A stretch of 64,000 nucleotides of DNA from an uncultured bacterium (GCA_945949875.1 CAMFGH010000002.1:36968-100967); one strand, 5' to 3'. Numbered from the stretch's first letter, positions 1-64,000 are shown. Made by a program: numbers and translations. The notes: generated by a model from the letters alone, not told the origin.

Positions 1-983
1 TTCTCCTGCTTTTCCACCTTGTCACTATAAATAAGCAGCAGATATAGAAATGCAATCACCCCTGCCAGCATGGTGATACCCAGACCAATAGGTGCTGCTT
101 CAGATATTCCCTGTGTCCCGAAATCATGAGAAGGGCCGGCCTGGTAGAAGCCCATAAAAAGCTGCGCCACCTGAAGTCCTTTCTCCTGGATTCTCTGTCC
201 GGCAAATGGGTTGAGCACAAACTGACCGGATTTTACATAATAGAAAGCGGTATATAAATATGCCACATTCCATACCATAAAAGAAACTGCCGTCTTCCCA
301 AGACTAGCCAGGAAAGCTTTTTCTTTCCATTTCTTCACAGCGATGAATAAAGCAATCACCAGGGTAATACATACCACCACAAAGGCAAACATTTGTGCAT
401 GTAATACTCCGGTAAGCCCCAGCGTCAGCAACACCCATCCGGGTATTTTTTCTTCTTCCATGCTGCCCAGGAGTAATTCATATACGCCCACGATAACCAA
501 AGGGATAAATAAAATTGCCAATACTTCTCCCAATTCTGTTTCCCCATATAACAAAGCACATCTATAAATCGCTGTACAATAAACTGCAGCTCCCAACAGT
601 CCTGTATATGTATCTTTCCAAATACGCTGAAAACTATAATATGCCACCAACACGGTGAACACGTTCACCAGTAAAAGCATTCCACGGAAAGCTGCCTGTA
701 CAGAAAAACCAAGCATCCGAAGTGCCACTGCTACGTAAAGGAAAGTATCTCCATATTGATGTGCAAAAGACAGTCCTGCCGGATCTATCCATTCCGGTTT
801 TGCCCACATGGTGATGCCAAACTGTCTGATTCCTTCCACCAAAGCTTCCACGCGGCTAAGCTGTTGATACAGTTTTGTTCCTACTACCAAAAAGTCAGTC
901 AGAAGTGGCAGTGATGTGACAATCATAAGTGCCACACAGCCTAACATAATATTGATTTTCTTTTGATCTCTTTTCATTTCCAT
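1..983 (-). CDS. Polytopic membrane protein, PTPS_related/YfhO-like paralog (C-terminus runs off window edge)
   Basis: Open minus-strand frame from ATG at 981-983 to the edge, translating as MEMKRDQKKINIMLGCVALMIVTSLPLLTDFLVVGTKLYQQLSRVEALVEGIRQFG...; overlaps upstream stop as TAATG; resembles the 983..3370 product. Confidence 0.8.
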   Translation of the reverse strand, partial: MEMKRDQKKINIMLGCVALMIVTSLPLLTDFLVVGTKLYQQLSRVEALVEGIRQFGITMWAKPEWIDPAGLSFAHQYGDTFLYVAVALRMLGFSVQAAFRGMLLLVNVFTVLVAYYSFQRIWKDTYTGLLGAAVYCTAIYRCALLYGETELGEVLAILFIPLVIVGVYELLLGSMEEEKIPGWVLLTLGLTGVLHAQMFAFVVVCITLVIALFIAVKKWKEKAFLASLGKTAVSFMVWNVAYLYTAFYYVKSGQFVLNPFAGQRIQEKGLQVAQLFMGFYQAGPSHDFGTQGISEAAPIGLGITMLAGVIAFLYLLLIYSDKVEKQE

Positions 984-3370
984 TACACGCTTTCTGCCTT
1001 TCTTTGAAGCTCTATATTCTCACTACGTACCAAATCATTCTTCTGAAACTCTGCTTTGCTTATCCCGGAACGTTTCCAAATCCATAATCCTGCCAGACAC
1101 AACAGGCTAAGCAAAGATATCACTTCTGACACTCGGTAATACCAGGGACTTACAAATCCCACTTTGATATGCCCCTTATACTCACCCGGAATCCTTACAG
1201 ATACCACATGGTTTTCTCCCGGAGCCACCTGTAATAGCGTACCGGAATCCACATCCTCCGCTTGATACCCTCGGTAATACAGCATTGGAAGCTGTACAGT
1301 CTGGTCATCCACACCAGCATTCTCCACCATCATGTCCACCTGCAGTGCTTTCTTCTGATAGGATTCCACCGTCACCGATTCCGGATAACCCACCTGTCCC
1401 TCTTTCAGGAGACTTTCATCTGTATCCACAGGCAAATACTCCCTTCCGGATAAATAGGAATTGCCCATACCATGATTGTCATAAAGATAATAGAAAGATG
1501 CTGAATTCAACAAATCACTAAAGAAAATTCCGGTAGGCAAAAGTACCAGCAGAAGTGTTATTCCAACATAAGCCTTCCACTCCCTATTTCCCAGATTCTT
1601 TTTTATCCAATCCCAGGTGATGCATCCAATCACTGTAAGAAAAAGAGCTGCCATTTCCAATAATCTGGTTGGATACTGTAGTGCTGATATCAGTCTTTGC
1701 ATTACGCCGCCCAGACTGTGTAACAAATCCCAAGGGAAGTATACAGACGACATCCACAAACACAGAATCCCTAATACAGCGCAGCTTAATGCCCATTTTC
1801 TATCCACTGCCACGCCGGAAACACCTTCCATATGCTTTCCACAGGCATCCGGTTCCATGATAGCTTTCTCATGTTGGCCGCTTCGCGGTCTGCCACAGTA
1901 CCATACATACCAGAAACACACCAGCACAAAGATCAGTCCTATTCCCAAAGAAAAAGGAATCTCTCCTGCCATGCCGCCTGAAACATCGCTATCCCTGGAA
2001 CCTGCAAAGTGGAACAAGCCCAAAAGCTGTGGCACCAAGCTGCCATATCCTTGTATGGTTCGGGTATATACATTATCGCTGGTTATGATCAGCTTTTCAT
2101 GCATCATATAGTCCAGGAACGGCACCAGAAACCAGGCATTTATCAGGATTGTCACTCCAACCGCCTTTATGCCCGCCAGCAGCGTTTCTTTTCGGCATAC
2201 ATTCCGGATATAAATCAAACACAATAGGAGACCAAACAGTGCTGCCAATTCACAGGTAAGCACATGACACTGTATGATGCCGGTCATAGCTATTACCAAA
2301 ATGAGCCAAACATTTTTGTATTCTTTCTTTGCTGTATCCTCTGTCAATAATCTCCACAAACCATAAAACAGCAGTGGCAAAAAAATCATAGCTGTATACT
2401 GGCCCAGATGGTCCTTCAGGTACATACAGATAAACCGATACATATTGAGGGTATATAAAGCACTTCCGAAGACGCCGATATACCGGTTTTGAAACATTCT
2501 GGAAAAGCTAAAATAGGCCACCAGCACCGTAGCGCAGTTGACCAGAAATTTATAAAACAAATATGTTGCCCCCATAGGGAATCCCATGATTCGTAAAAGG
2601 GCAGGCAGATACAGAAACGTATCACAGTAAAAAATACCTGTTGCGTACCCATGCCCCTGCAGCCAGCCGGGCTGAATACGTACCGGAAACTGACCGGAAA
2701 GGAGGCCTTCTTTGATTCCTTCCACACGAAGTAGATGATATACGGTATCCGCTCCGGCAATCACATACCCTGAAAACAGCGGCACAGATGCAAGGACTAC
2801 CATTCCACCCAGGCATATAACCAGAGTTCTATCAGAGATATCATACTCCTTCCATTTTCTGCCTATGGAAAGATACAGCCCATCCAATGTACCGAACACC
2901 AGAAGCCAAAAGGTAAACCACATGATGTTTCCCAGCTTAGACTGAGCCACTTGTGCCCCCAGTACACTGACCGATCCACCCTCGGCCAGAGTCACTCTGA
3001 TTTGTGCCTCTTCGATACTTTCTTTTATCCAGACCATGGTTTCTGCTTCCTGCAACCCACTGTAGAGCATACAGGTATTGCCAAGCAGTCCTCTGTAAGA
3101 AACATTTTTCCCTGTGATGGTCCAGACATTCAGGCAATCCTGCTCTGTTTGATAATGCAGTACAGCTTTATAGATTCCGGGTTTCAGCGCAAAGGAAGAA
3201 CTCTCGAAAGAAACCTGTCCTTCCTCATTTTCAACCATTTGAAACTGCTCGTTTCCAATATCTATTTGCTGCTTGGGCGTTACCAATCCCACCAGACAAC
3301 ACAGCAGAACGATACACTGCACGAAAGGAATCCATATCCACTTTTTATGCAAGCTCAGTCCATTTCTCAT
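983..3370 (-). CDS. Large polytopic membrane protein, PTPS_related (PF10131)-like, probable GT-C-like glycan enzyme
   Basis: 795 aa; motif GADTVYHLLRVEGIKEGLLSGQFPVRIQPGWLQGHGY shared with three other products in the window. Confidence 0.8.
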   Translation of the reverse strand: MRNGLSLHKKWIWIPFVQCIVLLCCLVGLVTPKQQIDIGNEQFQMVENEEGQVSFESSSFALKPGIYKAVLHYQTEQDCLNVWTITGKNVSYRGLLGNTCMLYSGLQEAETMVWIKESIEEAQIRVTLAEGGSVSVLGAQVAQSKLGNIMWFTFWLLVFGTLDGLYLSIGRKWKEYDISDRTLVICLGGMVVLASVPLFSGYVIAGADTVYHLLRVEGIKEGLLSGQFPVRIQPGWLQGHGYATGIFYCDTFLYLPALLRIMGFPMGATYLFYKFLVNCATVLVAYFSFSRMFQNRYIGVFGSALYTLNMYRFICMYLKDHLGQYTAMIFLPLLFYGLWRLLTEDTAKKEYKNVWLILVIAMTGIIQCHVLTCELAALFGLLLCLIYIRNVCRKETLLAGIKAVGVTILINAWFLVPFLDYMMHEKLIITSDNVYTRTIQGYGSLVPQLLGLFHFAGSRDSDVSGGMAGEIPFSLGIGLIFVLVCFWYVWYCGRPRSGQHEKAIMEPDACGKHMEGVSGVAVDRKWALSCAVLGILCLWMSSVYFPWDLLHSLGGVMQRLISALQYPTRLLEMAALFLTVIGCITWDWIKKNLGNREWKAYVGITLLLVLLPTGIFFSDLLNSASFYYLYDNHGMGNSYLSGREYLPVDTDESLLKEGQVGYPESVTVESYQKKALQVDMMVENAGVDDQTVQLPMLYYRGYQAEDVDSGTLLQVAPGENHVVSVRIPGEYKGHIKVGFVSPWYYRVSEVISLLSLLCLAGLWIWKRSGISKAEFQKNDLVRSENIELQRKAESV

Positions 3371-3418
3371 ACTCTACTCACAGTCCATTTCTATACTCTG
3401 CTCAAAACGCTTTTCACC

Positions 3419-5782
3419 TTAGTCAGCTCTTTCAGCCTGACTGGCTCTTTTCATCTTGCCATCTCTTTGCATCCAGACAAGCCAAATGACAAATCCTATC
3501 AAAGTAATAACAGAAATCCAATCTGCCACATGCCAGTACCACTGACCGTCAAAATCGATCACCACTGTCCCCTGATAATGAGCCGGTAATTGCACCCGAA
3601 GAATTCCTTCATCGCCGATTACAATAGGAAGCTGCTCTCCGGTGGCACGATCTACTGCATGATATCCAATGTAGTACAACAGGTTTGCTTCCAGATAGCT
3701 TTCTTTATCTCCCTGATTTGCACAGGGAATTTCCATGTGGCTGTATTCTTTCTCATACTCACCAAAAGTTACATTTTCTCCGGCTATTAGCCTGTTATAA
3801 GGCAAATTTTTCAAATTTTCTATATCGGTATCCATGATCAGATATTCCATACCGCTGACCATTTCGCTACCCATAGCCTCCGGGTTGCGAAGTCCTGACC
3901 AGAATTTATGAATCAAATCATCATCCATAAAGAAGATTGCTGTAAAAAGTGTTAAAATCAGAATCGATCCTGACCAAATGGCAACCATCTTTTTATGGTT
4001 CTCTTCCATAAACAATTTCAGTAATACACATCCCACAATGGTAAAACTGATGCTTACGATTACCAGAAAACGGTAAGGGAATTGTATACTGGAAATCACT
4101 TTTTCAAACACAGTTGCGCTGGATGCTATGGCTTCCCAAGGGAAAATATGTAAGCAGAAGGCCGAAGCTAATGTTCCAAGGCATACTGCCATTTTCCCCA
4201 TTCCCCAATACTCACTCCTTTGATACTTTTCACGATACAGAATCCATACATAATAAAATGCAATGGCACTCAGGAGAAAGGCCATACCCATACCAAAAGG
4301 TCGTACATTTCTCATCCCTTCGTAAATCATGTAGGCTTCCGCGCCTGCCCACTGGAACAGCGATAACAGCTGTGCCACAAACAATCCTTTGTACTGGATA
4401 TGATTCACAAAGTTAAATACACGCATCTCCAGATGCATGCTGTAATCCAAAAATGGTACCAAAAACCAAAGGGATAACAGCACTGATATAACAGCTGCAA
4501 TGGCAAGAGTCCAGAATGTTTCTTTACGGAAGGTTCTCTTCCAAAGCACAACACATATGATGATGGTAAAAAGGCAGGCAAACTCTAAGCTCAACACGTG
4601 AGATAAGACCAGTCCGGAATACCCGATAATCAATATCACGATGTTCTTCTTTTCTTTTGCCCTTTCTTTATCTTCTCCAAAAATCTGCCACAGACCATAG
4701 CAGATTACCGGGAAGAAAGTCATGGCTGTATACTCACCCACTGCACCACGCATATAAATATTGTATAAGCGGTACAAAGATAACGTATAAATAGCAGTAC
4801 CAAAAAGTCCCACTGCTTTACTCTTAAACATATTTTTGAAACAGTAATAGCACACAAATACTGTTATAAAGTTGAGCAGCACAACACCCATCTTGTAACT
4901 TTGCATCAGGTCAAATCCCAATAAATGGAGCAGTGCTGTAGGCCAGAGGAACACATCCCCATACATAATGGAAACTGGATATCCCAGACCATTTAACCAG
5001 TTGGGATGCATTCTGGCAGGGAACTGTCCTGCTTTCCATGCCTGCACGATTCCTTCAATACGGGTGAAATGGAAGTACACATCGTCATCCAAATGAATGT
5101 AGTCGATAAACATGGGATAGGAAGCCAGCACTCCGATCACGATCAGCCAGAATCCCACCTTTTTCGTACTGATTTCTGCCTTTTGAAAGCTCTTATGAAT
5201 CCACATCCAGAGCAGCAGATCCACAACCCCTGCAAAAAGAAGGAAATAAACCAGATATATTCCATACTGAAGACCGGTCTGCTGTAAGGTGATTCCCCGA
5301 AGCCAGAGCGCGCCGGCACCGGTATAGTAAATCTTGATTCGTAAAGAGTCGGTATCGTTCTTTAACCGAAAGGTAACCCCTGTAGAATTGGTCTTGTCCC
5401 GGTCATGAAGAGAAAACGCATTTACCAGCAGCTCCCCATAGCCAAGACTATCATCCTCTATCTTACAAACCTGTTCCCCTGTGCCTTCAAATTGAAGTTC
5501 CACACGGTACAATCCCTTTTTCAGAGAAAGCGGACCTGTACTAAGGCAGATATCCCCTTCCATACCGCTCAGTTCATCGATATAGAAATCCCCATTCTCC
5601 TGAAATTCACCTGCATAAATCTCATAATCATTTTGAGAAAAACTGATTACTTCTTTCTGTTCAAAGCTCTTTACAAGCAAAAATACTAAAACAAGTGCTT
5701 CTAACAAAAAGAGAATGCCCCAAATCAGATTCCCTTTTATTCTATTTTCTTTTCTTACTTCACTCTTTATTTTACTTTCCAC
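3419..5782 (-). CDS. Large polytopic membrane protein, PTPS_related (PF10131)-like
   Basis: 787 aa; DDDVYFHFTRIEGIVQAWKAGQFPARMHPNWLNGLGYPVSIMYGDVFL and NIYMRGAVGEYTAMTFFP motifs. Confidence 0.8.
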   Translation of the reverse strand: MESKIKSEVRKENRIKGNLIWGILFLLEALVLVFLLVKSFEQKEVISFSQNDYEIYAGEFQENGDFYIDELSGMEGDICLSTGPLSLKKGLYRVELQFEGTGEQVCKIEDDSLGYGELLVNAFSLHDRDKTNSTGVTFRLKNDTDSLRIKIYYTGAGALWLRGITLQQTGLQYGIYLVYFLLFAGVVDLLLWMWIHKSFQKAEISTKKVGFWLIVIGVLASYPMFIDYIHLDDDVYFHFTRIEGIVQAWKAGQFPARMHPNWLNGLGYPVSIMYGDVFLWPTALLHLLGFDLMQSYKMGVVLLNFITVFVCYYCFKNMFKSKAVGLFGTAIYTLSLYRLYNIYMRGAVGEYTAMTFFPVICYGLWQIFGEDKERAKEKKNIVILIIGYSGLVLSHVLSLEFACLFTIIICVVLWKRTFRKETFWTLAIAAVISVLLSLWFLVPFLDYSMHLEMRVFNFVNHIQYKGLFVAQLLSLFQWAGAEAYMIYEGMRNVRPFGMGMAFLLSAIAFYYVWILYREKYQRSEYWGMGKMAVCLGTLASAFCLHIFPWEAIASSATVFEKVISSIQFPYRFLVIVSISFTIVGCVLLKLFMEENHKKMVAIWSGSILILTLFTAIFFMDDDLIHKFWSGLRNPEAMGSEMVSGMEYLIMDTDIENLKNLPYNRLIAGENVTFGEYEKEYSHMEIPCANQGDKESYLEANLLYYIGYHAVDRATGEQLPIVIGDEGILRVQLPAHYQGTVVIDFDGQWYWHVADWISVITLIGFVIWLVWMQRDGKMKRASQAERAD

Positions 5783-6803
5783 GTAATTTCTTCTTCCACT
5801 TTCTGGCTGTATTTAAAGCCACATAATATAAATAAAAACCCAGATTGCTCTTCATATGAAGGGCTGCCAGTTTCTTTTCCTCAGCCCCGATTTTCTCCTG
5901 ATAGTACTCATTTTTCTGGAAATCAGGGAAATATTTCTTCATGCCATCCCGCAACTCTGCCAGGAAAGATAGCTTACGATGCTTTACCCCTGACATGTAG
6001 GAAAATAAAGTTGTGATATAATACAGTTCCGCAAAGCGAAATTCTATTTCAGCCCGATATTCTTTCAGAAAGTCTCTGGAGGCACACTCCATTACCAGCA
6101 GTTCGCAGGATTTCATCCGGTCTCTGCACTTTGCTTCGGAAATATAATGGACCGTGGAAACGTTGTGCTGATAATAGTAATACATTGGCTCATTAATCTT
6201 TTCAAAACGCTTACAGTAAAGCATCCAGACTGTACCTGCACAGTTATCTTCATAAAAGATTCCTTCCGGGAAATTCAGTCCATGCTCCTGTATCATGCTG
6301 TGCCGATATACCTTGATCACCATGCTTCCCGGCCGCATGGCCAGTTTTTTGTGCTGTTCCAGAGTGCATGGTCCCGTCTGCTCATCCGTATTATTCCGGA
6401 TAATAGTTCCCACTTCCATGGTGTGTTCCGAAACCAGATTGTAATCGCAGCCAACCACATCCGCACCGGTTTCTTCTGCTTTTCCAATCAGCTTCTCATA
6501 AAAATCCGGTGTGACCCAGTCGTCACTGTCGATAAAACCGATCCATTCTCCGGACGCTATCTTTAAGCCTTCATTCTTTGCACCGCCCTGTCGCTTATTC
6601 TGACTGTAATGGATCACCTTAAAACGTTCCGGATAATCAAACTCATAGCGACGTAATATCTCCAGGGAGTTATCCGTAGATGCATCATCCACAGCAATAA
6701 TCTCTAAATCCTTTAAAGTCTGATGAATCAGAGAGTTCAAACAATATTCTAATTTTCCATCTCCGGCCATGTTATAAACCGGTACGATTACGCTGCATTT
6801 CAT
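5772..6803 (-). CDS. Glycosyltransferase family 2
   Basis: MKCSVIVPVYNMAGDGKLEYCLNSLIHQTLKDLEIIAVDDASTDNS and SGEWIGFIDSDDWV are typical GT-A/GT2 motifs. Confidence 0.95.
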   Translation of the reverse strand: MKCSVIVPVYNMAGDGKLEYCLNSLIHQTLKDLEIIAVDDASTDNSLEILRRYEFDYPERFKVIHYSQNKRQGGAKNEGLKIASGEWIGFIDSDDWVTPDFYEKLIGKAEETGADVVGCDYNLVSEHTMEVGTIIRNNTDEQTGPCTLEQHKKLAMRPGSMVIKVYRHSMIQEHGLNFPEGIFYEDNCAGTVWMLYCKRFEKINEPMYYYYQHNVSTVHYISEAKCRDRMKSCELLVMECASRDFLKEYRAEIEFRFAELYYITTLFSYMSGVKHRKLSFLAELRDGMKKYFPDFQKNEYYQEKIGAEEKKLAALHMKSNLGFYLYYVALNTARKWKKKLRGK

Positions 6804-6871
6804 CTATTCTCTCCTAACATCATCCTTCGCTTCACATTACAAAACACTCGTATTACGTTTCAATATAAGCT

Positions 6872-8617
6872 CTATTTCTGCTTTTCCAAAGTTGCCTTTC
6901 CACCTTCGATGCGATATATCATGTCACATTTTTCAATGGTCTGTAACCTATGGGCAATAATAACCAGTGTCTTACGCCCCTGCAGACTGTTAATGGCATC
7001 CATAATAGCCGCTTCTGTATCATTATCCAGTGCTGAAGTAGCCTCATCCAGGATCAGCACTTCCGGATCATAATAAAGCGCCCTGGCGATACCCAGTCTC
7101 TGTCTCTGTCCACCGGAAATACGGATTCCTCGTTCCCCGATACCGGTATTCAGTCCCTCCGGCAAGCTACGCACAAACTCATCCATCTGGGCTTCTTTCA
7201 GTACTTCCCAGATACGGTTCATATCGATTTCATCTTCCGGTACACCAAATGCCACATTTTTCAAAATGGTATCATCCAGCATAAAGATAAGCTGTGGAAT
7301 ATAACCCACATTTTTCAGCCAGCTTCTGTACTCGTCCTTAATATTTACATCATCTGCATAGACTCCACCGGTCTGTACTTCCAGAAGTCCCAGAAGAATA
7401 TCCACCACTGTAGTTTTTCCGGCACCGGAAGCCCCTACGATACCTACAGACGCCCCAATTGGAATCTCCATATCTGCATGGTCGAAAATGAGCACATCCG
7501 AGTTCGGATAATGGTAGGTCACATCACGCATGGATATACTTTTATGAATCGGAAGTTTTTTGTCTGTTTCTTTTGCAAAGCTCATATCCGTATTTTTGCC
7601 GGATATCTCGTCCTGCAGATTATCACTGACGCCCATAAAGAAAGGCTGATAAAATGCAATAGAGGTAAGCTGATTGTTAATACGGTTGGCACAAGGCATG
7701 AGACGTATAGCGGCCACGCTAAATGCGGATAAAATCGGCATCATCTGGGTAAAATCCCGTCCTGTTGCCACAAGCACCATCATGTAAGAAACCATACCGA
7801 TGATACAGATGGTCTCGATCAGCAGTCTTGGAATGCTGTTGTACAACGTATATTTCTGTACCGCATCTACATAGCCTTTACCGCATTTGATATATTCATC
7901 TGTAAAATACTGCTCTTTCCCGGCAATCTTTACTTCTTTGATTCCCTGTACTGTCTGGGAAATCCACTTAAATAATCCACTGTAATAATTCTGGTTGTCC
8001 TCACCTGCCTTATGCATGATGGGCTTGATCACGGATTTGATCACCCACAAGGTAGTGATCAAAAGTACTGCAATCATGGCTGTCATCATCCAGTCCGATA
8101 ACAGAAGCACTGCTAACAGGAAAACAAATACAATGGTCTCAGATACCAGCTGTAAAATAGACAGGATCAGCGCGTACATATTATTCACATCTGATGTAAT
8201 GTTTCTCTGAATCACTGCTGTATCCGCATTTAAGTAAAACTCATACCCTTTGCGCAGATAGTTTTTCATCATACGCTCCGAAGTACGAAACTGATTGGTA
8301 TATACAAAACGGTACATAAATTTCTGCTGCCAGTACAAGTAAATATTTTTCACCACAAAAGTCAGGATCAGTGCTCCCATGATCAGAAGCGCAAACTCTT
8401 TCAGACTCTGCATGTGGAGTCCATAATAAAGCTTGTTTACAATATCATACTTCTCCACCGCATTTTCATCGATGACCACTTCAATAACCGGAATGACAAG
8501 CGAAATACTGCACGCTTCCAAAATCGCCCCGATGATCATCATCACCACCATCAGGATCATGGTGCTTTTCTGCTTCCTATCTAATAAAACATTCAACTTC
8601 TTTAATATTTTTAACAT
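6872..8617 (-). CDS. ABC transporter, fused TM and ATPase domains (MsbA/PglK-like glycan exporter or flippase)
   Basis: Walker A GASGAGKTT, signature ISGGQRQRLGIARAL, Walker B VLILDEATSALD; N-terminal TM domain. Confidence 0.95.
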   Translation of the reverse strand: MLKILKKLNVLLDRKQKSTMILMVVMMIIGAILEACSISLVIPVIEVVIDENAVEKYDIVNKLYYGLHMQSLKEFALLIMGALILTFVVKNIYLYWQQKFMYRFVYTNQFRTSERMMKNYLRKGYEFYLNADTAVIQRNITSDVNNMYALILSILQLVSETIVFVFLLAVLLLSDWMMTAMIAVLLITTLWVIKSVIKPIMHKAGEDNQNYYSGLFKWISQTVQGIKEVKIAGKEQYFTDEYIKCGKGYVDAVQKYTLYNSIPRLLIETICIIGMVSYMMVLVATGRDFTQMMPILSAFSVAAIRLMPCANRINNQLTSIAFYQPFFMGVSDNLQDEISGKNTDMSFAKETDKKLPIHKSISMRDVTYHYPNSDVLIFDHADMEIPIGASVGIVGASGAGKTTVVDILLGLLEVQTGGVYADDVNIKDEYRSWLKNVGYIPQLIFMLDDTILKNVAFGVPEDEIDMNRIWEVLKEAQMDEFVRSLPEGLNTGIGERGIRISGGQRQRLGIARALYYDPEVLILDEATSALDNDTEAAIMDAINSLQGRKTLVIIAHRLQTIEKCDMIYRIEGGKATLEKQK

Positions 8618-8766
8618 TTCTTTCCTCTTGTTTCGCTATATTTATGTATACCATTTCCAAACACATATAGCGTATTTTATGTGGAATGACAACCACATTC
8701 CCTTTATCATCTTTTCCTTGAGTTTACAACTGTACTTTCTTCATCAGCTTTATTATACGTACATAT

Positions 8767-8818
8767 GAGTTGTGGCTCGTTTTTCTTCAGGTCTGAAGAA
8801 AAATGCAGCCATCAACTC
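8767..8818. terminator. Long intercistronic hairpin, probable bidirectional terminator or processing site
   Basis: GAGTTG-TGGCT-cg-TTTTTCTTCA-ggtc-TGAAGAAAAA-tgc-AGCCA-t-CAACTC. Confidence 0.65.
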
Positions 8819-8864
8819 ACATAAATACCATCAAAAGAAATGCGGTTGTCAACTCTTCTCATCC

Positions 8865-9992
8865 CTACTGCTTGGAAATGGTTTCATCTTCCTTCTCTAA
8901 GATTCCAATCCGCTTATTTTGGTTGTGGATCATCGGATCTTCATACTTGTCCATAAACTCATCTCCCAATCGGACAAGCTTGTCGGCAAAGGTAATCCCT
9001 TTCAAGTCGGTAAACACCGTTACCACAATGTCAAAGCGAAGTCCTTCAAAGAAATTCAACATTTCCATAGGCATAGTACCATCAAACATGGGATATCCCG
9101 GAAATACTTTACTATAATCCAGTTCATCACGGGGATGAGGTTTGATGAAGATCTGTCCCTGTTTTTCGTAGGTATCCACAATATCACGGAAGATTTTCTC
9201 CCGTACATCCAGGGTACAAAGGGGATCTGTCAGAATCAATATTTTCGGTGTGGTTTTTCCATCTTCCGACACCTGATTGCACTGGTCTATCTTTTCCTTC
9301 AGTCCATCCATATCACGGACAAAGGCCTGCAGGATGATATCCTTATCCTCCTGTGTCAGCCGGTCCACCAGCTGCTTTCTGGGCAGCTCCCTATATTTTG
9401 GACAGGGCATCTGAATCGCCCCAATATCATTGACTTCCATATCCAGGCAGTACTTTCCATAACCATTCTGGACAAAAATCAGATTCAATTTATTGGACAA
9501 AAATGCCTTCAGGCCGAAATGTCCTCTGTTGTCATATCTGGCTGCATCAAAATGAACCAGACAGTTCAGACCATCCTCCAAAGCATGATATCTGATCTTA
9601 TTCTGGTTTAAATAATATCCGATGGGATCGGAATCACAGAAAACATATACCTCACCGTACTGTTTAAAATCTACCGGTACATAAGGTGCTTCCAGCTTTG
9701 CATACCGCCTGGTAAATTTGATACGCTGCCACATATTGAAAACGATATTCCCTTTATCTACCCGGTATTTGGCCAGCTCCGGAAAAAAATCTTCTCTTTT
9801 TTCATCAAAGGGAAGCACTTCCTCAAACAATCCCGTAGATAAAGCACGTTCTCCGAAATCTTCAAAATGGTTAGACATGCTGCTCAGAAGCAGGGTAGCC
9901 TGTCCACGTTTTTCCCGGGGTAGTGCCAGTTCCTTTAAAAATGCTATATAGGCATGATAATAGGTGTGACATACATAAATTCGATCTTTCAT
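8865..9992 (-). CDS. Sialyltransferase-like glycosyltransferase (GT52/polysialyltransferase-like), possible nonulosonate transferase
   Basis: 375 aa; EDG motif (HALEDGLNCLVHF) and HP motif (IFIKPHPRDELDY) as in bacterial sialyltransferases. Confidence 0.7.
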   Translation of the reverse strand: MKDRIYVCHTYYHAYIAFLKELALPREKRGQATLLLSSMSNHFEDFGERALSTGLFEEVLPFDEKREDFFPELAKYRVDKGNIVFNMWQRIKFTRRYAKLEAPYVPVDFKQYGEVYVFCDSDPIGYYLNQNKIRYHALEDGLNCLVHFDAARYDNRGHFGLKAFLSNKLNLIFVQNGYGKYCLDMEVNDIGAIQMPCPKYRELPRKQLVDRLTQEDKDIILQAFVRDMDGLKEKIDQCNQVSEDGKTTPKILILTDPLCTLDVREKIFRDIVDTYEKQGQIFIKPHPRDELDYSKVFPGYPMFDGTMPMEMLNFFEGLRFDIVVTVFTDLKGITFADKLVRLGDEFMDKYEDPMIHNQNKRIGILEKEDETISKQ

Positions 9993-10063
9993 TTCAAATG
10001 CATGACCTCTGCAATCTATTAATATTTCTTTTTGAACATAGTTGATTTGATTATATCATTTTT

Positions 10064-11788
10064 CTAGAACTGTGCAAAGTATCCATCTAAATAGTTCAGC
10101 CTTTCCCGCACATAATCCTCCAGCATAGTCAGATCTGTTTCGTTATCCACCTCCGGCCATTTTTGACTTTCTCTTTCAAAAGCTCCCGACTGTACCAGAA
10201 CATTCCTATTTTCCTGCATGATCCGGATGATATGCTCCTCAGAGAGTATGTCTTTCCGATAGCTTTGCCACTTCCTTTTCAGCAGTTCTGCACTTCCACC
10301 TACATTTTGTCTGAAATAATCCTCTAATACAGGCTCTACATAATTGACACTTGTGTCAGCATTAAATTGCAGATAATTATGTTCCGGATCATAGGCATAG
10401 CAATCCCCAAAGGTAAAATTCATATCCCAGGGAATGGTAACCATCTTATACCCGGAAACATTTCCGGCCGGTGTGGCAGCTACATAGGTATTTTTCAGAT
10501 AATTATCATATCCCGCCACTGCCTGTATATAAATCAGGTAATCAGCCAGATTATCCGGGTAAGTCATATCTGCATACAATCCCATATCCGGTGCCCAATA
10601 TTTTGCAGACAAATATATCTTCATGGGTTCCCATAAAGGTTCCACGGTTACAAAATCCTCCGGATACCGGATTCGAATGGGATAGCACACTTCGTAGTTC
10701 TGCTCAACCGATGCCTGGATATCCTCGGCCGAGGGCATTTCCCAATCCAGTATTTTATAGAGAACATCCTCGCCCCCCAGTCCCAGCGTATCTTCATTGA
10801 TGGGAAGCATCATTCCATACAGTCCCAGATACTCTCCGTCCAGGATCACCTCGCAGTACTCCATCTCTGCTCCGGATTCATCGAATTCATAATCCTGTCC
10901 GGCAATCTCCTTCCAAATTTCCAGTGAAGTTTTATCCCGTATCTTGGAAACATCACTATACATCGCATTCAGTTTCCATTTTTCACTGCTTTCCATACCA
11001 AACAGAGAGGTACTGACACCTTGCTCCTGTTCATCCAGCAATTTGAGGGCATAACTTTTCTTGGAAAAGACAGAGGATGTCTGTCCTCTCTCATGATAAC
11101 AAATTCCTCTTTTTAAGATTTGATAAGGCTTTGTGGCCTGAAAAATCGTCACATTCCCATAGTATCTGGTTTCCGAATTATACACATAATCATCGATCTC
11201 TTCGATGGGATATTCTCTTGGTTCTTCCCGGGATGTGGTGATTGCCACAACCGGCAGTCCGGTCAATACCAGTCCCGCCTGCTGATAAGCATCTCCTGTA
11301 TAAAAGATGACCCGGAATTCATGTCCTTCCCTTACTGCATCCTTCAGCTTTTCGATTCTATCCTTTTCCTCCTGGTCCGGCGCATTTACACTCTTTTGCT
11401 TTCCATTCGTCTCCCCGGTCAGATACTCATCTTCGCATATTGCAAATCCCTTCAACTGTCCATAAAAATCAAGGCTGTCGGGAAAATACCAGTCGTTAGA
11501 ATCATTCATACAAACAGACAAGTAAAATCGATTCTCTTCTTTTACATAGGGTAATTCATACCCGGAAATAAACAGCCCACCCTGACTATCCTGCAATAAA
11601 GTCTGCGAAGCCCTTCTCTGTTCTGCAATCTGTTCCCACTGCCCTTTTTCTACCGCATAGTCCCACAAATTCTTACTTTTTTCCCCGGAAAGAGCACAGA
11701 TATACACTGCAGCCAGAAGCATCAGGCTGAAAAGCAGTACGACACCATATTTATCTTTGCCTTTTTTAATCTGCTGTAAAGTAATCAT
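10064..11788 (-). CDS. CotH-kinase family protein
   Basis: CYHERGQTSSVFSKKSYALKLLDE, WKLNAMYSDVSKIRDKTS, EYCEVILDGEYLGLYGMM, VTIPWDMNFTFGD; N-terminal TM helix. Confidence 0.85.
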   Translation of the reverse strand: MITLQQIKKGKDKYGVVLLFSLMLLAAVYICALSGEKSKNLWDYAVEKGQWEQIAEQRRASQTLLQDSQGGLFISGYELPYVKEENRFYLSVCMNDSNDWYFPDSLDFYGQLKGFAICEDEYLTGETNGKQKSVNAPDQEEKDRIEKLKDAVREGHEFRVIFYTGDAYQQAGLVLTGLPVVAITTSREEPREYPIEEIDDYVYNSETRYYGNVTIFQATKPYQILKRGICYHERGQTSSVFSKKSYALKLLDEQEQGVSTSLFGMESSEKWKLNAMYSDVSKIRDKTSLEIWKEIAGQDYEFDESGAEMEYCEVILDGEYLGLYGMMLPINEDTLGLGGEDVLYKILDWEMPSAEDIQASVEQNYEVCYPIRIRYPEDFVTVEPLWEPMKIYLSAKYWAPDMGLYADMTYPDNLADYLIYIQAVAGYDNYLKNTYVAATPAGNVSGYKMVTIPWDMNFTFGDCYAYDPEHNYLQFNADTSVNYVEPVLEDYFRQNVGGSAELLKRKWQSYRKDILSEEHIIRIMQENRNVLVQSGAFERESQKWPEVDNETDLTMLEDYVRERLNYLDGYFAQF

Positions 11789-13544
11789 CCAGGAACGCCA
11801 TTCTCTCTTTCTGATATTCCATTATTTTTGTCAGATCACTGGTATGACCAAATTCAGGCCACTTTTCTTCATCTCGTGCAAATGCACCGGATGATACCAG
11901 GTAATCCATATTATCCTGCATGATGCCAAATATATGTTCATCACTCAGGATATTCTGTCTATAGTTTTCCCACTTTTCAATCAGTCTGTCTTTTTCGCCA
12001 TGTTCATTATTAATAAATAGCTGTCTGGTCACACCTTCTGTATAGATAACCGAGGTATCCGGATTAAATTTTGTTTTCCCGATATCCATATTGTTATCAA
12101 AAATATTCCCAAAAGTATTATCCAAATCCCAGGGCAGTGTGATCATCTTATAGCTACCATCTTCCTGCTGATCCGCCACCATATAGGTGTTTTTTCGAGC
12201 ATTATCAGAAGCGGTTACCGTCTCCAAAAAGATGGTAAAGTCAATCAAATTATCCAGTTCAACAGACTCATAATAATCCGGAAAACTGGTGTGCCACAGG
12301 GAAACATCCAGGTAATGCTTCATCGGCTCCCAGGCCTGTTCCACGGATATTTCATCCAAATCCGGATACCGCATTCGGATGGGATAGCAAACCGGATATT
12401 CCTGCTCAACAGAAGCCTCAATCTCATCTTTCGCAGGCATCTCTGCCTGAATGATCTTATACAGGATATCCTCATCCTCCAGGCCCAGCGATGTTTCATC
12501 AAAGGTCTTAATCAGAAGATACAGTCCCCTGTATTCTCCATCCATAATCAGTTCGCAATACTCGGCCGCCGATGTATATTCCCGGAAGCCTTCCGCTGTT
12601 TCTGCCATTTCTGCCCAAAGCTGCCAGGCTGTCTTTTCCCGAATCTTATACTGATCTGCCGGAATAGACAGCAGTTTCCATTTCGAGCTAAAGCCCAGCT
12701 GGAAAAGAGATTCTGTGACTTTCTTTTCGTCTTCGTCGATCAGTTTCAGTGCATATCCCTTTTTGTCAAAGCCTGCAGAAGTAGCTCCTCTGCCATGATA
12801 ACAGACCTGATGCTGCAGGATCCGGTAATTTTTCTCCGGTATCTTTTCCTGAATCTTCTCCTGTATCTTCGCCCCCAGTTTTCCCGATAGGGCAGCTGCC
12901 GTAGAATTTCTCATTTCCGGCGCAGTATAAGTACCTGAACTGCCATCTGCATTATATATAGTGATATTTCCATAATATCTGGTATCAGAGTTGAACACAA
13001 AATTATCGATATCATCTTCGGTATAATCCGGCTCTCTGGAGTACTTTGTATCAATGGAAACAATGGGCATTCCTGTTGCCACCAGATTGGTCAAAGCATA
13101 TTCCTCACCCTTTTTCAAAAGGGCCCGGAAAACATGCCCCTCTTCTATAGCGCTTTTCTTATCCCCTAAATATTCATCTTCCAGGAGATAAAGCTTTACT
13201 TTATCGGAATTGGTGGTAAGAATACCTTCCCAGCCATCCACATCTATATTTTGTGATACATAATACCGATTTCTGGACACGTCATGGGGCAGCATCACAC
13301 CATTTAACATCAAATCCACCTGGTGGGTATTGATCATGGAAGAATTTCCCGTACATTCCTTCATGATCTCCTGTTCTTCCTCTTCTGAAATAATATTCAC
13401 TTCCCATGCGATTGCCAGCTCCTGCGCATGAAAATTCACTCTGATCACAAGAAACAGCAAAAATGTCACCGCAATGACTCTTCCATATTTCAGGTGCAGA
13501 TACCATCTTCGCATCTTTATCTGCCTAAACTTTTCCTTGTCCAT
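11766..13544 (-). CDS. CotH-kinase family protein
   Basis: CYHGRGATSAGFDKKGYALKL, WKLLSIPADQYKIREKTAWQLW, ITLPWDLDNTFGN; overlaps the next gene by 23 bp. Confidence 0.85.
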   Translation of the reverse strand: MDKEKFRQIKMRRWYLHLKYGRVIAVTFLLFLVIRVNFHAQELAIAWEVNIISEEEEQEIMKECTGNSSMINTHQVDLMLNGVMLPHDVSRNRYYVSQNIDVDGWEGILTTNSDKVKLYLLEDEYLGDKKSAIEEGHVFRALLKKGEEYALTNLVATGMPIVSIDTKYSREPDYTEDDIDNFVFNSDTRYYGNITIYNADGSSGTYTAPEMRNSTAAALSGKLGAKIQEKIQEKIPEKNYRILQHQVCYHGRGATSAGFDKKGYALKLIDEDEKKVTESLFQLGFSSKWKLLSIPADQYKIREKTAWQLWAEMAETAEGFREYTSAAEYCELIMDGEYRGLYLLIKTFDETSLGLEDEDILYKIIQAEMPAKDEIEASVEQEYPVCYPIRMRYPDLDEISVEQAWEPMKHYLDVSLWHTSFPDYYESVELDNLIDFTIFLETVTASDNARKNTYMVADQQEDGSYKMITLPWDLDNTFGNIFDNNMDIGKTKFNPDTSVIYTEGVTRQLFINNEHGEKDRLIEKWENYRQNILSDEHIFGIMQDNMDYLVSSGAFARDEEKWPEFGHTSDLTKIMEYQKERMAFLDDYFTAD

Positions 13545-13620
13545 TTACCCCAAAATTCCTCACCAAATGTTTTTTCATTTTTCATACAAAATATGTTCCA
13601 TATGGATTATAATGTACAGT

Positions 13621-16107
13621 ATGAGTAAAAAAGCAATTTCACCAAAATGGAAATCCTTAATTTTATACTGCATATGTTTTGTGTTCTCCGCAGGACTTCT
13701 ACTTTACGCCGGTCTCACGTTTTTGTCTTCCGGTAATCTGTCTTTCGGGAATTCTGCCGCGGACACTTCAGAATATGGTTATACCATCAGCCATGATAGC
13801 GGTTTTTACAAGCGTACCATTCATGTAAAAATCCGTTCTCTTGCAGAAGGTGACATATATTATACCACAGATGGCTCCGAACCTTCCAGTAGCTCTTCTT
13901 CATCTGTAAAATATGAAAAGCCCATCACCTTTTCCTCTTCCGGTACGGAATCCTGCCATGTATTAAAGTTCCGCTTATATCCGGCAGCGGGACAGCCTTC
14001 TCAGGTCTTTGAGTATACTTATTTTGTGGGATATTTTGTAGACGATCGTTATTCTACCTATGTGGTCAGTATCTCCGGTGACCCGGATGGTCTGTTCGGC
14101 TATGAAAATGGTATTTTTGTTCCGGGGAAACTCCGGGATGACTATCTGGCCAGGCATCCTGAGATTACGGAAGCTTACAATCTGGACCCCGCCAACTACA
14201 ATCTGAGTGGTCCGGAATCGGAACGGGAAGTCCATATGAAAATGTTTGATCAAAATGGCAATCTTATGCTTTCCCAAAGCTGCGGACTTCGGATTTTCGG
14301 AAACTTTTCCAGAGGGAAGGAACAGAAATCCTTCCAGCTGTTTTCCAGAAACCGTTATGATCAGTATGGCAAGTTTGATTTAAGTCTGTTTCCTGCTCTG
14401 ACTAATGATGTGGATGGCACTATGCTGGGGAAAGATAACCGTCTGGTTTTCCGAAACAGCGGGAATGATTTTGGCCAGGCTTTCATACGGGATACTTTGA
14501 TTCAGGAACTGGCCGGGAAGCAGGGCTTTCCCATGTCTACGCCATATGTCCCTGCATCCGTTTATATCAATGGAGAATATTATGGTTTTTACTGGGTAAA
14601 AGAACCCTTCAATAATGGCCAGATGGAAGAATTATATGGGGATTACAACGGAACCTTTGAACGGGTCTCCATCAACGAATTCTACAAAACAGCAGAAGAT
14701 CCTTCTGAACTGCTGGCAGAGGAATATCAGGAATTTTATGACCGTTTTGCAGAAGCGGATATGACCGATGATGCTGTTTTTGAGCAGCTGCAAAACTACA
14801 TGGACCTGGATAATTATATTACCTATTATGCCATGGAACTGTATATTGCCAACAAAGACTGGCCTTACAACAATGTCCGTGCCTACCGCTATGTGGCGGA
14901 AGATGATGTTTATACACCGGGTACGGTTTTTGACGGTAAATACCGCTATTTATTCTTTGATACCGATTATGGTTTTGGACTCAGCGATGACGTGCCCGGA
15001 TTTTCGGTAGAGGAAGACAACATCAGCGTTTTATTAAACAATGTCCAGTCCCCTCTGTTCTGCAACCTGATGGCACGCCGGGACTGTCGCGAAAAATTTG
15101 TAACCGCCATGTGTGATCTGATGAATTACGGATTTTCTCCGGCCAGCGTGGAGGCTTCCCTTACCAATCTTGCCAAGCAGCGCGATACGGAATTGTCTTA
15201 CTATGTGGACCGCCTTCTGTCCGACCATCTGACTATGGAAGAGGTACAGGCTGCAACCGGTGAGATACTGGCCTTTTCCCAGAACAGACCCACCTATATG
15301 CATAGCTTTCTGCAAAATGACTATGCCATGTTTTATCCCTATACTTTGCAGGTCAATGCACCGGAGGATGTGCAGATCTCTGTAAATGGTATTGAGGATG
15401 TACAACAATCTGTTCAGAAAGATGAGAATGCACAGGCATCCACAAATGGAAGCACAGATGCCGGCTATGCGTTTCAGGGAAATTACTATGCAGATTGTTC
15501 CCTGACTTTAAAGGCTGTTGTCAATGAAGGCCACACCTTCTCCCATTGGCAGATTGGCGGCCGGATTTATGAGGAACCGGAAATCACCCTGTCCTCTGAA
15601 GAAATCAAAGAGCTCCTCTGCCAGGTGGCAGAAAATAACCTCTCCGAAATTCCCACAGGAGAAAACGGGGAGTCTGTGCTGACTTGTCTGGGCACCCTGC
15701 CGGTTACCATGGTAGAAACCGATAATACCGATTATCATGTACCTACCCTTGTTCAGCTTCATGTAAAAGGGGATCTGGATACCGTGGAACTATGCAACCT
15801 TTCTGACCATGAAATATCTCTGACGGGACTTTATCTCAGCGATCAGGGCGAGGAACTGAAAAGCACCGGCATGCCACGGAAAAAACTGGCTCCCGGTGAA
15901 ACCATTACCATGTACGGTTCCAACAATGTGCTGGGGCATTCCAGTGGTGCCAGGCTGAATTTCAGCCTGCGCAAAGAAGAAACCTTATATTTATCCGATG
16001 AAAATGGCACCATCCTGGAATCCATAAAGATCCCGGATATGACCAGAGAGGATACTTTTTATACCAAGAATCTTTATACAGGAAAATGGAAAGAAACTTT
16101 AGAATAA
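13621..16107 (+). CDS. CotH-kinase family protein with N-terminal chitobiase-like segment and C-terminal lamin-tail-like segment
   Basis: IYYTTDGSEPSSSSSSSVKYEKPITFSSS (CHB_HEX-type), LRIFGNFSRGKEQKSFQLF, FFDTDYGFG; ORF opens at 13474 but the signal-peptide-like start MSKKAISPKWKSLILY is at 13621 (13612 also possible). Confidence 0.85.
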   Translation: MSKKAISPKWKSLILYCICFVFSAGLLLYAGLTFLSSGNLSFGNSAADTSEYGYTISHDSGFYKRTIHVKIRSLAEGDIYYTTDGSEPSSSSSSSVKYEKPITFSSSGTESCHVLKFRLYPAAGQPSQVFEYTYFVGYFVDDRYSTYVVSISGDPDGLFGYENGIFVPGKLRDDYLARHPEITEAYNLDPANYNLSGPESEREVHMKMFDQNGNLMLSQSCGLRIFGNFSRGKEQKSFQLFSRNRYDQYGKFDLSLFPALTNDVDGTMLGKDNRLVFRNSGNDFGQAFIRDTLIQELAGKQGFPMSTPYVPASVYINGEYYGFYWVKEPFNNGQMEELYGDYNGTFERVSINEFYKTAEDPSELLAEEYQEFYDRFAEADMTDDAVFEQLQNYMDLDNYITYYAMELYIANKDWPYNNVRAYRYVAEDDVYTPGTVFDGKYRYLFFDTDYGFGLSDDVPGFSVEEDNISVLLNNVQSPLFCNLMARRDCREKFVTAMCDLMNYGFSPASVEASLTNLAKQRDTELSYYVDRLLSDHLTMEEVQAATGEILAFSQNRPTYMHSFLQNDYAMFYPYTLQVNAPEDVQISVNGIEDVQQSVQKDENAQASTNGSTDAGYAFQGNYYADCSLTLKAVVNEGHTFSHWQIGGRIYEEPEITLSSEEIKELLCQVAENNLSEIPTGENGESVLTCLGTLPVTMVETDNTDYHVPTLVQLHVKGDLDTVELCNLSDHEISLTGLYLSDQGEELKSTGMPRKKLAPGETITMYGSNNVLGHSSGARLNFSLRKEETLYLSDENGTILESIKIPDMTREDTFYTKNLYTGKWKETLE

Positions 16108-16110
16108 AAG

Positions 16111-16162
16111 AACGCATCATACAGCGAAAGAACATTTCATACCATCAATAAACGCATCATAC
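16111..16162. repeat. Three copies of a 12-bp word at exact 20-bp period
   Basis: aacgcatcatac at 16111 and 16151; aacatttcatac at 16131. Confidence 0.75.
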
Positions 16163-16205
16163 TATTGAAGTTGTATCAAAAGATACTATGTAAGGAGGAT
16201 AAACA

Positions 16206-17399
16206 ATGAGTACATTAGCAATACATGGAGGCACTCCGGTTTCCCCGGAACCTATTTTTTACGGACATCAATACATTGATGATGCTGATATTCAGGCAGT
16301 CTCTGCGGTTTTAAAGAGTGATTATTTAACCTGTGGACCTGCCATCACTGCTCTGGAATCCAAACTTTGTGAGATTACAGGCGCAAAATACGCTGTGGCA
16401 GTATCCAACTGTACCGCAGCTCTTCACATTGCATGCATGGCAGCAGGCATTGGCCCTGGGGATGAAGTGATCACTTCCCCGATTACTTTTGCTGCTTCCG
16501 CCAACTGTGCATTATACTGTGGTGCCACGCCGGTCTTTGCCGATATCGATCCGGATACCTACAATATCGATCCCGACTCCATGGAAGCCCATATCACCGA
16601 AAAAACCAAAGCAGTCATCCCGGTTCACTATACCGGCCAGGCTGTCCGTCATGACGAGATCGCTGCGATCTGTAAAAAACATGGTCTTATTCTGATCGAA
16701 GATGCTGCTCATGCCATTGGCACCAAGTACAAGGGCATTCCAGTAGGTAGTCTGGCTGACATGACCTGTTTCTCCTTCCATCCGGTAAAAACAGTTACCA
16801 GTGGTGAAGGCGGTGCAGTCACCACCAACGATGAAGAACTGTATAGAAAACTCTGTCTGGCAAGAAGCCATGGTATCACCCGGGATGAATCCCTCATGGT
16901 ACATCCCACCGGCGAACCCTGGTACTATGAAATGGTAAATCTGGGTTACAATTACCGTATGACCGATATCCAGGCTGCCCTGCTTTCCAGCCAGCTGGAT
17001 AAGCTTACTCTTTTCTCAAACCGCAGAAAAGAGATTGTAAAGCGCTATAATGAAGCATTTTCCTCTGTGGATGGCATCATTGTTCAAAAAGAAATACCGG
17101 AATCAGATTCTACCAGACACCTGTATGTGATTCGAATCGATACGGATGTGCTAAGCTGCGACAGGCGTACCTTCTTCCAGGCACTTGCTGCAGAAAATAT
17201 ACGCTGCCAGGTTCACTACATTCCGGTTTACTGGCATCCTCATTATGAAAAAATGGGGTATCAGAAAGGCCTCTGCCCCAATGCAGAATATGTCTATGAG
17301 CGGATCATCAGTCTGCCGCTTTATTATGCATTATCGGATGAGCAGGTAGGATATGTGATTGAAGCAGTGAAGAAAATTGCAGAGTATTATAGAAAGTAA
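16206..17399 (+). CDS. pseC: DegT/DnrJ/EryC1 aminotransferase, PseC-like (UDP-4-amino-4,6-dideoxy-sugar transaminase)
   Basis: MSTLAIHGGTPVSPEPIFYGHQYIDDADIQAVSAVLKSDYLTCGP; GDEVITSPITFAASANC; CFSFHPVKTVTSGEGGAVTT with PLP lysine; RBS aaggagg. Confidence 0.88.
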   Translation: MSTLAIHGGTPVSPEPIFYGHQYIDDADIQAVSAVLKSDYLTCGPAITALESKLCEITGAKYAVAVSNCTAALHIACMAAGIGPGDEVITSPITFAASANCALYCGATPVFADIDPDTYNIDPDSMEAHITEKTKAVIPVHYTGQAVRHDEIAAICKKHGLILIEDAAHAIGTKYKGIPVGSLADMTCFSFHPVKTVTSGEGGAVTTNDEELYRKLCLARSHGITRDESLMVHPTGEPWYYEMVNLGYNYRMTDIQAALLSSQLDKLTLFSNRRKEIVKRYNEAFSSVDGIIVQKEIPESDSTRHLYVIRIDTDVLSCDRRTFFQALAAENIRCQVHYIPVYWHPHYEKMGYQKGLCPNAEYVYERIISLPLYYALSDEQVGYVIEAVKKIAEYYRK

Positions 17400-17400
17400 G

Positions 17401-17496
17401 AAAAAAGAGTCTTGGAAGTTGCAAGGCATATAAGGCGCCCCAAAAGTCAAACTTTTTGGTGCGCCTCAATATTGCCATTCCCATGACTCTTTTTAT
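17401..17496. repeat. 96-bp palindromic element, copy 1
   Basis: aaaaaagagtcttggaagttgcaaggcatataaggcgccccaaaagtcaaactttttggtgcgcctcaatattgccattcccatgactctttttat; arms AAAAAGAGTC/GACTCTTTTT and GGCGC-CCAAAA/TTTTTGG-GCGCC. Confidence 0.9.
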
Positions 17497-17500
17497 CTTA

Positions 17501-17650
17501 TCATGGGGATTCAATATAATTTGTCACTTCACATGACCTTTTTTCTTATCCCATCATGGGGATTTACTATAATTTGTCATTTCACATGACCTTTTTTCTT
17601 ATCCCATCATGGGGATTTACTATGACTTGTTATTTCACATCATACCTCAT
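17501..17650. repeat. 53-bp tandem repeat, about 3 units
   Basis: tcatggggatt... begins at 17501, 17554 and 17607; units share ...tttcacatgaccttttttcttatccca. Confidence 0.9.
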
Positions 17651-17867
17651 CATGTGAAAAATGAATAATTGCTATTACACACTACATTTTCTTTCACCTT
17701 TCTCATGGGAAACAAAAAAACTTACTATTTCACATCATAGTTAGTATTATCCATCATGTGTATATAATATAAGCAGCCATTTCCCATCACATCAGCCAAT
17801 TATCACCACGATATCAAGGAATAATCATGTCTACTCAGGGCTAAGCATGTCTAACCATGTATTAAGC

Positions 17868-17963
17868 AAAAAAGAGTCTTGGAAGTTACAAGGCATCTAA
17901 GGCGCCCCAAAAGTCAAACTTTTTGGTGCGCCTCAATATTGCCATTCCCATGACTCTTTTTAT
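17868..17963. repeat. 96-bp palindromic element, copy 2 (direct orientation)
   Basis: By eye, 94 of 96 positions identical to copy 1; differences only in gttgc/gttac and catataa/catctaa. Confidence 0.9.
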
Positions 17964-18010
17964 ATGACACTTTTTATATAACTTTTTTATATGACTTTTT
18001 TATATGACTC

Positions 18011-19036
18011 TTATACCTGAACTTCTCCGCTCAGCACTTTTTTATAATCCTCATAGTTCTTTTCCAAAAGCGTCGGTGTATCCAGTCCATACGGACAGTG
18101 CTGCTTACACTTTCCACAGTGCAGACACTGCTCGATCCGTTTCATTTTCTCCTGCCATTCTTCTGTGAGCCATGCCTTAGATGGTGCACGACGAAGCATC
18201 AGGGACATACGGGCCGAGTTATTGATCTCGATTCCCACCGGACAGGGCATACAATATCCGCATCCGCGACAGAATTCCCCGCACAGTTCCTCACGGTCCC
18301 TGTCTATGGCAGCCTGTCTCTCCGGTGTCATTTCCGGCGGATTATCGATAAAGGAGATAAAATCATCCAATTCCTTTTCCCGTTGCACGCCCCAGATTGG
18401 CAGCACATTATCAAACTGAGACTGGAATGCATAAGCCAGACTGGCATCGGTAATCAGTCCTCCGGAAAGGGCTTTCATAGCGATAAAACCCATATCCTTT
18501 TCCCGGCACTGCTTCACCAGAGAAAGCTCCTGTTCTCCGGATATGTAGCAGAACGGGAACTGCAGTGTTTCATACAAACCGGAATCAATCGCTTCCTGGG
18601 CCACCCCCAACCTATGGTTTGTGATGCCGATATGCCGAATCTTTCCCTGTCTTTTTGCTTCCAGAGCAGCATCATATAATCCGTCTGCTCCGCCCGGTTT
18701 TGGGCAGAATGCAGGATTATGGAACTGATAGATATCGATATAGTCGGTTCTCAGATTGGTCAGAGAAGTCTCCAAATCCTTCCAGAATCCCTCTGCATCA
18801 GTTGCTCCGGTTTTGGTTGCAATATATACCTGATCACGGATTCCGTCCAGTGCCTCTCCCAATTTCACTTCGCTATCAGAGTACATTCTTGCTGTGTCGA
18901 AAAATGTGATTCCTGCATGAAAGGCTTTTCGCACCAGATAAACCGCATCCTCTGTAGAGATTCTTTGAATCGGCAGTGCACCAAAGCCATTCTTATTTAC
19001 TGTAATCTTTGTACTTCCAAGTGTTACTGTTGTCAT
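18011..19036 (-). CDS. Aldo/keto reductase with C-terminal 4Fe-4S ferredoxin-like segment
   Basis: MTTVTLGSTKITVNKNGFGALPIQRIS...; Cys clusters CRGCGYCMPCPVGI and CLHCGKCKQHCPYG. Confidence 0.95.
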   Translation of the reverse strand: MTTVTLGSTKITVNKNGFGALPIQRISTEDAVYLVRKAFHAGITFFDTARMYSDSEVKLGEALDGIRDQVYIATKTGATDAEGFWKDLETSLTNLRTDYIDIYQFHNPAFCPKPGGADGLYDAALEAKRQGKIRHIGITNHRLGVAQEAIDSGLYETLQFPFCYISGEQELSLVKQCREKDMGFIAMKALSGGLITDASLAYAFQSQFDNVLPIWGVQREKELDDFISFIDNPPEMTPERQAAIDRDREELCGEFCRGCGYCMPCPVGIEINNSARMSLMLRRAPSKAWLTEEWQEKMKRIEQCLHCGKCKQHCPYGLDTPTLLEKNYEDYKKVLSGEVQV

Positions 19037-19121
19037 ACCACTTTTTCCTCCATTTATTCTACTCTATCATACACATATACTTCCGCAACATTTGCATACT
19101 CTGCTGCGGTATTTCCATGTT

Positions 19122-20192
19122 CTACTGTATCATCCCATCCTTCAAAAAGAGCGGCATATGGGTATAAGTCAAATCATTACACAAATACACAGCTGCTCCC
19201 ACCATGGCAATCAGGATAATAACCGGAATCGCCAAATGCAGGAATCCCCCATCCTTTTCATCAAATCCGGTCACTCCTAGTGTGCCCCACACACTAAGCG
19301 GTAGCATAGAGCATCCCAAAAAGACTGCCGGAATCTGCCATGCAAAAAATGCGGAAGATAAAATCATAAAGAAAGCTGCTGCCACTCCATATATCCAGAA
19401 CTTCTTTTCTATGTTCCGATTCCATGCGGTCCGCTGCCATCCCAGCAAAATAACTGCTGCTATAATGCCTATCCCCATGCCCGGATATCCCTCTTCATGT
19501 GAAAAAGTATGAAACATCTGTCCCAAGGTATATCCCGGAATACGCTGTGAAATATTGTCCTGGGCCATTCCTGCAAAATGTATTACCAGACAAACGGATA
19601 GAATCAGTGAAACCACATATATCCCATAACTCAAACTCTCTCTTCCACTTGTTTTTTCACCATTTGTCTTATTTTGCTTTACCTTTTCGAGACTTCTCTC
19701 TCCTCTATTTCTTCTGACTCTTCTTGACAGATCAGCCACCGTTCCACAGACAAGCGGAATGACAGCCCAGAGAATCAGTACATCCGGACGCATTTGCTCA
19801 TAAGAAAAAGAAAGATAGATCGGATTAAGCAGATACAATGCAGTCAGGAAAAAGACCTGTTTTTTTTCTTTAAAAATACGCGTTCCAAACCATATAACAG
19901 CCCCAAAGGAAAGCATATGAGCAAGAAGCATGCTGATACGATAGGATGCAGTAATCGTAAATCCGATACAACGCAATAGAACCGGAATCCAAAACCAGAT
20001 TTGTTCTCCACATAAGCCCGGATGTTGCACAATGTTTTCCACCCATTCCAGCTGGTTAAGGATAGACGGATTGTCCATAACATATTCTGCAAAAAGCGGA
20101 ATCGAAATGCATACCAGGATCAGCACATATCCGATTCGATATAAAGTTTTTTCCTGTTCTTTATCCATAGGAATCCCTTTCCAGCTATCCAT
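19122..20192 (-). CDS. Short membrane protein, PTPS_related-like paralog
   Basis: 356 aa, hydrophobic; overlaps the upstream gene; better start may be the internal Met (MDKEQEK) at about 20168. Confidence 0.65.
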   Translation of the reverse strand: MDSWKGIPMDKEQEKTLYRIGYVLILVCISIPLFAEYVMDNPSILNQLEWVENIVQHPGLCGEQIWFWIPVLLRCIGFTITASYRISMLLAHMLSFGAVIWFGTRIFKEKKQVFFLTALYLLNPIYLSFSYEQMRPDVLILWAVIPLVCGTVADLSRRVRRNRGERSLEKVKQNKTNGEKTSGRESLSYGIYVVSLILSVCLVIHFAGMAQDNISQRIPGYTLGQMFHTFSHEEGYPGMGIGIIAAVILLGWQRTAWNRNIEKKFWIYGVAAAFFMILSSAFFAWQIPAVFLGCSMLPLSVWGTLGVTGFDEKDGGFLHLAIPVIILIAMVGAAVYLCNDLTYTHMPLFLKDGMIQ

Positions 20193-22552
20193 GCAAGGAT
20201 AGTAATGAGCGACACCATGTCGGCCACTTTATATAATGTGTTTTCCGGATACGATATCCGTATTTTCCCTTTAAAACCGGCAGGAACAGAAAGAATCAGA
20301 TCTCCGTGCTCTCCTCTCCTCTGCAGGATTTCAGGAACCTTTTTTTCACCCTCTTTTCCATCAGAAGACGTTCCTTCCTCATAAGCCATGGTTTCCAGTA
20401 CTTCCACAGCATAGCCTTTGTAACCCAGCAGCGGAAGTTCCAGATTTCTGTCCCGGTCTGATTCGTTCTGCAGGGTCAGTTCCATTGTGGTGCCGGATTT
20501 TTCATAATTCCAATAGTACAATCCCTCTTCTGCCACCGGATCATGAAAACAGATTCCATCTTTGTCCATACCTTCCAAAAGGTATTCACCATTTACCACA
20601 CTGATCGAACCCATATTTTCAGCTGTATATAAATAGATCGGTGTTATGTGATATACAATATCATTTACATGATAGACAGCAGAACCAACCATCAAAAACA
20701 GCAATGTGCTAAAGCAGATCTCCTTAATATGATTACCCGGAATACTTTGCTTCTCTATACAACCTTGCTTCTCTATCCTATTCTGTTTTCCTATATAATT
20801 CCGCTTCCATACACTGCACTGCTCTTCAAACCAGAGATAGAAGAATGCTCCCAGCATTGCGGCAAACGCACTTACCGGCGACATCAGTCTGGTCGGGAAC
20901 TGTAATGCAGTTACAAAAATCCGTATTCCCGGCACTTTGGAAAGCGCATCCCACGGAAAATATCTTGTACTCATAAACCAGGCCAGAAGCACCAGACACA
21001 GCAGGGTAAGGATTACTTTGTCATATGGTGATTTTTGACAGAAGCACTTCTTAAGAGCTGTCTCTCCCTGTACTTTTCCTCTTTTCATCCATCTATGGAG
21101 GAAGCAGATACACAACATCACAACAATAATAAGAGCTGTGATTCCCATCTGAATCGGTTCGGCATTGTACATTCCTGTCTGATGTGCACCAATATTAGGA
21201 TAAAGCTGCAACACACCAACCAGCCAGGTACCCCATTCATGAAGATTACTTTCCGTCAGTCTGTGGAACCAGTAATCTTTGTTTCCCATCTGATAGACCA
21301 GCGGGAGCCAGAACCACATATTGATCAGCAGCGTCATCCCAGCTGCCTGCAGTAATTGCAGGAACGTTTCTTTTCGGAACGTCTTTCTATAATAGACCAG
21401 ACATACCAGCAGGATGAAAAAGGCGATCATTTCCGTAGACAATAAGTGGGACTGCAAAATACCAGTAAGCCCCAGTATGATCCAATATTTGTTTTTCTTA
21501 TAGGATATGGATTTCGGGTCATCCATATAAAAATGGTACATTCCGCACAAAACAAGGGGCAGAAAGACCATAGCCATATATTCTCCTACCGCACCACGGT
21601 TGTAAATGTTGTAAATCCTGTACGGAGCCAGCATATACATGAGACTGCCAAACAATGCGCTGTACCTATGTTTTGTACAGCTTCGGAAAGAAACATATGC
21701 AATGAGCGCTGTCGAAACATTCATTACCAGAACGAATATTTTATATGCTGTCATCAGCGGAAATCCAAGTATTCTGAGCATTGTCGGGATAAGCAGAAAG
21801 AGATCCCCATAAAACGTAGATACCGCATATCCATGATCGTATAACCAGTAGCTTTGTACACGTATGGGCAGACTGTCTGCATGCAAAAGCGAATCTTTCA
21901 GTCCTTCAATCCGAAGCATATGAAATGCTGAATCTGCCCCCAGATTATAGTAATCTGTCAGATACGGAAAAAATGAAATCAAAACCGCTCCTGTAAGTGC
22001 CCATACAACCACCTGATTTTCTTTTGAAACCATTCCCTTTCGGATAGCATGGTAAAACCAGACAAGCAGGTCTATCAAAACAAAGAACCAGAAAGCTACA
22101 AACAGCAACATTCGATTTCCGAGAGATGTCCGATAGAGACTTACGGAAGTCAATGCCTCTGCTCCTGCATTTTGATACATGCAGCTCACCATGGCATCCG
22201 GAACGGTATGTTTTACATATACTTCAAAGGAAACTTCCTTTTGTCCCGGAAAAACCACTACAGAATTTACCTGTAATGCTTTACGGTTTGCCACTGCAGA
22301 TTCCACATTCAGCACCATGCTCTGCGCTTCTCCCACACTGGTCCGCGCCTCCAACCGATACACCCCTGGAGACAGTTGCATGGGGAAAGACAGAAAATGT
22401 TCTCCATCCTCCTGCTGTGCAACAATCTGAAGATCCTGCCCACTGCCTTCAAAAACCAACTGCCGGCTCTTAAAACATCCGGGCACCATCAGGAAAAGAC
22501 ATATGCATTCTATGAAAATAATTATATTTCCTTTTTTTCTCCACCATTTCAT
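20120..22552 (-). CDS. Large polytopic membrane protein, PTPS_related (PF10131)-like
   Basis: GADSAFHMLRIEGLKDSLLHADSLPIRVQSYWLYDHGYAVSTFYGDLFL, NIYNRGAVGEYMAMVFLP. Confidence 0.8.
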   Translation of the reverse strand: MKWWRKKGNIIIFIECICLFLMVPGCFKSRQLVFEGSGQDLQIVAQQEDGEHFLSFPMQLSPGVYRLEARTSVGEAQSMVLNVESAVANRKALQVNSVVVFPGQKEVSFEVYVKHTVPDAMVSCMYQNAGAEALTSVSLYRTSLGNRMLLFVAFWFFVLIDLLVWFYHAIRKGMVSKENQVVVWALTGAVLISFFPYLTDYYNLGADSAFHMLRIEGLKDSLLHADSLPIRVQSYWLYDHGYAVSTFYGDLFLLIPTMLRILGFPLMTAYKIFVLVMNVSTALIAYVSFRSCTKHRYSALFGSLMYMLAPYRIYNIYNRGAVGEYMAMVFLPLVLCGMYHFYMDDPKSISYKKNKYWIILGLTGILQSHLLSTEMIAFFILLVCLVYYRKTFRKETFLQLLQAAGMTLLINMWFWLPLVYQMGNKDYWFHRLTESNLHEWGTWLVGVLQLYPNIGAHQTGMYNAEPIQMGITALIIVVMLCICFLHRWMKRGKVQGETALKKCFCQKSPYDKVILTLLCLVLLAWFMSTRYFPWDALSKVPGIRIFVTALQFPTRLMSPVSAFAAMLGAFFYLWFEEQCSVWKRNYIGKQNRIEKQGCIEKQSIPGNHIKEICFSTLLFLMVGSAVYHVNDIVYHITPIYLYTAENMGSISVVNGEYLLEGMDKDGICFHDPVAEEGLYYWNYEKSGTTMELTLQNESDRDRNLELPLLGYKGYAVEVLETMAYEEGTSSDGKEGEKKVPEILQRRGEHGDLILSVPAGFKGKIRISYPENTLYKVADMVSLITILAWIAGKGFLWIKNRKKLYIESDMC

Positions 22553-22558
22553 AATCTT

Positions 22559-23548
22559 TTATTCCTGCTCTGCCTCTACGCTATACTGCTTTTGATAAGT
22601 TCCAATATGATCCATGAGAAAAACACTGGATGTAACCATACCGGCTAGAAGAAGCAGTATTCCCAGATTGTAATAATATTTATTTTTCTTTTTCTTCAAA
22701 AGTGAAAGAATATTCCCCCAGACAACCACCAGGAAAAATGTTCCATATCTCAGAAAAACATGGGGCTGTTGGATACTTCCAATCAAATAGGCCAGTACAC
22801 TGTTTTTCTGCTGCAATATATCCCATGGAAAGCTGTTTAAAGAACATACAAGACATATCAGTGCTAACACTGCAGCCACCTTGGCAAACCGGGTTTCCTC
22901 TTTTTCCTCGGAGAACCATAAAATCAGGAAAAGAAGCAGTCCTAAAATCAATATTGCTCCAACGCCTATGGGATATGAGTACTGCATTCCCTCTCCCGGC
23001 TGATCCCCGGTAAATTTCCAGAAATGGAATGCAAGCTGTGGAAGCAGTAAACCTTTCTCCTGAATCCTCTGTCCGGAAATCATTTCCCTGGTTTCCATAT
23101 TCCAAAAGCCTGCCACGACATTCTTTTGTAAAATAATCCAGACAAATGTACACAGAAAGAAGGAAACCAGAATTTTTCTTTCTGTTTTCCTTCTTTCCAC
23201 ACATAAACTATAAATACCGGCTGCTATTCCCGGAAAGACCATCATCACAAGCATCCCCCGGATATCCAAAGCAATATTCATGATATAGATTCGATAAACC
23301 GACAGAACATAGATTGCAGTAGTCCAGAGCGCAATCATCTCATCCTTAAATATCGCCCGAAATGCAGCCCTTGCGATCACAATGGTCCCAATATTGCACA
23401 AAATCATGCATACGGAAAAGCTTATTTCCAGCCCCGAAAAATTCAGCGGTACAGGAAAATCCTTTCCATGCAAAAAAGGCATTGATGACAAAAGCACCAG
23501 TATCACACTATAAAATTGTACGGTTTTTTTCTGCCACTCTTTTGTCAT
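22559..23548 (-). CDS. Short membrane protein, PTPS_related-like paralog lacking the N-terminal D-H-R-E motif
   Basis: 329 aa; VYRIYIMNIALDIRGMLVMMVFPGIAAGIY corresponds to the YNIYxRGAVGEYxAM region of the full-length paralogs. Confidence 0.65.
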   Translation of the reverse strand: MTKEWQKKTVQFYSVILVLLSSMPFLHGKDFPVPLNFSGLEISFSVCMILCNIGTIVIARAAFRAIFKDEMIALWTTAIYVLSVYRIYIMNIALDIRGMLVMMVFPGIAAGIYSLCVERRKTERKILVSFFLCTFVWIILQKNVVAGFWNMETREMISGQRIQEKGLLLPQLAFHFWKFTGDQPGEGMQYSYPIGVGAILILGLLLFLILWFSEEKEETRFAKVAAVLALICLVCSLNSFPWDILQQKNSVLAYLIGSIQQPHVFLRYGTFFLVVVWGNILSLLKKKKNKYYYNLGILLLLAGMVTSSVFLMDHIGTYQKQYSVEAEQE

Positions 23549-23563
23549 CTGTGCTACACCTGC

Positions 23564-25273
23564 TTAATCTAGATATTCCCCAAAAACATTGAGTTCATTA
23601 TAATCTGCAAATTTAAATCCATCTTTTATGGAATCACCTCTCATGGTGAACTGAATATCACCACCGGGCAGTGGATGATATCCGGATACCCTGTAATAAA
23701 ATGTAATTCCATTGATTTCGTGCTCTTTTACCCGTCCTTCCCCTTCATTGCTGTCATAATCTGTCTGTTTTATATAAGCCGGAGTTGACCTGGCTCCCCA
23801 AATAGCTTTGGTAAGTACAGCGCCCTTCCAGCAGAAGAAAAGTGCGATTACAACCGTCAATATTACCGGTTTCTTCCATGGCATCTTTCCCCACAGGTTG
23901 ATATATATTTCCCCAAACACCAGAAGAATCAACAGCAAAATGTAGGTATAACCATATCTGGTAAGGGGTGCACTAAGAAGCCAAAACAGGAAAGAAGCTA
24001 CAATCGTTCCCTGTACCAGTACCACATCCCAGTTCGGATTCTTTTTCTGTACCCACTGCTGATAAATTTTATACAAAAATGCGATTCCAAACAGCACCAG
24101 TGCAACAGCATCCCCTAACAGAAGCAGTTTCTCGGTAGAAGAAAGGACGGTGCTAAACCATCCCGGAATCCACTTATCCGGAGTAGAATGATATAGATCG
24201 TAGTCATGGATTCCTTTTCCCCAGCTTTTGATCTGAAAGGAATCCGCATCTACCTTCATCGTCGGTACTTTCCAATCCACATCAAATAAATCCAATGCGG
24301 AAAATGGATATAAAAGCCATCCGCAGATCAGCACATTCCGAATCAGATAAGGGGCAATGACCAGAATACCCATGCACAGATAAGTGACGATCTCTTTTCC
24401 CTTTTTCTGTCTGCAAAGCATGATAACCGGTTTAATCATCAATATCAGAATCAGTCCTGCTGTCAGCTTCAGCGTCACAGTATAAACACCGACCACACAA
24501 AGCAGGGAATAGGGAACCGTCGAAGCATTTTTTTCTTCCAGCAGATCCAGCCAGCTGATTACGATATAAAAAAGAATAATCATTACTGCAAAATCTGAGG
24601 ACGGAGACATCAGTTCTTTATGAAGCAAAGTCAGATAATATATTGCACCGATTCTTGCGAAATCAGACAGAACTACTTTCTTCCGCTTCCATAAAGCCCC
24701 CAGATCCATACAGAACACACCCAGAATCAGTGCCATAAATCCCTGCACCGCATGCATGGACTGCCCCAAAATATATTTCATACTATAAAGAGCTGAAAGG
24801 CAGAACATGGAGCTGTTATATGCTGCTCTGGACTGCAGATTGGCCAGTCCCTTTACGACGCCATACTCTTCGATCCATCGGATGCTCTGGGCATGATATA
24901 AATTGGTATCTACCAGATAGCTTCCTCTGGATGTAAAATAGGCAATCACCAGGATCAAAAGCCCAATCCCCACTTTTTTTGCCACGGAAGTTCCCTTCCA
25001 GGCAGACATCAGACGTTCCAGAATTGTTTTACGACACAGGATAAAAATCACCAGGGATATCAGCAAAAAGATACCATTTGCTTCCCAATTTACCCGGTAA
25101 AAGCAGGAAACCCACTGAGCATAGGTGGTGGCAACGATCAGGCCAGCCACAAGATAGCTGTGGATATGCTTTACACGGTAGCCGAATTTCTTTTCAACCA
25201 GGTAAAGTATGCCAAAACCAGTCAGAAAGGTTGTTATGAAGATGTATAGCCAGTTTAAAAGAATAAATAGCAT
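23564..25273 (-). CDS. Polytopic membrane protein, glycan-locus associated (LIC_10190-like, tentative)
   Basis: 569 aa with many TM helices and LVDTNLYHAQSIRWIEEYGVVKGLANLQSR. Confidence 0.65.
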   Translation of the reverse strand: MLFILLNWLYIFITTFLTGFGILYLVEKKFGYRVKHIHSYLVAGLIVATTYAQWVSCFYRVNWEANGIFLLISLVIFILCRKTILERLMSAWKGTSVAKKVGIGLLILVIAYFTSRGSYLVDTNLYHAQSIRWIEEYGVVKGLANLQSRAAYNSSMFCLSALYSMKYILGQSMHAVQGFMALILGVFCMDLGALWKRKKVVLSDFARIGAIYYLTLLHKELMSPSSDFAVMIILFYIVISWLDLLEEKNASTVPYSLLCVVGVYTVTLKLTAGLILILMIKPVIMLCRQKKGKEIVTYLCMGILVIAPYLIRNVLICGWLLYPFSALDLFDVDWKVPTMKVDADSFQIKSWGKGIHDYDLYHSTPDKWIPGWFSTVLSSTEKLLLLGDAVALVLFGIAFLYKIYQQWVQKKNPNWDVVLVQGTIVASFLFWLLSAPLTRYGYTYILLLILLVFGEIYINLWGKMPWKKPVILTVVIALFFCWKGAVLTKAIWGARSTPAYIKQTDYDSNEGEGRVKEHEINGITFYYRVSGYHPLPGGDIQFTMRGDSIKDGFKFADYNELNVFGEYLD

Positions 25274-25380
25274 GTTTGTCCTCTGAATTTTTAACTTATA
25301 ATATCATAATCTTATAATCTATATCTTCTCGAACCCACATATATCATGAAAGGACACTTTCGTTACGGTTATAACGTACT

Positions 25381-26715
25381 TTAGTCCCACATCCAGTAGG
25401 AGACGCCCTGGATGAGGTTCAAATAGAAATAAATTCCACAATACAAATGATATAGGAAGACGATTCCTGCTGCCACCACATAAGTGCGTCGCAGCAGATT
25501 TTTGCCGGTGGTAATGGCGTCCTGCCACCATTTCAGGATACTGACTACAAAGATAGCAAGTATTGCGAAGCTGTAGCCCCACATGAAATTTCCGTCGCTT
25601 GCTCTTCCGCCTGTCTCACAAAACAGGAACAGCTCCAGAAATCCAAAGCCTGCCATCAGCCATGCTCCCAGAAACCACCTGTCTTTTTTCAGGTCGCGGA
25701 TATGAAAAACCAGTACCATAAGCGGGAATAAAATGGATAACCCAGCGGCAATCAAAGGATATCCGCTATGCAGGCCAAGGGCGTATCCCGGCCTAAGTTC
25801 CCATCCGTTTCCGGTATCTGCGCCAAACAAAATCGCATTTTGAAACAGTATTACAAAGAGAGACGGAATCACTGTAAGGCCAAAACAGAATACTTTTTTA
25901 AAGGGAGTGCCCTGCAGCAGATCCGTCAATAAAAACAGTGCCATCATGGGTGCAAACACCAATAAAAAACTGGGTTTTATTCCGGTACAGATCATCAGAA
26001 GTACTGTGAAAATGCACCATCTCTTTCCGTTCAATTCGTCCCGGTATATCGGCTCCAGCTGCAGATAATATAATATACATGCCAGTGCTGCCGCTTTCAT
26101 TACAATATATGTAGAATTATGCCAGATGGAAGCAGATTCCATACCAATGTATCTGCCATCTGCCATCCCTTTTACATAACAACCCATGACCAGATTAAGT
26201 GCCCATGCTACCAGAAGGAACAGTGACCGGTAGACAATGATTCTGTCTGCTACCAGATGCTTTGTTACTTTACTGGTTCTTCTGCCAATCATTCCCAGTC
26301 CCAGTTTGCACATTCCATTCAGTTTTAAAAGAACAAGGTATGTCAGATAAACAGATATCACGCTGCATACCGATAGGAACAGGGAAATAGCCAGATCTCC
26401 AAAGGGCAGCTTATACAGTGCCTGATATACAAAGGCAGTTAGGCTGTAATACCAGCCATCCTCTACAATCATCTTGATATGGGCCGGCAGGTCAGACTCA
26501 TAGACAGAACCGTCCACCCACTGTGTCTGTTTATAAAACAGATAAACCATGGAAATTCCATACAGAAGAATACCCAGATTGATCCCTATATAACCGATTT
26601 TATCCCATTTTTCTTTCTGCTCCAAAGATTGTTCAACAGACTTGTCCATCTTCCTTTTCCTACCATTCAAAATCTGCGTCATTTCATTCTTTTGCTCTTT
26701 TTCCATCACATTCAA
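25381..26715 (-). CDS. Polytopic membrane protein, paralog of 26762..28114
   Basis: 444 aa; C-terminal ETGGRASDGNFMWGYSFAI matches the neighbour's EKGDRFVHMNFSWGYMHGI. Confidence 0.7.
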   Translation of the reverse strand: MNVMEKEQKNEMTQILNGRKRKMDKSVEQSLEQKEKWDKIGYIGINLGILLYGISMVYLFYKQTQWVDGSVYESDLPAHIKMIVEDGWYYSLTAFVYQALYKLPFGDLAISLFLSVCSVISVYLTYLVLLKLNGMCKLGLGMIGRRTSKVTKHLVADRIIVYRSLFLLVAWALNLVMGCYVKGMADGRYIGMESASIWHNSTYIVMKAAALACILYYLQLEPIYRDELNGKRWCIFTVLLMICTGIKPSFLLVFAPMMALFLLTDLLQGTPFKKVFCFGLTVIPSLFVILFQNAILFGADTGNGWELRPGYALGLHSGYPLIAAGLSILFPLMVLVFHIRDLKKDRWFLGAWLMAGFGFLELFLFCETGGRASDGNFMWGYSFAILAIFVVSILKWWQDAITTGKNLLRRTYVVAAGIVFLYHLYCGIYFYLNLIQGVSYWMWD

Positions 26716-26761
26716 CTAGAATGACTTTGCTAAAATCACAGAAATCTTCTGCATTTTTTAT

Positions 26762-28114
26762 TTAGAAACAATAATAGAACTGCCCGCTCCAGATATACAG
26801 GAAATAAATGATCCCGCAATAAACATGCCAGCCATACGCCAGCCATTCCGCCACCAGAAGATACCATTTCTGCTCGCCGGACAGCGTATTTTGTATCAGT
26901 AAGATAAGACTGACCATAAAAACAAAGAAAATACCATGCATATATCCCCAGGAAAAGTTCATATGCACAAAACGGTCGCCTTTCTCATACAGAAGAAGCA
27001 TTTCCAAAAGACTCACGATCAGCTGAAACCAGGTGAACCGGTACAAGGTATTAGTCTTTAATTCCTTCAGATTAAGCAGAAGAAGAAGTCCCGGGAACGC
27101 CAGTGCCAGCACGATGGCCAGCGGAATGTTGTCCATATGTACTTTCCATACCGATGCAAATCCAAATCCGATACCTCCCTCTTCGCCAGCCAGAGAATTC
27201 TTTCCAAACACCCCTCCGAATTGATAAAGCAGGGCGCAAAAAGTAGGCAGAAAGAACAATCCCAGTCGCAATGATGGCAGGAAATTTCTCCAACTTTTAT
27301 CATACAGCACACCTTTTATGATCCGGAATGCCATCACAAGTCCTGCAGCAGATACGAATACAAGGGTAAAGCTTGGTTTTGTCATGGTGGTCAAAAAGAG
27401 AAACAACCCAAATAGTCCAAACTCTACGTAATTACTCTTTTCTTCATAATAATCCAGTATTCTGACAAATATAAAAAATGCTACCACCGAAAAAGGTCTG
27501 GTTGCCATGTAAGTGGCATTGTGATATGGATTGGGTGAAAATACACCCAGATACTTATGCTTCATTCCCGGCAGGTATACACCTTCCGGTGCGAACAGCA
27601 TGGAAATAAAAAAGAGGGAAAACGTGATCACAATGGTCAGGATTCCCATCCAATCCCCACAGCAAAGTTCATCATAATATTTCTGTAAGTATTTTTGCAT
27701 ATAGTAAAAGACCAGAACGACACAAAGGCTGTTCAAAACCGTGGTCGCCAGGGCTGCTGCCACTTCTACACCTGTAAAATGGAGGAAGAATTCTCCCAGC
27801 CAAAAGAAAATCGGGTACGGGAAATCAAACCCACTTTCCTGACCAAGCATGGTCTGCATGTATGCTTTCATGTCAGACATATAAATATCTTCAGCAAAAG
27901 CATGAGAGGACTGCAGATAAAAAAGCCGATACATGCAAAGCGAATAAAGCACAAGCGCTACCACAAACAAAATCCCGGTCACTACCTGTCCCTTTTTCCA
28001 GGAATCATATGGTTCTTTTTCTCCCCAAAAACGATATGCATTTTTCCCGTTCTGCTCTTCCTGCAGGTTTACTCCTTCACCACTTTTTGTGGTTGATTTC
28101 CACATTTTAGCCAT
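26762..28114 (-). CDS. Polytopic membrane protein, paralog of 25381..26715
   Basis: 450 aa; shared motif plus GxHxxxPxPHNxTxxxxRP-like KYLGVFSPNPYHNATYMATRPF. Confidence 0.7.
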   Translation of the reverse strand: MAKMWKSTTKSGEGVNLQEEQNGKNAYRFWGEKEPYDSWKKGQVVTGILFVVALVLYSLCMYRLFYLQSSHAFAEDIYMSDMKAYMQTMLGQESGFDFPYPIFFWLGEFFLHFTGVEVAAALATTVLNSLCVVLVFYYMQKYLQKYYDELCCGDWMGILTIVITFSLFFISMLFAPEGVYLPGMKHKYLGVFSPNPYHNATYMATRPFSVVAFFIFVRILDYYEEKSNYVEFGLFGLFLFLTTMTKPSFTLVFVSAAGLVMAFRIIKGVLYDKSWRNFLPSLRLGLFFLPTFCALLYQFGGVFGKNSLAGEEGGIGFGFASVWKVHMDNIPLAIVLALAFPGLLLLLNLKELKTNTLYRFTWFQLIVSLLEMLLLYEKGDRFVHMNFSWGYMHGIFFVFMVSLILLIQNTLSGEQKWYLLVAEWLAYGWHVYCGIIYFLYIWSGQFYYCF

Positions 28115-28139
28115 ACTGTTTTACCTTTTCAGAAAGATA

Positions 28140-28163
28140 AAGGGTATGCAGTTACATACCCTT
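28140..28163. terminator. Hairpin downstream of pseB-like gene
   Basis: AAGGGTATG CAGTTA CATACCCTT, T-rich on the minus-strand 3' side. Confidence 0.55.
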
Positions 28164-28262
28164 GTCATTCTTTCTCTGTTGTAAACAACTCTGATCCATG
28201 TTCTGATTCCATCAAAGCACCAATTTCATCAACGCTCTGATTCCATCAAGATTCTGACTTCA

Positions 28263-29264
28263 TTAATGCTCAAGTTCCAGATTCTTAAGCAGTTCTTTGA
28301 TTTCCTCGACAGAAAGCCACTCCGCATTGTTGCCTGAGCTGTAAGAGAAGCCATCCGGTACTCTCTTACCTTTTCCATCCGGATTTGGTTTCTGTTTTTC
28401 ATTCCATGTCATCTGTGGGAAGATGATGAAATGCTTATCATATTCATAGGTATTTGGAGCATCCTCTACGGTCACCATGATTTCATGAAGTTTTTCTCCT
28501 TCACGGATTCCTACTTCCGGCATCTTACATCCCGGCAGCATAGCCTGTGCCAGGTCAGTGATCTTGAAGGAAGGAATCTTGGAAATAAAGGTTTCCCCAC
28601 CGTTTGCTTCCTGCAGCGCCTTGATCACCAGTTCAACGCCCTGGGTAATGCTAATCCAGAAACGGGTCATTCTATAGTCTGTAATCGGAAGTTCTGTCCC
28701 GCCATTATCCAGGATATTTTGAAAGAATGGAATAACAGAGCCACGGCTTCCGGCCACGTTACCATAACGGACAATGGAAAAACAGGTATCCTTATGTCCT
28801 GCATATGCGTTTGCTGCAATAAACAGTTTATCGGACACCAGCTTGGTACCACCATATAAGTTCACCGGGTTAACTGCTTTATCTGTGGACAATGCAACCA
28901 CTTTTTTCACCCCGGAATCCAACGCAGCATCAATGATATTCTGCGCTCCATTGATATTGGTCTTAATGGCTTCATTCGGGTTATACTCGCAGGCCGGCAC
29001 CTGTTTCATGGCAGCCGCATGAATCACATAATCCACACCCTCAAAAGCTCTCTGCAGACGTTCTTTATCTCTTACATCCCCGATAAAGAAACGAAGTTTG
29101 TCCGCATACTGCTTGTATTCATTTGCCATGATGAACTGTTTGAATTCATCACGGGAATAAATAATGATCTTCTTTGGTTCATAATGCTCCAGAACATAGG
29201 AGGTAAATGCCTTTCCAAAGGTTCCGGTACCACCTGTAATTAAAATTGTCTTGTTGTTTAACAT
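28263..29264 (-). CDS. pseB: UDP-GlcNAc 4,6-dehydratase (inverting), PseB-like
   Basis: MLNNKTILITGGTGTFGKAFTSYVLEHYEPKKIIIYSRDEFKQF; HAAAMKQVPACEYNPNEAIKTNINGAQN; STDKAVNPVNLYGGTKLVSDKLF. Confidence 0.92.
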   Translation of the reverse strand: MLNNKTILITGGTGTFGKAFTSYVLEHYEPKKIIIYSRDEFKQFIMANEYKQYADKLRFFIGDVRDKERLQRAFEGVDYVIHAAAMKQVPACEYNPNEAIKTNINGAQNIIDAALDSGVKKVVALSTDKAVNPVNLYGGTKLVSDKLFIAANAYAGHKDTCFSIVRYGNVAGSRGSVIPFFQNILDNGGTELPITDYRMTRFWISITQGVELVIKALQEANGGETFISKIPSFKITDLAQAMLPGCKMPEVGIREGEKLHEIMVTVEDAPNTYEYDKHFIIFPQMTWNEKQKPNPDGKGKRVPDGFSYSSGNNAEWLSVEEIKELLKNLELEH

Positions 29265-29389
29265 CTATTTTTCCTCTTTCTATCGCTTTTGGCGCTCTTT
29301 CTTGACATTCTATTCTATAGATTCTGCCAAAGTCCTAATGGTTTTATTTACAATTTTTTCTATGGCAAATTTTATAATGTCGTATCAGC

Positions 29390-31711
29390 TTATTTCTGTA
29401 ACAGTATACCACGACGAGATTTTCTTGCCAATGCCAATATCACCAACAATGTTGCCAAAGATAGTGCTTCTGACACTCTCCAGTACCAGAATCCATCAAA
29501 ATCTACATCGATGCTTCCTTGATATCCTGTCGGCAAAAGTACACGGATCACATTATTGTCTCCACATACCAGCTCCAGATGCTGCCCGGCTTCTCCAATG
29601 GCGCGATACCCTTTGTAATACAGAAGCGGCAGTTCCACATAGGTTTCGGCATTCTGCAGGATGGTCTTTTCCATCGTTGTTTCTGAGTTCTCAAAATTCA
29701 ATTCCCCAGAATTTGTTTTCTCATGCTCCGGCACATCATAGCCGGTTCCCGGCTGTGCCGCAACATCCATCACCACATGACATCCATCTTTGGAATAAGA
29801 ATTCACCTGCGCACCCTCTCCACACACAGGCATTTTGTATGTCAATTTATTCACATCGGTATCCAAAAGCACATATTCTCCGCCGGAAATATAGCTGTTT
29901 CCCATGCAGGTTTCATCGTAAATCCGGAACAGACCACTGCTCTCAAACAGAATCGTGTTATTGAAAAACACTGCAGTCAGTAAAGTGCCGCAGACCATGC
30001 CAAGTATCGCTATCGTAGAGAGTACTGTTTGCTCTTTCATATCCTGTAAACTGAACAGTACTGCCATGATCAAAAAGACAATACCCACCACCAACATACG
30101 GTTCGGGAACTGCAGCGTAGCGATCAGCTGTTTTGCTGCACTGCAGGTCTTTGCCAGTTTGTCCCACGGAAAATACAGTGTGGACATCACCATGGAAAGC
30201 AGACCGAATCCCAGACAGATTTTACATCCCTTGTTTAATTTTCTTCCCCATATGCAGACGCAACACAGTATAAAAATCAGGCCAATATCCAGACCAAGCC
30301 CTATTCCATAAGAGGTTTCTCCTACGATTCCGCCGGGACCGTTATGGGCACCATACTGTCCTCCGAAAGGAAATGGCTCAAACAACTGTGGAATATACAT
30401 TCCCCAGGTCTGTATCTGTTTTGCAATAGCCGCACCTTTGGTTACTGCAAAATCCATACTGACTGTATAGTCCAGGAACGGAACCAGATACCAGGCATTT
30501 AATAAAATACAGGCAAAAACCGTCTTACATAATTCTAAGAATATTTTCGGTTTAAATACTTTTTTTATACAGACAATACACAAAAGGAACGCAAAAAAAG
30601 CGGTTATCACGCAGCTCAACACGTGACTTAAAATGATACCGGAAAGTCCAATTGAGAGCGGTATAAAACTGTATTTGTATTCTGCGTCCTCCGGGTCCAT
30701 GGTAAAAATCCGATAGAATCCATATGCCACCAGCGGGAAGAATATCATGGCAGTAAACTGCCCCACACCATCTACACCATAAATGTAAATAAGGCGAATT
30801 ACCTGAAAGGTATACAGAAAACTCCCCAGCATAGCCAGCCGGTCATCCTTCAGCATCTTTTTAAAGCTGCCATAAGCTACCAGACAGGTTGCAATGTTAA
30901 CCAACAGCTTGTAGCTTTTATATGCACCCTGAACGGTAAACCCGAATATTCGCAGGAGGGCCGGAATATATAAGAAAAAGTCGCAATAGAAAATCCCTGC
31001 AGCATATCCATGCCCCTGCAGCCAGTTAGGATGCGTTCTGACCGGGAACTGGCCCGACAGAAGAGCATCTTTGATTCCTTCAATACGAAGCAGATGAAAG
31101 GTCATATCTGCCCCCGTCAGCATATAATCGGTAAACAGTGGCAATGATGAACCAACAATGATCAGAACCAGCATCAGTATCGTTTTACGCACGGATTTCT
31201 CTTTCTTTTGGAAAAAGAATAAAATGCCATTTAAAATGCAGGCAAAAACAAACCATAACATGAGGTGCTGGCGTTCCAGAAGATTAGTCTTTACGATCAG
31301 GCCATCCTGTACCTGCAGCATACCCTGTCCGCCATATGTGACCTGCACTTTCAAATCAGATACCGGCCTGTTCACCCAGAATACATAGTCTGTATGATTC
31401 TGTCCTGCATACAAAACTGTAGTATTGGTATAAATGCTCTGATATGGTGCAGAATCCCAAACAATATCCACCACATTGGTCATATCAGAGTCTGCATGGT
31501 AGTTGAGCAGAAGCTGATATACACCGGGGGTAAGAGAAACTTCTGTGCTGACATAATAGCTGCCATCTTCTGACACTTCTGTCATAGAAAAAGCATACTG
31601 TTGTCCACTGTTTCCAAGCCTGGTAAGCAGGAAAAGAAAAACCAAAAATTCCAGTACAAGGAGAATCACACATTTTTTATGTAGTTTTATCTGTTGCCAA
31701 AGTTTATTCAA
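29390..31711 (-). CDS. Large polytopic membrane protein, PTPS_related (PF10131)-like
   Basis: GADMTFHLLRIEGIKDALLSGQFPVRTHPNWLQGHGYAAGIFYCDFFLYIPALLR, very close to the 983..3370 product. Confidence 0.8.
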   Translation of the reverse strand: MNKLWQQIKLHKKCVILLVLEFLVFLFLLTRLGNSGQQYAFSMTEVSEDGSYYVSTEVSLTPGVYQLLLNYHADSDMTNVVDIVWDSAPYQSIYTNTTVLYAGQNHTDYVFWVNRPVSDLKVQVTYGGQGMLQVQDGLIVKTNLLERQHLMLWFVFACILNGILFFFQKKEKSVRKTILMLVLIIVGSSLPLFTDYMLTGADMTFHLLRIEGIKDALLSGQFPVRTHPNWLQGHGYAAGIFYCDFFLYIPALLRIFGFTVQGAYKSYKLLVNIATCLVAYGSFKKMLKDDRLAMLGSFLYTFQVIRLIYIYGVDGVGQFTAMIFFPLVAYGFYRIFTMDPEDAEYKYSFIPLSIGLSGIILSHVLSCVITAFFAFLLCIVCIKKVFKPKIFLELCKTVFACILLNAWYLVPFLDYTVSMDFAVTKGAAIAKQIQTWGMYIPQLFEPFPFGGQYGAHNGPGGIVGETSYGIGLGLDIGLIFILCCVCIWGRKLNKGCKICLGFGLLSMVMSTLYFPWDKLAKTCSAAKQLIATLQFPNRMLVVGIVFLIMAVLFSLQDMKEQTVLSTIAILGMVCGTLLTAVFFNNTILFESSGLFRIYDETCMGNSYISGGEYVLLDTDVNKLTYKMPVCGEGAQVNSYSKDGCHVVMDVAAQPGTGYDVPEHEKTNSGELNFENSETTMEKTILQNAETYVELPLLYYKGYRAIGEAGQHLELVCGDNNVIRVLLPTGYQGSIDVDFDGFWYWRVSEALSLATLLVILALARKSRRGILLQK

Positions 31712-31804
31712 GGTATTGATTTATCCTTCCATATATATAATAAAGATTACTTTTTCAGCAATTTGCATATTCCAATCAGAATTCGTTCTCGCTTAGTAAA
31801 ATTG

Positions 31805-33373
31805 CTATGGTCGTACGACCAGACTATTCTTTCCGTAAAAGTCTGCCCACTCCCGGTTGTTCACAAATTCCGGATCCTCCAGGGCATCTGCGATGAATAC
31901 CAGATCAGGTTCTACGGTATAAGGCGCAAAGACCACATCAGAAATGGTTTCATCTTCCAGTTGTGCCAGGCGTTCCTTGTATTCCAGATCGTACTGTTTT
32001 GCTTCGCCTTTGATCCAGACCTTACATGCTGTAATAGTAGTTACATCCAGAAAACTGCCGGAAACTACCAGAATAAGAATCAACACCCCGATCATCATGG
32101 CGCACGCCTTTTGCAGTGCTTCTCCCAGTTGCTGTCTTAATGTAGTGCTTGCATCAGCCATCTTCCCTACGGATGTCTTTTCTTCAGATATTTTCTCCTC
32201 AAATATCACTTCCCACTTCCGATAAATCCAGCCTGTCAGATAGAACAACTGAATATAAGTCACCAAAAGGAACGCATCATATATGATATTGATAATTCTT
32301 CCCGGTCCTGTAGTCCCCAATGCATAAAAGGTAGGGCAGGACATGGCAGAGAAAATTCCATACAGGAAAAGAATCACGATTCCCGGATAAGCAAAAGAAA
32401 AAGTGGTTTTCCGAATAAGCTGTACCATCATAGGAAGCAGGCAAAGTGCCACCAAAAGCCACCACTTATCTGTCCAGGCTTCATAATATTTCACACCCTG
32501 AATCAGAGAATGGATAATCGAAGATACCGGGCCATAACCCCAGGTGCTCTCTGCACGCACAGCATTTCCCGGTGCCAGAGCACTGACTGCAAAACATGCC
32601 AGAAATTCCAGCCAGAGAATGGTAAGGGCAACTGCTCTTCTTTGATAAATTTTTCCTTTTTCGGCACTACATTTTTGATAAAGAAACGCTCCTGCAATGG
32701 CCATCCCTTGTAAAATAGCAAGGGTAAGAGCTGAAATATAATTTCCGCCTCCAAGGATAATCCCGAAAAGTGCCATATACACCACATATCTTTTTTTACC
32801 CAGGAACAAATATCGCAAAATCCATGCCAGATAGCACAACAGAAAACTGTGGAACGCATTATAATACACGGAGCTGTTATACCAGAAAAACTGTTCGGAA
32901 GCTACCGGCGAAAACTGTATGCAAAGCATTAAAACCAGCATGGAAATACTGATATAATGCAGGCTTTCTGTCTTCAATACTACTTTACAAAGAGTACGAA
33001 CAAAATAAAGTGTGCCAAGTGTTAAAAGTCCGATCATCAAATAGGGCACCACGGCATAGCATGCCTCTCCAAATACCGTAGGCTCCAGACGCATGAAGAA
33101 AAGCGCGGCGTAGCTACCCTGCCATCTGTAATAATCATCTTTCACCCCATCGATTGCAGCCTGTACAGCCTGTATAGGAGATCCTGTGCCGACCAGCATA
33201 TCATGAGCTGCCTTTCCATACAAAAAATCATCCGATGTTGGGTGATTAAACTGACCTAAATACAGGATTGGTATGATTTGCAGCACAAACAGTATTACAA
33301 GTACTGCTGCCAATTTTTTTTCATCTTTAATAAAATTCAATAAGTTTGTTTTTAGTTTCTTCATATTTACCAA
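31805..33373 (-). CDS. Polytopic membrane protein (DUF6056-like, tentative)
   Basis: HPTSDDFLYGKAAHDM and DDYYRWQGSYAALFF; paralog of 45683..47203. Confidence 0.65.
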   Translation of the reverse strand: MVNMKKLKTNLLNFIKDEKKLAAVLVILFVLQIIPILYLGQFNHPTSDDFLYGKAAHDMLVGTGSPIQAVQAAIDGVKDDYYRWQGSYAALFFMRLEPTVFGEACYAVVPYLMIGLLTLGTLYFVRTLCKVVLKTESLHYISISMLVLMLCIQFSPVASEQFFWYNSSVYYNAFHSFLLCYLAWILRYLFLGKKRYVVYMALFGIILGGGNYISALTLAILQGMAIAGAFLYQKCSAEKGKIYQRRAVALTILWLEFLACFAVSALAPGNAVRAESTWGYGPVSSIIHSLIQGVKYYEAWTDKWWLLVALCLLPMMVQLIRKTTFSFAYPGIVILFLYGIFSAMSCPTFYALGTTGPGRIINIIYDAFLLVTYIQLFYLTGWIYRKWEVIFEEKISEEKTSVGKMADASTTLRQQLGEALQKACAMMIGVLILILVVSGSFLDVTTITACKVWIKGEAKQYDLEYKERLAQLEDETISDVVFAPYTVEPDLVFIADALEDPEFVNNREWADFYGKNSLVVRP

Positions 33374-33595
33374 TTCTTTTATGTTTGCTGATTTCTTTAT
33401 ATTTGCTGATTTCTTTTATGAGAGCCAAATTCGTTATATTCGTCATTCTCTTTTTGGGTTGTCGTCTTGTTGTTTCTCCATTCTATAGTAGTTGACTCGT
33501 ATAAAAAAAACAAGAATCTTGTTTTCTATTTCTATCAAATCAGATGCCAAATTTTTAGATTACATAAAGTAGGCCATTGGCCAATCATGCTTTAC

Positions 33596-36500
33596 CTATT
33601 CAAAATCATCAATCATATCCGACAATGGTTTTATATCATGCAGATTACTTCTAAATAACTTGTCCCAAATGTCCAAGCATATCTCACGAACAAAAGGATC
33701 TTCTTTACCTTTATCGAACATGCAAACAATACATTTTACCAAGTCATTCACGATAAATCGATAGCCTCCTTCTGGTGGCATTTGGGAAATACTATTGCCA
33801 ATTGCATTTATGACACGAGCGAAACTACAGATATCTTTGTCACTTTCATAAAGATAGTCCAAAAAAGAATGAATGAGTTGTGCACCTTGATGCGATTCCA
33901 TTAGGTGGATCAGAAATTCTTCATCTCTCTCAATTGCAATGCGCTGATCAAAAAAAAGACGTTTGAACTCATACATTTCTTCTGATGAATGATCAATTAA
34001 ATACATCAGAACTATCTTACTCTTTTCATGATGCTCGTCTGAATCAAAAGAGGAAACAGCTTGTAAACAAATCTTTCCTTGCTGTTTATCGCTGAATTGA
34101 TGGGTCATAATAAAGTTTAATGCATCTTGGTCGTCATGATAAATTGCAACTGCGCACAGTAATCCAGCTGCATGTTCAGCCAAGTCGCTAATCTCTGACA
34201 AACACGCTTCTATCAATACCTCTCTATAATAGGTGCTATTGCTATCATATTCCCGAGACAAAATATCCCAAAACCCATGGGCTGATATAATACGTAAATC
34301 TGTTCTAATGAGCGAATTAAACACTTCTACTGCGAAATCTTTTTCAATATTGTAGTATGGTAAAGCGCAGCTCATAACCGCAAAGCGAACAGCATCATTG
34401 GGGTCATTACTCGCTGACAAGATTGTACTTTTGAACCTATCTCCCAAATTACAATGTTCCCAAAGTAAGGCCGCAATTGCATGGAGAGCACACCCACGTG
34501 CACAATTTATTGAGTTTTCCAGGAGCGAATGGGCAGATTTGTGTTTTGAATCTGAATTGCTTGTAATACTGTATTCGTCTTTAGATGGATGTGGGTGATT
34601 TAGTGCAATTTCCTCAATAATATTGATAATATCGTCCGTCCACACTTCATTTGCATGTTTTTTAATTATGCGTGAGACAGCAATTGCAATATCAGAATTG
34701 TTACTGTGTCCATAACGCCTAATAACTTTACTTACAAGTCCGACATCGAACTCATCTTTTTCGGTGTTATCATCAAAAGCATACAGAACACGAGAAACAT
34801 ACCCCTCATAACAATTTTCTGGAAATGACAGAGCTAATTTCGTAAACCTTAGTGGCTCGCGCTTGGCCTGTTTTCCGAGTGCGGATGCAAATGCCACATG
34901 ATTAGCTTCGACATGGTAGGCACCTTTATCAGAGCCACTCCATCTATCGCTCATTTTATCCTGTGGTGTAGAAATGATTTGAAGCCATGTCTTATCGCTC
35001 AAGCGCTCAGTATAATTCTCCACAGGAGAAACAACGAATTTAGCATCTCCAATAGTAAAGCCACTATAAAAGTATGGAAGTTGAATCCATGGGTTACGAT
35101 TTACAACATCCAGCAGCTGTTTTGAATATACTGATAACCGAGAAATATCCATGCTTTGCAAAAGTGCTTTTTGGAAATGCCCCCAATAAGCATAATATAC
35201 CGATGTGTGAATTGTTTCTCTTACTTCGCGACGCTCTCGAAAGATGTATAACATATGCTCAACCGGCTCTTTCCAAGCGCAGATGTATTGTTCTAACATT
35301 CGAAAAAGATTCAAATCACACAAGGAGGTGAATTTTTGCAAAAATTGTTTTGTATAAGACAAAAAATCATCTTCTCTTACAGAAAATACAAATATTTTGT
35401 TGTCGATATCGGTCAAAAGCCATTCTATTGCTTCGTCTGCATAGCTAATAGGTAGATTTAGAATGGCATGCATAATACATTCATGTCCCACTGCAGATAT
35501 TGGGTAATTTAGCCTCTTTACAAAAGTAATTAACTTATCAGGAGTTGTTTGTGCACATTCTGCAAAAGAATCTTTTACGATTTCGGTGATTGATCGAACA
35601 GCCGACTCGTGATAGCCATTTGATGTCCAATCCTGGTAGTCATTATTCCACCATGAATGTGGCCATCGTGGAAGATAATTAGCTGTTATTGCACAAATTT
35701 GAGGAAACAATTTAGTTACTATTTGCCATGCATATTGTTTAGCATAGCGAGTCATATTATCGGCATCACTGATGTAAATATTTGAAATCTTATTGCTTGG
35801 CCAGCTTTCTATAAGTACCTCGAATAAATCTATGGCTCTTGCGGATAGCCGCTTAATTAGCTCGTGGAATCCTAAAAAATTGTGAAACAGTGTCGGGTTT
35901 TTTTGTAAAAGCCGAACCCGAAGTTTAAACATATTATCAGAATCATCATTTGCATCATGACATAATGTCCAAAATATTTTGCGATCTTGTTCAGGATTCT
36001 TCAATGAAAAAGGTAGTAATCTGTCAGTTACAAAGTCAGATTGTTTATAGTTGATAGATTTTAACAGTAACAGGATTGAATCAGAAGGAAAATTTCCACC
36101 TGAAAGAGATTTCAATCTCATGATAAAGGATGGATGACCATAAAACACAACCTGCGTGATGTAATCTGACCACTCTGGTTTTTGAATATATTCGTCGATG
36201 ATTTGATAAATTTCGGATGCAGGAGTCTCACATTGACTAATTATCTCAAAAACTGCACATTTGAAATAAAAACGAACAGAAGACGACTCTAATAGTTCAC
36301 TGCTCTGCTTGGCAAATAGAACAGAGTCACTTTCCAGTAGATTTTGGAGAACCGTCAACAAACGATATCTAATAAGCGGTGTTTGATCACTTCTATCTCC
36401 AATTAAATCTTTGAGTTCATAGCCTGAATAGATTTTCTTTAAAATGTCTGCTGTTATGAAATAGTCTAAAAAACTCTGATGCGTAAAAGAAATACTTTTC

Positions 36501-38167
36501 GTATCTGAATTGTAATTCAATAGGCCCAACGAAACCAAAAGATCAATTTCGTTTGCTTGGTCTATGAAAATAGCTTGTGGGAGTGAAAAAATCGCCCTAC
36601 TTTCCATTGACATAACTATTTTATTTTTACAGGAAACGACATCTTTGGATTGTAAACCAGCCGAAATACACTTTTGCTGAATCTGCTGCCACCATGTATC
36701 CATTAGTTCAAAGACTGATGAAATGCTGTTTTTCTGTGTGTCTTCTTCGAGTTTGGACCAGACAAATAATGAAGATGGAGTTAGCAGTAATTTTTGGAGA
36801 CGAGATGTGAGGCAGTCATATTTTTGACCTATAATTTGAATAACCTCATCCTTGGTAAAATGATCCATATTCACCTTGACCCACCTCAAAACAGATGGGG
36901 ATTTCGAGGGTGCAAACAGTTCTTTTAATCCTTTATCATTCTCCAAATCAAAAGTGCGAGATGCGAATATAATCGATATTTTCCCTTTCGAATATTTGTT
37001 GATTGCTTCTGCCTGTAGAATGAGTTCTTTACAAACATCCAAGGCATCTCTGGAATGATTGCTTGTCCAACGCAAAGCGTCAAGCTGATCCATAATCAAA
37101 ACACACGGTTTGCCTGCTGATAGGGTAGCCAAACAATAAACTGGAGATTCTGGGAGTCCAAGCTCTTCGCCATAAGCATCTGCAGATTTATGGGGCAGGT
37201 GTTTGTCAAGTTTTACTGAAAGGTAAAGAATTCCTTTTTTCTTTAAGTATAAAATAATTTCTTCCAGGCACCCACTTTTCCCGGTTCCAGCTTTTCCGTG
37301 AAGAACAACCGAACGTTCCTCTTTGATGCACTCAACAATACTATCCGTTGACGTGCGATGTATAAGCGTTTCATGGATAGCATGATAAGAATCCCAATGG
37401 GTGTTATTGAGAACGGAAATTCTATTTAAGACTGTTCTATCGCTGTGATAATTTCGAACATGGATATCTTTGGCTTCTAAGTAATCTATGACGTCTTTTG
37501 CAGTTATTTTTACTCCATAACAGGCGGTATCATTGGCATACTGTTCAAGCAGAACTCGAACAATAGATGCCTTACCCGTGAATACCATGCCGATGTATTC
37601 ATTTAATTCCTGGTCAGCTTCCGTTCCTGTAATATATTGCTCAAAATAACAATGTGATAATATATAAACAGCTTGTTCAACATCTAAAGGAGTGCTTATA
37701 TCAAGCCCAAATTCTGCTACACAGTCATTAAACATACTCCTTATGTTAGTATTGGTTAACTGATAAGTCACAAAATCCGCAGGCGATGAATTAGTTCGAG
37801 CACGCTTGCATAATTCATCCAATTCGTTATACTGCAGGGGTGAAATAAAGTAATATAAGTTTTTGATATCAGCAGCAATGATCTCTTTGGCCCGTTGAAA
37901 GACTTTGTATTTTCTTAGGTCCGAAATGCTCCATGAAGAATGAGTGGTATTACTAGCCTTGCACTGATAGTGCTTAACAGTCCCATCTTTTTGTTCAGAA
38001 ATAAATTCCACAGAGTTACTATTTTCGCCTAATGGCTCAACTGTAACCGAAGTGAGTTCCTCTTTGACAAGCCTTAGAAGAAGTTTTGCAAGGTAACTAT
38101 TCTCGTAATTGTTTCCGTATTTATCAGATCTTCCACCAGGTTCAAGACTCATGGCATAGTCCTCCAT
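33596..38167 (-). CDS. STAND NTPase with N-terminal PD-(D/E)xK-type nuclease-like domain and long helical-repeat C-terminus; probable Avs/NACHT-like anti-phage defence protein
   Basis: N-term GNNYENSYLAKLLLRLVKEEL...VEPLGENSNSVEFISEQKDGTVKHYQCKASN (E, D/E, QCK); Walker A VVLHGKAGTGKSG; Walker B PCVLIMDQLDAL; FTHQSFLDYFIT near end of NTPase region. Confidence 0.8.
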   Translation of the reverse strand: MEDYAMSLEPGGRSDKYGNNYENSYLAKLLLRLVKEELTSVTVEPLGENSNSVEFISEQKDGTVKHYQCKASNTTHSSWSISDLRKYKVFQRAKEIIAADIKNLYYFISPLQYNELDELCKRARTNSSPADFVTYQLTNTNIRSMFNDCVAEFGLDISTPLDVEQAVYILSHCYFEQYITGTEADQELNEYIGMVFTGKASIVRVLLEQYANDTACYGVKITAKDVIDYLEAKDIHVRNYHSDRTVLNRISVLNNTHWDSYHAIHETLIHRTSTDSIVECIKEERSVVLHGKAGTGKSGCLEEIILYLKKKGILYLSVKLDKHLPHKSADAYGEELGLPESPVYCLATLSAGKPCVLIMDQLDALRWTSNHSRDALDVCKELILQAEAINKYSKGKISIIFASRTFDLENDKGLKELFAPSKSPSVLRWVKVNMDHFTKDEVIQIIGQKYDCLTSRLQKLLLTPSSLFVWSKLEEDTQKNSISSVFELMDTWWQQIQQKCISAGLQSKDVVSCKNKIVMSMESRAIFSLPQAIFIDQANEIDLLVSLGLLNYNSDTKSISFTHQSFLDYFITADILKKIYSGYELKDLIGDRSDQTPLIRYRLLTVLQNLLESDSVLFAKQSSELLESSSVRFYFKCAVFEIISQCETPASEIYQIIDEYIQKPEWSDYITQVVFYGHPSFIMRLKSLSGGNFPSDSILLLLKSINYKQSDFVTDRLLPFSLKNPEQDRKIFWTLCHDANDDSDNMFKLRVRLLQKNPTLFHNFLGFHELIKRLSARAIDLFEVLIESWPSNKISNIYISDADNMTRYAKQYAWQIVTKLFPQICAITANYLPRWPHSWWNNDYQDWTSNGYHESAVRSITEIVKDSFAECAQTTPDKLITFVKRLNYPISAVGHECIMHAILNLPISYADEAIEWLLTDIDNKIFVFSVREDDFLSYTKQFLQKFTSLCDLNLFRMLEQYICAWKEPVEHMLYIFRERREVRETIHTSVYYAYWGHFQKALLQSMDISRLSVYSKQLLDVVNRNPWIQLPYFYSGFTIGDAKFVVSPVENYTERLSDKTWLQIISTPQDKMSDRWSGSDKGAYHVEANHVAFASALGKQAKREPLRFTKLALSFPENCYEGYVSRVLYAFDDNTEKDEFDVGLVSKVIRRYGHSNNSDIAIAVSRIIKKHANEVWTDDIINIIEEIALNHPHPSKDEYSITSNSDSKHKSAHSLLENSINCARGCALHAIAALLWEHCNLGDRFKSTILSASNDPNDAVRFAVMSCALPYYNIEKDFAVEVFNSLIRTDLRIISAHGFWDILSREYDSNSTYYREVLIEACLSEISDLAEHAAGLLCAVAIYHDDQDALNFIMTHQFSDKQQGKICLQAVSSFDSDEHHEKSKIVLMYLIDHSSEEMYEFKRLFFDQRIAIERDEEFLIHLMESHQGAQLIHSFLDYLYESDKDICSFARVINAIGNSISQMPPEGGYRFIVNDLVKCIVCMFDKGKEDPFVREICLDIWDKLFRSNLHDIKPLSDMIDDFE

Positions 38168-38425
38168 TATCTGTAGCTTTGATGTTCATGCAGACAGTTT
38201 TCATATATATTTCTTGCGGCATATCAAAATAGCATCTGATTGTTTCCAGATATATATGTCTATTATACTGCGACTTTAGTTTCTTTGCATACCATATGAT
38301 TGTTGCCATCGTCGTAAGCTTCTCTTTTCTATTCCAAAAGATATAGAAAAAAATCCGGCAATATCATATACTAACCATATGGCAAAGATATAAAAGCAAT
38401 ATACAGGAAAGTAAGAACAATCACT

Positions 38426-40252
38426 ATGACAGCAAATAACAAAAAAACAACTTTATATATGATTTCAGGCCTTCTAATAGCCTCTCTGGCTATGATTCCG
38501 TACTTGATTCTGGGCACCGGCAGTATCGTCACCTATCATGATCAGCTGGATGGAGAGCTTTTCAGCTATCTGCTGACTGCCAAATATCTCTTTACCGATG
38601 TCAAAATCTATCCGGAATTGCTAAATGGGCTTCCTGCTAATGGTGCTGTTCCACCTGCACCTTTGTTTGTGCTATTCTACAAATTCTTTGCACCCTTTAC
38701 TGCATTTATGTTGTCCCAGTGGTTTATCAATCTCATTGGTTTTCTTGGAATGTTTCTTCTGCTTCATAAACTGGTGGGAACAAATCTGATTTCCTTTGGC
38801 ATTTCTGTTATTTTTATGCTCATGCCCTTTTATCCGGTATATGGTCTTTGTATTCCGGGGCAGCCACTTCTGGTTTATGCAGTTCTTCAATTATATGAAT
38901 TGGAACGCAGACATTTTTCAGGTACCCGCTTACAGAAAGCCGGCTTTATCCTCCTGATCATCCTATACGGTTTATCCTCCTCACTGGTACTGGTGGGCTT
39001 TGCCTGGCTTATGGTTCTGGGCATTTTTGCGCTTTATCTGACCATACGGAATAAACGCACAGGGCAAAAGATTCCTTCTACGCCATGGATTTCTTTCTTA
39101 GTTCTGCTTGCCACCTATTTACTGACCAACCTTTCTCTGATAAAACAGGTTTTATTTCCTTCCACAGGCTATGTCAGCCATAAAACAGAGATGCTTATTT
39201 CTCCGCAGGATATATTCAGCAGCATAAAGGATTGTTTTCTGCATGGCATATCCTATGCCATGTCTTATCACGATATCATTCTTTTGCTGGGCATTTTTCT
39301 GCTTGTCCTTTTAGTGATACGAAAAGAGTTGAAAAGACACCAAATTATACTCAAACTTTTTTCCGCGATTCTTCTCATTTGTCTGTTTTACGGGCTCTAT
39401 CTCGGTCCACAGATGACTACGCTTAGAAATAGCGTCGGCGGCGTACTCAAAGAATTTAATCTGGGAAGAATCGCATGGCTTCTTCCGCTTTTTTGGTGCG
39501 TGCTGGGTGCTTATCTGATTAAATATCTATTTGAGGCTATTTCTGCACCAACCAAAACCTCCGACAGTTTTTCCGGTTCTTCAAACATGTTAACCAATGA
39601 CATTTCTTCCAAAATGCAGGAAAAGCGCTGCACTCCTATCAGAATGTTATTCGCCACCCTGCTCGTATATGCGATATTAGGAATCTGGGGAATCTCTGTG
39701 CTTCTTCACTCTTCCCTGCGTCCGAATCTATCCAAGTTAGTAAAGGGTGACACCTATTACGCACTGGACTGGGATCGTTTTTTTGCAGAAGATATTTTCG
39801 AGCAGATTGATCAGGCCATCGGAAAACCCAAAGATACCTATCATGTGGTCAGTGTGGGGATTTATCCGGCTGCAGCCGCTTATCATGGCTTCTATTGTCT
39901 GGATGGATACTCCAACAATTACCCGCTGGAATACAAACACACCTTCCGTGAAGTCATGGCAGGTGAACTGGAAAAAAGTGATTATGTTCGTGATTTTTAT
40001 GATAACTGGGGGAACCGATGCTATATCACCACAGCAGAACAGGCAAATTATTATACCTTTGAAAAGAAATGGAACAGCGTCATCTACGATCTGGACCTGA
40101 ATATTGAAAAGCTGAAAGAACTGGACTGCCGGTATATCTTTTCCGCTGCTTATATTATGAATGCAGAAGAAATGGGGCTCTCCCTGCTACAGGATGCCCC
40201 CTTTGAAACCGAAAACAGCTGGTATCATATTTATGTATATGTTGTACCATAG
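38426..40252 (+). CDS. Polytopic membrane protein (DUF6044-like, tentative)
   Basis: 608 aa; LGTGSIVTYHDQLDGELFSYLLTAKYLFTD; hydrophobic. Confidence 0.65.
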   Translation: MTANNKKTTLYMISGLLIASLAMIPYLILGTGSIVTYHDQLDGELFSYLLTAKYLFTDVKIYPELLNGLPANGAVPPAPLFVLFYKFFAPFTAFMLSQWFINLIGFLGMFLLLHKLVGTNLISFGISVIFMLMPFYPVYGLCIPGQPLLVYAVLQLYELERRHFSGTRLQKAGFILLIILYGLSSSLVLVGFAWLMVLGIFALYLTIRNKRTGQKIPSTPWISFLVLLATYLLTNLSLIKQVLFPSTGYVSHKTEMLISPQDIFSSIKDCFLHGISYAMSYHDIILLLGIFLLVLLVIRKELKRHQIILKLFSAILLICLFYGLYLGPQMTTLRNSVGGVLKEFNLGRIAWLLPLFWCVLGAYLIKYLFEAISAPTKTSDSFSGSSNMLTNDISSKMQEKRCTPIRMLFATLLVYAILGIWGISVLLHSSLRPNLSKLVKGDTYYALDWDRFFAEDIFEQIDQAIGKPKDTYHVVSVGIYPAAAAYHGFYCLDGYSNNYPLEYKHTFREVMAGELEKSDYVRDFYDNWGNRCYITTAEQANYYTFEKKWNSVIYDLDLNIEKLKELDCRYIFSAAYIMNAEEMGLSLLQDAPFETENSWYHIYVYVVP

Positions 40253-40272
40253 AAAAAGCTTGAAGGTGTCGT

Positions 40273-40306
40273 TCCCCGGCCTAAAGCATTAGGCGATATC
40301 CGGGGA
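40273..40306. other. GC-rich bulged hairpin after the plus-strand membrane-protein gene
   Basis: TCCCCGG-CCTAA-agca-TTAGG-cgatat-CCGGGGA. Confidence 0.55.
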
Positions 40307-40370
40307 ATATCCTATATTTACCCAATCTTTTATAAATTTGGTCTGATACAGGTACCGGACAGCGCCAGAC

Positions 40371-41495
40371 TTAAGATAAATGGACATGCAGGAGAATAAC
40401 CCTTTTTATCCAGTTATACAAATACGCCACCCCCATAGCTACCACAAAATAAATCACCACACAGATTACAGCATTAATAAAAGGATTGGTTCCAACGATA
40501 CCTGATATAACCTCTTCCATTCCCATGCTCCGGAGCTTGATCAGAATCATAAGATGCACCAGATAAGCCACAAATGTATTTTTCCCCATGGAAAGAATCA
40601 CCTTCTGAACTTTCTGATTCCCTATCCGTACAGAAAGCCCCCATAGAAAAATCCCTACAGAGCTTACAAATGGTCCAAAAGAGCTGAACTCAATAAATGC
40701 CTCTCCATACATACCATTACCGGCCAGATCTACAAAGTAACTCAGCCCAAACGTAATGAGACTTCCTGCAACGAAAAGTCCCAAACCCAGCATTTGATAC
40801 AGGAAAGTCTTTTCCGCTTTCTGCAACTTTGTTTCATAGAAAAGTTTAAATTCATATCCCAAAAGGATATAAACTACCGGCCAATAAGCAAACACCGCCG
40901 GAAAGAAAAACACCTGATGGCCCACTATCGTATCAAAGGTCTCTTTGCATACAAAATATCCAATGCTGATCAGAAGTACATATCTTCTGGTACAGGTCAT
41001 AGCAGGATTTTCGGTGCACAAAAGTTTCAGCACAGGATACAAAATATAGATATAGGCCAGTGCAAACAAAAACCATATATGATACGCATTGATTGCCCCG
41101 TTATGCCACATCAGGATACTGTATGATAAATTCTGCAGATCCAGCCTGGGCGATGTCAGACATTGTAAAAGTGTGGCCTGACCATTTAAAAAACGATCCA
41201 GGAAATTACCCAGAAAAATGATAACCCACGCCGGTACCATTATCTTAAGGACCACATACCGAATGGTTTCTCTCACTTTCTTTTCCCTGTCAAACAGGAA
41301 AAATCCGGTAATCAGGAAAAAGATAGGTGTACAACTTCTGACAAAGGACTCCATAAAAATCACAGGTATCTGATAGGATACGCCATCCTCTGCCAGCCGA
41401 TGATTCATAAAATAGTGAGCAGCCACCACCAGCATGCACCCTATTATACGGAGCAGTTCAATATTCACATTCTTCTTTTTATCGTTCGTCGCCAT
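40371..41495 (-). CDS. Acyltransferase family 3 (OafA-like O-acyltransferase)
   Basis: NIELLRIIGCMLVVAAHYFMNH; SCTPIFFLITGFFLF; FVAYLVHLMILI. Confidence 0.9.
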   Translation of the reverse strand: MATNDKKKNVNIELLRIIGCMLVVAAHYFMNHRLAEDGVSYQIPVIFMESFVRSCTPIFFLITGFFLFDREKKVRETIRYVVLKIMVPAWVIIFLGNFLDRFLNGQATLLQCLTSPRLDLQNLSYSILMWHNGAINAYHIWFLFALAYIYILYPVLKLLCTENPAMTCTRRYVLLISIGYFVCKETFDTIVGHQVFFFPAVFAYWPVVYILLGYEFKLFYETKLQKAEKTFLYQMLGLGLFVAGSLITFGLSYFVDLAGNGMYGEAFIEFSSFGPFVSSVGIFLWGLSVRIGNQKVQKVILSMGKNTFVAYLVHLMILIKLRSMGMEEVISGIVGTNPFINAVICVVIYFVVAMGVAYLYNWIKRVILLHVHLS

Positions 41496-41506
41496 AAATC
41501 AGTCCT

Positions 41507-41608
41507 TATTTATCTCTACCTATTTATCTCTATTTATTCATCTCTGCTTATTTATCTCTGCACATTCATCTCGACTTATTTATCTCTGCTTATTCATCCC
41601 TGCTTCAA
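41507..41608. repeat. 14-bp tandem repeat, about 7 units
   Basis: Core tatctct/catctct starts at 41511, 41525, 41539, 41553, 41567, 41581, 41595: exact 14-bp spacing. Confidence 0.9.
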
Positions 41609-41612
41609 CGTT

Positions 41613-43478
41613 TCAACTTCTCTTTATATAATATCTTAAGTACTTTCCATCTATGATCTGCTCTGCCTGATATTCCTCATCGATCCAATTCATCAGCCAT
41701 CCATCCGTTTCCCACTTCAGTTCTCCGAACCAGCAGCGTACAGCGATCACATCCGGATATTTATCCGGGTTCCTTTCCCAGTAATCCAGCAGATTTTCGT
41801 CAAAAGTAGGTGTACAGATGGTGATGCTGGATGCCACATTCACATCCTGATATAAATAGCACAAAGTGTGGGAATCTATCACCAGCAGATTATCGCCCGG
41901 CTGTACATACTGTTGCATTTCTTCATAAATACTTTCCTGCATATACCCCTGCATATACTCTGTAAAAATGCCTTTTCCTGGTCCCTCAGAAATCACATTG
42001 CCCACGCAGGTAATATTTTTCATCAATCCATCATCATCTGTGTATGCCCAGCCTTTTACAAAAGCCGCCACGAAACACCACAGAAGCAGGAGATTACGTG
42101 CGTACTTTCCATACGCAGCAGGAGCCTTCTGTTTTACATAAGCCAGAATGGTTATCATGCCCATGATGACACCGGGCATCAAATATTTTACCGAAGTAAA
42201 AATGGTCAGATTGGTCAGCAGAAGAATCGCCACATACATGGTGATATTTCCACCCATCCATAAAACCAGAATTTTATTATCAATGTTCCTGCCATCTCCA
42301 CAAACTTCTTTTTTGCAATCTCCTGTTTCAAAGGGTTCCGATTCGCCCTTTGATCCACTCACGCTTAGCCGCTTCATGATATAAAAGGTATATCCGAAAA
42401 TAAAGAAATACACTGCAAAGGGATAGGAGGACTCATATTTCCAAAGCATCAGAATCCAGTGTAAAAACTGCAGTACAAAAGCCACCATGATCAGAAGCAA
42501 CATTTTCGTTGCCCTGGCCTCTTCGCTCTTTTCTTTTGGATCTTTTCCGGCTTTTTTGCAGATTCTGGCATATACCACCTTGGTAAGAAGTGTATATACC
42601 GTGCCAAACAGGATTGCCACACAGATTCCGGCTCCATATAGTGCCAGCTTGTAAAGAGCCCCATCAGAATGGGAGCCACAGGAAGCCACCAGACTCTTTA
42701 TATTGGCAATCAGCTCTGAAACCGTCATATAAGAAAGCAGATATCCCACATACGCACCACCGCATACGCCACAAACTGCGGTGATGATTCCGGCTGTTTT
42801 CCCTTTATGCCGGCAAAACCGAAGTACATACCATATCGCAAAAGGGAACATCAGCACACAGGACGGGTAGGAAAGCACCATAAAGCAGATCCAGAACCCG
42901 ATTTCGATAGCCGAAAATGTCATTCGATAATTCCATTTCCCCTGCTGCAGACAAATCAACCTGGTCATCGCAATGAGAAGCATCGTAAGTCCCCACACCA
43001 TCATGTTGGAGAATTCCGGCATGACGTAGGTTTTGGGAAGGAGATTGAAATAAATAAGTGCCAGATAAAAGCTGTGCTCTTTGCAGGTTATGGTTTTCAG
43101 GAAACGATAAAGATAATACGCTACCGCTCCATGCATCAGTACACCGGCAAAACGAATCCAGATCACCACATAAGTGGTGGTTCCGGTTACTTTCTGAAAA
43201 ATCCAGATCAGGAACTGTATGATAAACGCAGAGGTCTGATGAGGATCCCATATCTGGGCAAACATTTTATCCCCCAAAAGCAGACGATAGGGCAGACTGA
43301 TTGCGTATTCTTCATCCATCTGAAGACTGACAAAAATACATTTCAGAGTTGCCAGAATGGTCCCGATGACCAGAATCCAGAATATGAAATTCTTTTTTAT
43401 TCTGTCATCTCCACTATTTTCTCTTCTATTATTCTCTTTTATTGTCTTCTCTCTTACCTTCGCGACCTTTAGTTCCAT
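41613..43478 (-). CDS. Polytopic membrane protein, GT39/ArnT-like glycosyltransferase candidate
   Basis: 621 aa; VSLQMDEEYAISLPYRLLLGDKMFAQIWDPHQTSAFI acidic motif in first loop. Confidence 0.6.
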   Translation of the reverse strand: MELKVAKVREKTIKENNRRENSGDDRIKKNFIFWILVIGTILATLKCIFVSLQMDEEYAISLPYRLLLGDKMFAQIWDPHQTSAFIIQFLIWIFQKVTGTTTYVVIWIRFAGVLMHGAVAYYLYRFLKTITCKEHSFYLALIYFNLLPKTYVMPEFSNMMVWGLTMLLIAMTRLICLQQGKWNYRMTFSAIEIGFWICFMVLSYPSCVLMFPFAIWYVLRFCRHKGKTAGIITAVCGVCGGAYVGYLLSYMTVSELIANIKSLVASCGSHSDGALYKLALYGAGICVAILFGTVYTLLTKVVYARICKKAGKDPKEKSEEARATKMLLLIMVAFVLQFLHWILMLWKYESSYPFAVYFFIFGYTFYIMKRLSVSGSKGESEPFETGDCKKEVCGDGRNIDNKILVLWMGGNITMYVAILLLTNLTIFTSVKYLMPGVIMGMITILAYVKQKAPAAYGKYARNLLLLWCFVAAFVKGWAYTDDDGLMKNITCVGNVISEGPGKGIFTEYMQGYMQESIYEEMQQYVQPGDNLLVIDSHTLCYLYQDVNVASSITICTPTFDENLLDYWERNPDKYPDVIAVRCWFGELKWETDGWLMNWIDEEYQAEQIIDGKYLRYYIKRS

Positions 43479-44091
43479 TTTTACAAAACCTTCTACTCAC
43501 CAGAATACACACTGTGATTCCCGTCAGTGCCCCCAGTGAGTCTAATATTACATCTCTTACCATGCCATAACGTCCCGGCACGAAAAGCTGGTGAAACTCA
43601 TCCGTTGCAGCATAGCAGATACACCATGCCCACGCACGAAGCTCTATCTTACTATATATCCCAAAACATCTGCTTCCACTTTCTGCCTTACTGCGTGTTT
43701 CAGGGCATCTACTGCCACTTTCTGCTTCACTGCATGTCTCAGCTTCACTGCATGTCTCATAGCTTCTACCTCGCTTCTCCCTGAAAACCACACACACCCA
43801 GCGAAAGCTTCCCCAGGTAAGCATTCCAAGCACCGCATATTCACAGAAATGTGCTGATTTTCTGACAAAGTGGTCGATCAGCTCGGCATACTGATATTGT
43901 GTCACTTCCGACAGTGCATCATATCCACCTACCAGGATGCTGCAGATCAGCTTGCCGATCCGCATGGACTGTTCTGAGGATACCGTATCCGGCTGATCTG
44001 AAAACCAGTAGATCAAGACCATCAGGGCGACCCACAAAATCACCATTACCATGCCGGTTAAAAATTGTACTGTCTTAACTTTCTTCTGCAT
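43429..44091 (-). CDS. VanZ-like family protein
   Basis: YWFSDQPDTVSSEQS; VRKSAHFCEYAVLGMLTWGSFRW; ATDEFHQLFVPGRYGMVRDVILDSLGALTG. Confidence 0.93.
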   Translation of the reverse strand: MQKKVKTVQFLTGMVMVILWVALMVLIYWFSDQPDTVSSEQSMRIGKLICSILVGGYDALSEVTQYQYAELIDHFVRKSAHFCEYAVLGMLTWGSFRWVCVVFREKRGRSYETCSEAETCSEAESGSRCPETRSKAESGSRCFGIYSKIELRAWAWCICYAATDEFHQLFVPGRYGMVRDVILDSLGALTGITVCILVSRRFCKNGTKGREGKREDNKRE

Positions 44092-45661
44092 TTGTCTCCA
44101 GTCCTTTAACCGCAGTCTTATCCATATGCTTTTTTAACCAGCCATAACAAAATTCTTTTAAATAGTCATAACAAAGTGTCGTACCAACTGCCATATATAA
44201 AATACCAACTACCGCAAAGGGATAAACGTACCTGCTCTTTGCCTCATATAATGCACTGAAGACGATGCCGCCAATCAGGATCAGTCCTATCAGATATTCT
44301 GTTTCTTTTCGGTTATTTTTTATCAGAAGGACCACAAAAAACAGGAACGTCATGAAATAAGCCAAGGCCTGATACTGATTTAAAAAGCCATACATGAGCT
44401 CATTTGTCTGTCCATAATACATGCTGTTTATCCACTCATCCGGCTCCTCCATAAAACGTGTCATGGAGAAAGCTCCGTATCCCGGCTCATTCCACTGATT
44501 GAGTAATTTGGTTTTAAAGAACAGGACAAATTCTTTTGGATTGGATTTCCAAAAGTCCAGCCGCTCCCTGATATTGTTTCTCGCATCCACCGATGACGCT
44601 TCCTGATCCAGATCATAGTCCCGGAAGGTATTCCAGTTATATCCATTGTAAGCCCCGGGTTTATCCCCTTCTTCTATGTTCCCCTGCAATCCCATAGCCA
44701 GATTCAAAACAATAGGCATTCCATTGTCCAGCGAAAGTCCGCTCTCCTTTTCGATGGAATGTATCAGCAGATTCTGTCCGCCGACCATACTGATCAGGAT
44801 TCCCACGGTGAGTATCACCGGCACAAGCTTTTTATTTCTTAGAAAAATCAGTAACTGAATGATCATCATGGCGATCCAGACCACGATCAGTGCACTTCTT
44901 GCAATGTAGGCAATAGCTACCGCAAGCATTGCCGGAATGCCCCAGAGCAGCATTTTCTTTGGCTTATCGGACTCATTCATCTTCAGGAAAAACCATACGC
45001 CCCAAAGCGTTCCGCAGACCCCAAGCGTCTCACCATACAGAAACATACTGTATAAATGCAAGGGGAAAAACGCTATCATGCAAAGCACATACAAAAGCTC
45101 AATCCGTATCTGATGCCAGAGCCGCCTTATAATCAAAAATCCTGCATAAATGGAAAGCCCAACACACACCGCCTGTACATATCGGATGGTGTCTGGAATC
45201 TGGTCTCCTGACAGGGTATAAATCCATGAAAACAGCTTTACCAGACCTAACTGATATGGAACGATGCTAAAATATTCTCCCGGGTTCATTTCGATAAAGT
45301 TTCCTTTGGACAATTCCATGGCAGTTCCATTGATATGCTGCTGGTCTACTACTGCGTATGCATTTGCCTCGCTGATCAAAAAGATCAGAAAAGCAGTAAC
45401 GCATACACATACTCCGATCACAACATAATGCATGGCCTTCTCAGACAGCTTTTCCGCTGCTTTCGAAAGAAGTACCAGAAGAATCATGACCAGGACAAAG
45501 GCAAGCACGTGTTTCCATAAGGGATCTGCCAGTACTACAATATCTTCATTATCCGTATACATCCTGTGTGTAAATCTCCATGTATACCAGGTTAAAAATC
45601 CAAAAATCAGCATTCCGATCACAGCTATGATTTTGAAACATCCCTGTTGTATCTTTTGCAT
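44075..45661 (-). CDS. Polytopic membrane protein, ArnT-like glycosyltransferase candidate
   Basis: 528 aa; IRRLWHQIRIELLYVLCMIAFFPLHLYSMFLYGETLG; 10+ predicted TM helices. Confidence 0.6.
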   Translation of the reverse strand: MQKIQQGCFKIIAVIGMLIFGFLTWYTWRFTHRMYTDNEDIVVLADPLWKHVLAFVLVMILLVLLSKAAEKLSEKAMHYVVIGVCVCVTAFLIFLISEANAYAVVDQQHINGTAMELSKGNFIEMNPGEYFSIVPYQLGLVKLFSWIYTLSGDQIPDTIRYVQAVCVGLSIYAGFLIIRRLWHQIRIELLYVLCMIAFFPLHLYSMFLYGETLGVCGTLWGVWFFLKMNESDKPKKMLLWGIPAMLAVAIAYIARSALIVVWIAMMIIQLLIFLRNKKLVPVILTVGILISMVGGQNLLIHSIEKESGLSLDNGMPIVLNLAMGLQGNIEEGDKPGAYNGYNWNTFRDYDLDQEASSVDARNNIRERLDFWKSNPKEFVLFFKTKLLNQWNEPGYGAFSMTRFMEEPDEWINSMYYGQTNELMYGFLNQYQALAYFMTFLFFVVLLIKNNRKETEYLIGLILIGGIVFSALYEAKSRYVYPFAVVGILYMAVGTTLCYDYLKEFCYGWLKKHMDKTAVKGLETNAEES

Positions 45662-45682
45662 GTATCTGTTATGTCCTTTCTG

Positions 45683-47203
45683 TTATTCTTCCACTCGTAA
45701 TTTCAAATATTCTTTATGGAAAAATCCTTTTACCGTCGTATTTCTCCAATCATCCGGATCCTCTGTAATATCATCATGGTAAAGCACATAGGGCTTAACC
45801 GTAAAATCATCCACTTCCAATTCTTTCAGATTCTCATCGTCTAACAGTTTCCATCTTTCCTCATTCTCCAGACGGTACCGGGCTGCCTCTCCCTTTACAA
45901 TGGATAGCAGGGCACTGGTACTGTTGGAAGACTGTAATCCGTATATCTTCATACAGCCAAGCAAACCGACTCCAAGAAGGATTACCAAAATCAGAGTGAC
46001 CATGGAAGCCCGCTTTTTCCAAACCGATTCCGTTGTTCCATTATGATCCCCATACTTGCGCATGGCCCATCCGACCCAGTAATAGAGATTGGAAGCCAAA
46101 AAGAAATAATAACTATAATATACCAGATTAATCAACCTGCCCGGTCCCCAGGTGGCACCTGCATAAAAGGGTGGTGTCATAAGGGATGCCATCAACCCGA
46201 AGGTAACAAGGGTAAAGACTCCGGGAAGCTTCCACTGGTAATCGCTCTTTCGTAACTGAGACATTCCCAACACACATAAAAATACAAGCAGTAAAAGAAC
46301 CGGTATGTGAAACCATTCTTTGCAAAATACGGCAGCCTGTTTTAAAGATGCCAGAATACTTCCTACCACCCCATAGCTTTCTACGTTGTTCATACGGCTG
46401 GTATTTCCCGGTGACAGGGCGTTAAAAGCAAAGCAGATCAAATATTCTGCCAGTATCAGTCCCGCAAACAGCTTCTGCTTTCCGCCTGCCCTTTTTGTGA
46501 AAGTAAGTATCAAAAACAGAACCAGAATCTCTGCTGTAAGCAGTGCTCCGGCATAATTACTTCCGGCGATCATGATCACCAGAATGACCGTGGCTAAAAT
46601 GTAGCCTGCCTTTTTCTTTTTGGAATCCGTATGTAATGCTTCATAATAGGCACATACCATGAGAAGCATAAGGGCATAGGTCATGGTATATCCGGTGGCT
46701 CCCACATACCAGTAAAAGCCTTCCACCGCGTATGGCACATACAAAAACTGGAATGCAGTAAACCAGATGGCTGCAATCCAAGCGATATGGTTGTCCCATT
46801 TTAAAATCTTATACAGTGTTTTATGTACCAGCGCCAGATTTCCCCAAAGAAACAGAAGCAGAACCAGGAAAGTTCCCACAAAATAATATTTCGGTATCGC
46901 GATTCCAAAGCCGAATGCCGACACCAGATCATCAAAATATCGGCCCTGCCAGGACTGATAATAAGTCACTGCGGTCTGATATGCATCACGAAAAATGGTC
47001 CAGATCCCTGCACCATTTTTTACATTCCAATAGATAGAACCTGCATAAGCAAAATCATCACTGGAAGGATAATTATAAAACGCAATCCAGGCAAGCGGCA
47101 TTACTACTGCTGCCAGAAATAGAATGCTCAGCAGCAATGCCCACCCGGATGCTGTTATTTTTTCACTTGACGCTTCTTTCCTGTCTCTTCTCATCCGTTT
47201 CAT
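45683..47203 (-). CDS. Polytopic membrane protein (DUF6056-like, tentative), paralog of 31805..33373
   Basis: YPSSDDFAYAGSIYWNV and YYQSWQGRYFDDLV. Confidence 0.65.
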   Translation of the reverse strand: MKRMRRDRKEASSEKITASGWALLLSILFLAAVVMPLAWIAFYNYPSSDDFAYAGSIYWNVKNGAGIWTIFRDAYQTAVTYYQSWQGRYFDDLVSAFGFGIAIPKYYFVGTFLVLLLFLWGNLALVHKTLYKILKWDNHIAWIAAIWFTAFQFLYVPYAVEGFYWYVGATGYTMTYALMLLMVCAYYEALHTDSKKKKAGYILATVILVIMIAGSNYAGALLTAEILVLFLILTFTKRAGGKQKLFAGLILAEYLICFAFNALSPGNTSRMNNVESYGVVGSILASLKQAAVFCKEWFHIPVLLLLVFLCVLGMSQLRKSDYQWKLPGVFTLVTFGLMASLMTPPFYAGATWGPGRLINLVYYSYYFFLASNLYYWVGWAMRKYGDHNGTTESVWKKRASMVTLILVILLGVGLLGCMKIYGLQSSNSTSALLSIVKGEAARYRLENEERWKLLDDENLKELEVDDFTVKPYVLYHDDITEDPDDWRNTTVKGFFHKEYLKLRVEE

Positions 47204-47213
47204 AAACCTTTAT

Positions 47214-47426
47214 TTATTCACTGTCCGGACCACCGCAATACCCATAGAACGTAATAAGGTAAAGACCACATATACCCACAAGCGCATAAATGATTCTGGA
47301 AAGGATACTTAATGGTCCAAAGAGAAATGCAACCAGATCAAATTTGAAAAATCCTACCAGCCCCCAGTTTATTGCGCCTATAATAACTAATGTCAATGCA
47401 GTACAGTCTAATGCTTTATTATTCAT
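47214..47426 (-). CDS. DUF378-like small membrane protein
   Basis: MNNKALDCTALTLVIIGAINWGLVGFFKFDLVAFLFGPLSILSRIIYALVGICGLYLI. Confidence 0.9.
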   Translation of the reverse strand: MNNKALDCTALTLVIIGAINWGLVGFFKFDLVAFLFGPLSILSRIIYALVGICGLYLITFYGYCGGPDSE

Positions 47427-47513
47427 CTACATAAATCTCCTTTCAGAAAATTTATGCATAGTATATGTGATGTGGCGTAAAATATTCTTTTCCTGATACC
47501 CAAATTTTTCCAT

Positions 47514-48395
47514 TTATTGCAGCTGCTTTTTTAATCTGTCCAGATACTCCTCCGGAATCTGCTCTGCTTCGATCTCAAATGCCGGTTCATCTTCTTCCAG
47601 AAGATACTGCTTTAACTGTCCCGGATAGGTGATCGTATTCATTCTTCCTAAATACCGTACCCATCTGGAAAACGTAGAGCCCGATGCCACAAACAGTCTG
47701 GCTTTTGACATCGCCAGTATATCTCCGATTGCTGTCCCAAAGGTCACCTGCTGCACACCCGGAAGCGCCAGAATGTCCTGCAGTTCTTCTCTGGAACCAT
47801 CCGAAAAAATATATACCGGCAGAGTTTCCGATACTGCATCTCTTATCTGTTGAATCACATCTATATACCATTCTATAGGAATGCTGGTATTTGGATTTCC
47901 AGCCTTTAAGTCTGCTTCCGTACCACGTGTAAAATCACCCAAACGAATATGCATGCATATCCCGTTTCCCGGTTCGAACTCCATTGCTTTTCTGTTGCGT
48001 TCCTGCAAGATAGTCTGAAAATGCCTGTAAAGATACTCACTGTTTTCTTTTCCGGCTATGGGTTCAAATTCACCTTCCATCCCTTCCATGACAACAATGT
48101 CTTTTTTTCTCGTCCACAAAAGCCTGAGTTTCTGAAAGCCTGACACAGCACCGATACGATTTTGAAATAAATCATGATAAAAACGTTTGTTGCTTTCCCG
48201 TCTCAGGATTTGTCCCACCGGAATAGATACCCAGGTCGGCCAGATCAGTCGGGCACCATGGTCTCTTGCATAGAGAACTGCCTTTGCATAGGTAAAAAGC
48301 ATGTTCCCAAGACCCAGCCCGCCGATTCGAATGATATAAAAATCTTTGTCTGAAAGTTTCGGATAAACGTATTTCATATATTTCCTGCTTCGCAC
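47514..48395 (-). CDS. Alpha-1,2-fucosyltransferase-like glycosyltransferase (GT11-like)
   Basis: GGLGLGNMLFTYAKAVLYA; CMHIRLGDF (HxRxGDF motif). Confidence 0.8.
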   Translation of the reverse strand: MRSRKYMKYVYPKLSDKDFYIIRIGGLGLGNMLFTYAKAVLYARDHGARLIWPTWVSIPVGQILRRESNKRFYHDLFQNRIGAVSGFQKLRLLWTRKKDIVVMEGMEGEFEPIAGKENSEYLYRHFQTILQERNRKAMEFEPGNGICMHIRLGDFTRGTEADLKAGNPNTSIPIEWYIDVIQQIRDAVSETLPVYIFSDGSREELQDILALPGVQQVTFGTAIGDILAMSKARLFVASGSTFSRWVRYLGRMNTITYPGQLKQYLLEEDEPAFEIEAEQIPEEYLDRLKKQLQ

Positions 48396-48494
48396 TGCAT
48401 GTTTTGCTGCTTTCCTGTTTGTTACTTTCCTGTTTTGTTACTTTTCAATTTACCTTCGCCTGTTTTTGCCTGCGCTTATTACAGTATAACATAA

Positions 48495-48537
48495 AAAAGC
48501 AATAAGTTATTCGTTTTTCGAATATCTTATTGCTTTT
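48495..48537. terminator. Strong bidirectional terminator-like hairpin
   Basis: AAAAGCAATAAGTTATTCG TTTTT CGAATATCTTATTGCTTTT. Confidence 0.85.
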
Positions 48538-48555
48538 ATTGTTTTTCTTAAATCA

Positions 48556-49221
48556 TTATGAAGGATTTACATCCGAATAGGATGCACTATATCCTTTTTC
48601 ATTTTTGTTTGCTGCTATTTTTCCTCTTTCTACAGCATCCCTCAGCACATCCAGATCAGGCATGATATGATCTTCCGCTACCAGTTCACCACGCTGTTCA
48701 CACATCTCGAAATTCTCCAGAATGCTCCGTGCTACTGTTACCCGTGATTTCATATCACAGTGCAGATGTGCCACTATCATCTGAAGTACTGCAGTGGGTG
48801 AACTTCCATGATCTGCATGGAAAAGGAAAAGCAGAGCTCTCATTTGCTCCTCTGAAAGACTTTCCAGCAAAACTTTCAGTGCTTCTGCTATTCTTTCACC
48901 AGAATCAGAGGCCTGTAAATCAGAAAACTCTTTTGGGAAAACATATTCCAGATAGTATGGGATAGGATTGATTTTAAGCACACGAAACCATTCCGTAGTC
49001 TGGAAAAAATCGGGACATGATTTTCCCATTTCCCAATTCTGTATCGTTCTTCTTGACACATCCAGCTCAGCAGCCATCTTCTCCTGTGAAACCGTGGTCT
49101 TCTGTCTTGATTTTGTAAAGATACGTGTGAATCTTTCTAACCGTTCTTTTCTCGATTCCTTATCCATATTTTTTACCCCAATTCCAAATATTCCCGAAAT
49201 AAATTTTACCATATTGCACAA
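48556..49221 (-). CDS. XRE-family HTH transcriptional regulator
   Basis: TVSQEKMAAELDVSRRTIQNWEMGKSCPDF. Confidence 0.9.
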   Translation of the reverse strand: MCNMVKFISGIFGIGVKNMDKESRKERLERFTRIFTKSRQKTTVSQEKMAAELDVSRRTIQNWEMGKSCPDFFQTTEWFRVLKINPIPYYLEYVFPKEFSDLQASDSGERIAEALKVLLESLSEEQMRALLFLFHADHGSSPTAVLQMIVAHLHCDMKSRVTVARSILENFEMCEQRGELVAEDHIMPDLDVLRDAVERGKIAANKNEKGYSASYSDVNPS

Positions 49222-49368
49222 ATATATTCAATGTAAAACTTGTTTTCACATCTGAATGCGCAAAATAATACGCATAAAATACTGAAAATTTGTATCACTT
49301 CGTATGCAGACGAATTGTGTTTTTTCGAATATACTGACAATATCAAAAGAAAGAGGAGGGACAACACT

Positions 49369-49476
49369 ATGATTAGATTTTTAGCTCAATTATATAAAAA
49401 ATATTCTAGTAAAAGGCACTCCTACAAAATGTACTGTAAGTATTTTGAAAATGGTTTTGATGATGCCAGACGTTAG
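49369..49476 (+). CDS. 35-aa basic, Tyr/Lys-rich small peptide of unknown function
   Basis: MIRFLAQLYKKYSSKRHSYKMYCKYFENGFDDARR; strong RBS aggaggg; followed by terminator; divergent from XRE gene. Confidence 0.55.
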   Translation: MIRFLAQLYKKYSSKRHSYKMYCKYFENGFDDARR

Positions 49477-49567
49477 TTTTGGCATTCCAATAACACATCC
49501 GGATAAATCCTGCACAGTGTAAAAGGGGATTGTGTCAAGGGGGAGAATATAAGGATTTATCCAAAAC

Positions 49568-49610
49568 AAGAAGCTTTTATCCTTCCTATGTGGGGTTAAA
49601 GCTTCTTTTT
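49568..49610 (+). terminator. Intrinsic terminator for the small-peptide transcript
   Basis: AAGAAGCTTT...AAAGCTTCTT followed by tttcttttc. Confidence 0.7.
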
Positions 49611-49741
49611 CTTTTCTATCCATCCCCTTTATATTACTATGATATTTTATTTCTAATTAATAACACTCCTAAAATAAAAGCAATCATTCCAAGCCATTGA
49701 TATTATCTAAATAGTTTGAAATGTATAATTCAGATATGTGT

Positions 49742-50314
49742 TCACATTTTCTTTCTATCTTCTAAGATTTTTATCTTTCCGAGAACCACTAAAAAGCCTG
49801 TATCATATATAGCTACAGCAATAGGAACAAGTATTTTTTTTGTCCATATTGAACTAAAAATAGCAAAAAAACATAAGGTAATTAAAATTCTAATCACCTT
49901 ATTGTGGTAATCCCTTTTTTCATCTAGCGACAATGGTTTATTCTTTGCTTCTACAGGTGCCATAATTCCTATCGCAATAGCAAACAAAACCATAATCCAT
50001 GTATAATCAAGTATAATATTTTCAAATCTTCTAATACCTGTCAGAGAGGCAATAGTAATAATAGCAGAACTTATTTCACACCGAAATTTTGTTTTCGAGT
50101 GATATCCTCCTCCATATGTTCTTAGTAATATAAAAGAAAACTGAAACACCATGCTCTCTACAACAATCCCCAAGAGACTACCAATTATAAACGTAAATAT
50201 TACATCCAATAATGTGGCAACTATTCTTTTTATACCATAGTTTAATATTACAGTATCTGTTTCAGACAAACTGTTGTTTTGAGCAATGGCATTTAAGATT
50301 TTCCCTTTATTCAT
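49742..50314 (-). CDS. agrB: AgrB-like peptide-processing membrane endopeptidase
   Basis: LLRTYGGGYHSKTKFRCE carries the AgrB His/Cys pair; multiple TM helices. Confidence 0.93.
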   Translation of the reverse strand: MNKGKILNAIAQNNSLSETDTVILNYGIKRIVATLLDVIFTFIIGSLLGIVVESMVFQFSFILLRTYGGGYHSKTKFRCEISSAIITIASLTGIRRFENIILDYTWIMVLFAIAIGIMAPVEAKNKPLSLDEKRDYHNKVIRILITLCFFAIFSSIWTKKILVPIAVAIYDTGFLVVLGKIKILEDRKKM

Positions 50315-50453
50315 ATTTCTTTAAGGCAGAAAGTTCATCTGGAAGTTCTTCCTGATAAAGCTTATAAAAGCAAGCAGAGTTCACTGCAGTTGTAGCCACC
50401 AGCATGGACAAACAGAAAATGCCTTTATAAAGTATTTTCATCATTTTCTTCAT
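50307..50453 (-). CDS. agrD: Cyclic-lactone autoinducer prepeptide, AgrD-like (48 aa; not in the ORF track)
   Basis: MKKMMKILYKGIFCLSMLVATTAVNSACFYKLYQEELPDELSALKKYE; amphipathic/hydrophobic leader, core Cys, YQEELPDEL tail; RBS ggaggg; overlaps agrB by 8 bp. Confidence 0.9.
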   Translation of the reverse strand: MKKMMKILYKGIFCLSMLVATTAVNSACFYKLYQEELPDELSALKKYE

Positions 50454-50552
50454 ATACAACCCTCCTTTTTTCAAATTTTAACATTTTATGTGTGGAACGG
50501 TACCTATTTGTAAAAAAAAGCACCATTATGGTAATTTTTGGTTATAATACAA

Positions 50553-50576
50553 AAAGCAGTGACTTTTCACTGCTTT
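50553..50576. terminator. Terminator-like hairpin between the GHKL kinase gene and agrD
   Basis: AAAGCAGTGA CTTT TCACTGCTTT. Confidence 0.75.
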
Positions 50577-50599
50577 CATTTTCTCCAAACATGTTTTCT

Positions 50600-51853
50600 C
50601 TAAATATTCAAATATATAAATAAATTCACCTCAAATACGTCTTCTGTATAATCAATAAGCATTTTTCCTCCATACTTCTCAACCGTTCTTTTCACGCTGA
50701 GTAACCCTACTCCATGCTCAAATTGTTTTTCTTTTGTTGTTAACAAAACATTATCATTCTCTCGTAAAATACCATCATAATCATTTACTATTTTAACTTT
50801 CATTATGCCCCGATCATATTGCAAAGTCAGTTCAATTCTTTTCCTTTCACTTTTTTGAATGGCTTCGTATGCATTTAGCAAAAGATTACTGAGTATTATG
50901 TTTATATCATAATCATTCACAGGCAAAGATTGAGGAATTCTTATATCTGTAATTAAGTTTCCTCCTATTTTTCCAACAGCATCCATCATATAATTAAGTA
51001 TACTATCTATGCATTCATTTCCAGTATCTACATATAGTTTCCCAGCAACAGAATAACTGTTTATCTTACCTATGTATTCTAATGCCTTTTCTTTTTCATC
51101 TTTTTCAATATAAGTAGACAGTAACATAATATGATGTTTCATATCATGTCTCAATGTTTTATATGTATCATTTGCATTTTGCAGTATCTTAAGCTGATTA
51201 CGATACATTGTCAGTTGTAATCCATACATTTCTTTCTCTTTCTCTTTAACATAATCATTCATCAATTTATCGTATAAATAAAATATGATTATATTGATAA
51301 AAAGCAAAACACATAAAGCACCAACCAATAATATATTGTTATTATAGGTTCCTTCAATCATTACATTCGCAATAAACATGCTTCCTGCCGAAATCAGAAC
51401 AAGCATTAGATCTTTTTTAAACGAAAGCTCTATTCCCCGACGAAACATAACAGTTTTCTCAATTAGCATTTCTAGAATAAAAAAGATAAAGACTGAAAAG
51501 AAAAATCCTATTTCTGCCATCTGAACATCCTTATCTTTTACAAAAATGACCCATGCAACATTCTCTGTCAATAGAGCAAGTCCACAAACAGCAATTAAAG
51601 ATAGCACTTTTCTTTGAAAACTCCCTTTATATCCTGTAAAAATAACAAGAAATAAACCACCTATACTAATCAGAATATTTATAATATCAGAATTGTGACA
51701 CAAATATTCTACGCTGTTTATCAGGAAGTATACGACATATTCAAATAAAACATACTTATTTTTTTGGTATTCTTCAAAGAAAAGACTGACAAAACGATAC
51801 AAAAGATAGGTTCTGAGAGCATTTAATATCAGATAGGAACTTATTTCCAGCAT
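50600..51853 (-). CDS. agrC: AgrC-like sensor kinase (GHKL domain)
   Basis: TYKTLRHDMKHHIMLLSTYIEKDE (H-box), ILSNLLLNAYEAIQKSERKRI (N-box), HGVGLLSVKRTVEKYGG (G-box); N-terminal TM region. Confidence 0.92.
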   Translation of the reverse strand: MLEISSYLILNALRTYLLYRFVSLFFEEYQKNKYVLFEYVVYFLINSVEYLCHNSDIINILISIGGLFLVIFTGYKGSFQRKVLSLIAVCGLALLTENVAWVIFVKDKDVQMAEIGFFFSVFIFFILEMLIEKTVMFRRGIELSFKKDLMLVLISAGSMFIANVMIEGTYNNNILLVGALCVLLFINIIIFYLYDKLMNDYVKEKEKEMYGLQLTMYRNQLKILQNANDTYKTLRHDMKHHIMLLSTYIEKDEKEKALEYIGKINSYSVAGKLYVDTGNECIDSILNYMMDAVGKIGGNLITDIRIPQSLPVNDYDINIILSNLLLNAYEAIQKSERKRIELTLQYDRGIMKVKIVNDYDGILRENDNVLLTTKEKQFEHGVGLLSVKRTVEKYGGKMLIDYTEDVFEVNLFIYLNI

Positions 51854-51854
51854 A

Positions 51855-52595
51855 CTATACTTCTCCCTGTGCTGCTATTTTTCTCTTGATTTCCTTTTTA
51901 TATGTGTTACTTATATGGATCACCTGATCATTGCACATGACTATTTCATTCTCTTTATATGCTTTTACATACTGTGTATTAATAATAAACGAATTATGTA
52001 CTGTCCAAAAGTGTTTAGAATGAATAGCTTTACGAATATCTTTTATATTACCATAAAAATATATTCTTTCTTTTGGAGTCACAATACATTTCTTTCTTCC
52101 CAGACATTCAAAATACATAATTTCTGATGAAAGAATCTTTTCCGTACTTTTTCCGATTTTATATTCGAAATATTCCTGCTGCCTTACAAATAATCGTATA
52201 TACTTTTCAAAGATTTTTATAACAGCATTTTCATTAACTGGCTTTAACAGAAAGTCAAAAGGTCTAATCTGAAATAACTGCATTGCATATTGCTCATAAG
52301 CAGAAATAAATACAATCTGAACTTTTTCGTTCTCCAGTTTTTCCCTCAGCAGTTTTCCCACCTTAACGCCAGTCATTCCTGGAAGCTTAATATCCAAAAA
52401 AATCAAGTCAACATTTTTCTGACTATTATTTTCCATATATTGTATCAGACTTTCTCCCGAATAAAACTGCTCTATATGAATATCTTCTTCTCTTTTCTCT
52501 GCGTATCTCTTAAATGCCTGCTCAATTTGATTACAAACATCTAGCTCGTCATCGCATATTAAAATACGAAACATTCTATCACCCATTAACACCAT
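51855..52595 (-). CDS. agrA: AgrA-like LytTR response regulator
   Basis: FRILICDDELDVCNQIEQAF, DLIFLDIKLPGMTGVKVG, LytTR domain ...FWTVHNSFIINTQYVKAYKENEIVM. Confidence 0.93.
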   Translation of the reverse strand: MVLMGDRMFRILICDDELDVCNQIEQAFKRYAEKREEDIHIEQFYSGESLIQYMENNSQKNVDLIFLDIKLPGMTGVKVGKLLREKLENEKVQIVFISAYEQYAMQLFQIRPFDFLLKPVNENAVIKIFEKYIRLFVRQQEYFEYKIGKSTEKILSSEIMYFECLGRKKCIVTPKERIYFYGNIKDIRKAIHSKHFWTVHNSFIINTQYVKAYKENEIVMCNDQVIHISNTYKKEIKRKIAAQGEV

Positions 52596-52597
52596 AT

Positions 52598-53314
52598 TTA
52601 TTCAAGAATGCTGAAGCAATCTTGTATTAGACCATACACTTCTTTTCTTGTACTTTTCTCCAAAAGTTCTATCATATAACACAGTTCACTTATTAAGAGG
52701 TTTTTCTCTTTCAAAATCACAAAAAATGGAATACTGAACGTAGTATGCATTTTCAAGATTATCTCACTATCAGGTAACGTTATACCCTTTTCCATATCTC
52801 TTAATTTTTTTACATCTACTTCCAAAATCTCTGACATCTTCTTTTGATTATAATTCTTCATGCGACGTACCGAATATAATATATTATTTTGTCTATCTCT
52901 GGTTAATGCATATTGTTCCATACCCATTTTATCTGTCAGAACATCTTCGTAATAATATGCATCTTTCTTCCTGTGATACTCATTTGCATAACAGACAATT
53001 CTCATCAAAAATGTCAATTCATCATATGATTTTTCCTCTAATACTTTTTTGTATTTCCCCTCATATTCCGTTCCTGTAAGAATATAAAAAATATCAACCT
53101 CCGTATCACATAAACACTGCATCTCAAAATACGTAAATCTTCTCGTTCCCAGTTCGGCCTTACTATAATGACTTTGACTCATTTTCAGTTTTCGTCCCAT
53201 CTGCATCTGCGACAAGTTCTTGTTTATTCGCTCTTTTTTAAGCCTCTCTAAAAATTCCTGATATGCCATGTTCATGGATAGTATACCCCATAATATGATT
53301 CCTATTTTACCCAT
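52598..53314 (-). CDS. XRE-like regulator with two HTH-like segments
   Basis: KNLSQMQMGRKLKMSQSHYSKAELGTRR and YNQKKMSEILEVDVKKLRDMEKGITLP; likely start is the internal Met at about 53275. Confidence 0.8.
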   Translation of the reverse strand: MGKIGIILWGILSMNMAYQEFLERLKKERINKNLSQMQMGRKLKMSQSHYSKAELGTRRFTYFEMQCLCDTEVDIFYILTGTEYEGKYKKVLEEKSYDELTFLMRIVCYANEYHRKKDAYYYEDVLTDKMGMEQYALTRDRQNNILYSVRRMKNYNQKKMSEILEVDVKKLRDMEKGITLPDSEIILKMHTTFSIPFFVILKEKNLLISELCYMIELLEKSTRKEVYGLIQDCFSILE

Positions 53315-53414
53315 TTTATGACATCAAATTTCCCCATTTCGCACCTTTTTAGTACTTTTAGAGAAAGTTTTGCACATCTTATAAAAGAAAACGAAAAAAT
53401 TTATGTATTATAAA

Positions 53415-53440
53415 AGGAACTCAAAAGGATTTGAGTTCCT
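53415..53440 (-). terminator. Intrinsic terminator downstream of HK gene
   Basis: AGGAACTCAAA tcc TTTTGAGTTCC TTTTATAA on the minus strand. Confidence 0.75.
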
Positions 53441-53491
53441 AAAGAATTTGAGTTTCTTTCCATTTGAAACTGCATAATAAATTTGTGCCTA

Positions 53492-54577
53492 CTATTCATA
53501 GTGCCAAGCTGTTGGGAAAAATAATTCCACCTCGAATGGTCCATAGTCTATGCCTCGTATTCTCTTTGTTTTTCGGCTACTTATTCTCATTGTAATATTA
53601 TGAATATCCGCCAGATGTCGGCTTAAATATAGGCCTAAACCACTTCCTCTTGTAGTCTCCTTCTTCGCACTCTCTGTCCGATACCCTTTCTGTTCCAGAT
53701 GTCGCATTTCCTCTTCATTACAGTACGGACCCATAGAAGAAATCGTTACTCGTACTCCCTCTTCTGTATTCTCAAAAATCACTTTAACAGTTTCATTTTT
53801 AGGGGAATACTTTACTGCATTTTCAAACAACAGGAATGTCAAAACATCAAACGTGGGATATACCTCATAGGTAGAATGAGTATCTCCAATAAATTCAAAC
53901 GTAACATGTTTATTCATATAATCATTCATAATACATCTGCATTTATGAAATTTATTAAAGATATCTGCTTTATATGTTTTTCCCATTTGCAATATCATTG
54001 GATTAACAGAAACATCATATGCTAAAAATCTGGCTGTCATCATATGGGCCATAGCTTCAATATCTTTTACGAGGCGCATGTTATGCTCTAAATCAAAAGA
54101 GAGGTCATTTTCAGAACGTCTACTATAGTTATTGTTCACTTCTTCCGCACGACTTTGTAACTGAGTACTGAGGTTTCTTATCTCATGTAGCAGATCTTTA
54201 TTCAATTCATCTTGTTTTAAAATCTCATCCTCTTTTTGGCATACTTCCACATAAATATCAACTATATTTTCAAATGTCATTTTATCAAGAAGGGGATTGT
54301 ATACTATTTCATTTTCCTTTTTTTGTCTAAACACTCCTTTAGACGATATATCCTTTATTTTGAAACATGTAAATATAAACTTATGCCCATCAACACTCTT
54401 TACATATGAGGTCATTCCATAAGGACAATTATAATACCCATTTTCTGCACTCGCTAATTTTCGATAAAATTCTGCGCATCTTCCACAAGAAGCATTTTTT
54501 AGGCAATATTGATATGGCTGAATCAAAAATCCTTTCTTGAAATTGGAGCCTTCAATCATACTGATAAAGCGTTTCAT
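53492..54577 (-). CDS. Soluble histidine-kinase-like protein with N-terminal Cys-rich sensor
   Basis: YCLKNASCGRCAEFY...YYNCPYGMTSYV; LLHEIRNLSTQL; LLFENAVKYSPKN; TRGSGLGLYLSRHLADI; no obvious TM helix. Confidence 0.85.
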   Translation of the reverse strand: MKRFISMIEGSNFKKGFLIQPYQYCLKNASCGRCAEFYRKLASAENGYYNCPYGMTSYVKSVDGHKFIFTCFKIKDISSKGVFRQKKENEIVYNPLLDKMTFENIVDIYVEVCQKEDEILKQDELNKDLLHEIRNLSTQLQSRAEEVNNNYSRRSENDLSFDLEHNMRLVKDIEAMAHMMTARFLAYDVSVNPMILQMGKTYKADIFNKFHKCRCIMNDYMNKHVTFEFIGDTHSTYEVYPTFDVLTFLLFENAVKYSPKNETVKVIFENTEEGVRVTISSMGPYCNEEEMRHLEQKGYRTESAKKETTRGSGLGLYLSRHLADIHNITMRISSRKTKRIRGIDYGPFEVELFFPTAWHYE

Positions 54578-55266
54578 TACAGTGCTCCTCCCAGAAAAAA
54601 TTTCACTGCTGCTGACCCTAATACCTGTGCCATCACGCTTTTCACAACATCGGCTCCTTGCTTTGCCATTTTTTCCAGCGGTTTTCTATCTTTCTCTTTA
54701 AAACTGCGAACATACTCACTTTCAAGACGCGCTGTTTCAATTGTACTCACGTCGTTCTTGAGGAGTTTTTCCCTAACCAGTTTCCATTGGTGAACCGGAT
54801 TAACTATTTTATCAATCTCATCATCCAAAATTGCTATCCAGTCTTCTAATGAAGTTCCTTTTGGAATCACATTATCTGCCTCTGCTAAATATGTATTATA
54901 GGAAGCATCATATTGGCTTGCCGTGTATGCAATAACATGCTTGTTTGGATAATTTTTCTTTATTTCTTTGATGATAAATGCACCTTCGAAAGCTTCGCTA
55001 AATCGCTTTCCCACTCCACGAATATCGCATAAGATAATTTCATATGGCTCCACATCTTTAATATTATCGATATCCTGTTTGTGGTACATACTAAAATTAC
55101 TATCTTTTAATCCCTGGCTGACATTAAGTTCTTCATCATCAATAATCAGTATATCCATATTTTTTCGTAAATACATGCGCTGATCTTGATTAATCATGCA
55201 ATCACTTGCTAATTCTCCAATTGTATATTTTATATCATAGAATCTCCCTAATAGTTTCATTTGCAT
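54577..55266 (-). CDS. Divergent response regulator (receiver-like domain with hydrophobic C-terminal tail)
   Basis: NMDILIIDDEELNVSQGL; EIILCDIRGVGKRF; HVIAYTASQYD; NVIPKGTSLEDW; tail ADVVKSVMAQVLGSAAVKFFLGGAL; coupled to HK by TAATG. Confidence 0.75.
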   Translation of the reverse strand: MQMKLLGRFYDIKYTIGELASDCMINQDQRMYLRKNMDILIIDDEELNVSQGLKDSNFSMYHKQDIDNIKDVEPYEIILCDIRGVGKRFSEAFEGAFIIKEIKKNYPNKHVIAYTASQYDASYNTYLAEADNVIPKGTSLEDWIAILDDEIDKIVNPVHQWKLVREKLLKNDVSTIETARLESEYVRSFKEKDRKPLEKMAKQGADVVKSVMAQVLGSAAVKFFLGGAL

Positions 55267-55373
55267 CTCCTGAAGTATTTTTTATCATACCATTTTGTTT
55301 CATTTGTCTTTTAAATATTGCATGCTAAAATCATGACAATATTATACATCTTATAGCGTAACAGTTATATAAA

Positions 55374-55463
55374 TTATTCAGAAATTTCCTTTTCTTTTCC
55401 TTCAATTAAGATATCAATTATTTCCTTGTAATCTTTATAAAAGTTTACTTTTCTCCTTGTCAT
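55374..55463 (-). CDS. 29-aa small ORF overlapping the SGNH gene stop as ATGA
   Basis: MTRRKVNFYKDYKEIIDILIEGKEKEISE; start overlaps upstream stop; not in ORF track. Confidence 0.35.
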   Translation of the reverse strand: MTRRKVNFYKDYKEIIDILIEGKEKEISE

Positions 55464-57001
55464 GGTTCAATCATCCTAAAATCAACAACCATTTTCTCAT
55501 CTTCACCACATGTGATTGCAGCGATACCAACCGCCTTACGATAGTTGTTGTCAAAAACAACAATATGAATCCCGCTCTGATCTATTGCTACTTCTTCCCC
55601 ATTTACCTGAATACAGGGAATCCCATTTTCAACCGACAAGTGATAAGGTGTATCACCCCATTCACCCAAAACTCCATCTGCAGTCAATGCACCATCCGAT
55701 GAATTGGAATATTTTACCTGTTCATTTATGATGACACGGATTGCCTTTTCTCCATCCGGCTTCATTCCCCACCCGGCAAGAACATTTTGATCCGCTATAT
55801 TTTGCGGCCATTCGTAATCTCCTGAGGTTGCCAACAACAAAGAATACCGATCCCCAGATGCCAGTTCTGCCCATTCTGTAAGGGATTGTGTATTTCCCAT
55901 CTGACTTATGACTTCTGCACCACGCTGTACATCTTCTATTTGACTTTTTACAATTTCCGCATGAATCTCTTCTTCCTGTTTATATCTCTGATAATCAGTC
56001 TCCCAGGATACATATGCAGATTCTCCTCGATGATCCGGCAGATTATAGTTCTGAACAATATACTTTTCCAAGAATTCGGTATATTTAGCCGCTCCAAATA
56101 GATTAACGTGATTCTTATTATAGAAATCAGATGTAAAGTCAATTCTCATCTCTTTATAATATTCATTAGCATTCAGATAATCAAATCCATAACTTTCTAC
56201 GATGTCTTCAATCGTGTTATATTTTGCCTGATCCTCTTTTGCCAAATAGTAAGGACATACAACAAACAACGCATTCAGTTGCTCATCTCTACAATAGTTA
56301 AGCAGTTCATACAATATTTCAGACGCATTCTTCGAGAGTTCTGCACGTTCTTCTGTTTGGAAATCCGTTGGTTCTTCTAAATATGCATATTCATCTATCC
56401 ATTCCCATCCTTTATTTGGACTGACTCCAGCGTTATTCTTATACTTCCATGCGTCACTTTTTCCCAAATTTTCGATATTTGTATGATATTTCGCTATATC
56501 AAACAAATACGAAACGACATTTGTATCCTCTGGAATATTTCTGTATTTCAAATAATCCCCAATCAACTTATATCGTGCAATCGACGTCATGTCCATTCCA
56601 TCTGTTCCATTACGTAACCCTACTTCAGCTGGTTGATCTGAATAGTATTGAAAAGCACGTACATCTATCACAAACAGGTCTGGATTTTGAAATCTCCTTG
56701 TTTCTTCTATATATGCTTTGATATTCTCAGCCTGAATATCATTCGTAGCATAACTGTAAGAGGTAATTCCATAGTCGTTCCACGCTTTTAAGGGTTCCCA
56801 ATAAACAAATGCTGCACTGCCACCCACATACACCATATCCACATTTTCCTGTTTGATTCCCATCATGTGCACACGATCACATTCGGTAGTACGAAACAAA
56901 TATGTTACAGTGCAAAACACTTTAGCTAAAATAATGATAAATATTACAAAACCTACAAAGCTTACTATTTTTTTTCGATTCTTTTCTAACCATCTTTTCA
57001 T
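55460..57001 (-). CDS. SGNH-hydrolase/DltD-like membrane-anchored acyl-transfer partner
   Basis: N-terminal TM; DMVYVGGSAAFVYWEPL (GxS block I); FYNKNHVNLFGAAKYTEFL (block V-like H). Confidence 0.75.
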   Translation of the reverse strand: MKRWLEKNRKKIVSFVGFVIFIIILAKVFCTVTYLFRTTECDRVHMMGIKQENVDMVYVGGSAAFVYWEPLKAWNDYGITSYSYATNDIQAENIKAYIEETRRFQNPDLFVIDVRAFQYYSDQPAEVGLRNGTDGMDMTSIARYKLIGDYLKYRNIPEDTNVVSYLFDIAKYHTNIENLGKSDAWKYKNNAGVSPNKGWEWIDEYAYLEEPTDFQTEERAELSKNASEILYELLNYCRDEQLNALFVVCPYYLAKEDQAKYNTIEDIVESYGFDYLNANEYYKEMRIDFTSDFYNKNHVNLFGAAKYTEFLEKYIVQNYNLPDHRGESAYVSWETDYQRYKQEEEIHAEIVKSQIEDVQRGAEVISQMGNTQSLTEWAELASGDRYSLLLATSGDYEWPQNIADQNVLAGWGMKPDGEKAIRVIINEQVKYSNSSDGALTADGVLGEWGDTPYHLSVENGIPCIQVNGEEVAIDQSGIHIVVFDNNYRKAVGIAAITCGEDEKMVVDFRMIEP

Positions 57002-57010
57002 ATGCTTTTA

Positions 57011-58570
57011 CTAAAATCCCTGATATATAAATTCTGCTGCACTATATCCAGGACCATACATCCCCCAGATCAACACTGCTAAGAACAAGCCAATCCAGAT
57101 AATCCACCTAAAAATAAAGCATTGTTTCTGCATCCAGATTCTGGCATATCCATATTTTTCCCTCAGCACGCCTGCAATAATAAGTACCAAAATTGACAAA
57201 AGGATTAGATTCACATCCCCATATGTAATCTCCAGGTCAAGGAAATTCCCATTAAAGAAAATCCATGGATTTGCATAATTCTTAACAAACACTACCTTTC
57301 CAGCATCTTTGATTAGTGTAATACCTCCCGATATTCCAACGCCAAAAAACACTGCCCCAATTGCGTATATGACATAAGTTCTAATGGATTGAAATAAATG
57401 CCATGCAAAACTTTCTGTTTTCATCCCCATACTCGTTGTGACTTTGGTAAAAAAGGGAGTAAGCAGTTCTCCTAGCATGAGGATAATCCAATACCATAAA
57501 CTCACTCCTACGATATACTGCACTCCTCCATGCCATATTCCCATGACCATCCATAAAAAGAACATGCCAACAGCATTCACCAGAAACTTTCCTGTCTTTT
57601 TCCCAAACCGCTTTTTTGTCACCTTTCCTAACTTTATCATTGGTTTGGATTTCAGCAGGGGATACAGCACATAATCCTTTGCCCATGCGCCAAGAGTAAT
57701 GTGCCACCGCTGCCAGAATTCCTGAGATGTCCTAGAGAAAAAAGGATTTCTAAAGTTTTCTGCCAGCCTAATATCAAACAGTTCTGCTGTTCCTAAAACA
57801 ATATCCATACAACCGGAAAAATCTGCATACATCTGCAGTGGATACATTAAAATAGCTATCCATGAATAAAACCCGGTAAACTCTCCCGGATTCCCGGCAA
57901 TCTTGGACACAATTTCGCCAACTCTCTCAGCCAGAACAATTTTCTTAAAAAATCCAAAAAGAATTCTCTGGGCACCAAAGGCAATATTCTGGTATTTAAA
58001 TTGATGTTTCTCAAATAGGCATTCTAACTGGGAATATCTGCTGATTGGTCCAGTTGTCAATTGTGGGAAAAAGGCTGTAAATAGAAACAGTTTTAAAGGA
58101 TTCTTCTGCGGCTCGATATTTTCCCAATAACAATCAATGATATATCCCAGAATCTGAAGGGTATAATACCCCATTCCCAAAGCTGCTACCAACTGCATAT
58201 TTAGTAATGAATCTACACCAGGAATATATATACGTAAAATAAGGCTTTGAGCGCAGAATGCCCATAAGCCTTTTCCTTTTAAAATGAACCAAATTAATAT
58301 ATTTATAAAAATAGCAATTATGGTTACTATAAAGGGTACTTTTAACCCATGATTTTCCTTTTCTCTATACTTCTTCATCCACATCGTAGACAGATAAGCT
58401 ATCAATGTTGAGAAAATCAAATACACTATGGTATAAGGTGTTGCTGCCATATAATAGAAAACCAAACTAAGAACCAATAGCTCTAGCCACTGAATTCTCT
58501 TCGGAACTATATAATAAATTCCTACGCCCACTGTAATAAGAACCAAATAGCTAAAAGATGTGATTGTCAT
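57011..58570 (-). CDS. MBOAT O-acyltransferase (AlgI/DltB-like)
   Basis: FLFTAFFPQLTTGPISRYSQL; YADFSGCMDIVLGTAELFDIRLAENFRNPFFSRTSQEFWQRWHITLG; WMVMGIWHGG catalytic His. Confidence 0.95.
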   Translation of the reverse strand: MTITSFSYLVLITVGVGIYYIVPKRIQWLELLVLSLVFYYMAATPYTIVYLIFSTLIAYLSTMWMKKYREKENHGLKVPFIVTIIAIFINILIWFILKGKGLWAFCAQSLILRIYIPGVDSLLNMQLVAALGMGYYTLQILGYIIDCYWENIEPQKNPLKLFLFTAFFPQLTTGPISRYSQLECLFEKHQFKYQNIAFGAQRILFGFFKKIVLAERVGEIVSKIAGNPGEFTGFYSWIAILMYPLQMYADFSGCMDIVLGTAELFDIRLAENFRNPFFSRTSQEFWQRWHITLGAWAKDYVLYPLLKSKPMIKLGKVTKKRFGKKTGKFLVNAVGMFFLWMVMGIWHGGVQYIVGVSLWYWIILMLGELLTPFFTKVTTSMGMKTESFAWHLFQSIRTYVIYAIGAVFFGVGISGGITLIKDAGKVVFVKNYANPWIFFNGNFLDLEITYGDVNLILLSILVLIIAGVLREKYGYARIWMQKQCFIFRWIIWIGLFLAVLIWGMYGPGYSAAEFIYQGF

Positions 58571-58571
58571 A

Positions 58572-58814
58572 TTACTTTCCCATCTCCATTATGATATCAA
58601 CCATTTCCCCTACATTCTTCATGGTTACGACTTTTCCCATGGGAATTTTAAAACCAAATTCTTCTTCTACCCCTACAATCAGATTAATGTGTTCAAAAGA
58701 ATCCCATCCGTCCACATCATCTGCTACCGTTTCATCATGAAGTTCGATAGATTCATCATCCAACACCTCTCTGAATACGTTGTTTAATCTTTCATACACT
58801 TCTTCTCTTGTCAT
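58572..58814 (-). CDS. Acyl carrier protein
   Basis: 80 aa; VDGWDSFEHINLIVGVEEEFGFKIP with phosphopantetheine Ser in WDSFEH. Confidence 0.95.
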   Translation of the reverse strand: MTREEVYERLNNVFREVLDDESIELHDETVADDVDGWDSFEHINLIVGVEEEFGFKIPMGKVVTMKNVGEMVDIIMEMGK

Positions 58815-58879
58815 TTTTCTTTCTCCTAATATACTATTTCTATTATTACTTTTTGTTATACTGATATATCTTTTCTAAC

Positions 58880-58903
58880 GATTCGTCCCCAGTTTAACGA
58901 ATC
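58880..58903. other. Inverted repeat in the MaoC-ACP spacer
   Basis: GATTCGT CCCCAGTTTA ACGAATC. Confidence 0.45.
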
Positions 58904-58931
58904 TATCTTATCACGAAACGCATCTCAATAT

Positions 58932-59360
58932 CTACCTCATAACCATCACTTTCATTTTTGCTCTGGACACCGTTTTCTGGTTCTGGTTTTTTATCACAAC
59001 CTTCAACCGAATAAGCCCCAGCGCCTCATTTTTATCGATTACTTCCCCTTCCACAGTCAGTTCATCTCCGGCAAAAACCGGTTTCAAAAAAGACAGTTCA
59101 TCAAAACTATGTATCAGACTATACTTCCCCGGCAGATACATTCCTGCCATGGTAGAGTATAAAGAAGCAGTAAGCATACCAAAGGAAACATGGCCTGGGA
59201 ATTTGCCTTCCCCAATTTCCTGTGCAAATACATCATCCTGATGCAGCGGATTTTCATCCCCTGAAATGGTCCGAAATGCATCCTCCATTTCTTTCGTTAT
59301 GGTTCGTTTAAAGGAGGCTTTTAACCCAGGCTCTATTTCAGAAAGCACAAACTCATTCAT
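58932..59360 (-). CDS. MaoC-like hot-dog dehydratase
   Basis: FRTISGDENPLHQDDVFAQEIGEGKFPGHVSFGMLTASLYSTM. Confidence 0.93.
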   Translation of the reverse strand: MNEFVLSEIEPGLKASFKRTITKEMEDAFRTISGDENPLHQDDVFAQEIGEGKFPGHVSFGMLTASLYSTMAGMYLPGKYSLIHSFDELSFLKPVFAGDELTVEGEVIDKNEALGLIRLKVVIKNQNQKTVSRAKMKVMVMR

Positions 59361-60275
59361 TTATAGCGCCTCCTTGATCTTTTTATAAATGCTCTCCGCA
59401 TCCAGACCATTGGCTTTTCTTACCATCTTCAGGGTTCCATAGCCGGATGCAAATACGTCTTGTATTCCAATCGGATACACCCTCGCGGATACACCATGAT
59501 AAGCCAGGGTTTCTGCCACCAGGCTTCCAAGTCCACCGTGAATGTTATGTTCTTCCACAGTAAATATCTTTTTTATATTCTTTGCTGTTTCCAGAACGTC
59601 TTTTTCTCCAAAAGGTTTCATTGTCACTACATTCTTTAATTGTACGGATATGCCATCTCTTTCCAGCATCTCTGCTGCTTTATCAGCTTCTTCCAGGATG
59701 CTTCCTGTTACATAAATAGCAATGTCCTTTCCGGCTCTGATCAGATCATTGCTGCAAAGATCCAGTTTATAATCTTCCTCGAAAAATTCCTCTTCATTGT
59801 TCATTCCGATTTTGATATACACCGGTCCCTTATGCTCGTATGCAATTCTTACACACTCAGCAACCTGCATGGGAGTACCCGGTGACAAAATCATCAAATT
59901 CGGGATTGCCCTCAGTACCGCAATATCCTCTGTGGTATGATGGGTAGGTCCTAAAGAACTCCAGGAAAGTCCGCTTCCCATTCCCACGATTTTCACATTC
60001 AGATTTTGAAAGCAGACATCATCCCGGATAAATTCCATGGAACGATAGGCCAGGAAAGCCCCTGCAGTAAACACAAAGGGGATTTTTCCTACCGATGCCA
60101 TTCCGGCAGCTGCTGCAACCATATTCTCTTCCCCGATACCAAAATTATAGATTTGATCCGGAAAATTTCTACGAAACATTTCATCATAGCCGGTTCCACT
60201 GTCTGCCAGCAAATGAAGCACGTTGGAATCCAGCTCGGCCAGCTCCATCAATTTACTTATATAAGAACGATTCAT
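59361..60275 (-). CDS. Transketolase C-terminal (Pyr plus C-domain) subunit
   Basis: IYNFGIGEENMVAAAAGMASVGKIPFVFTAGAFLAYRSMEFIRDDVC; TVEEHNIHGGLGSLVAETLA. Confidence 0.93.
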   Translation of the reverse strand: MNRSYISKLMELAELDSNVLHLLADSGTGYDEMFRRNFPDQIYNFGIGEENMVAAAAGMASVGKIPFVFTAGAFLAYRSMEFIRDDVCFQNLNVKIVGMGSGLSWSSLGPTHHTTEDIAVLRAIPNLMILSPGTPMQVAECVRIAYEHKGPVYIKIGMNNEEEFFEEDYKLDLCSNDLIRAGKDIAIYVTGSILEEADKAAEMLERDGISVQLKNVVTMKPFGEKDVLETAKNIKKIFTVEEHNIHGGLGSLVAETLAYHGVSARVYPIGIQDVFASGYGTLKMVRKANGLDAESIYKKIKEAL

Positions 60276-60278
60276 GCT

Positions 60279-61112
60279 TTACTCCAATTCTGAATCACTG
60301 ATGCCCAGTTCTTCTTTAAATACCTTTAATTCTTTCCGTCCCGGAAGTCTGAAATGCCAGTTAGGATTGTTCTCCATGATGGAGACACCTTTCCCCTTAA
60401 TGGTATGGGCTATTACCAGTCTGGGTTTTCCTTTGACCAGATCCTGCTTCATCACATCACAAAAAGCTTCCACATCATGCCCATCCACCTCTTTTACATC
60501 CCAGCCGAAGGATTCCCATTTTTCCTTCCAACGGGTTTCTCCTATTGTCTTATCCACAAAATCCATTTTCTGGATCCGGTTACTATCCAGTATAGCCACC
60601 AGATTGTCTACGCCAAACCCGGGAGCTGTCATGACAGCTTCCCAGACTGTTCCCTCCTGGCATTCTCCATCTCCCAGCATAACGTATACCTTTGCCGGAC
60701 TATGGTTCATTTTCAGTGCCATAGCTATCCCCAGTCCCATGGACAAGCCATGCCCCAGCGAACCTGTAGTGGCCTCCACCCAGGCACAGTCCCTCATACA
60801 GGGTTCTCCACCGATTTCCGCATTTTCCTGCAAATAGGACGCATATGCCGATTCTTTTATCAGCCCTGCCCTGCACAGCACCGCATAAAGAGCAAGGCCG
60901 GCATGTCCCTTGCTTAAAACGAACCGGTCTCTATCATTCCATTTGGGATTTTGAGGATCATATCTAAGTATCCCCTTTTGATATAAGGCATATATCATTT
61001 CCAGACTGGAATAACAGGATGCCAGATGAGCCATCCCACCTTTATACCCGGTTATGAAGATCTGTTTTCTTAATTCCAATAAATCTTTTTCTACTTCTAC
61101 TGTATTAGCCAA
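60279..61112 (-). CDS. Transketolase N-terminal (TPP-binding) subunit
   Basis: DRFVLSKGHAGLALYAVL; GSLGHGLSMGLGIAMALK; VMLGDGECQEGTVWEAVM; DSNRIQ. Confidence 0.95.
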   Translation of the reverse strand: MANTVEVEKDLLELRKQIFITGYKGGMAHLASCYSSLEMIYALYQKGILRYDPQNPKWNDRDRFVLSKGHAGLALYAVLCRAGLIKESAYASYLQENAEIGGEPCMRDCAWVEATTGSLGHGLSMGLGIAMALKMNHSPAKVYVMLGDGECQEGTVWEAVMTAPGFGVDNLVAILDSNRIQKMDFVDKTIGETRWKEKWESFGWDVKEVDGHDVEAFCDVMKQDLVKGKPRLVIAHTIKGKGVSIMENNPNWHFRLPGRKELKVFKEELGISDSELE

Positions 61113-61962
61113 ATTCCGTTACCTCATCTGAATCGATTCCAATCCCACCGCAATAGGGGATAGCATCTATAAATCTCATTTCCTCATCTGTCAGTTCAAA
61201 ATCAAACACATCTATATTCTGATAAAGTCTCTCTCTATTGGAAGTCTTAGGGATGACCATGAGCCCCTGTTGAATCTCCCACCGTAAACAGATCTGTGCA
61301 GGGGTTTTCCCTTTCTGCTCAGCCATCTCCAGTAATTCTTTTCTTTGTAAAATCTGTCCGTTCCCAAGAGGGCTGCTTGCTTCCATCTGAATCCCTTTCT
61401 GCAGACAGTATTTCATGATTTCCTCCTGCCTCATTCCGGGATGAAGCTCCATCTGATTCAAAAAGGGTATGATTTCTGCTGTTTTGCTTAAGGCTTCCAG
61501 ATGATGTTCTTTGAAATTACAGACTCCTATTGTCTTTACATAGCCGTCTCTGTATAGTGCTTCCATCCCACGCCAGGTCTCTGCATTGATTTCCGCCCAG
61601 TTCTCATACAATTTCATGGATGCCGGCCAATGGATCAGATAGATATCCAGATAATCTGTTTTCAGTTTTTTTAAAGACCTTTTACATGCTTCCTGTACTG
61701 CATCGTAGCCTCTGCTTGTATTCCAGACCTTATCCGACAGAATAAGCTCTGATCTGGGGATTCCTGCCTCTGCTATAGCCTTTGCCACAGCGATTTCATT
61801 GCTGTAAGCCGCCGCGGTATCAATCAGACGATATCCTGCATCATAGGCATTTTTTATCAGAGATTTCATAATCTCACGGTCTGTTATCTGCCAGGTTCCC
61901 ATACCAATCTGTGGCAAAGATGTACCATCTCTAAGGGTAATTTCTCTCACTTTATCTGTCAT
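61105..61962 (-). CDS. Aldo/keto reductase (AKR5-like)
   Basis: MGTWQITDREIMKSLIKNAYDAGYRLIDTAAAYSNE; DYLDIYLIHWPA; VIPKTSNRERL. Confidence 0.93.
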   Translation of the reverse strand: MTDKVREITLRDGTSLPQIGMGTWQITDREIMKSLIKNAYDAGYRLIDTAAAYSNEIAVAKAIAEAGIPRSELILSDKVWNTSRGYDAVQEACKRSLKKLKTDYLDIYLIHWPASMKLYENWAEINAETWRGMEALYRDGYVKTIGVCNFKEHHLEALSKTAEIIPFLNQMELHPGMRQEEIMKYCLQKGIQMEASSPLGNGQILQRKELLEMAEQKGKTPAQICLRWEIQQGLMVIPKTSNRERLYQNIDVFDFELTDEEMRFIDAIPYCGGIGIDSDEVTEFG

Positions 61963-62017
61963 ATATTCCCTTTTCTCTTCTGTCTTTTCTGTTCTATCAT
62001 CATCGGTCCCACATGTT

Positions 62018-63838
62018 CTAGCCCTGCTTTTCCGGTTCGTTTACAGAAATCACATGTTGTTTCTTCTCGTATTCTTCCGGAATCACATACTCCCAGACTG
62101 TATTTCCTTCTTCATCTTCCGAGACTTTCGAAAATCCCTGTAATCCGTAGAAATCCTTCACCATAGCATTTTTCGCTGTGGGATAATAATAGCCTATGAT
62201 CTTCTTGATTCCTATTGTTTTGGCTTTCTCCACCAGTTCATCCATCATGGCAAATTCCATATCGCGTTTCAGCACTCTGCAGCTCATAAGCCACAATTCC
62301 ATATGGAGTTCATCCCGGTTTTCTCCCTGGATTTTTCCGATGACTGTACTTACTACTCCGCTGTCTCCAAACTTGTCCCCCAGCTTTCCGTATAAAGTGA
62401 TATGATCCTTATCCCGGGCAACCTCTTCGATTTCGGACTGGCTGTAGCGCTTTGTGGTTAAATTAAACTGATTGCTCTTATTGGTAAGCTGAGCAATACG
62501 GGACATATACATAGGATTGAAGCTATCGATTTCTCCCTTCATCTCCAGAGATTTCAGATAATCCTCATAACTGGAAAATGTCGCCTGAAGTTTACTTCTT
62601 TTTGCATTTTCCTGATACATTTCTGTTCTCTTCAAATCATCCTGAGACAAAACCGTCACTTCAAAGAATCCCGACTTATCAATGGTCTGGATATAATGCT
62701 CTACGCCCTCGATTTCCGGAACTGCCACTCCCGGAATCTGAGCCTCAATGATCGCCCTTTCTGCCGGATTATCATCCACAAATACAAAGCTTTCAGGAAG
62801 CAATGTCATTTCGGAAGCTGTCTCGGCAAGATTGGCGCTCTTTGGATTCCAGTTTGCTTTTATATTTACAAAATCCTCCTCATGAAGCACACTATCCGGT
62901 CTTGCAAGACCTGACAGCGCATTTTCCTTCTCATTTTTGGAGTTAATAGTCAAAAGGACTCCCAGTTGTTTATGTAATTTCAGATAATCCTGAAACTCAC
63001 TATAGGTCTGTGCCAAAGAAGTTTCCTGCCCAATCTCAATATTCTCTGCACCATCATCTCCGACGATTCCGCCCCAGAGTGTGTTATCCAGATCCAGATT
63101 AAAGGCTTTCTTATTCTTTCCATAAATGGATTTTATGATATTTGCCACATTAAAAGATAAGTACGGTATGGCAGGTACTGCAACTGCATACTTGTACATA
63201 TGCCAATAAAATGGATCTGCCCATTTATCCAGCCCGTAGGAAGCTGAAATATAATTGATATCACAAATATAAAAGTTATCATGGTTCTGTGCATAATCAT
63301 AAAAAGCACAGTTTAACATGGTCACAAAATTTACTCTGCCATGATAGTCACTGGCATCTTTGTTGCCCATCAGCCTGAAAAATGGAAGTTCAAAATTGTT
63401 CTGAATCACCGGGCAATGATAGGTCTGTTCCAGATGCTCCCACAATCCATAAAATTTTTGTACTACCTGATCTCTTTTTTGCTCTACCACTTCTTTACTG
63501 TCCGAAAGAAGTGGAAATTCTCCAATATTTCTGATACAGGTGCAAACATAAATCAAATCCGGTTCAAATGCCTCCAATTGCGGATTAGTAAACATTCCAT
63601 CCTCATAATACTGATTGTATTCTGATTCATAGAAAGATGGCTTTATTCCGTAATGAAGCAGAAAAAGTTCCAGCACCAGCTTAATATTCTGGGTTGTCTG
63701 TCCACCCAGAATAGCAATCTTTTTTTCCATAAAATTTACATCCGGATTTTCCAGCATTCTCCGCTTCAGGGATTTTTTCTGTTTCAGTATTTTTTCTGCA
63801 TCAAAAGGGTATTGTAGTTCTTTCATATTCACTCTCAA
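62018..63838 (-). CDS. FkbH-like HAD-IIIC phosphatase (putative glyceryl-ACP synthase)
   Basis: KKAFNLDLDNTLWGGIVGDDGAENIEIG (DLDNTLWGG); FVFVDDNPAERAII; C-terminal acyltransferase-like segment. Confidence 0.92.
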   Translation of the reverse strand: MRVNMKELQYPFDAEKILKQKKSLKRRMLENPDVNFMEKKIAILGGQTTQNIKLVLELFLLHYGIKPSFYESEYNQYYEDGMFTNPQLEAFEPDLIYVCTCIRNIGEFPLLSDSKEVVEQKRDQVVQKFYGLWEHLEQTYHCPVIQNNFELPFFRLMGNKDASDYHGRVNFVTMLNCAFYDYAQNHDNFYICDINYISASYGLDKWADPFYWHMYKYAVAVPAIPYLSFNVANIIKSIYGKNKKAFNLDLDNTLWGGIVGDDGAENIEIGQETSLAQTYSEFQDYLKLHKQLGVLLTINSKNEKENALSGLARPDSVLHEEDFVNIKANWNPKSANLAETASEMTLLPESFVFVDDNPAERAIIEAQIPGVAVPEIEGVEHYIQTIDKSGFFEVTVLSQDDLKRTEMYQENAKRSKLQATFSSYEDYLKSLEMKGEIDSFNPMYMSRIAQLTNKSNQFNLTTKRYSQSEIEEVARDKDHITLYGKLGDKFGDSGVVSTVIGKIQGENRDELHMELWLMSCRVLKRDMEFAMMDELVEKAKTIGIKKIIGYYYPTAKNAMVKDFYGLQGFSKVSEDEEGNTVWEYVIPEEYEKKQHVISVNEPEKQG

Positions 63839-63899
63839 TTATTTATATATAAATTTATTTACTTTAGCTGATATTTAGTTTTTTATGTAAAAATGCCAA

Positions 63900-64000
63900 T
63901 TAAAACATTTCCTTTTTTAAATCATGAAAATCCCCCAGTGCCTTCCATCCAATCTTAATAATCTTAGGGATATTGACTGAATTCACACCTGCTGTTCGTG
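63900..64000 (-). CDS. C-terminal end of an upstream gene (partial, product unknown)
   Basis: Minus frame ...GVNSVNIPKIIKIGWKALGDFHDLKKEMF then TAA at 63900-63902. Confidence 0.5.
   Translation of the reverse strand, partial: RTAGVNSVNIPKIIKIGWKALGDFHDLKKEMF

Follow-up and report, generated by a model that had tools for sequence, protein, structure and literature searches.

What does an operon make that places an FkbH-type enzyme and a split transketolase beside an acyl carrier protein (ACP) and a membrane-bound O-acyltransferase (MBOAT), and where does the product go? Gene calls in the 64,000-nt stretch of DNA analysed here (the window) group eight minus-strand genes into a single tight operon, transcribed from 63838 to 55460 (Table 1), which confirms the coordinates and gene order given in an earlier note on this DNA. 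The spacing described there also holds: the aldo-keto reductase (AKR) and TktN genes overlap by 8 nt, an overlap retained in several homologous operons, TktC and MaoC abut (0 nt), and ACP and MBOAT lie 1 nt apart. The other gaps are 55 nt (FkbH-AKR), 117 nt (MaoC-ACP) and 9 nt (MBOAT-SGNH). Seven of the genes, from FkbH to MBOAT, score above the curated cut-offs of their profile HMMs. For FkbH, the ATG at 63826 (MKELQYPF...), which its homologues share, is a more likely start codon than the TTG at 63838. In this genome only ~160 nt upstream of FkbH are readable, since the window stops at the contig end. Promoter and terminator scans returned no signals clearly above those of shuffled sequence.

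Table 1. Genes of the operon in order of transcription, with positions in the window.
Product	Position	Strand	Domains, profiles and remarks
FkbH-type protein	62018..63838	-	FkbH_N N-terminal domain, HAD-IIIC and C-terminal domain; TIGR01686, PF21211
Aldo-keto reductase (AKR), DkgA-like	61105..61962	-	PF00248
TktN, N-terminal half of split non-canonical transketolase	60279..61112	-	PF00456; TTG start
TktC, C-terminal half of split transketolase, 304 aa	59361..60275	-	PF02779 and PF02780
MaoC-type hotdog hydratase/dehydratase	58932..59360	-	PF01575
Acyl carrier protein (ACP)	58572..58814	-	PF00550; phosphopantetheine site GWDS
DltB-like membrane-bound O-acyltransferase (MBOAT)	57011..58570	-	PF03062; C-terminal FIYQGF
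Membrane-anchored SGNH-like protein	55460..57001	-	Motifs; extra C-terminal domain, ~residues 370-513

We favour, with a probability of about 0.65, the reading that the operon is a self-contained Dlt-like envelope-acylation system that assembles its own acyl group. Its product seems to be a small hydroxy-acid, assembled on the carrier from intermediates of sugar metabolism and passed through the membrane for surface decoration. The earlier note had made its interpretation depend on a conserved neighbourhood, and the order FkbH-(AKR)-TktN-TktC-MaoC-ACP-(SDR)-MBOAT-SGNH was found in 15 Lachnospiraceae and Oscillospiraceae genomes in unrelated surroundings; recurrence of the eight genes in this order in further genomes puts the arrangement far beyond chance. 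FkbH adjoins an ACP in most of the 41 family loci, usually together with an MBOAT, and the loci carry exchangeable modules (VOC; MaoC and SDR; MaoC, Tkt and AKR). Judged by gene content, the eight-gene operon is an elaborate version of this wider FkbH-ACP(-MBOAT) theme. An MBOAT lies inside the ~20-kb interval of FkbH in 19 of 25 genomes, where a density of 6.6 MBOATs per ~3-Mb genome would predict ~1. The last gene of the operon in a congener (G300) encodes a type II thioesterase (PF00975, 77 bits), which is typical of carrier-protein pathways, and in locus L121 an operon with DltA/DltC-like, MBOAT and SGNH genes follows the eight-gene-type operon. Since the operon is often found away from polysaccharide loci (in L123 it sits between trmD and rplS), its context does not indicate the acceptor. 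No description of this gene combination was found in the open-access literature searched on FkbH with polysaccharide, MBOAT or transketolase.

The distal part of the operon resembles the Dlt system of teichoic acid D-alanylation (DltA-DltB-DltC-DltD-DltX), in that a carrier gene adjoins a DltB-fold MBOAT with both catalytic histidines and an anchored SGNH-like partner. The MBOAT (PF03062, 38.8 bits) scores 125 bits against the DltB equivalog TIGR04091, far below the cut-off of 375; its sequence matches in the PDB are DltB (8jem and 6bug), and DltB is also the top fold match (E 9.6e-10) of its AF2 model (pTM 0.78). His290, His347 and F514-I515-Y516-F519 are invariant in 11 homologues. The latter belong to FIYQGF (residues 514–519), a form of the FxYxxF motif that occupies the exact C-terminus in 25 of the 30 MBOATs of FkbH loci and in all 12 complete MBOATs of Tkt-type loci. 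A C-terminal FxYxxF is the acyl-tyrosine shuttle of DltX and PatA (PMC12148441), and a relay of the acyl group from carrier to tyrosine to SGNH protein is well supported by analogy with these families. In contrast to Dlt, no adenylating DltA D-alanine ligase and no AMP-binding gene occur among the operon ORFs, the acyl group would be made by FkbH, MaoC, Tkt and AKR, and no DltX was found, the shuttle being fused to the C-terminus of the MBOAT. The MBOAT-SGNH acetyltransferases of the PatA/PatB and AlgI type share the FxYxxF at the exact C-terminus, but they use acetyl-CoA without a carrier protein (PMC12148441), whereas the ACP gene here adjoins the MBOAT, 1 nt upstream of it, which suggests a carrier donor rather than acyl-CoA.

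The SGNH assignment of the last gene is weak and draws on its motifs and on a weak match of one homologue (L048) to Lipase_GDSL_2. The protein has an N-terminal hydrophobic helix, and Ser62 (of GGS) and His298/Asn300 (of DFYNxxHxN) are invariant in five homologues. It gave no significant match to Pfam or NCBIfam profiles, DltD included, and a profile search with its family against the PDB gave no match; its AF2 model, from a shallow alignment, has a pLDDT of 58, and the Foldseek matches of this model are meaningless. We predict that it is the final O-acyltransferase.

The proximal genes would account for the assembly of an acyl group. FkbH scores 271.7 bits against TIGR01686 (cut-off 146.65) and matches PF21211 as well as 3slr in the PDB; the HAD motif DLDNT is present in 50 of 54 homologues and (M/L)SCR in all 54. 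The ACP (PP-binding, 22.6 bits, cut-off 20.8) carries the site DGWDSFEHINL, the Ser of which is retained in all homologues listed. In the tetronate and methoxymalonyl pathways, FkbH and a stand-alone ACP give glyceryl-S-ACP (PMC4979870; Sun et al. 2008 as cited in PMC4552970), and by analogy the predicted role of the FkbH described here is to charge the ACP with D-glyceryl taken from 1,3-bisphosphoglycerate. Unlike those cassettes, the operon has no KS/FabH-like condensing enzyme or PKS, and the product would pass to the MBOAT. The operon ORFs contain no KS, AT or NRPS gene, as the earlier note had remarked, and no A or C domain either, which upholds its view that this is not an ordinary polyketide cluster. 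MaoC (60.4 bits) is predicted to dehydrate a beta-hydroxyacyl-ACP, and its catalytic motif GDENPLH is retained in 25 of 27 homologues. AKR (183 bits) shares the motifs DTAAAY and YLIHWP with most of its homologues and is predicted to reduce a keto group of the ACP-bound acyl chain; in two operons (G163, L129) a FabG-like SDR takes its place, which fits a ketoreductase role. FkbH also occurs with a dehydratase and a ketoreductase in the loading module of bryostatin BryA (FkbH-ACP-KR-DH), the proposed source of D-lactyl-ACP; here, by contrast, the proteins stand alone, a transketolase is added and there is no polyketide extension. No paper confirming the lactyl precedent was found in the open-access literature searched.

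The split transketolase differs from its canonical relatives at conserved positions. TktN scores 136.8 bits against Transketolase_N, and TktC 97.1 bits against Transket_pyr and 74.8 bits against Transketolase_C. The ThDP motif GDG...N is retained in TktN, and the catalytic Glu418 and His481 are retained in TktC. His103 of yeast transketolase is needed for substrate recognition. The corresponding residue is Glu in every FkbH-linked copy, compared with His in 46 of 46 rows of other split transketolases, and the Glu103 signature is confined to FkbH-linked Tkt operons. In TktC, His469 is replaced by Gly and Asp477 by Leu in 18 of 18 rows, and these changes occur in all 15 genomes. TktN/TktC pairs near the FkbH genes of L046 and L061, with canonical residues and unrelated neighbours, were set aside. 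A separate split transketolase elsewhere in the genome (C26) has the ordinary residues (H-H-H-H and E-H-D-H-R). The earlier note would have given up its reading for an ordinary pentose-phosphate transketolase; the residue changes and the separate housekeeping pair make that identity unlikely, and we reject it. Loss of His103, His469 and Asp477 may also reflect an altered donor or low activity.

The earlier note had proposed that TktN/TktC load the ACP in the manner of naphthyridinomycin and quinocarcin biosynthesis, and such a second acyl loader would transfer a C2 ketol unit from a ketose phosphate to give glycolyl-ACP, as NapB/NapD, QncN/QncL and SclQ do, and hence glycolyl or mixed glyceryl/glycolyl esters. 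A split transketolase beside an ACP, with the catalytic Glu and ThDP motif in place, is consistent with this proposal, and the chemistry is established for quinocarcin and scleric acid (PMC6335953, PMC7570522). However, in the known systems the TktC part bears, or is accompanied by, a lipoyl and an acyltransferase domain (PMC6335953, PMC7570522), with which QncL and SclQ4 complete the transfer, whereas TktC matched only Transket_pyr, Transketolase_C and the overlapping PFOR_II among Pfam and NCBIfam profiles, and a profile search found no lipoyl or acyltransferase gene or domain elsewhere in the operon. Glycolyl loading would also leave FkbH and MaoC unexplained and is at odds with Glu103; we consider it unlikely. 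The conserved FkbH/ACP acyl-building cassette and its tie to an MBOAT-SGNH export pair stand from the earlier reading, and the NapB/NapD-type loading does not.

A transketolase acting on free metabolites, for instance to supply the same glycan with an uncommon sugar or acid while the MBOAT receives glyceryl or lactyl from FkbH, MaoC and AKR, is a possibility that we hold doubtful. Split transketolases without His469/Asp477 do occur in glycan loci that lack FkbH (L107, L108, L111, L112), and FkbH-ACP-MaoC-SDR operons without Tkt exist that would suffice for lactyl; against this, Tkt is tightly placed between FkbH and MaoC-ACP in 15 of 15 genomes, several of them with the operon outside glycan loci, and the Glu103 signature is exclusive to these operons. 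A small diffusible natural product, acylated or exported by MBOAT/SGNH, would suit the thioesterase of the congener, the unrelated genomic sites and the known place of FkbH proteins in tetronate and polyketide pathways (PMC4979870), but the lack of any condensing enzyme and the pairing of a tyrosine-shuttle MBOAT with an adjacent SGNH-like gene, an arrangement of envelope-polymer acylation (PMC12148441), render it distinctly improbable. Accidental adjacency of housekeeping genes is hardly credible: transketolases, AKRs and ACPs all belong to common families, but the conserved order and the residue signature already refute it, and the genome has another canonical transketolase.

The envelope-acylation reading stands on what is observed, namely gene content, conservation, retained and lost active-site residues, the DltB-like fold and the shuttle motif. 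On this reading, FkbH would transfer glyceryl from 1,3-bisphosphoglycerate to the holo-ACP, and MaoC would dehydrate the resulting 2,3-dihydroxyacyl-ACP to 2-hydroxyacryloyl-S-ACP, a tautomer of pyruvyl-S-ACP. A two-carbon unit would then be added to the keto group, probably by the modified split transketolase, and the product reduced by AKR (or SDR); the MBOAT would then unload the ACP, placing the acyl group on the tyrosine of its own FIYQGF on the outer side of the membrane, and with this group the anchored SGNH-like protein would esterify an envelope polysaccharide or teichoic acid. Glyceryl loading, dehydration and tyrosine relay are modelled on what is known of the families. In sister operons without Tkt, MaoC and SDR would yield lactyl-S-ACP, but this keto-reduction logic is not airtight, because two Tkt operons (L123, L127) have no reductase at all and the non-Tkt MaoC loci L069 and L075 have no SDR; an SDR accompanies MaoC in six of the eight testable non-Tkt loci, which falls short of an obligate partnership. 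The transketolase addition and the exact acyl product are speculative. The specific proposal that a transketolase whose donor pocket has been rebuilt (Glu103) forms a C-C bond on ACP-bound pyruvyl derived from glyceryl-ACP, without a ketosynthase or lipoyl partner, and that the DltB-like MBOAT with its fused tyrosine shuttle exports the resulting branched polyhydroxy acid to the envelope, is likewise speculative. We know of no transketolase that acts on the keto group of an acyl-ACP without a lipoyl partner. The two-subunit transketolase Rif15a/Rif15b of rifamycin biosynthesis, split like the one described here, can attack a non-sugar ketone (PMC6002545), but its substrate is a macrocycle rather than an acyl-ACP, and the likeness drawn here is one of function.

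Bacterial envelope acylation is known mainly with D-alanine, borne by a carrier, and with acetyl from acetyl-CoA, and the operon would be a variant of the established Dlt/Pat type. If the reading is true, a widespread family of operons in commensal gut Lachnospiraceae would build a hydroxyacyl group on a carrier from glycolytic intermediates and deliver it to an MBOAT-SGNH pair. This would amount to a novel class of surface modification, with likely effects on surface charge, phage recognition and host recognition, and would offer an unusual ThDP enzyme for study. Carriers include the apparently cultured Dorea sp. 5-2 and Lachnospiraceae bacteria GAM79 and X68, which opens the system to testing. 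Should the transketolase indeed form the C-C bond, activated groups for envelope acylation would have a third origin, in addition to acyl-CoA and adenylated amino acids.

The window lies at one end of contig C2 in a draft genome of 2.76 Mb, and its FkbH, AKR, TktN, TktC, MaoC, ACP, MBOAT and SGNH-like genes are arranged in a single operon. The gene spacing described in the earlier note agrees with the operon coordinates and all eight of its genes stand; the strand is amended to minus, and the FkbH start is moved, probably to the ATG at 63826. In HMM scans the first seven products score above curated cut-offs, and the last has no match. The latter is called SGNH-like because it has a hydrophobic helix at its N-terminus together with GGS (Ser62) and DFYNxxHxN (His298) motifs, and because a 30%-identical homologue weakly matches Lipase_GDSL_2; Ser62, His298 and Asn300 are invariant among five homologues. 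The genome contains a gene of the PF01648 phosphopantetheinyl transferase family, and activation of the ACP would therefore be possible in principle. The two-gene pair downstream of the SGNH gene, a possible regulator, is not conserved in the congener G300. Elsewhere in the window, the 1523-aa protein is a possible anti-phage defence gene.

Coordinates of features in the window and in loci (L-numbers) of other genomes
Feature	Location	Positions	Strand	Observation
Eight-gene operon	window	63838 to 55460	minus	genes head to tail
Sensor kinase and response-regulator-like protein	window	53492-55266	minus	immediately follows the SGNH gene across a gap of 193 nt; the latter protein without Pfam match
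agr-like quorum-sensing block	window	49742-52595	minus	comprises AgrB, a GHKL sensor kinase and a LytTR response regulator; lies downstream of the operon and has a low G+C content
1523-aa protein	window	33596-38167	minus	AAA/STAND-like NTPase region; match to PADLOC candidate family PDC-M54A, 62.7 bits
Three CotH-like kinase proteins	window	10064-16107	two minus, one plus	among large membrane glycan genes; two HMM-confirmed; Fn3-associated and LTD domains in the plus-strand protein
Third CotH-like protein	window	11766-13544		assigned by resemblance
Whole FkbH-Tkt-MBOAT operon	L123	4834-13748		between trmD and rplS (gene names by eye)
DltA/DltC-like, MBOAT and SGNH operon	L121	12211-16806		directly preceded by the Tkt cassette
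Glycan locus	L109	8321-11172		split TktN/TktC
Glycan locus	L110	7340-15084		split TktN/TktC

The transketolase halves were aligned with solved transketolases and other split transketolases (yeast numbering). FkbH-linked TktN retains the ThDP motif, His30, His69 and His263, and FkbH-linked TktC retains Glu418 and His481. At position 103 all FkbH-linked copies have Glu; the other rows have His in 46/46, with some genes counted twice and at least 38 distinct. In 18/18 FkbH-linked rows His469 is replaced by Gly and Asp477 by Leu, a change that is common to some split transketolases of glycan loci. In transketolases His469 contacts phosphate and Asp477 the donor hydroxyls. In the yeast enzyme His103 is needed for substrate recognition (1995 work cited in PMC3352088). 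The genome of the window also encodes another split transketolase (contig C26), whose residues are canonical. Judged by its residues, the FkbH-linked transketolase is not an ordinary one. The L109 and L110 glycan loci contain an SDR, a stand-alone ACP, an AMP-ligase and LuxE/LuxC-like proteins (names by eye), and their TktN/TktC lack His469 and Asp477; they represent another ACP-linked non-canonical transketolase system.

With the TktC clade as query, 85,462 species genomes yielded 14 loci at 54–74% identity, followed by a drop to 38%, and all 14 are in Lachnospiraceae or Oscillospiraceae. With the window included and genomes seen twice allowed for, the Tkt-type operon occurs in 15 genomes, in the order FkbH-(AKR)-TktN-TktC-MaoC-ACP-(SDR)-MBOAT-SGNH wherever the contig is long enough. 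The AKR is present in most of these operons, is replaced by an SDR in two (G163 and L129), and is missing together with the SDR from L123 and L127; a type II thioesterase is the last gene in G300. The genomic sites of the cassette are unrelated to one another, and include an otherwise conserved ribosomal neighbourhood (L123), the vicinity of recombinase-like genes (L037) and the L121 site, where the DltA/DltC-like pair scores below Dlt cut-offs and may activate some acid that is not D-alanine. On the FkbH tree, the Tkt label requires four changes, compared with 10.9 for shuffled labels, and at least three of the four are forced by well-supported branches; the cassette is therefore clustered, yet joined to more than one FkbH lineage.

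FkbH itself is matched in 63/299 genomes of the same family, about 30 of the 63 closely (>55% identity), and an ACP adjoins or lies near it in most of the 41 neighbourhoods examined. Of the 25 genomes counted, 19 have an MBOAT within the stretch taken around FkbH (mostly 20 kb), where about one is expected from 6.6 MBOATs per roughly 3-Mb genome. This core is accompanied by modules that are exchangeable: a VOC protein akin to methylmalonyl-CoA epimerase, MaoC with a FabG-like SDR, or MaoC with TktN/TktC and AKR. The VOC-family protein, found beside FkbH-ACP in L040, L042, L049, L055, L058 and L061, may epimerise glyceryl-ACP. Three FkbH-ACP-MaoC loci have no MBOAT nearby, with a GNAT in L069 and an AAC(3)-like acyltransferase near FkbH in L074 and L075 (names by eye); these possibly attach the same acyl group to an amino sugar by N-acylation.

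The MBOAT matches DltB in sequence, and DltB is the best fold match (E 9.6e-10) of its AF2 model (pTM 0.78). His290 and His347 are invariant in the homologue alignment. The protein ends in FIYQGF, an FxYxxF motif whose F514, I515, Y516 and F519 do not vary among 11 homologues; the last 14 residues are of low confidence in the model. The motif lies at the exact C-terminus in 25/30 MBOATs of FkbH loci and in 12/12 complete MBOATs of Tkt-type loci. In DltX and PatA the FxYxxF acyl-shuttle motif has been shown to carry acyl-Tyr; the Dlt system has a carrier together with DltX as a separate protein, and pathways with an MBOAT-fused motif use an acyl-CoA donor and no carrier protein (PMC12148441). 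The operon shares a carrier with Dlt, but its motif is fused to the MBOAT; it shares the fused motif with the acyl-CoA pathways, but has a carrier protein.

FkbH and ACP would form glyceryl-S-ACP, as is established in tetronate pathways (PMC4979870). Enzymes of the MaoC type remove water from 3-hydroxyacyl thioesters; acting on this 2,3-dihydroxypropionyl-ACP, MaoC would give 2-hydroxyacryloyl, which is pyruvyl in its enol form. MaoC with an SDR and without Tkt would lead to lactyl-ACP, a route paralleled by that proposed for the bryostatin loading module, for which the open-access papers searched gave no confirmation. For Tkt-type operons, the likeliest extra step would be addition of a C2 unit by Tkt to the ACP-bound keto carbonyl, followed by reduction; the addition is a guess, which we consider doubtful, with a precedent in the split transketolase Rif15, which attacks a ketone of rifamycin S (PMC6002545). 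The earlier note had instead invoked C2 transfer of the naphthyridinomycin/quinocarcin type, which requires lipoyl and acyltransferase domains (PMC6335953); the operon has neither, and that chemistry is disfavoured.

Among the open-access papers searched, none links FkbH to MBOAT, to the modification of polysaccharides and to split transketolase. MBOAT-SGNH acylation of the envelope, fed by a carrier or by CoA, is already known; the novelty lies in where the acyl group comes from and in the rebuilt transketolase.
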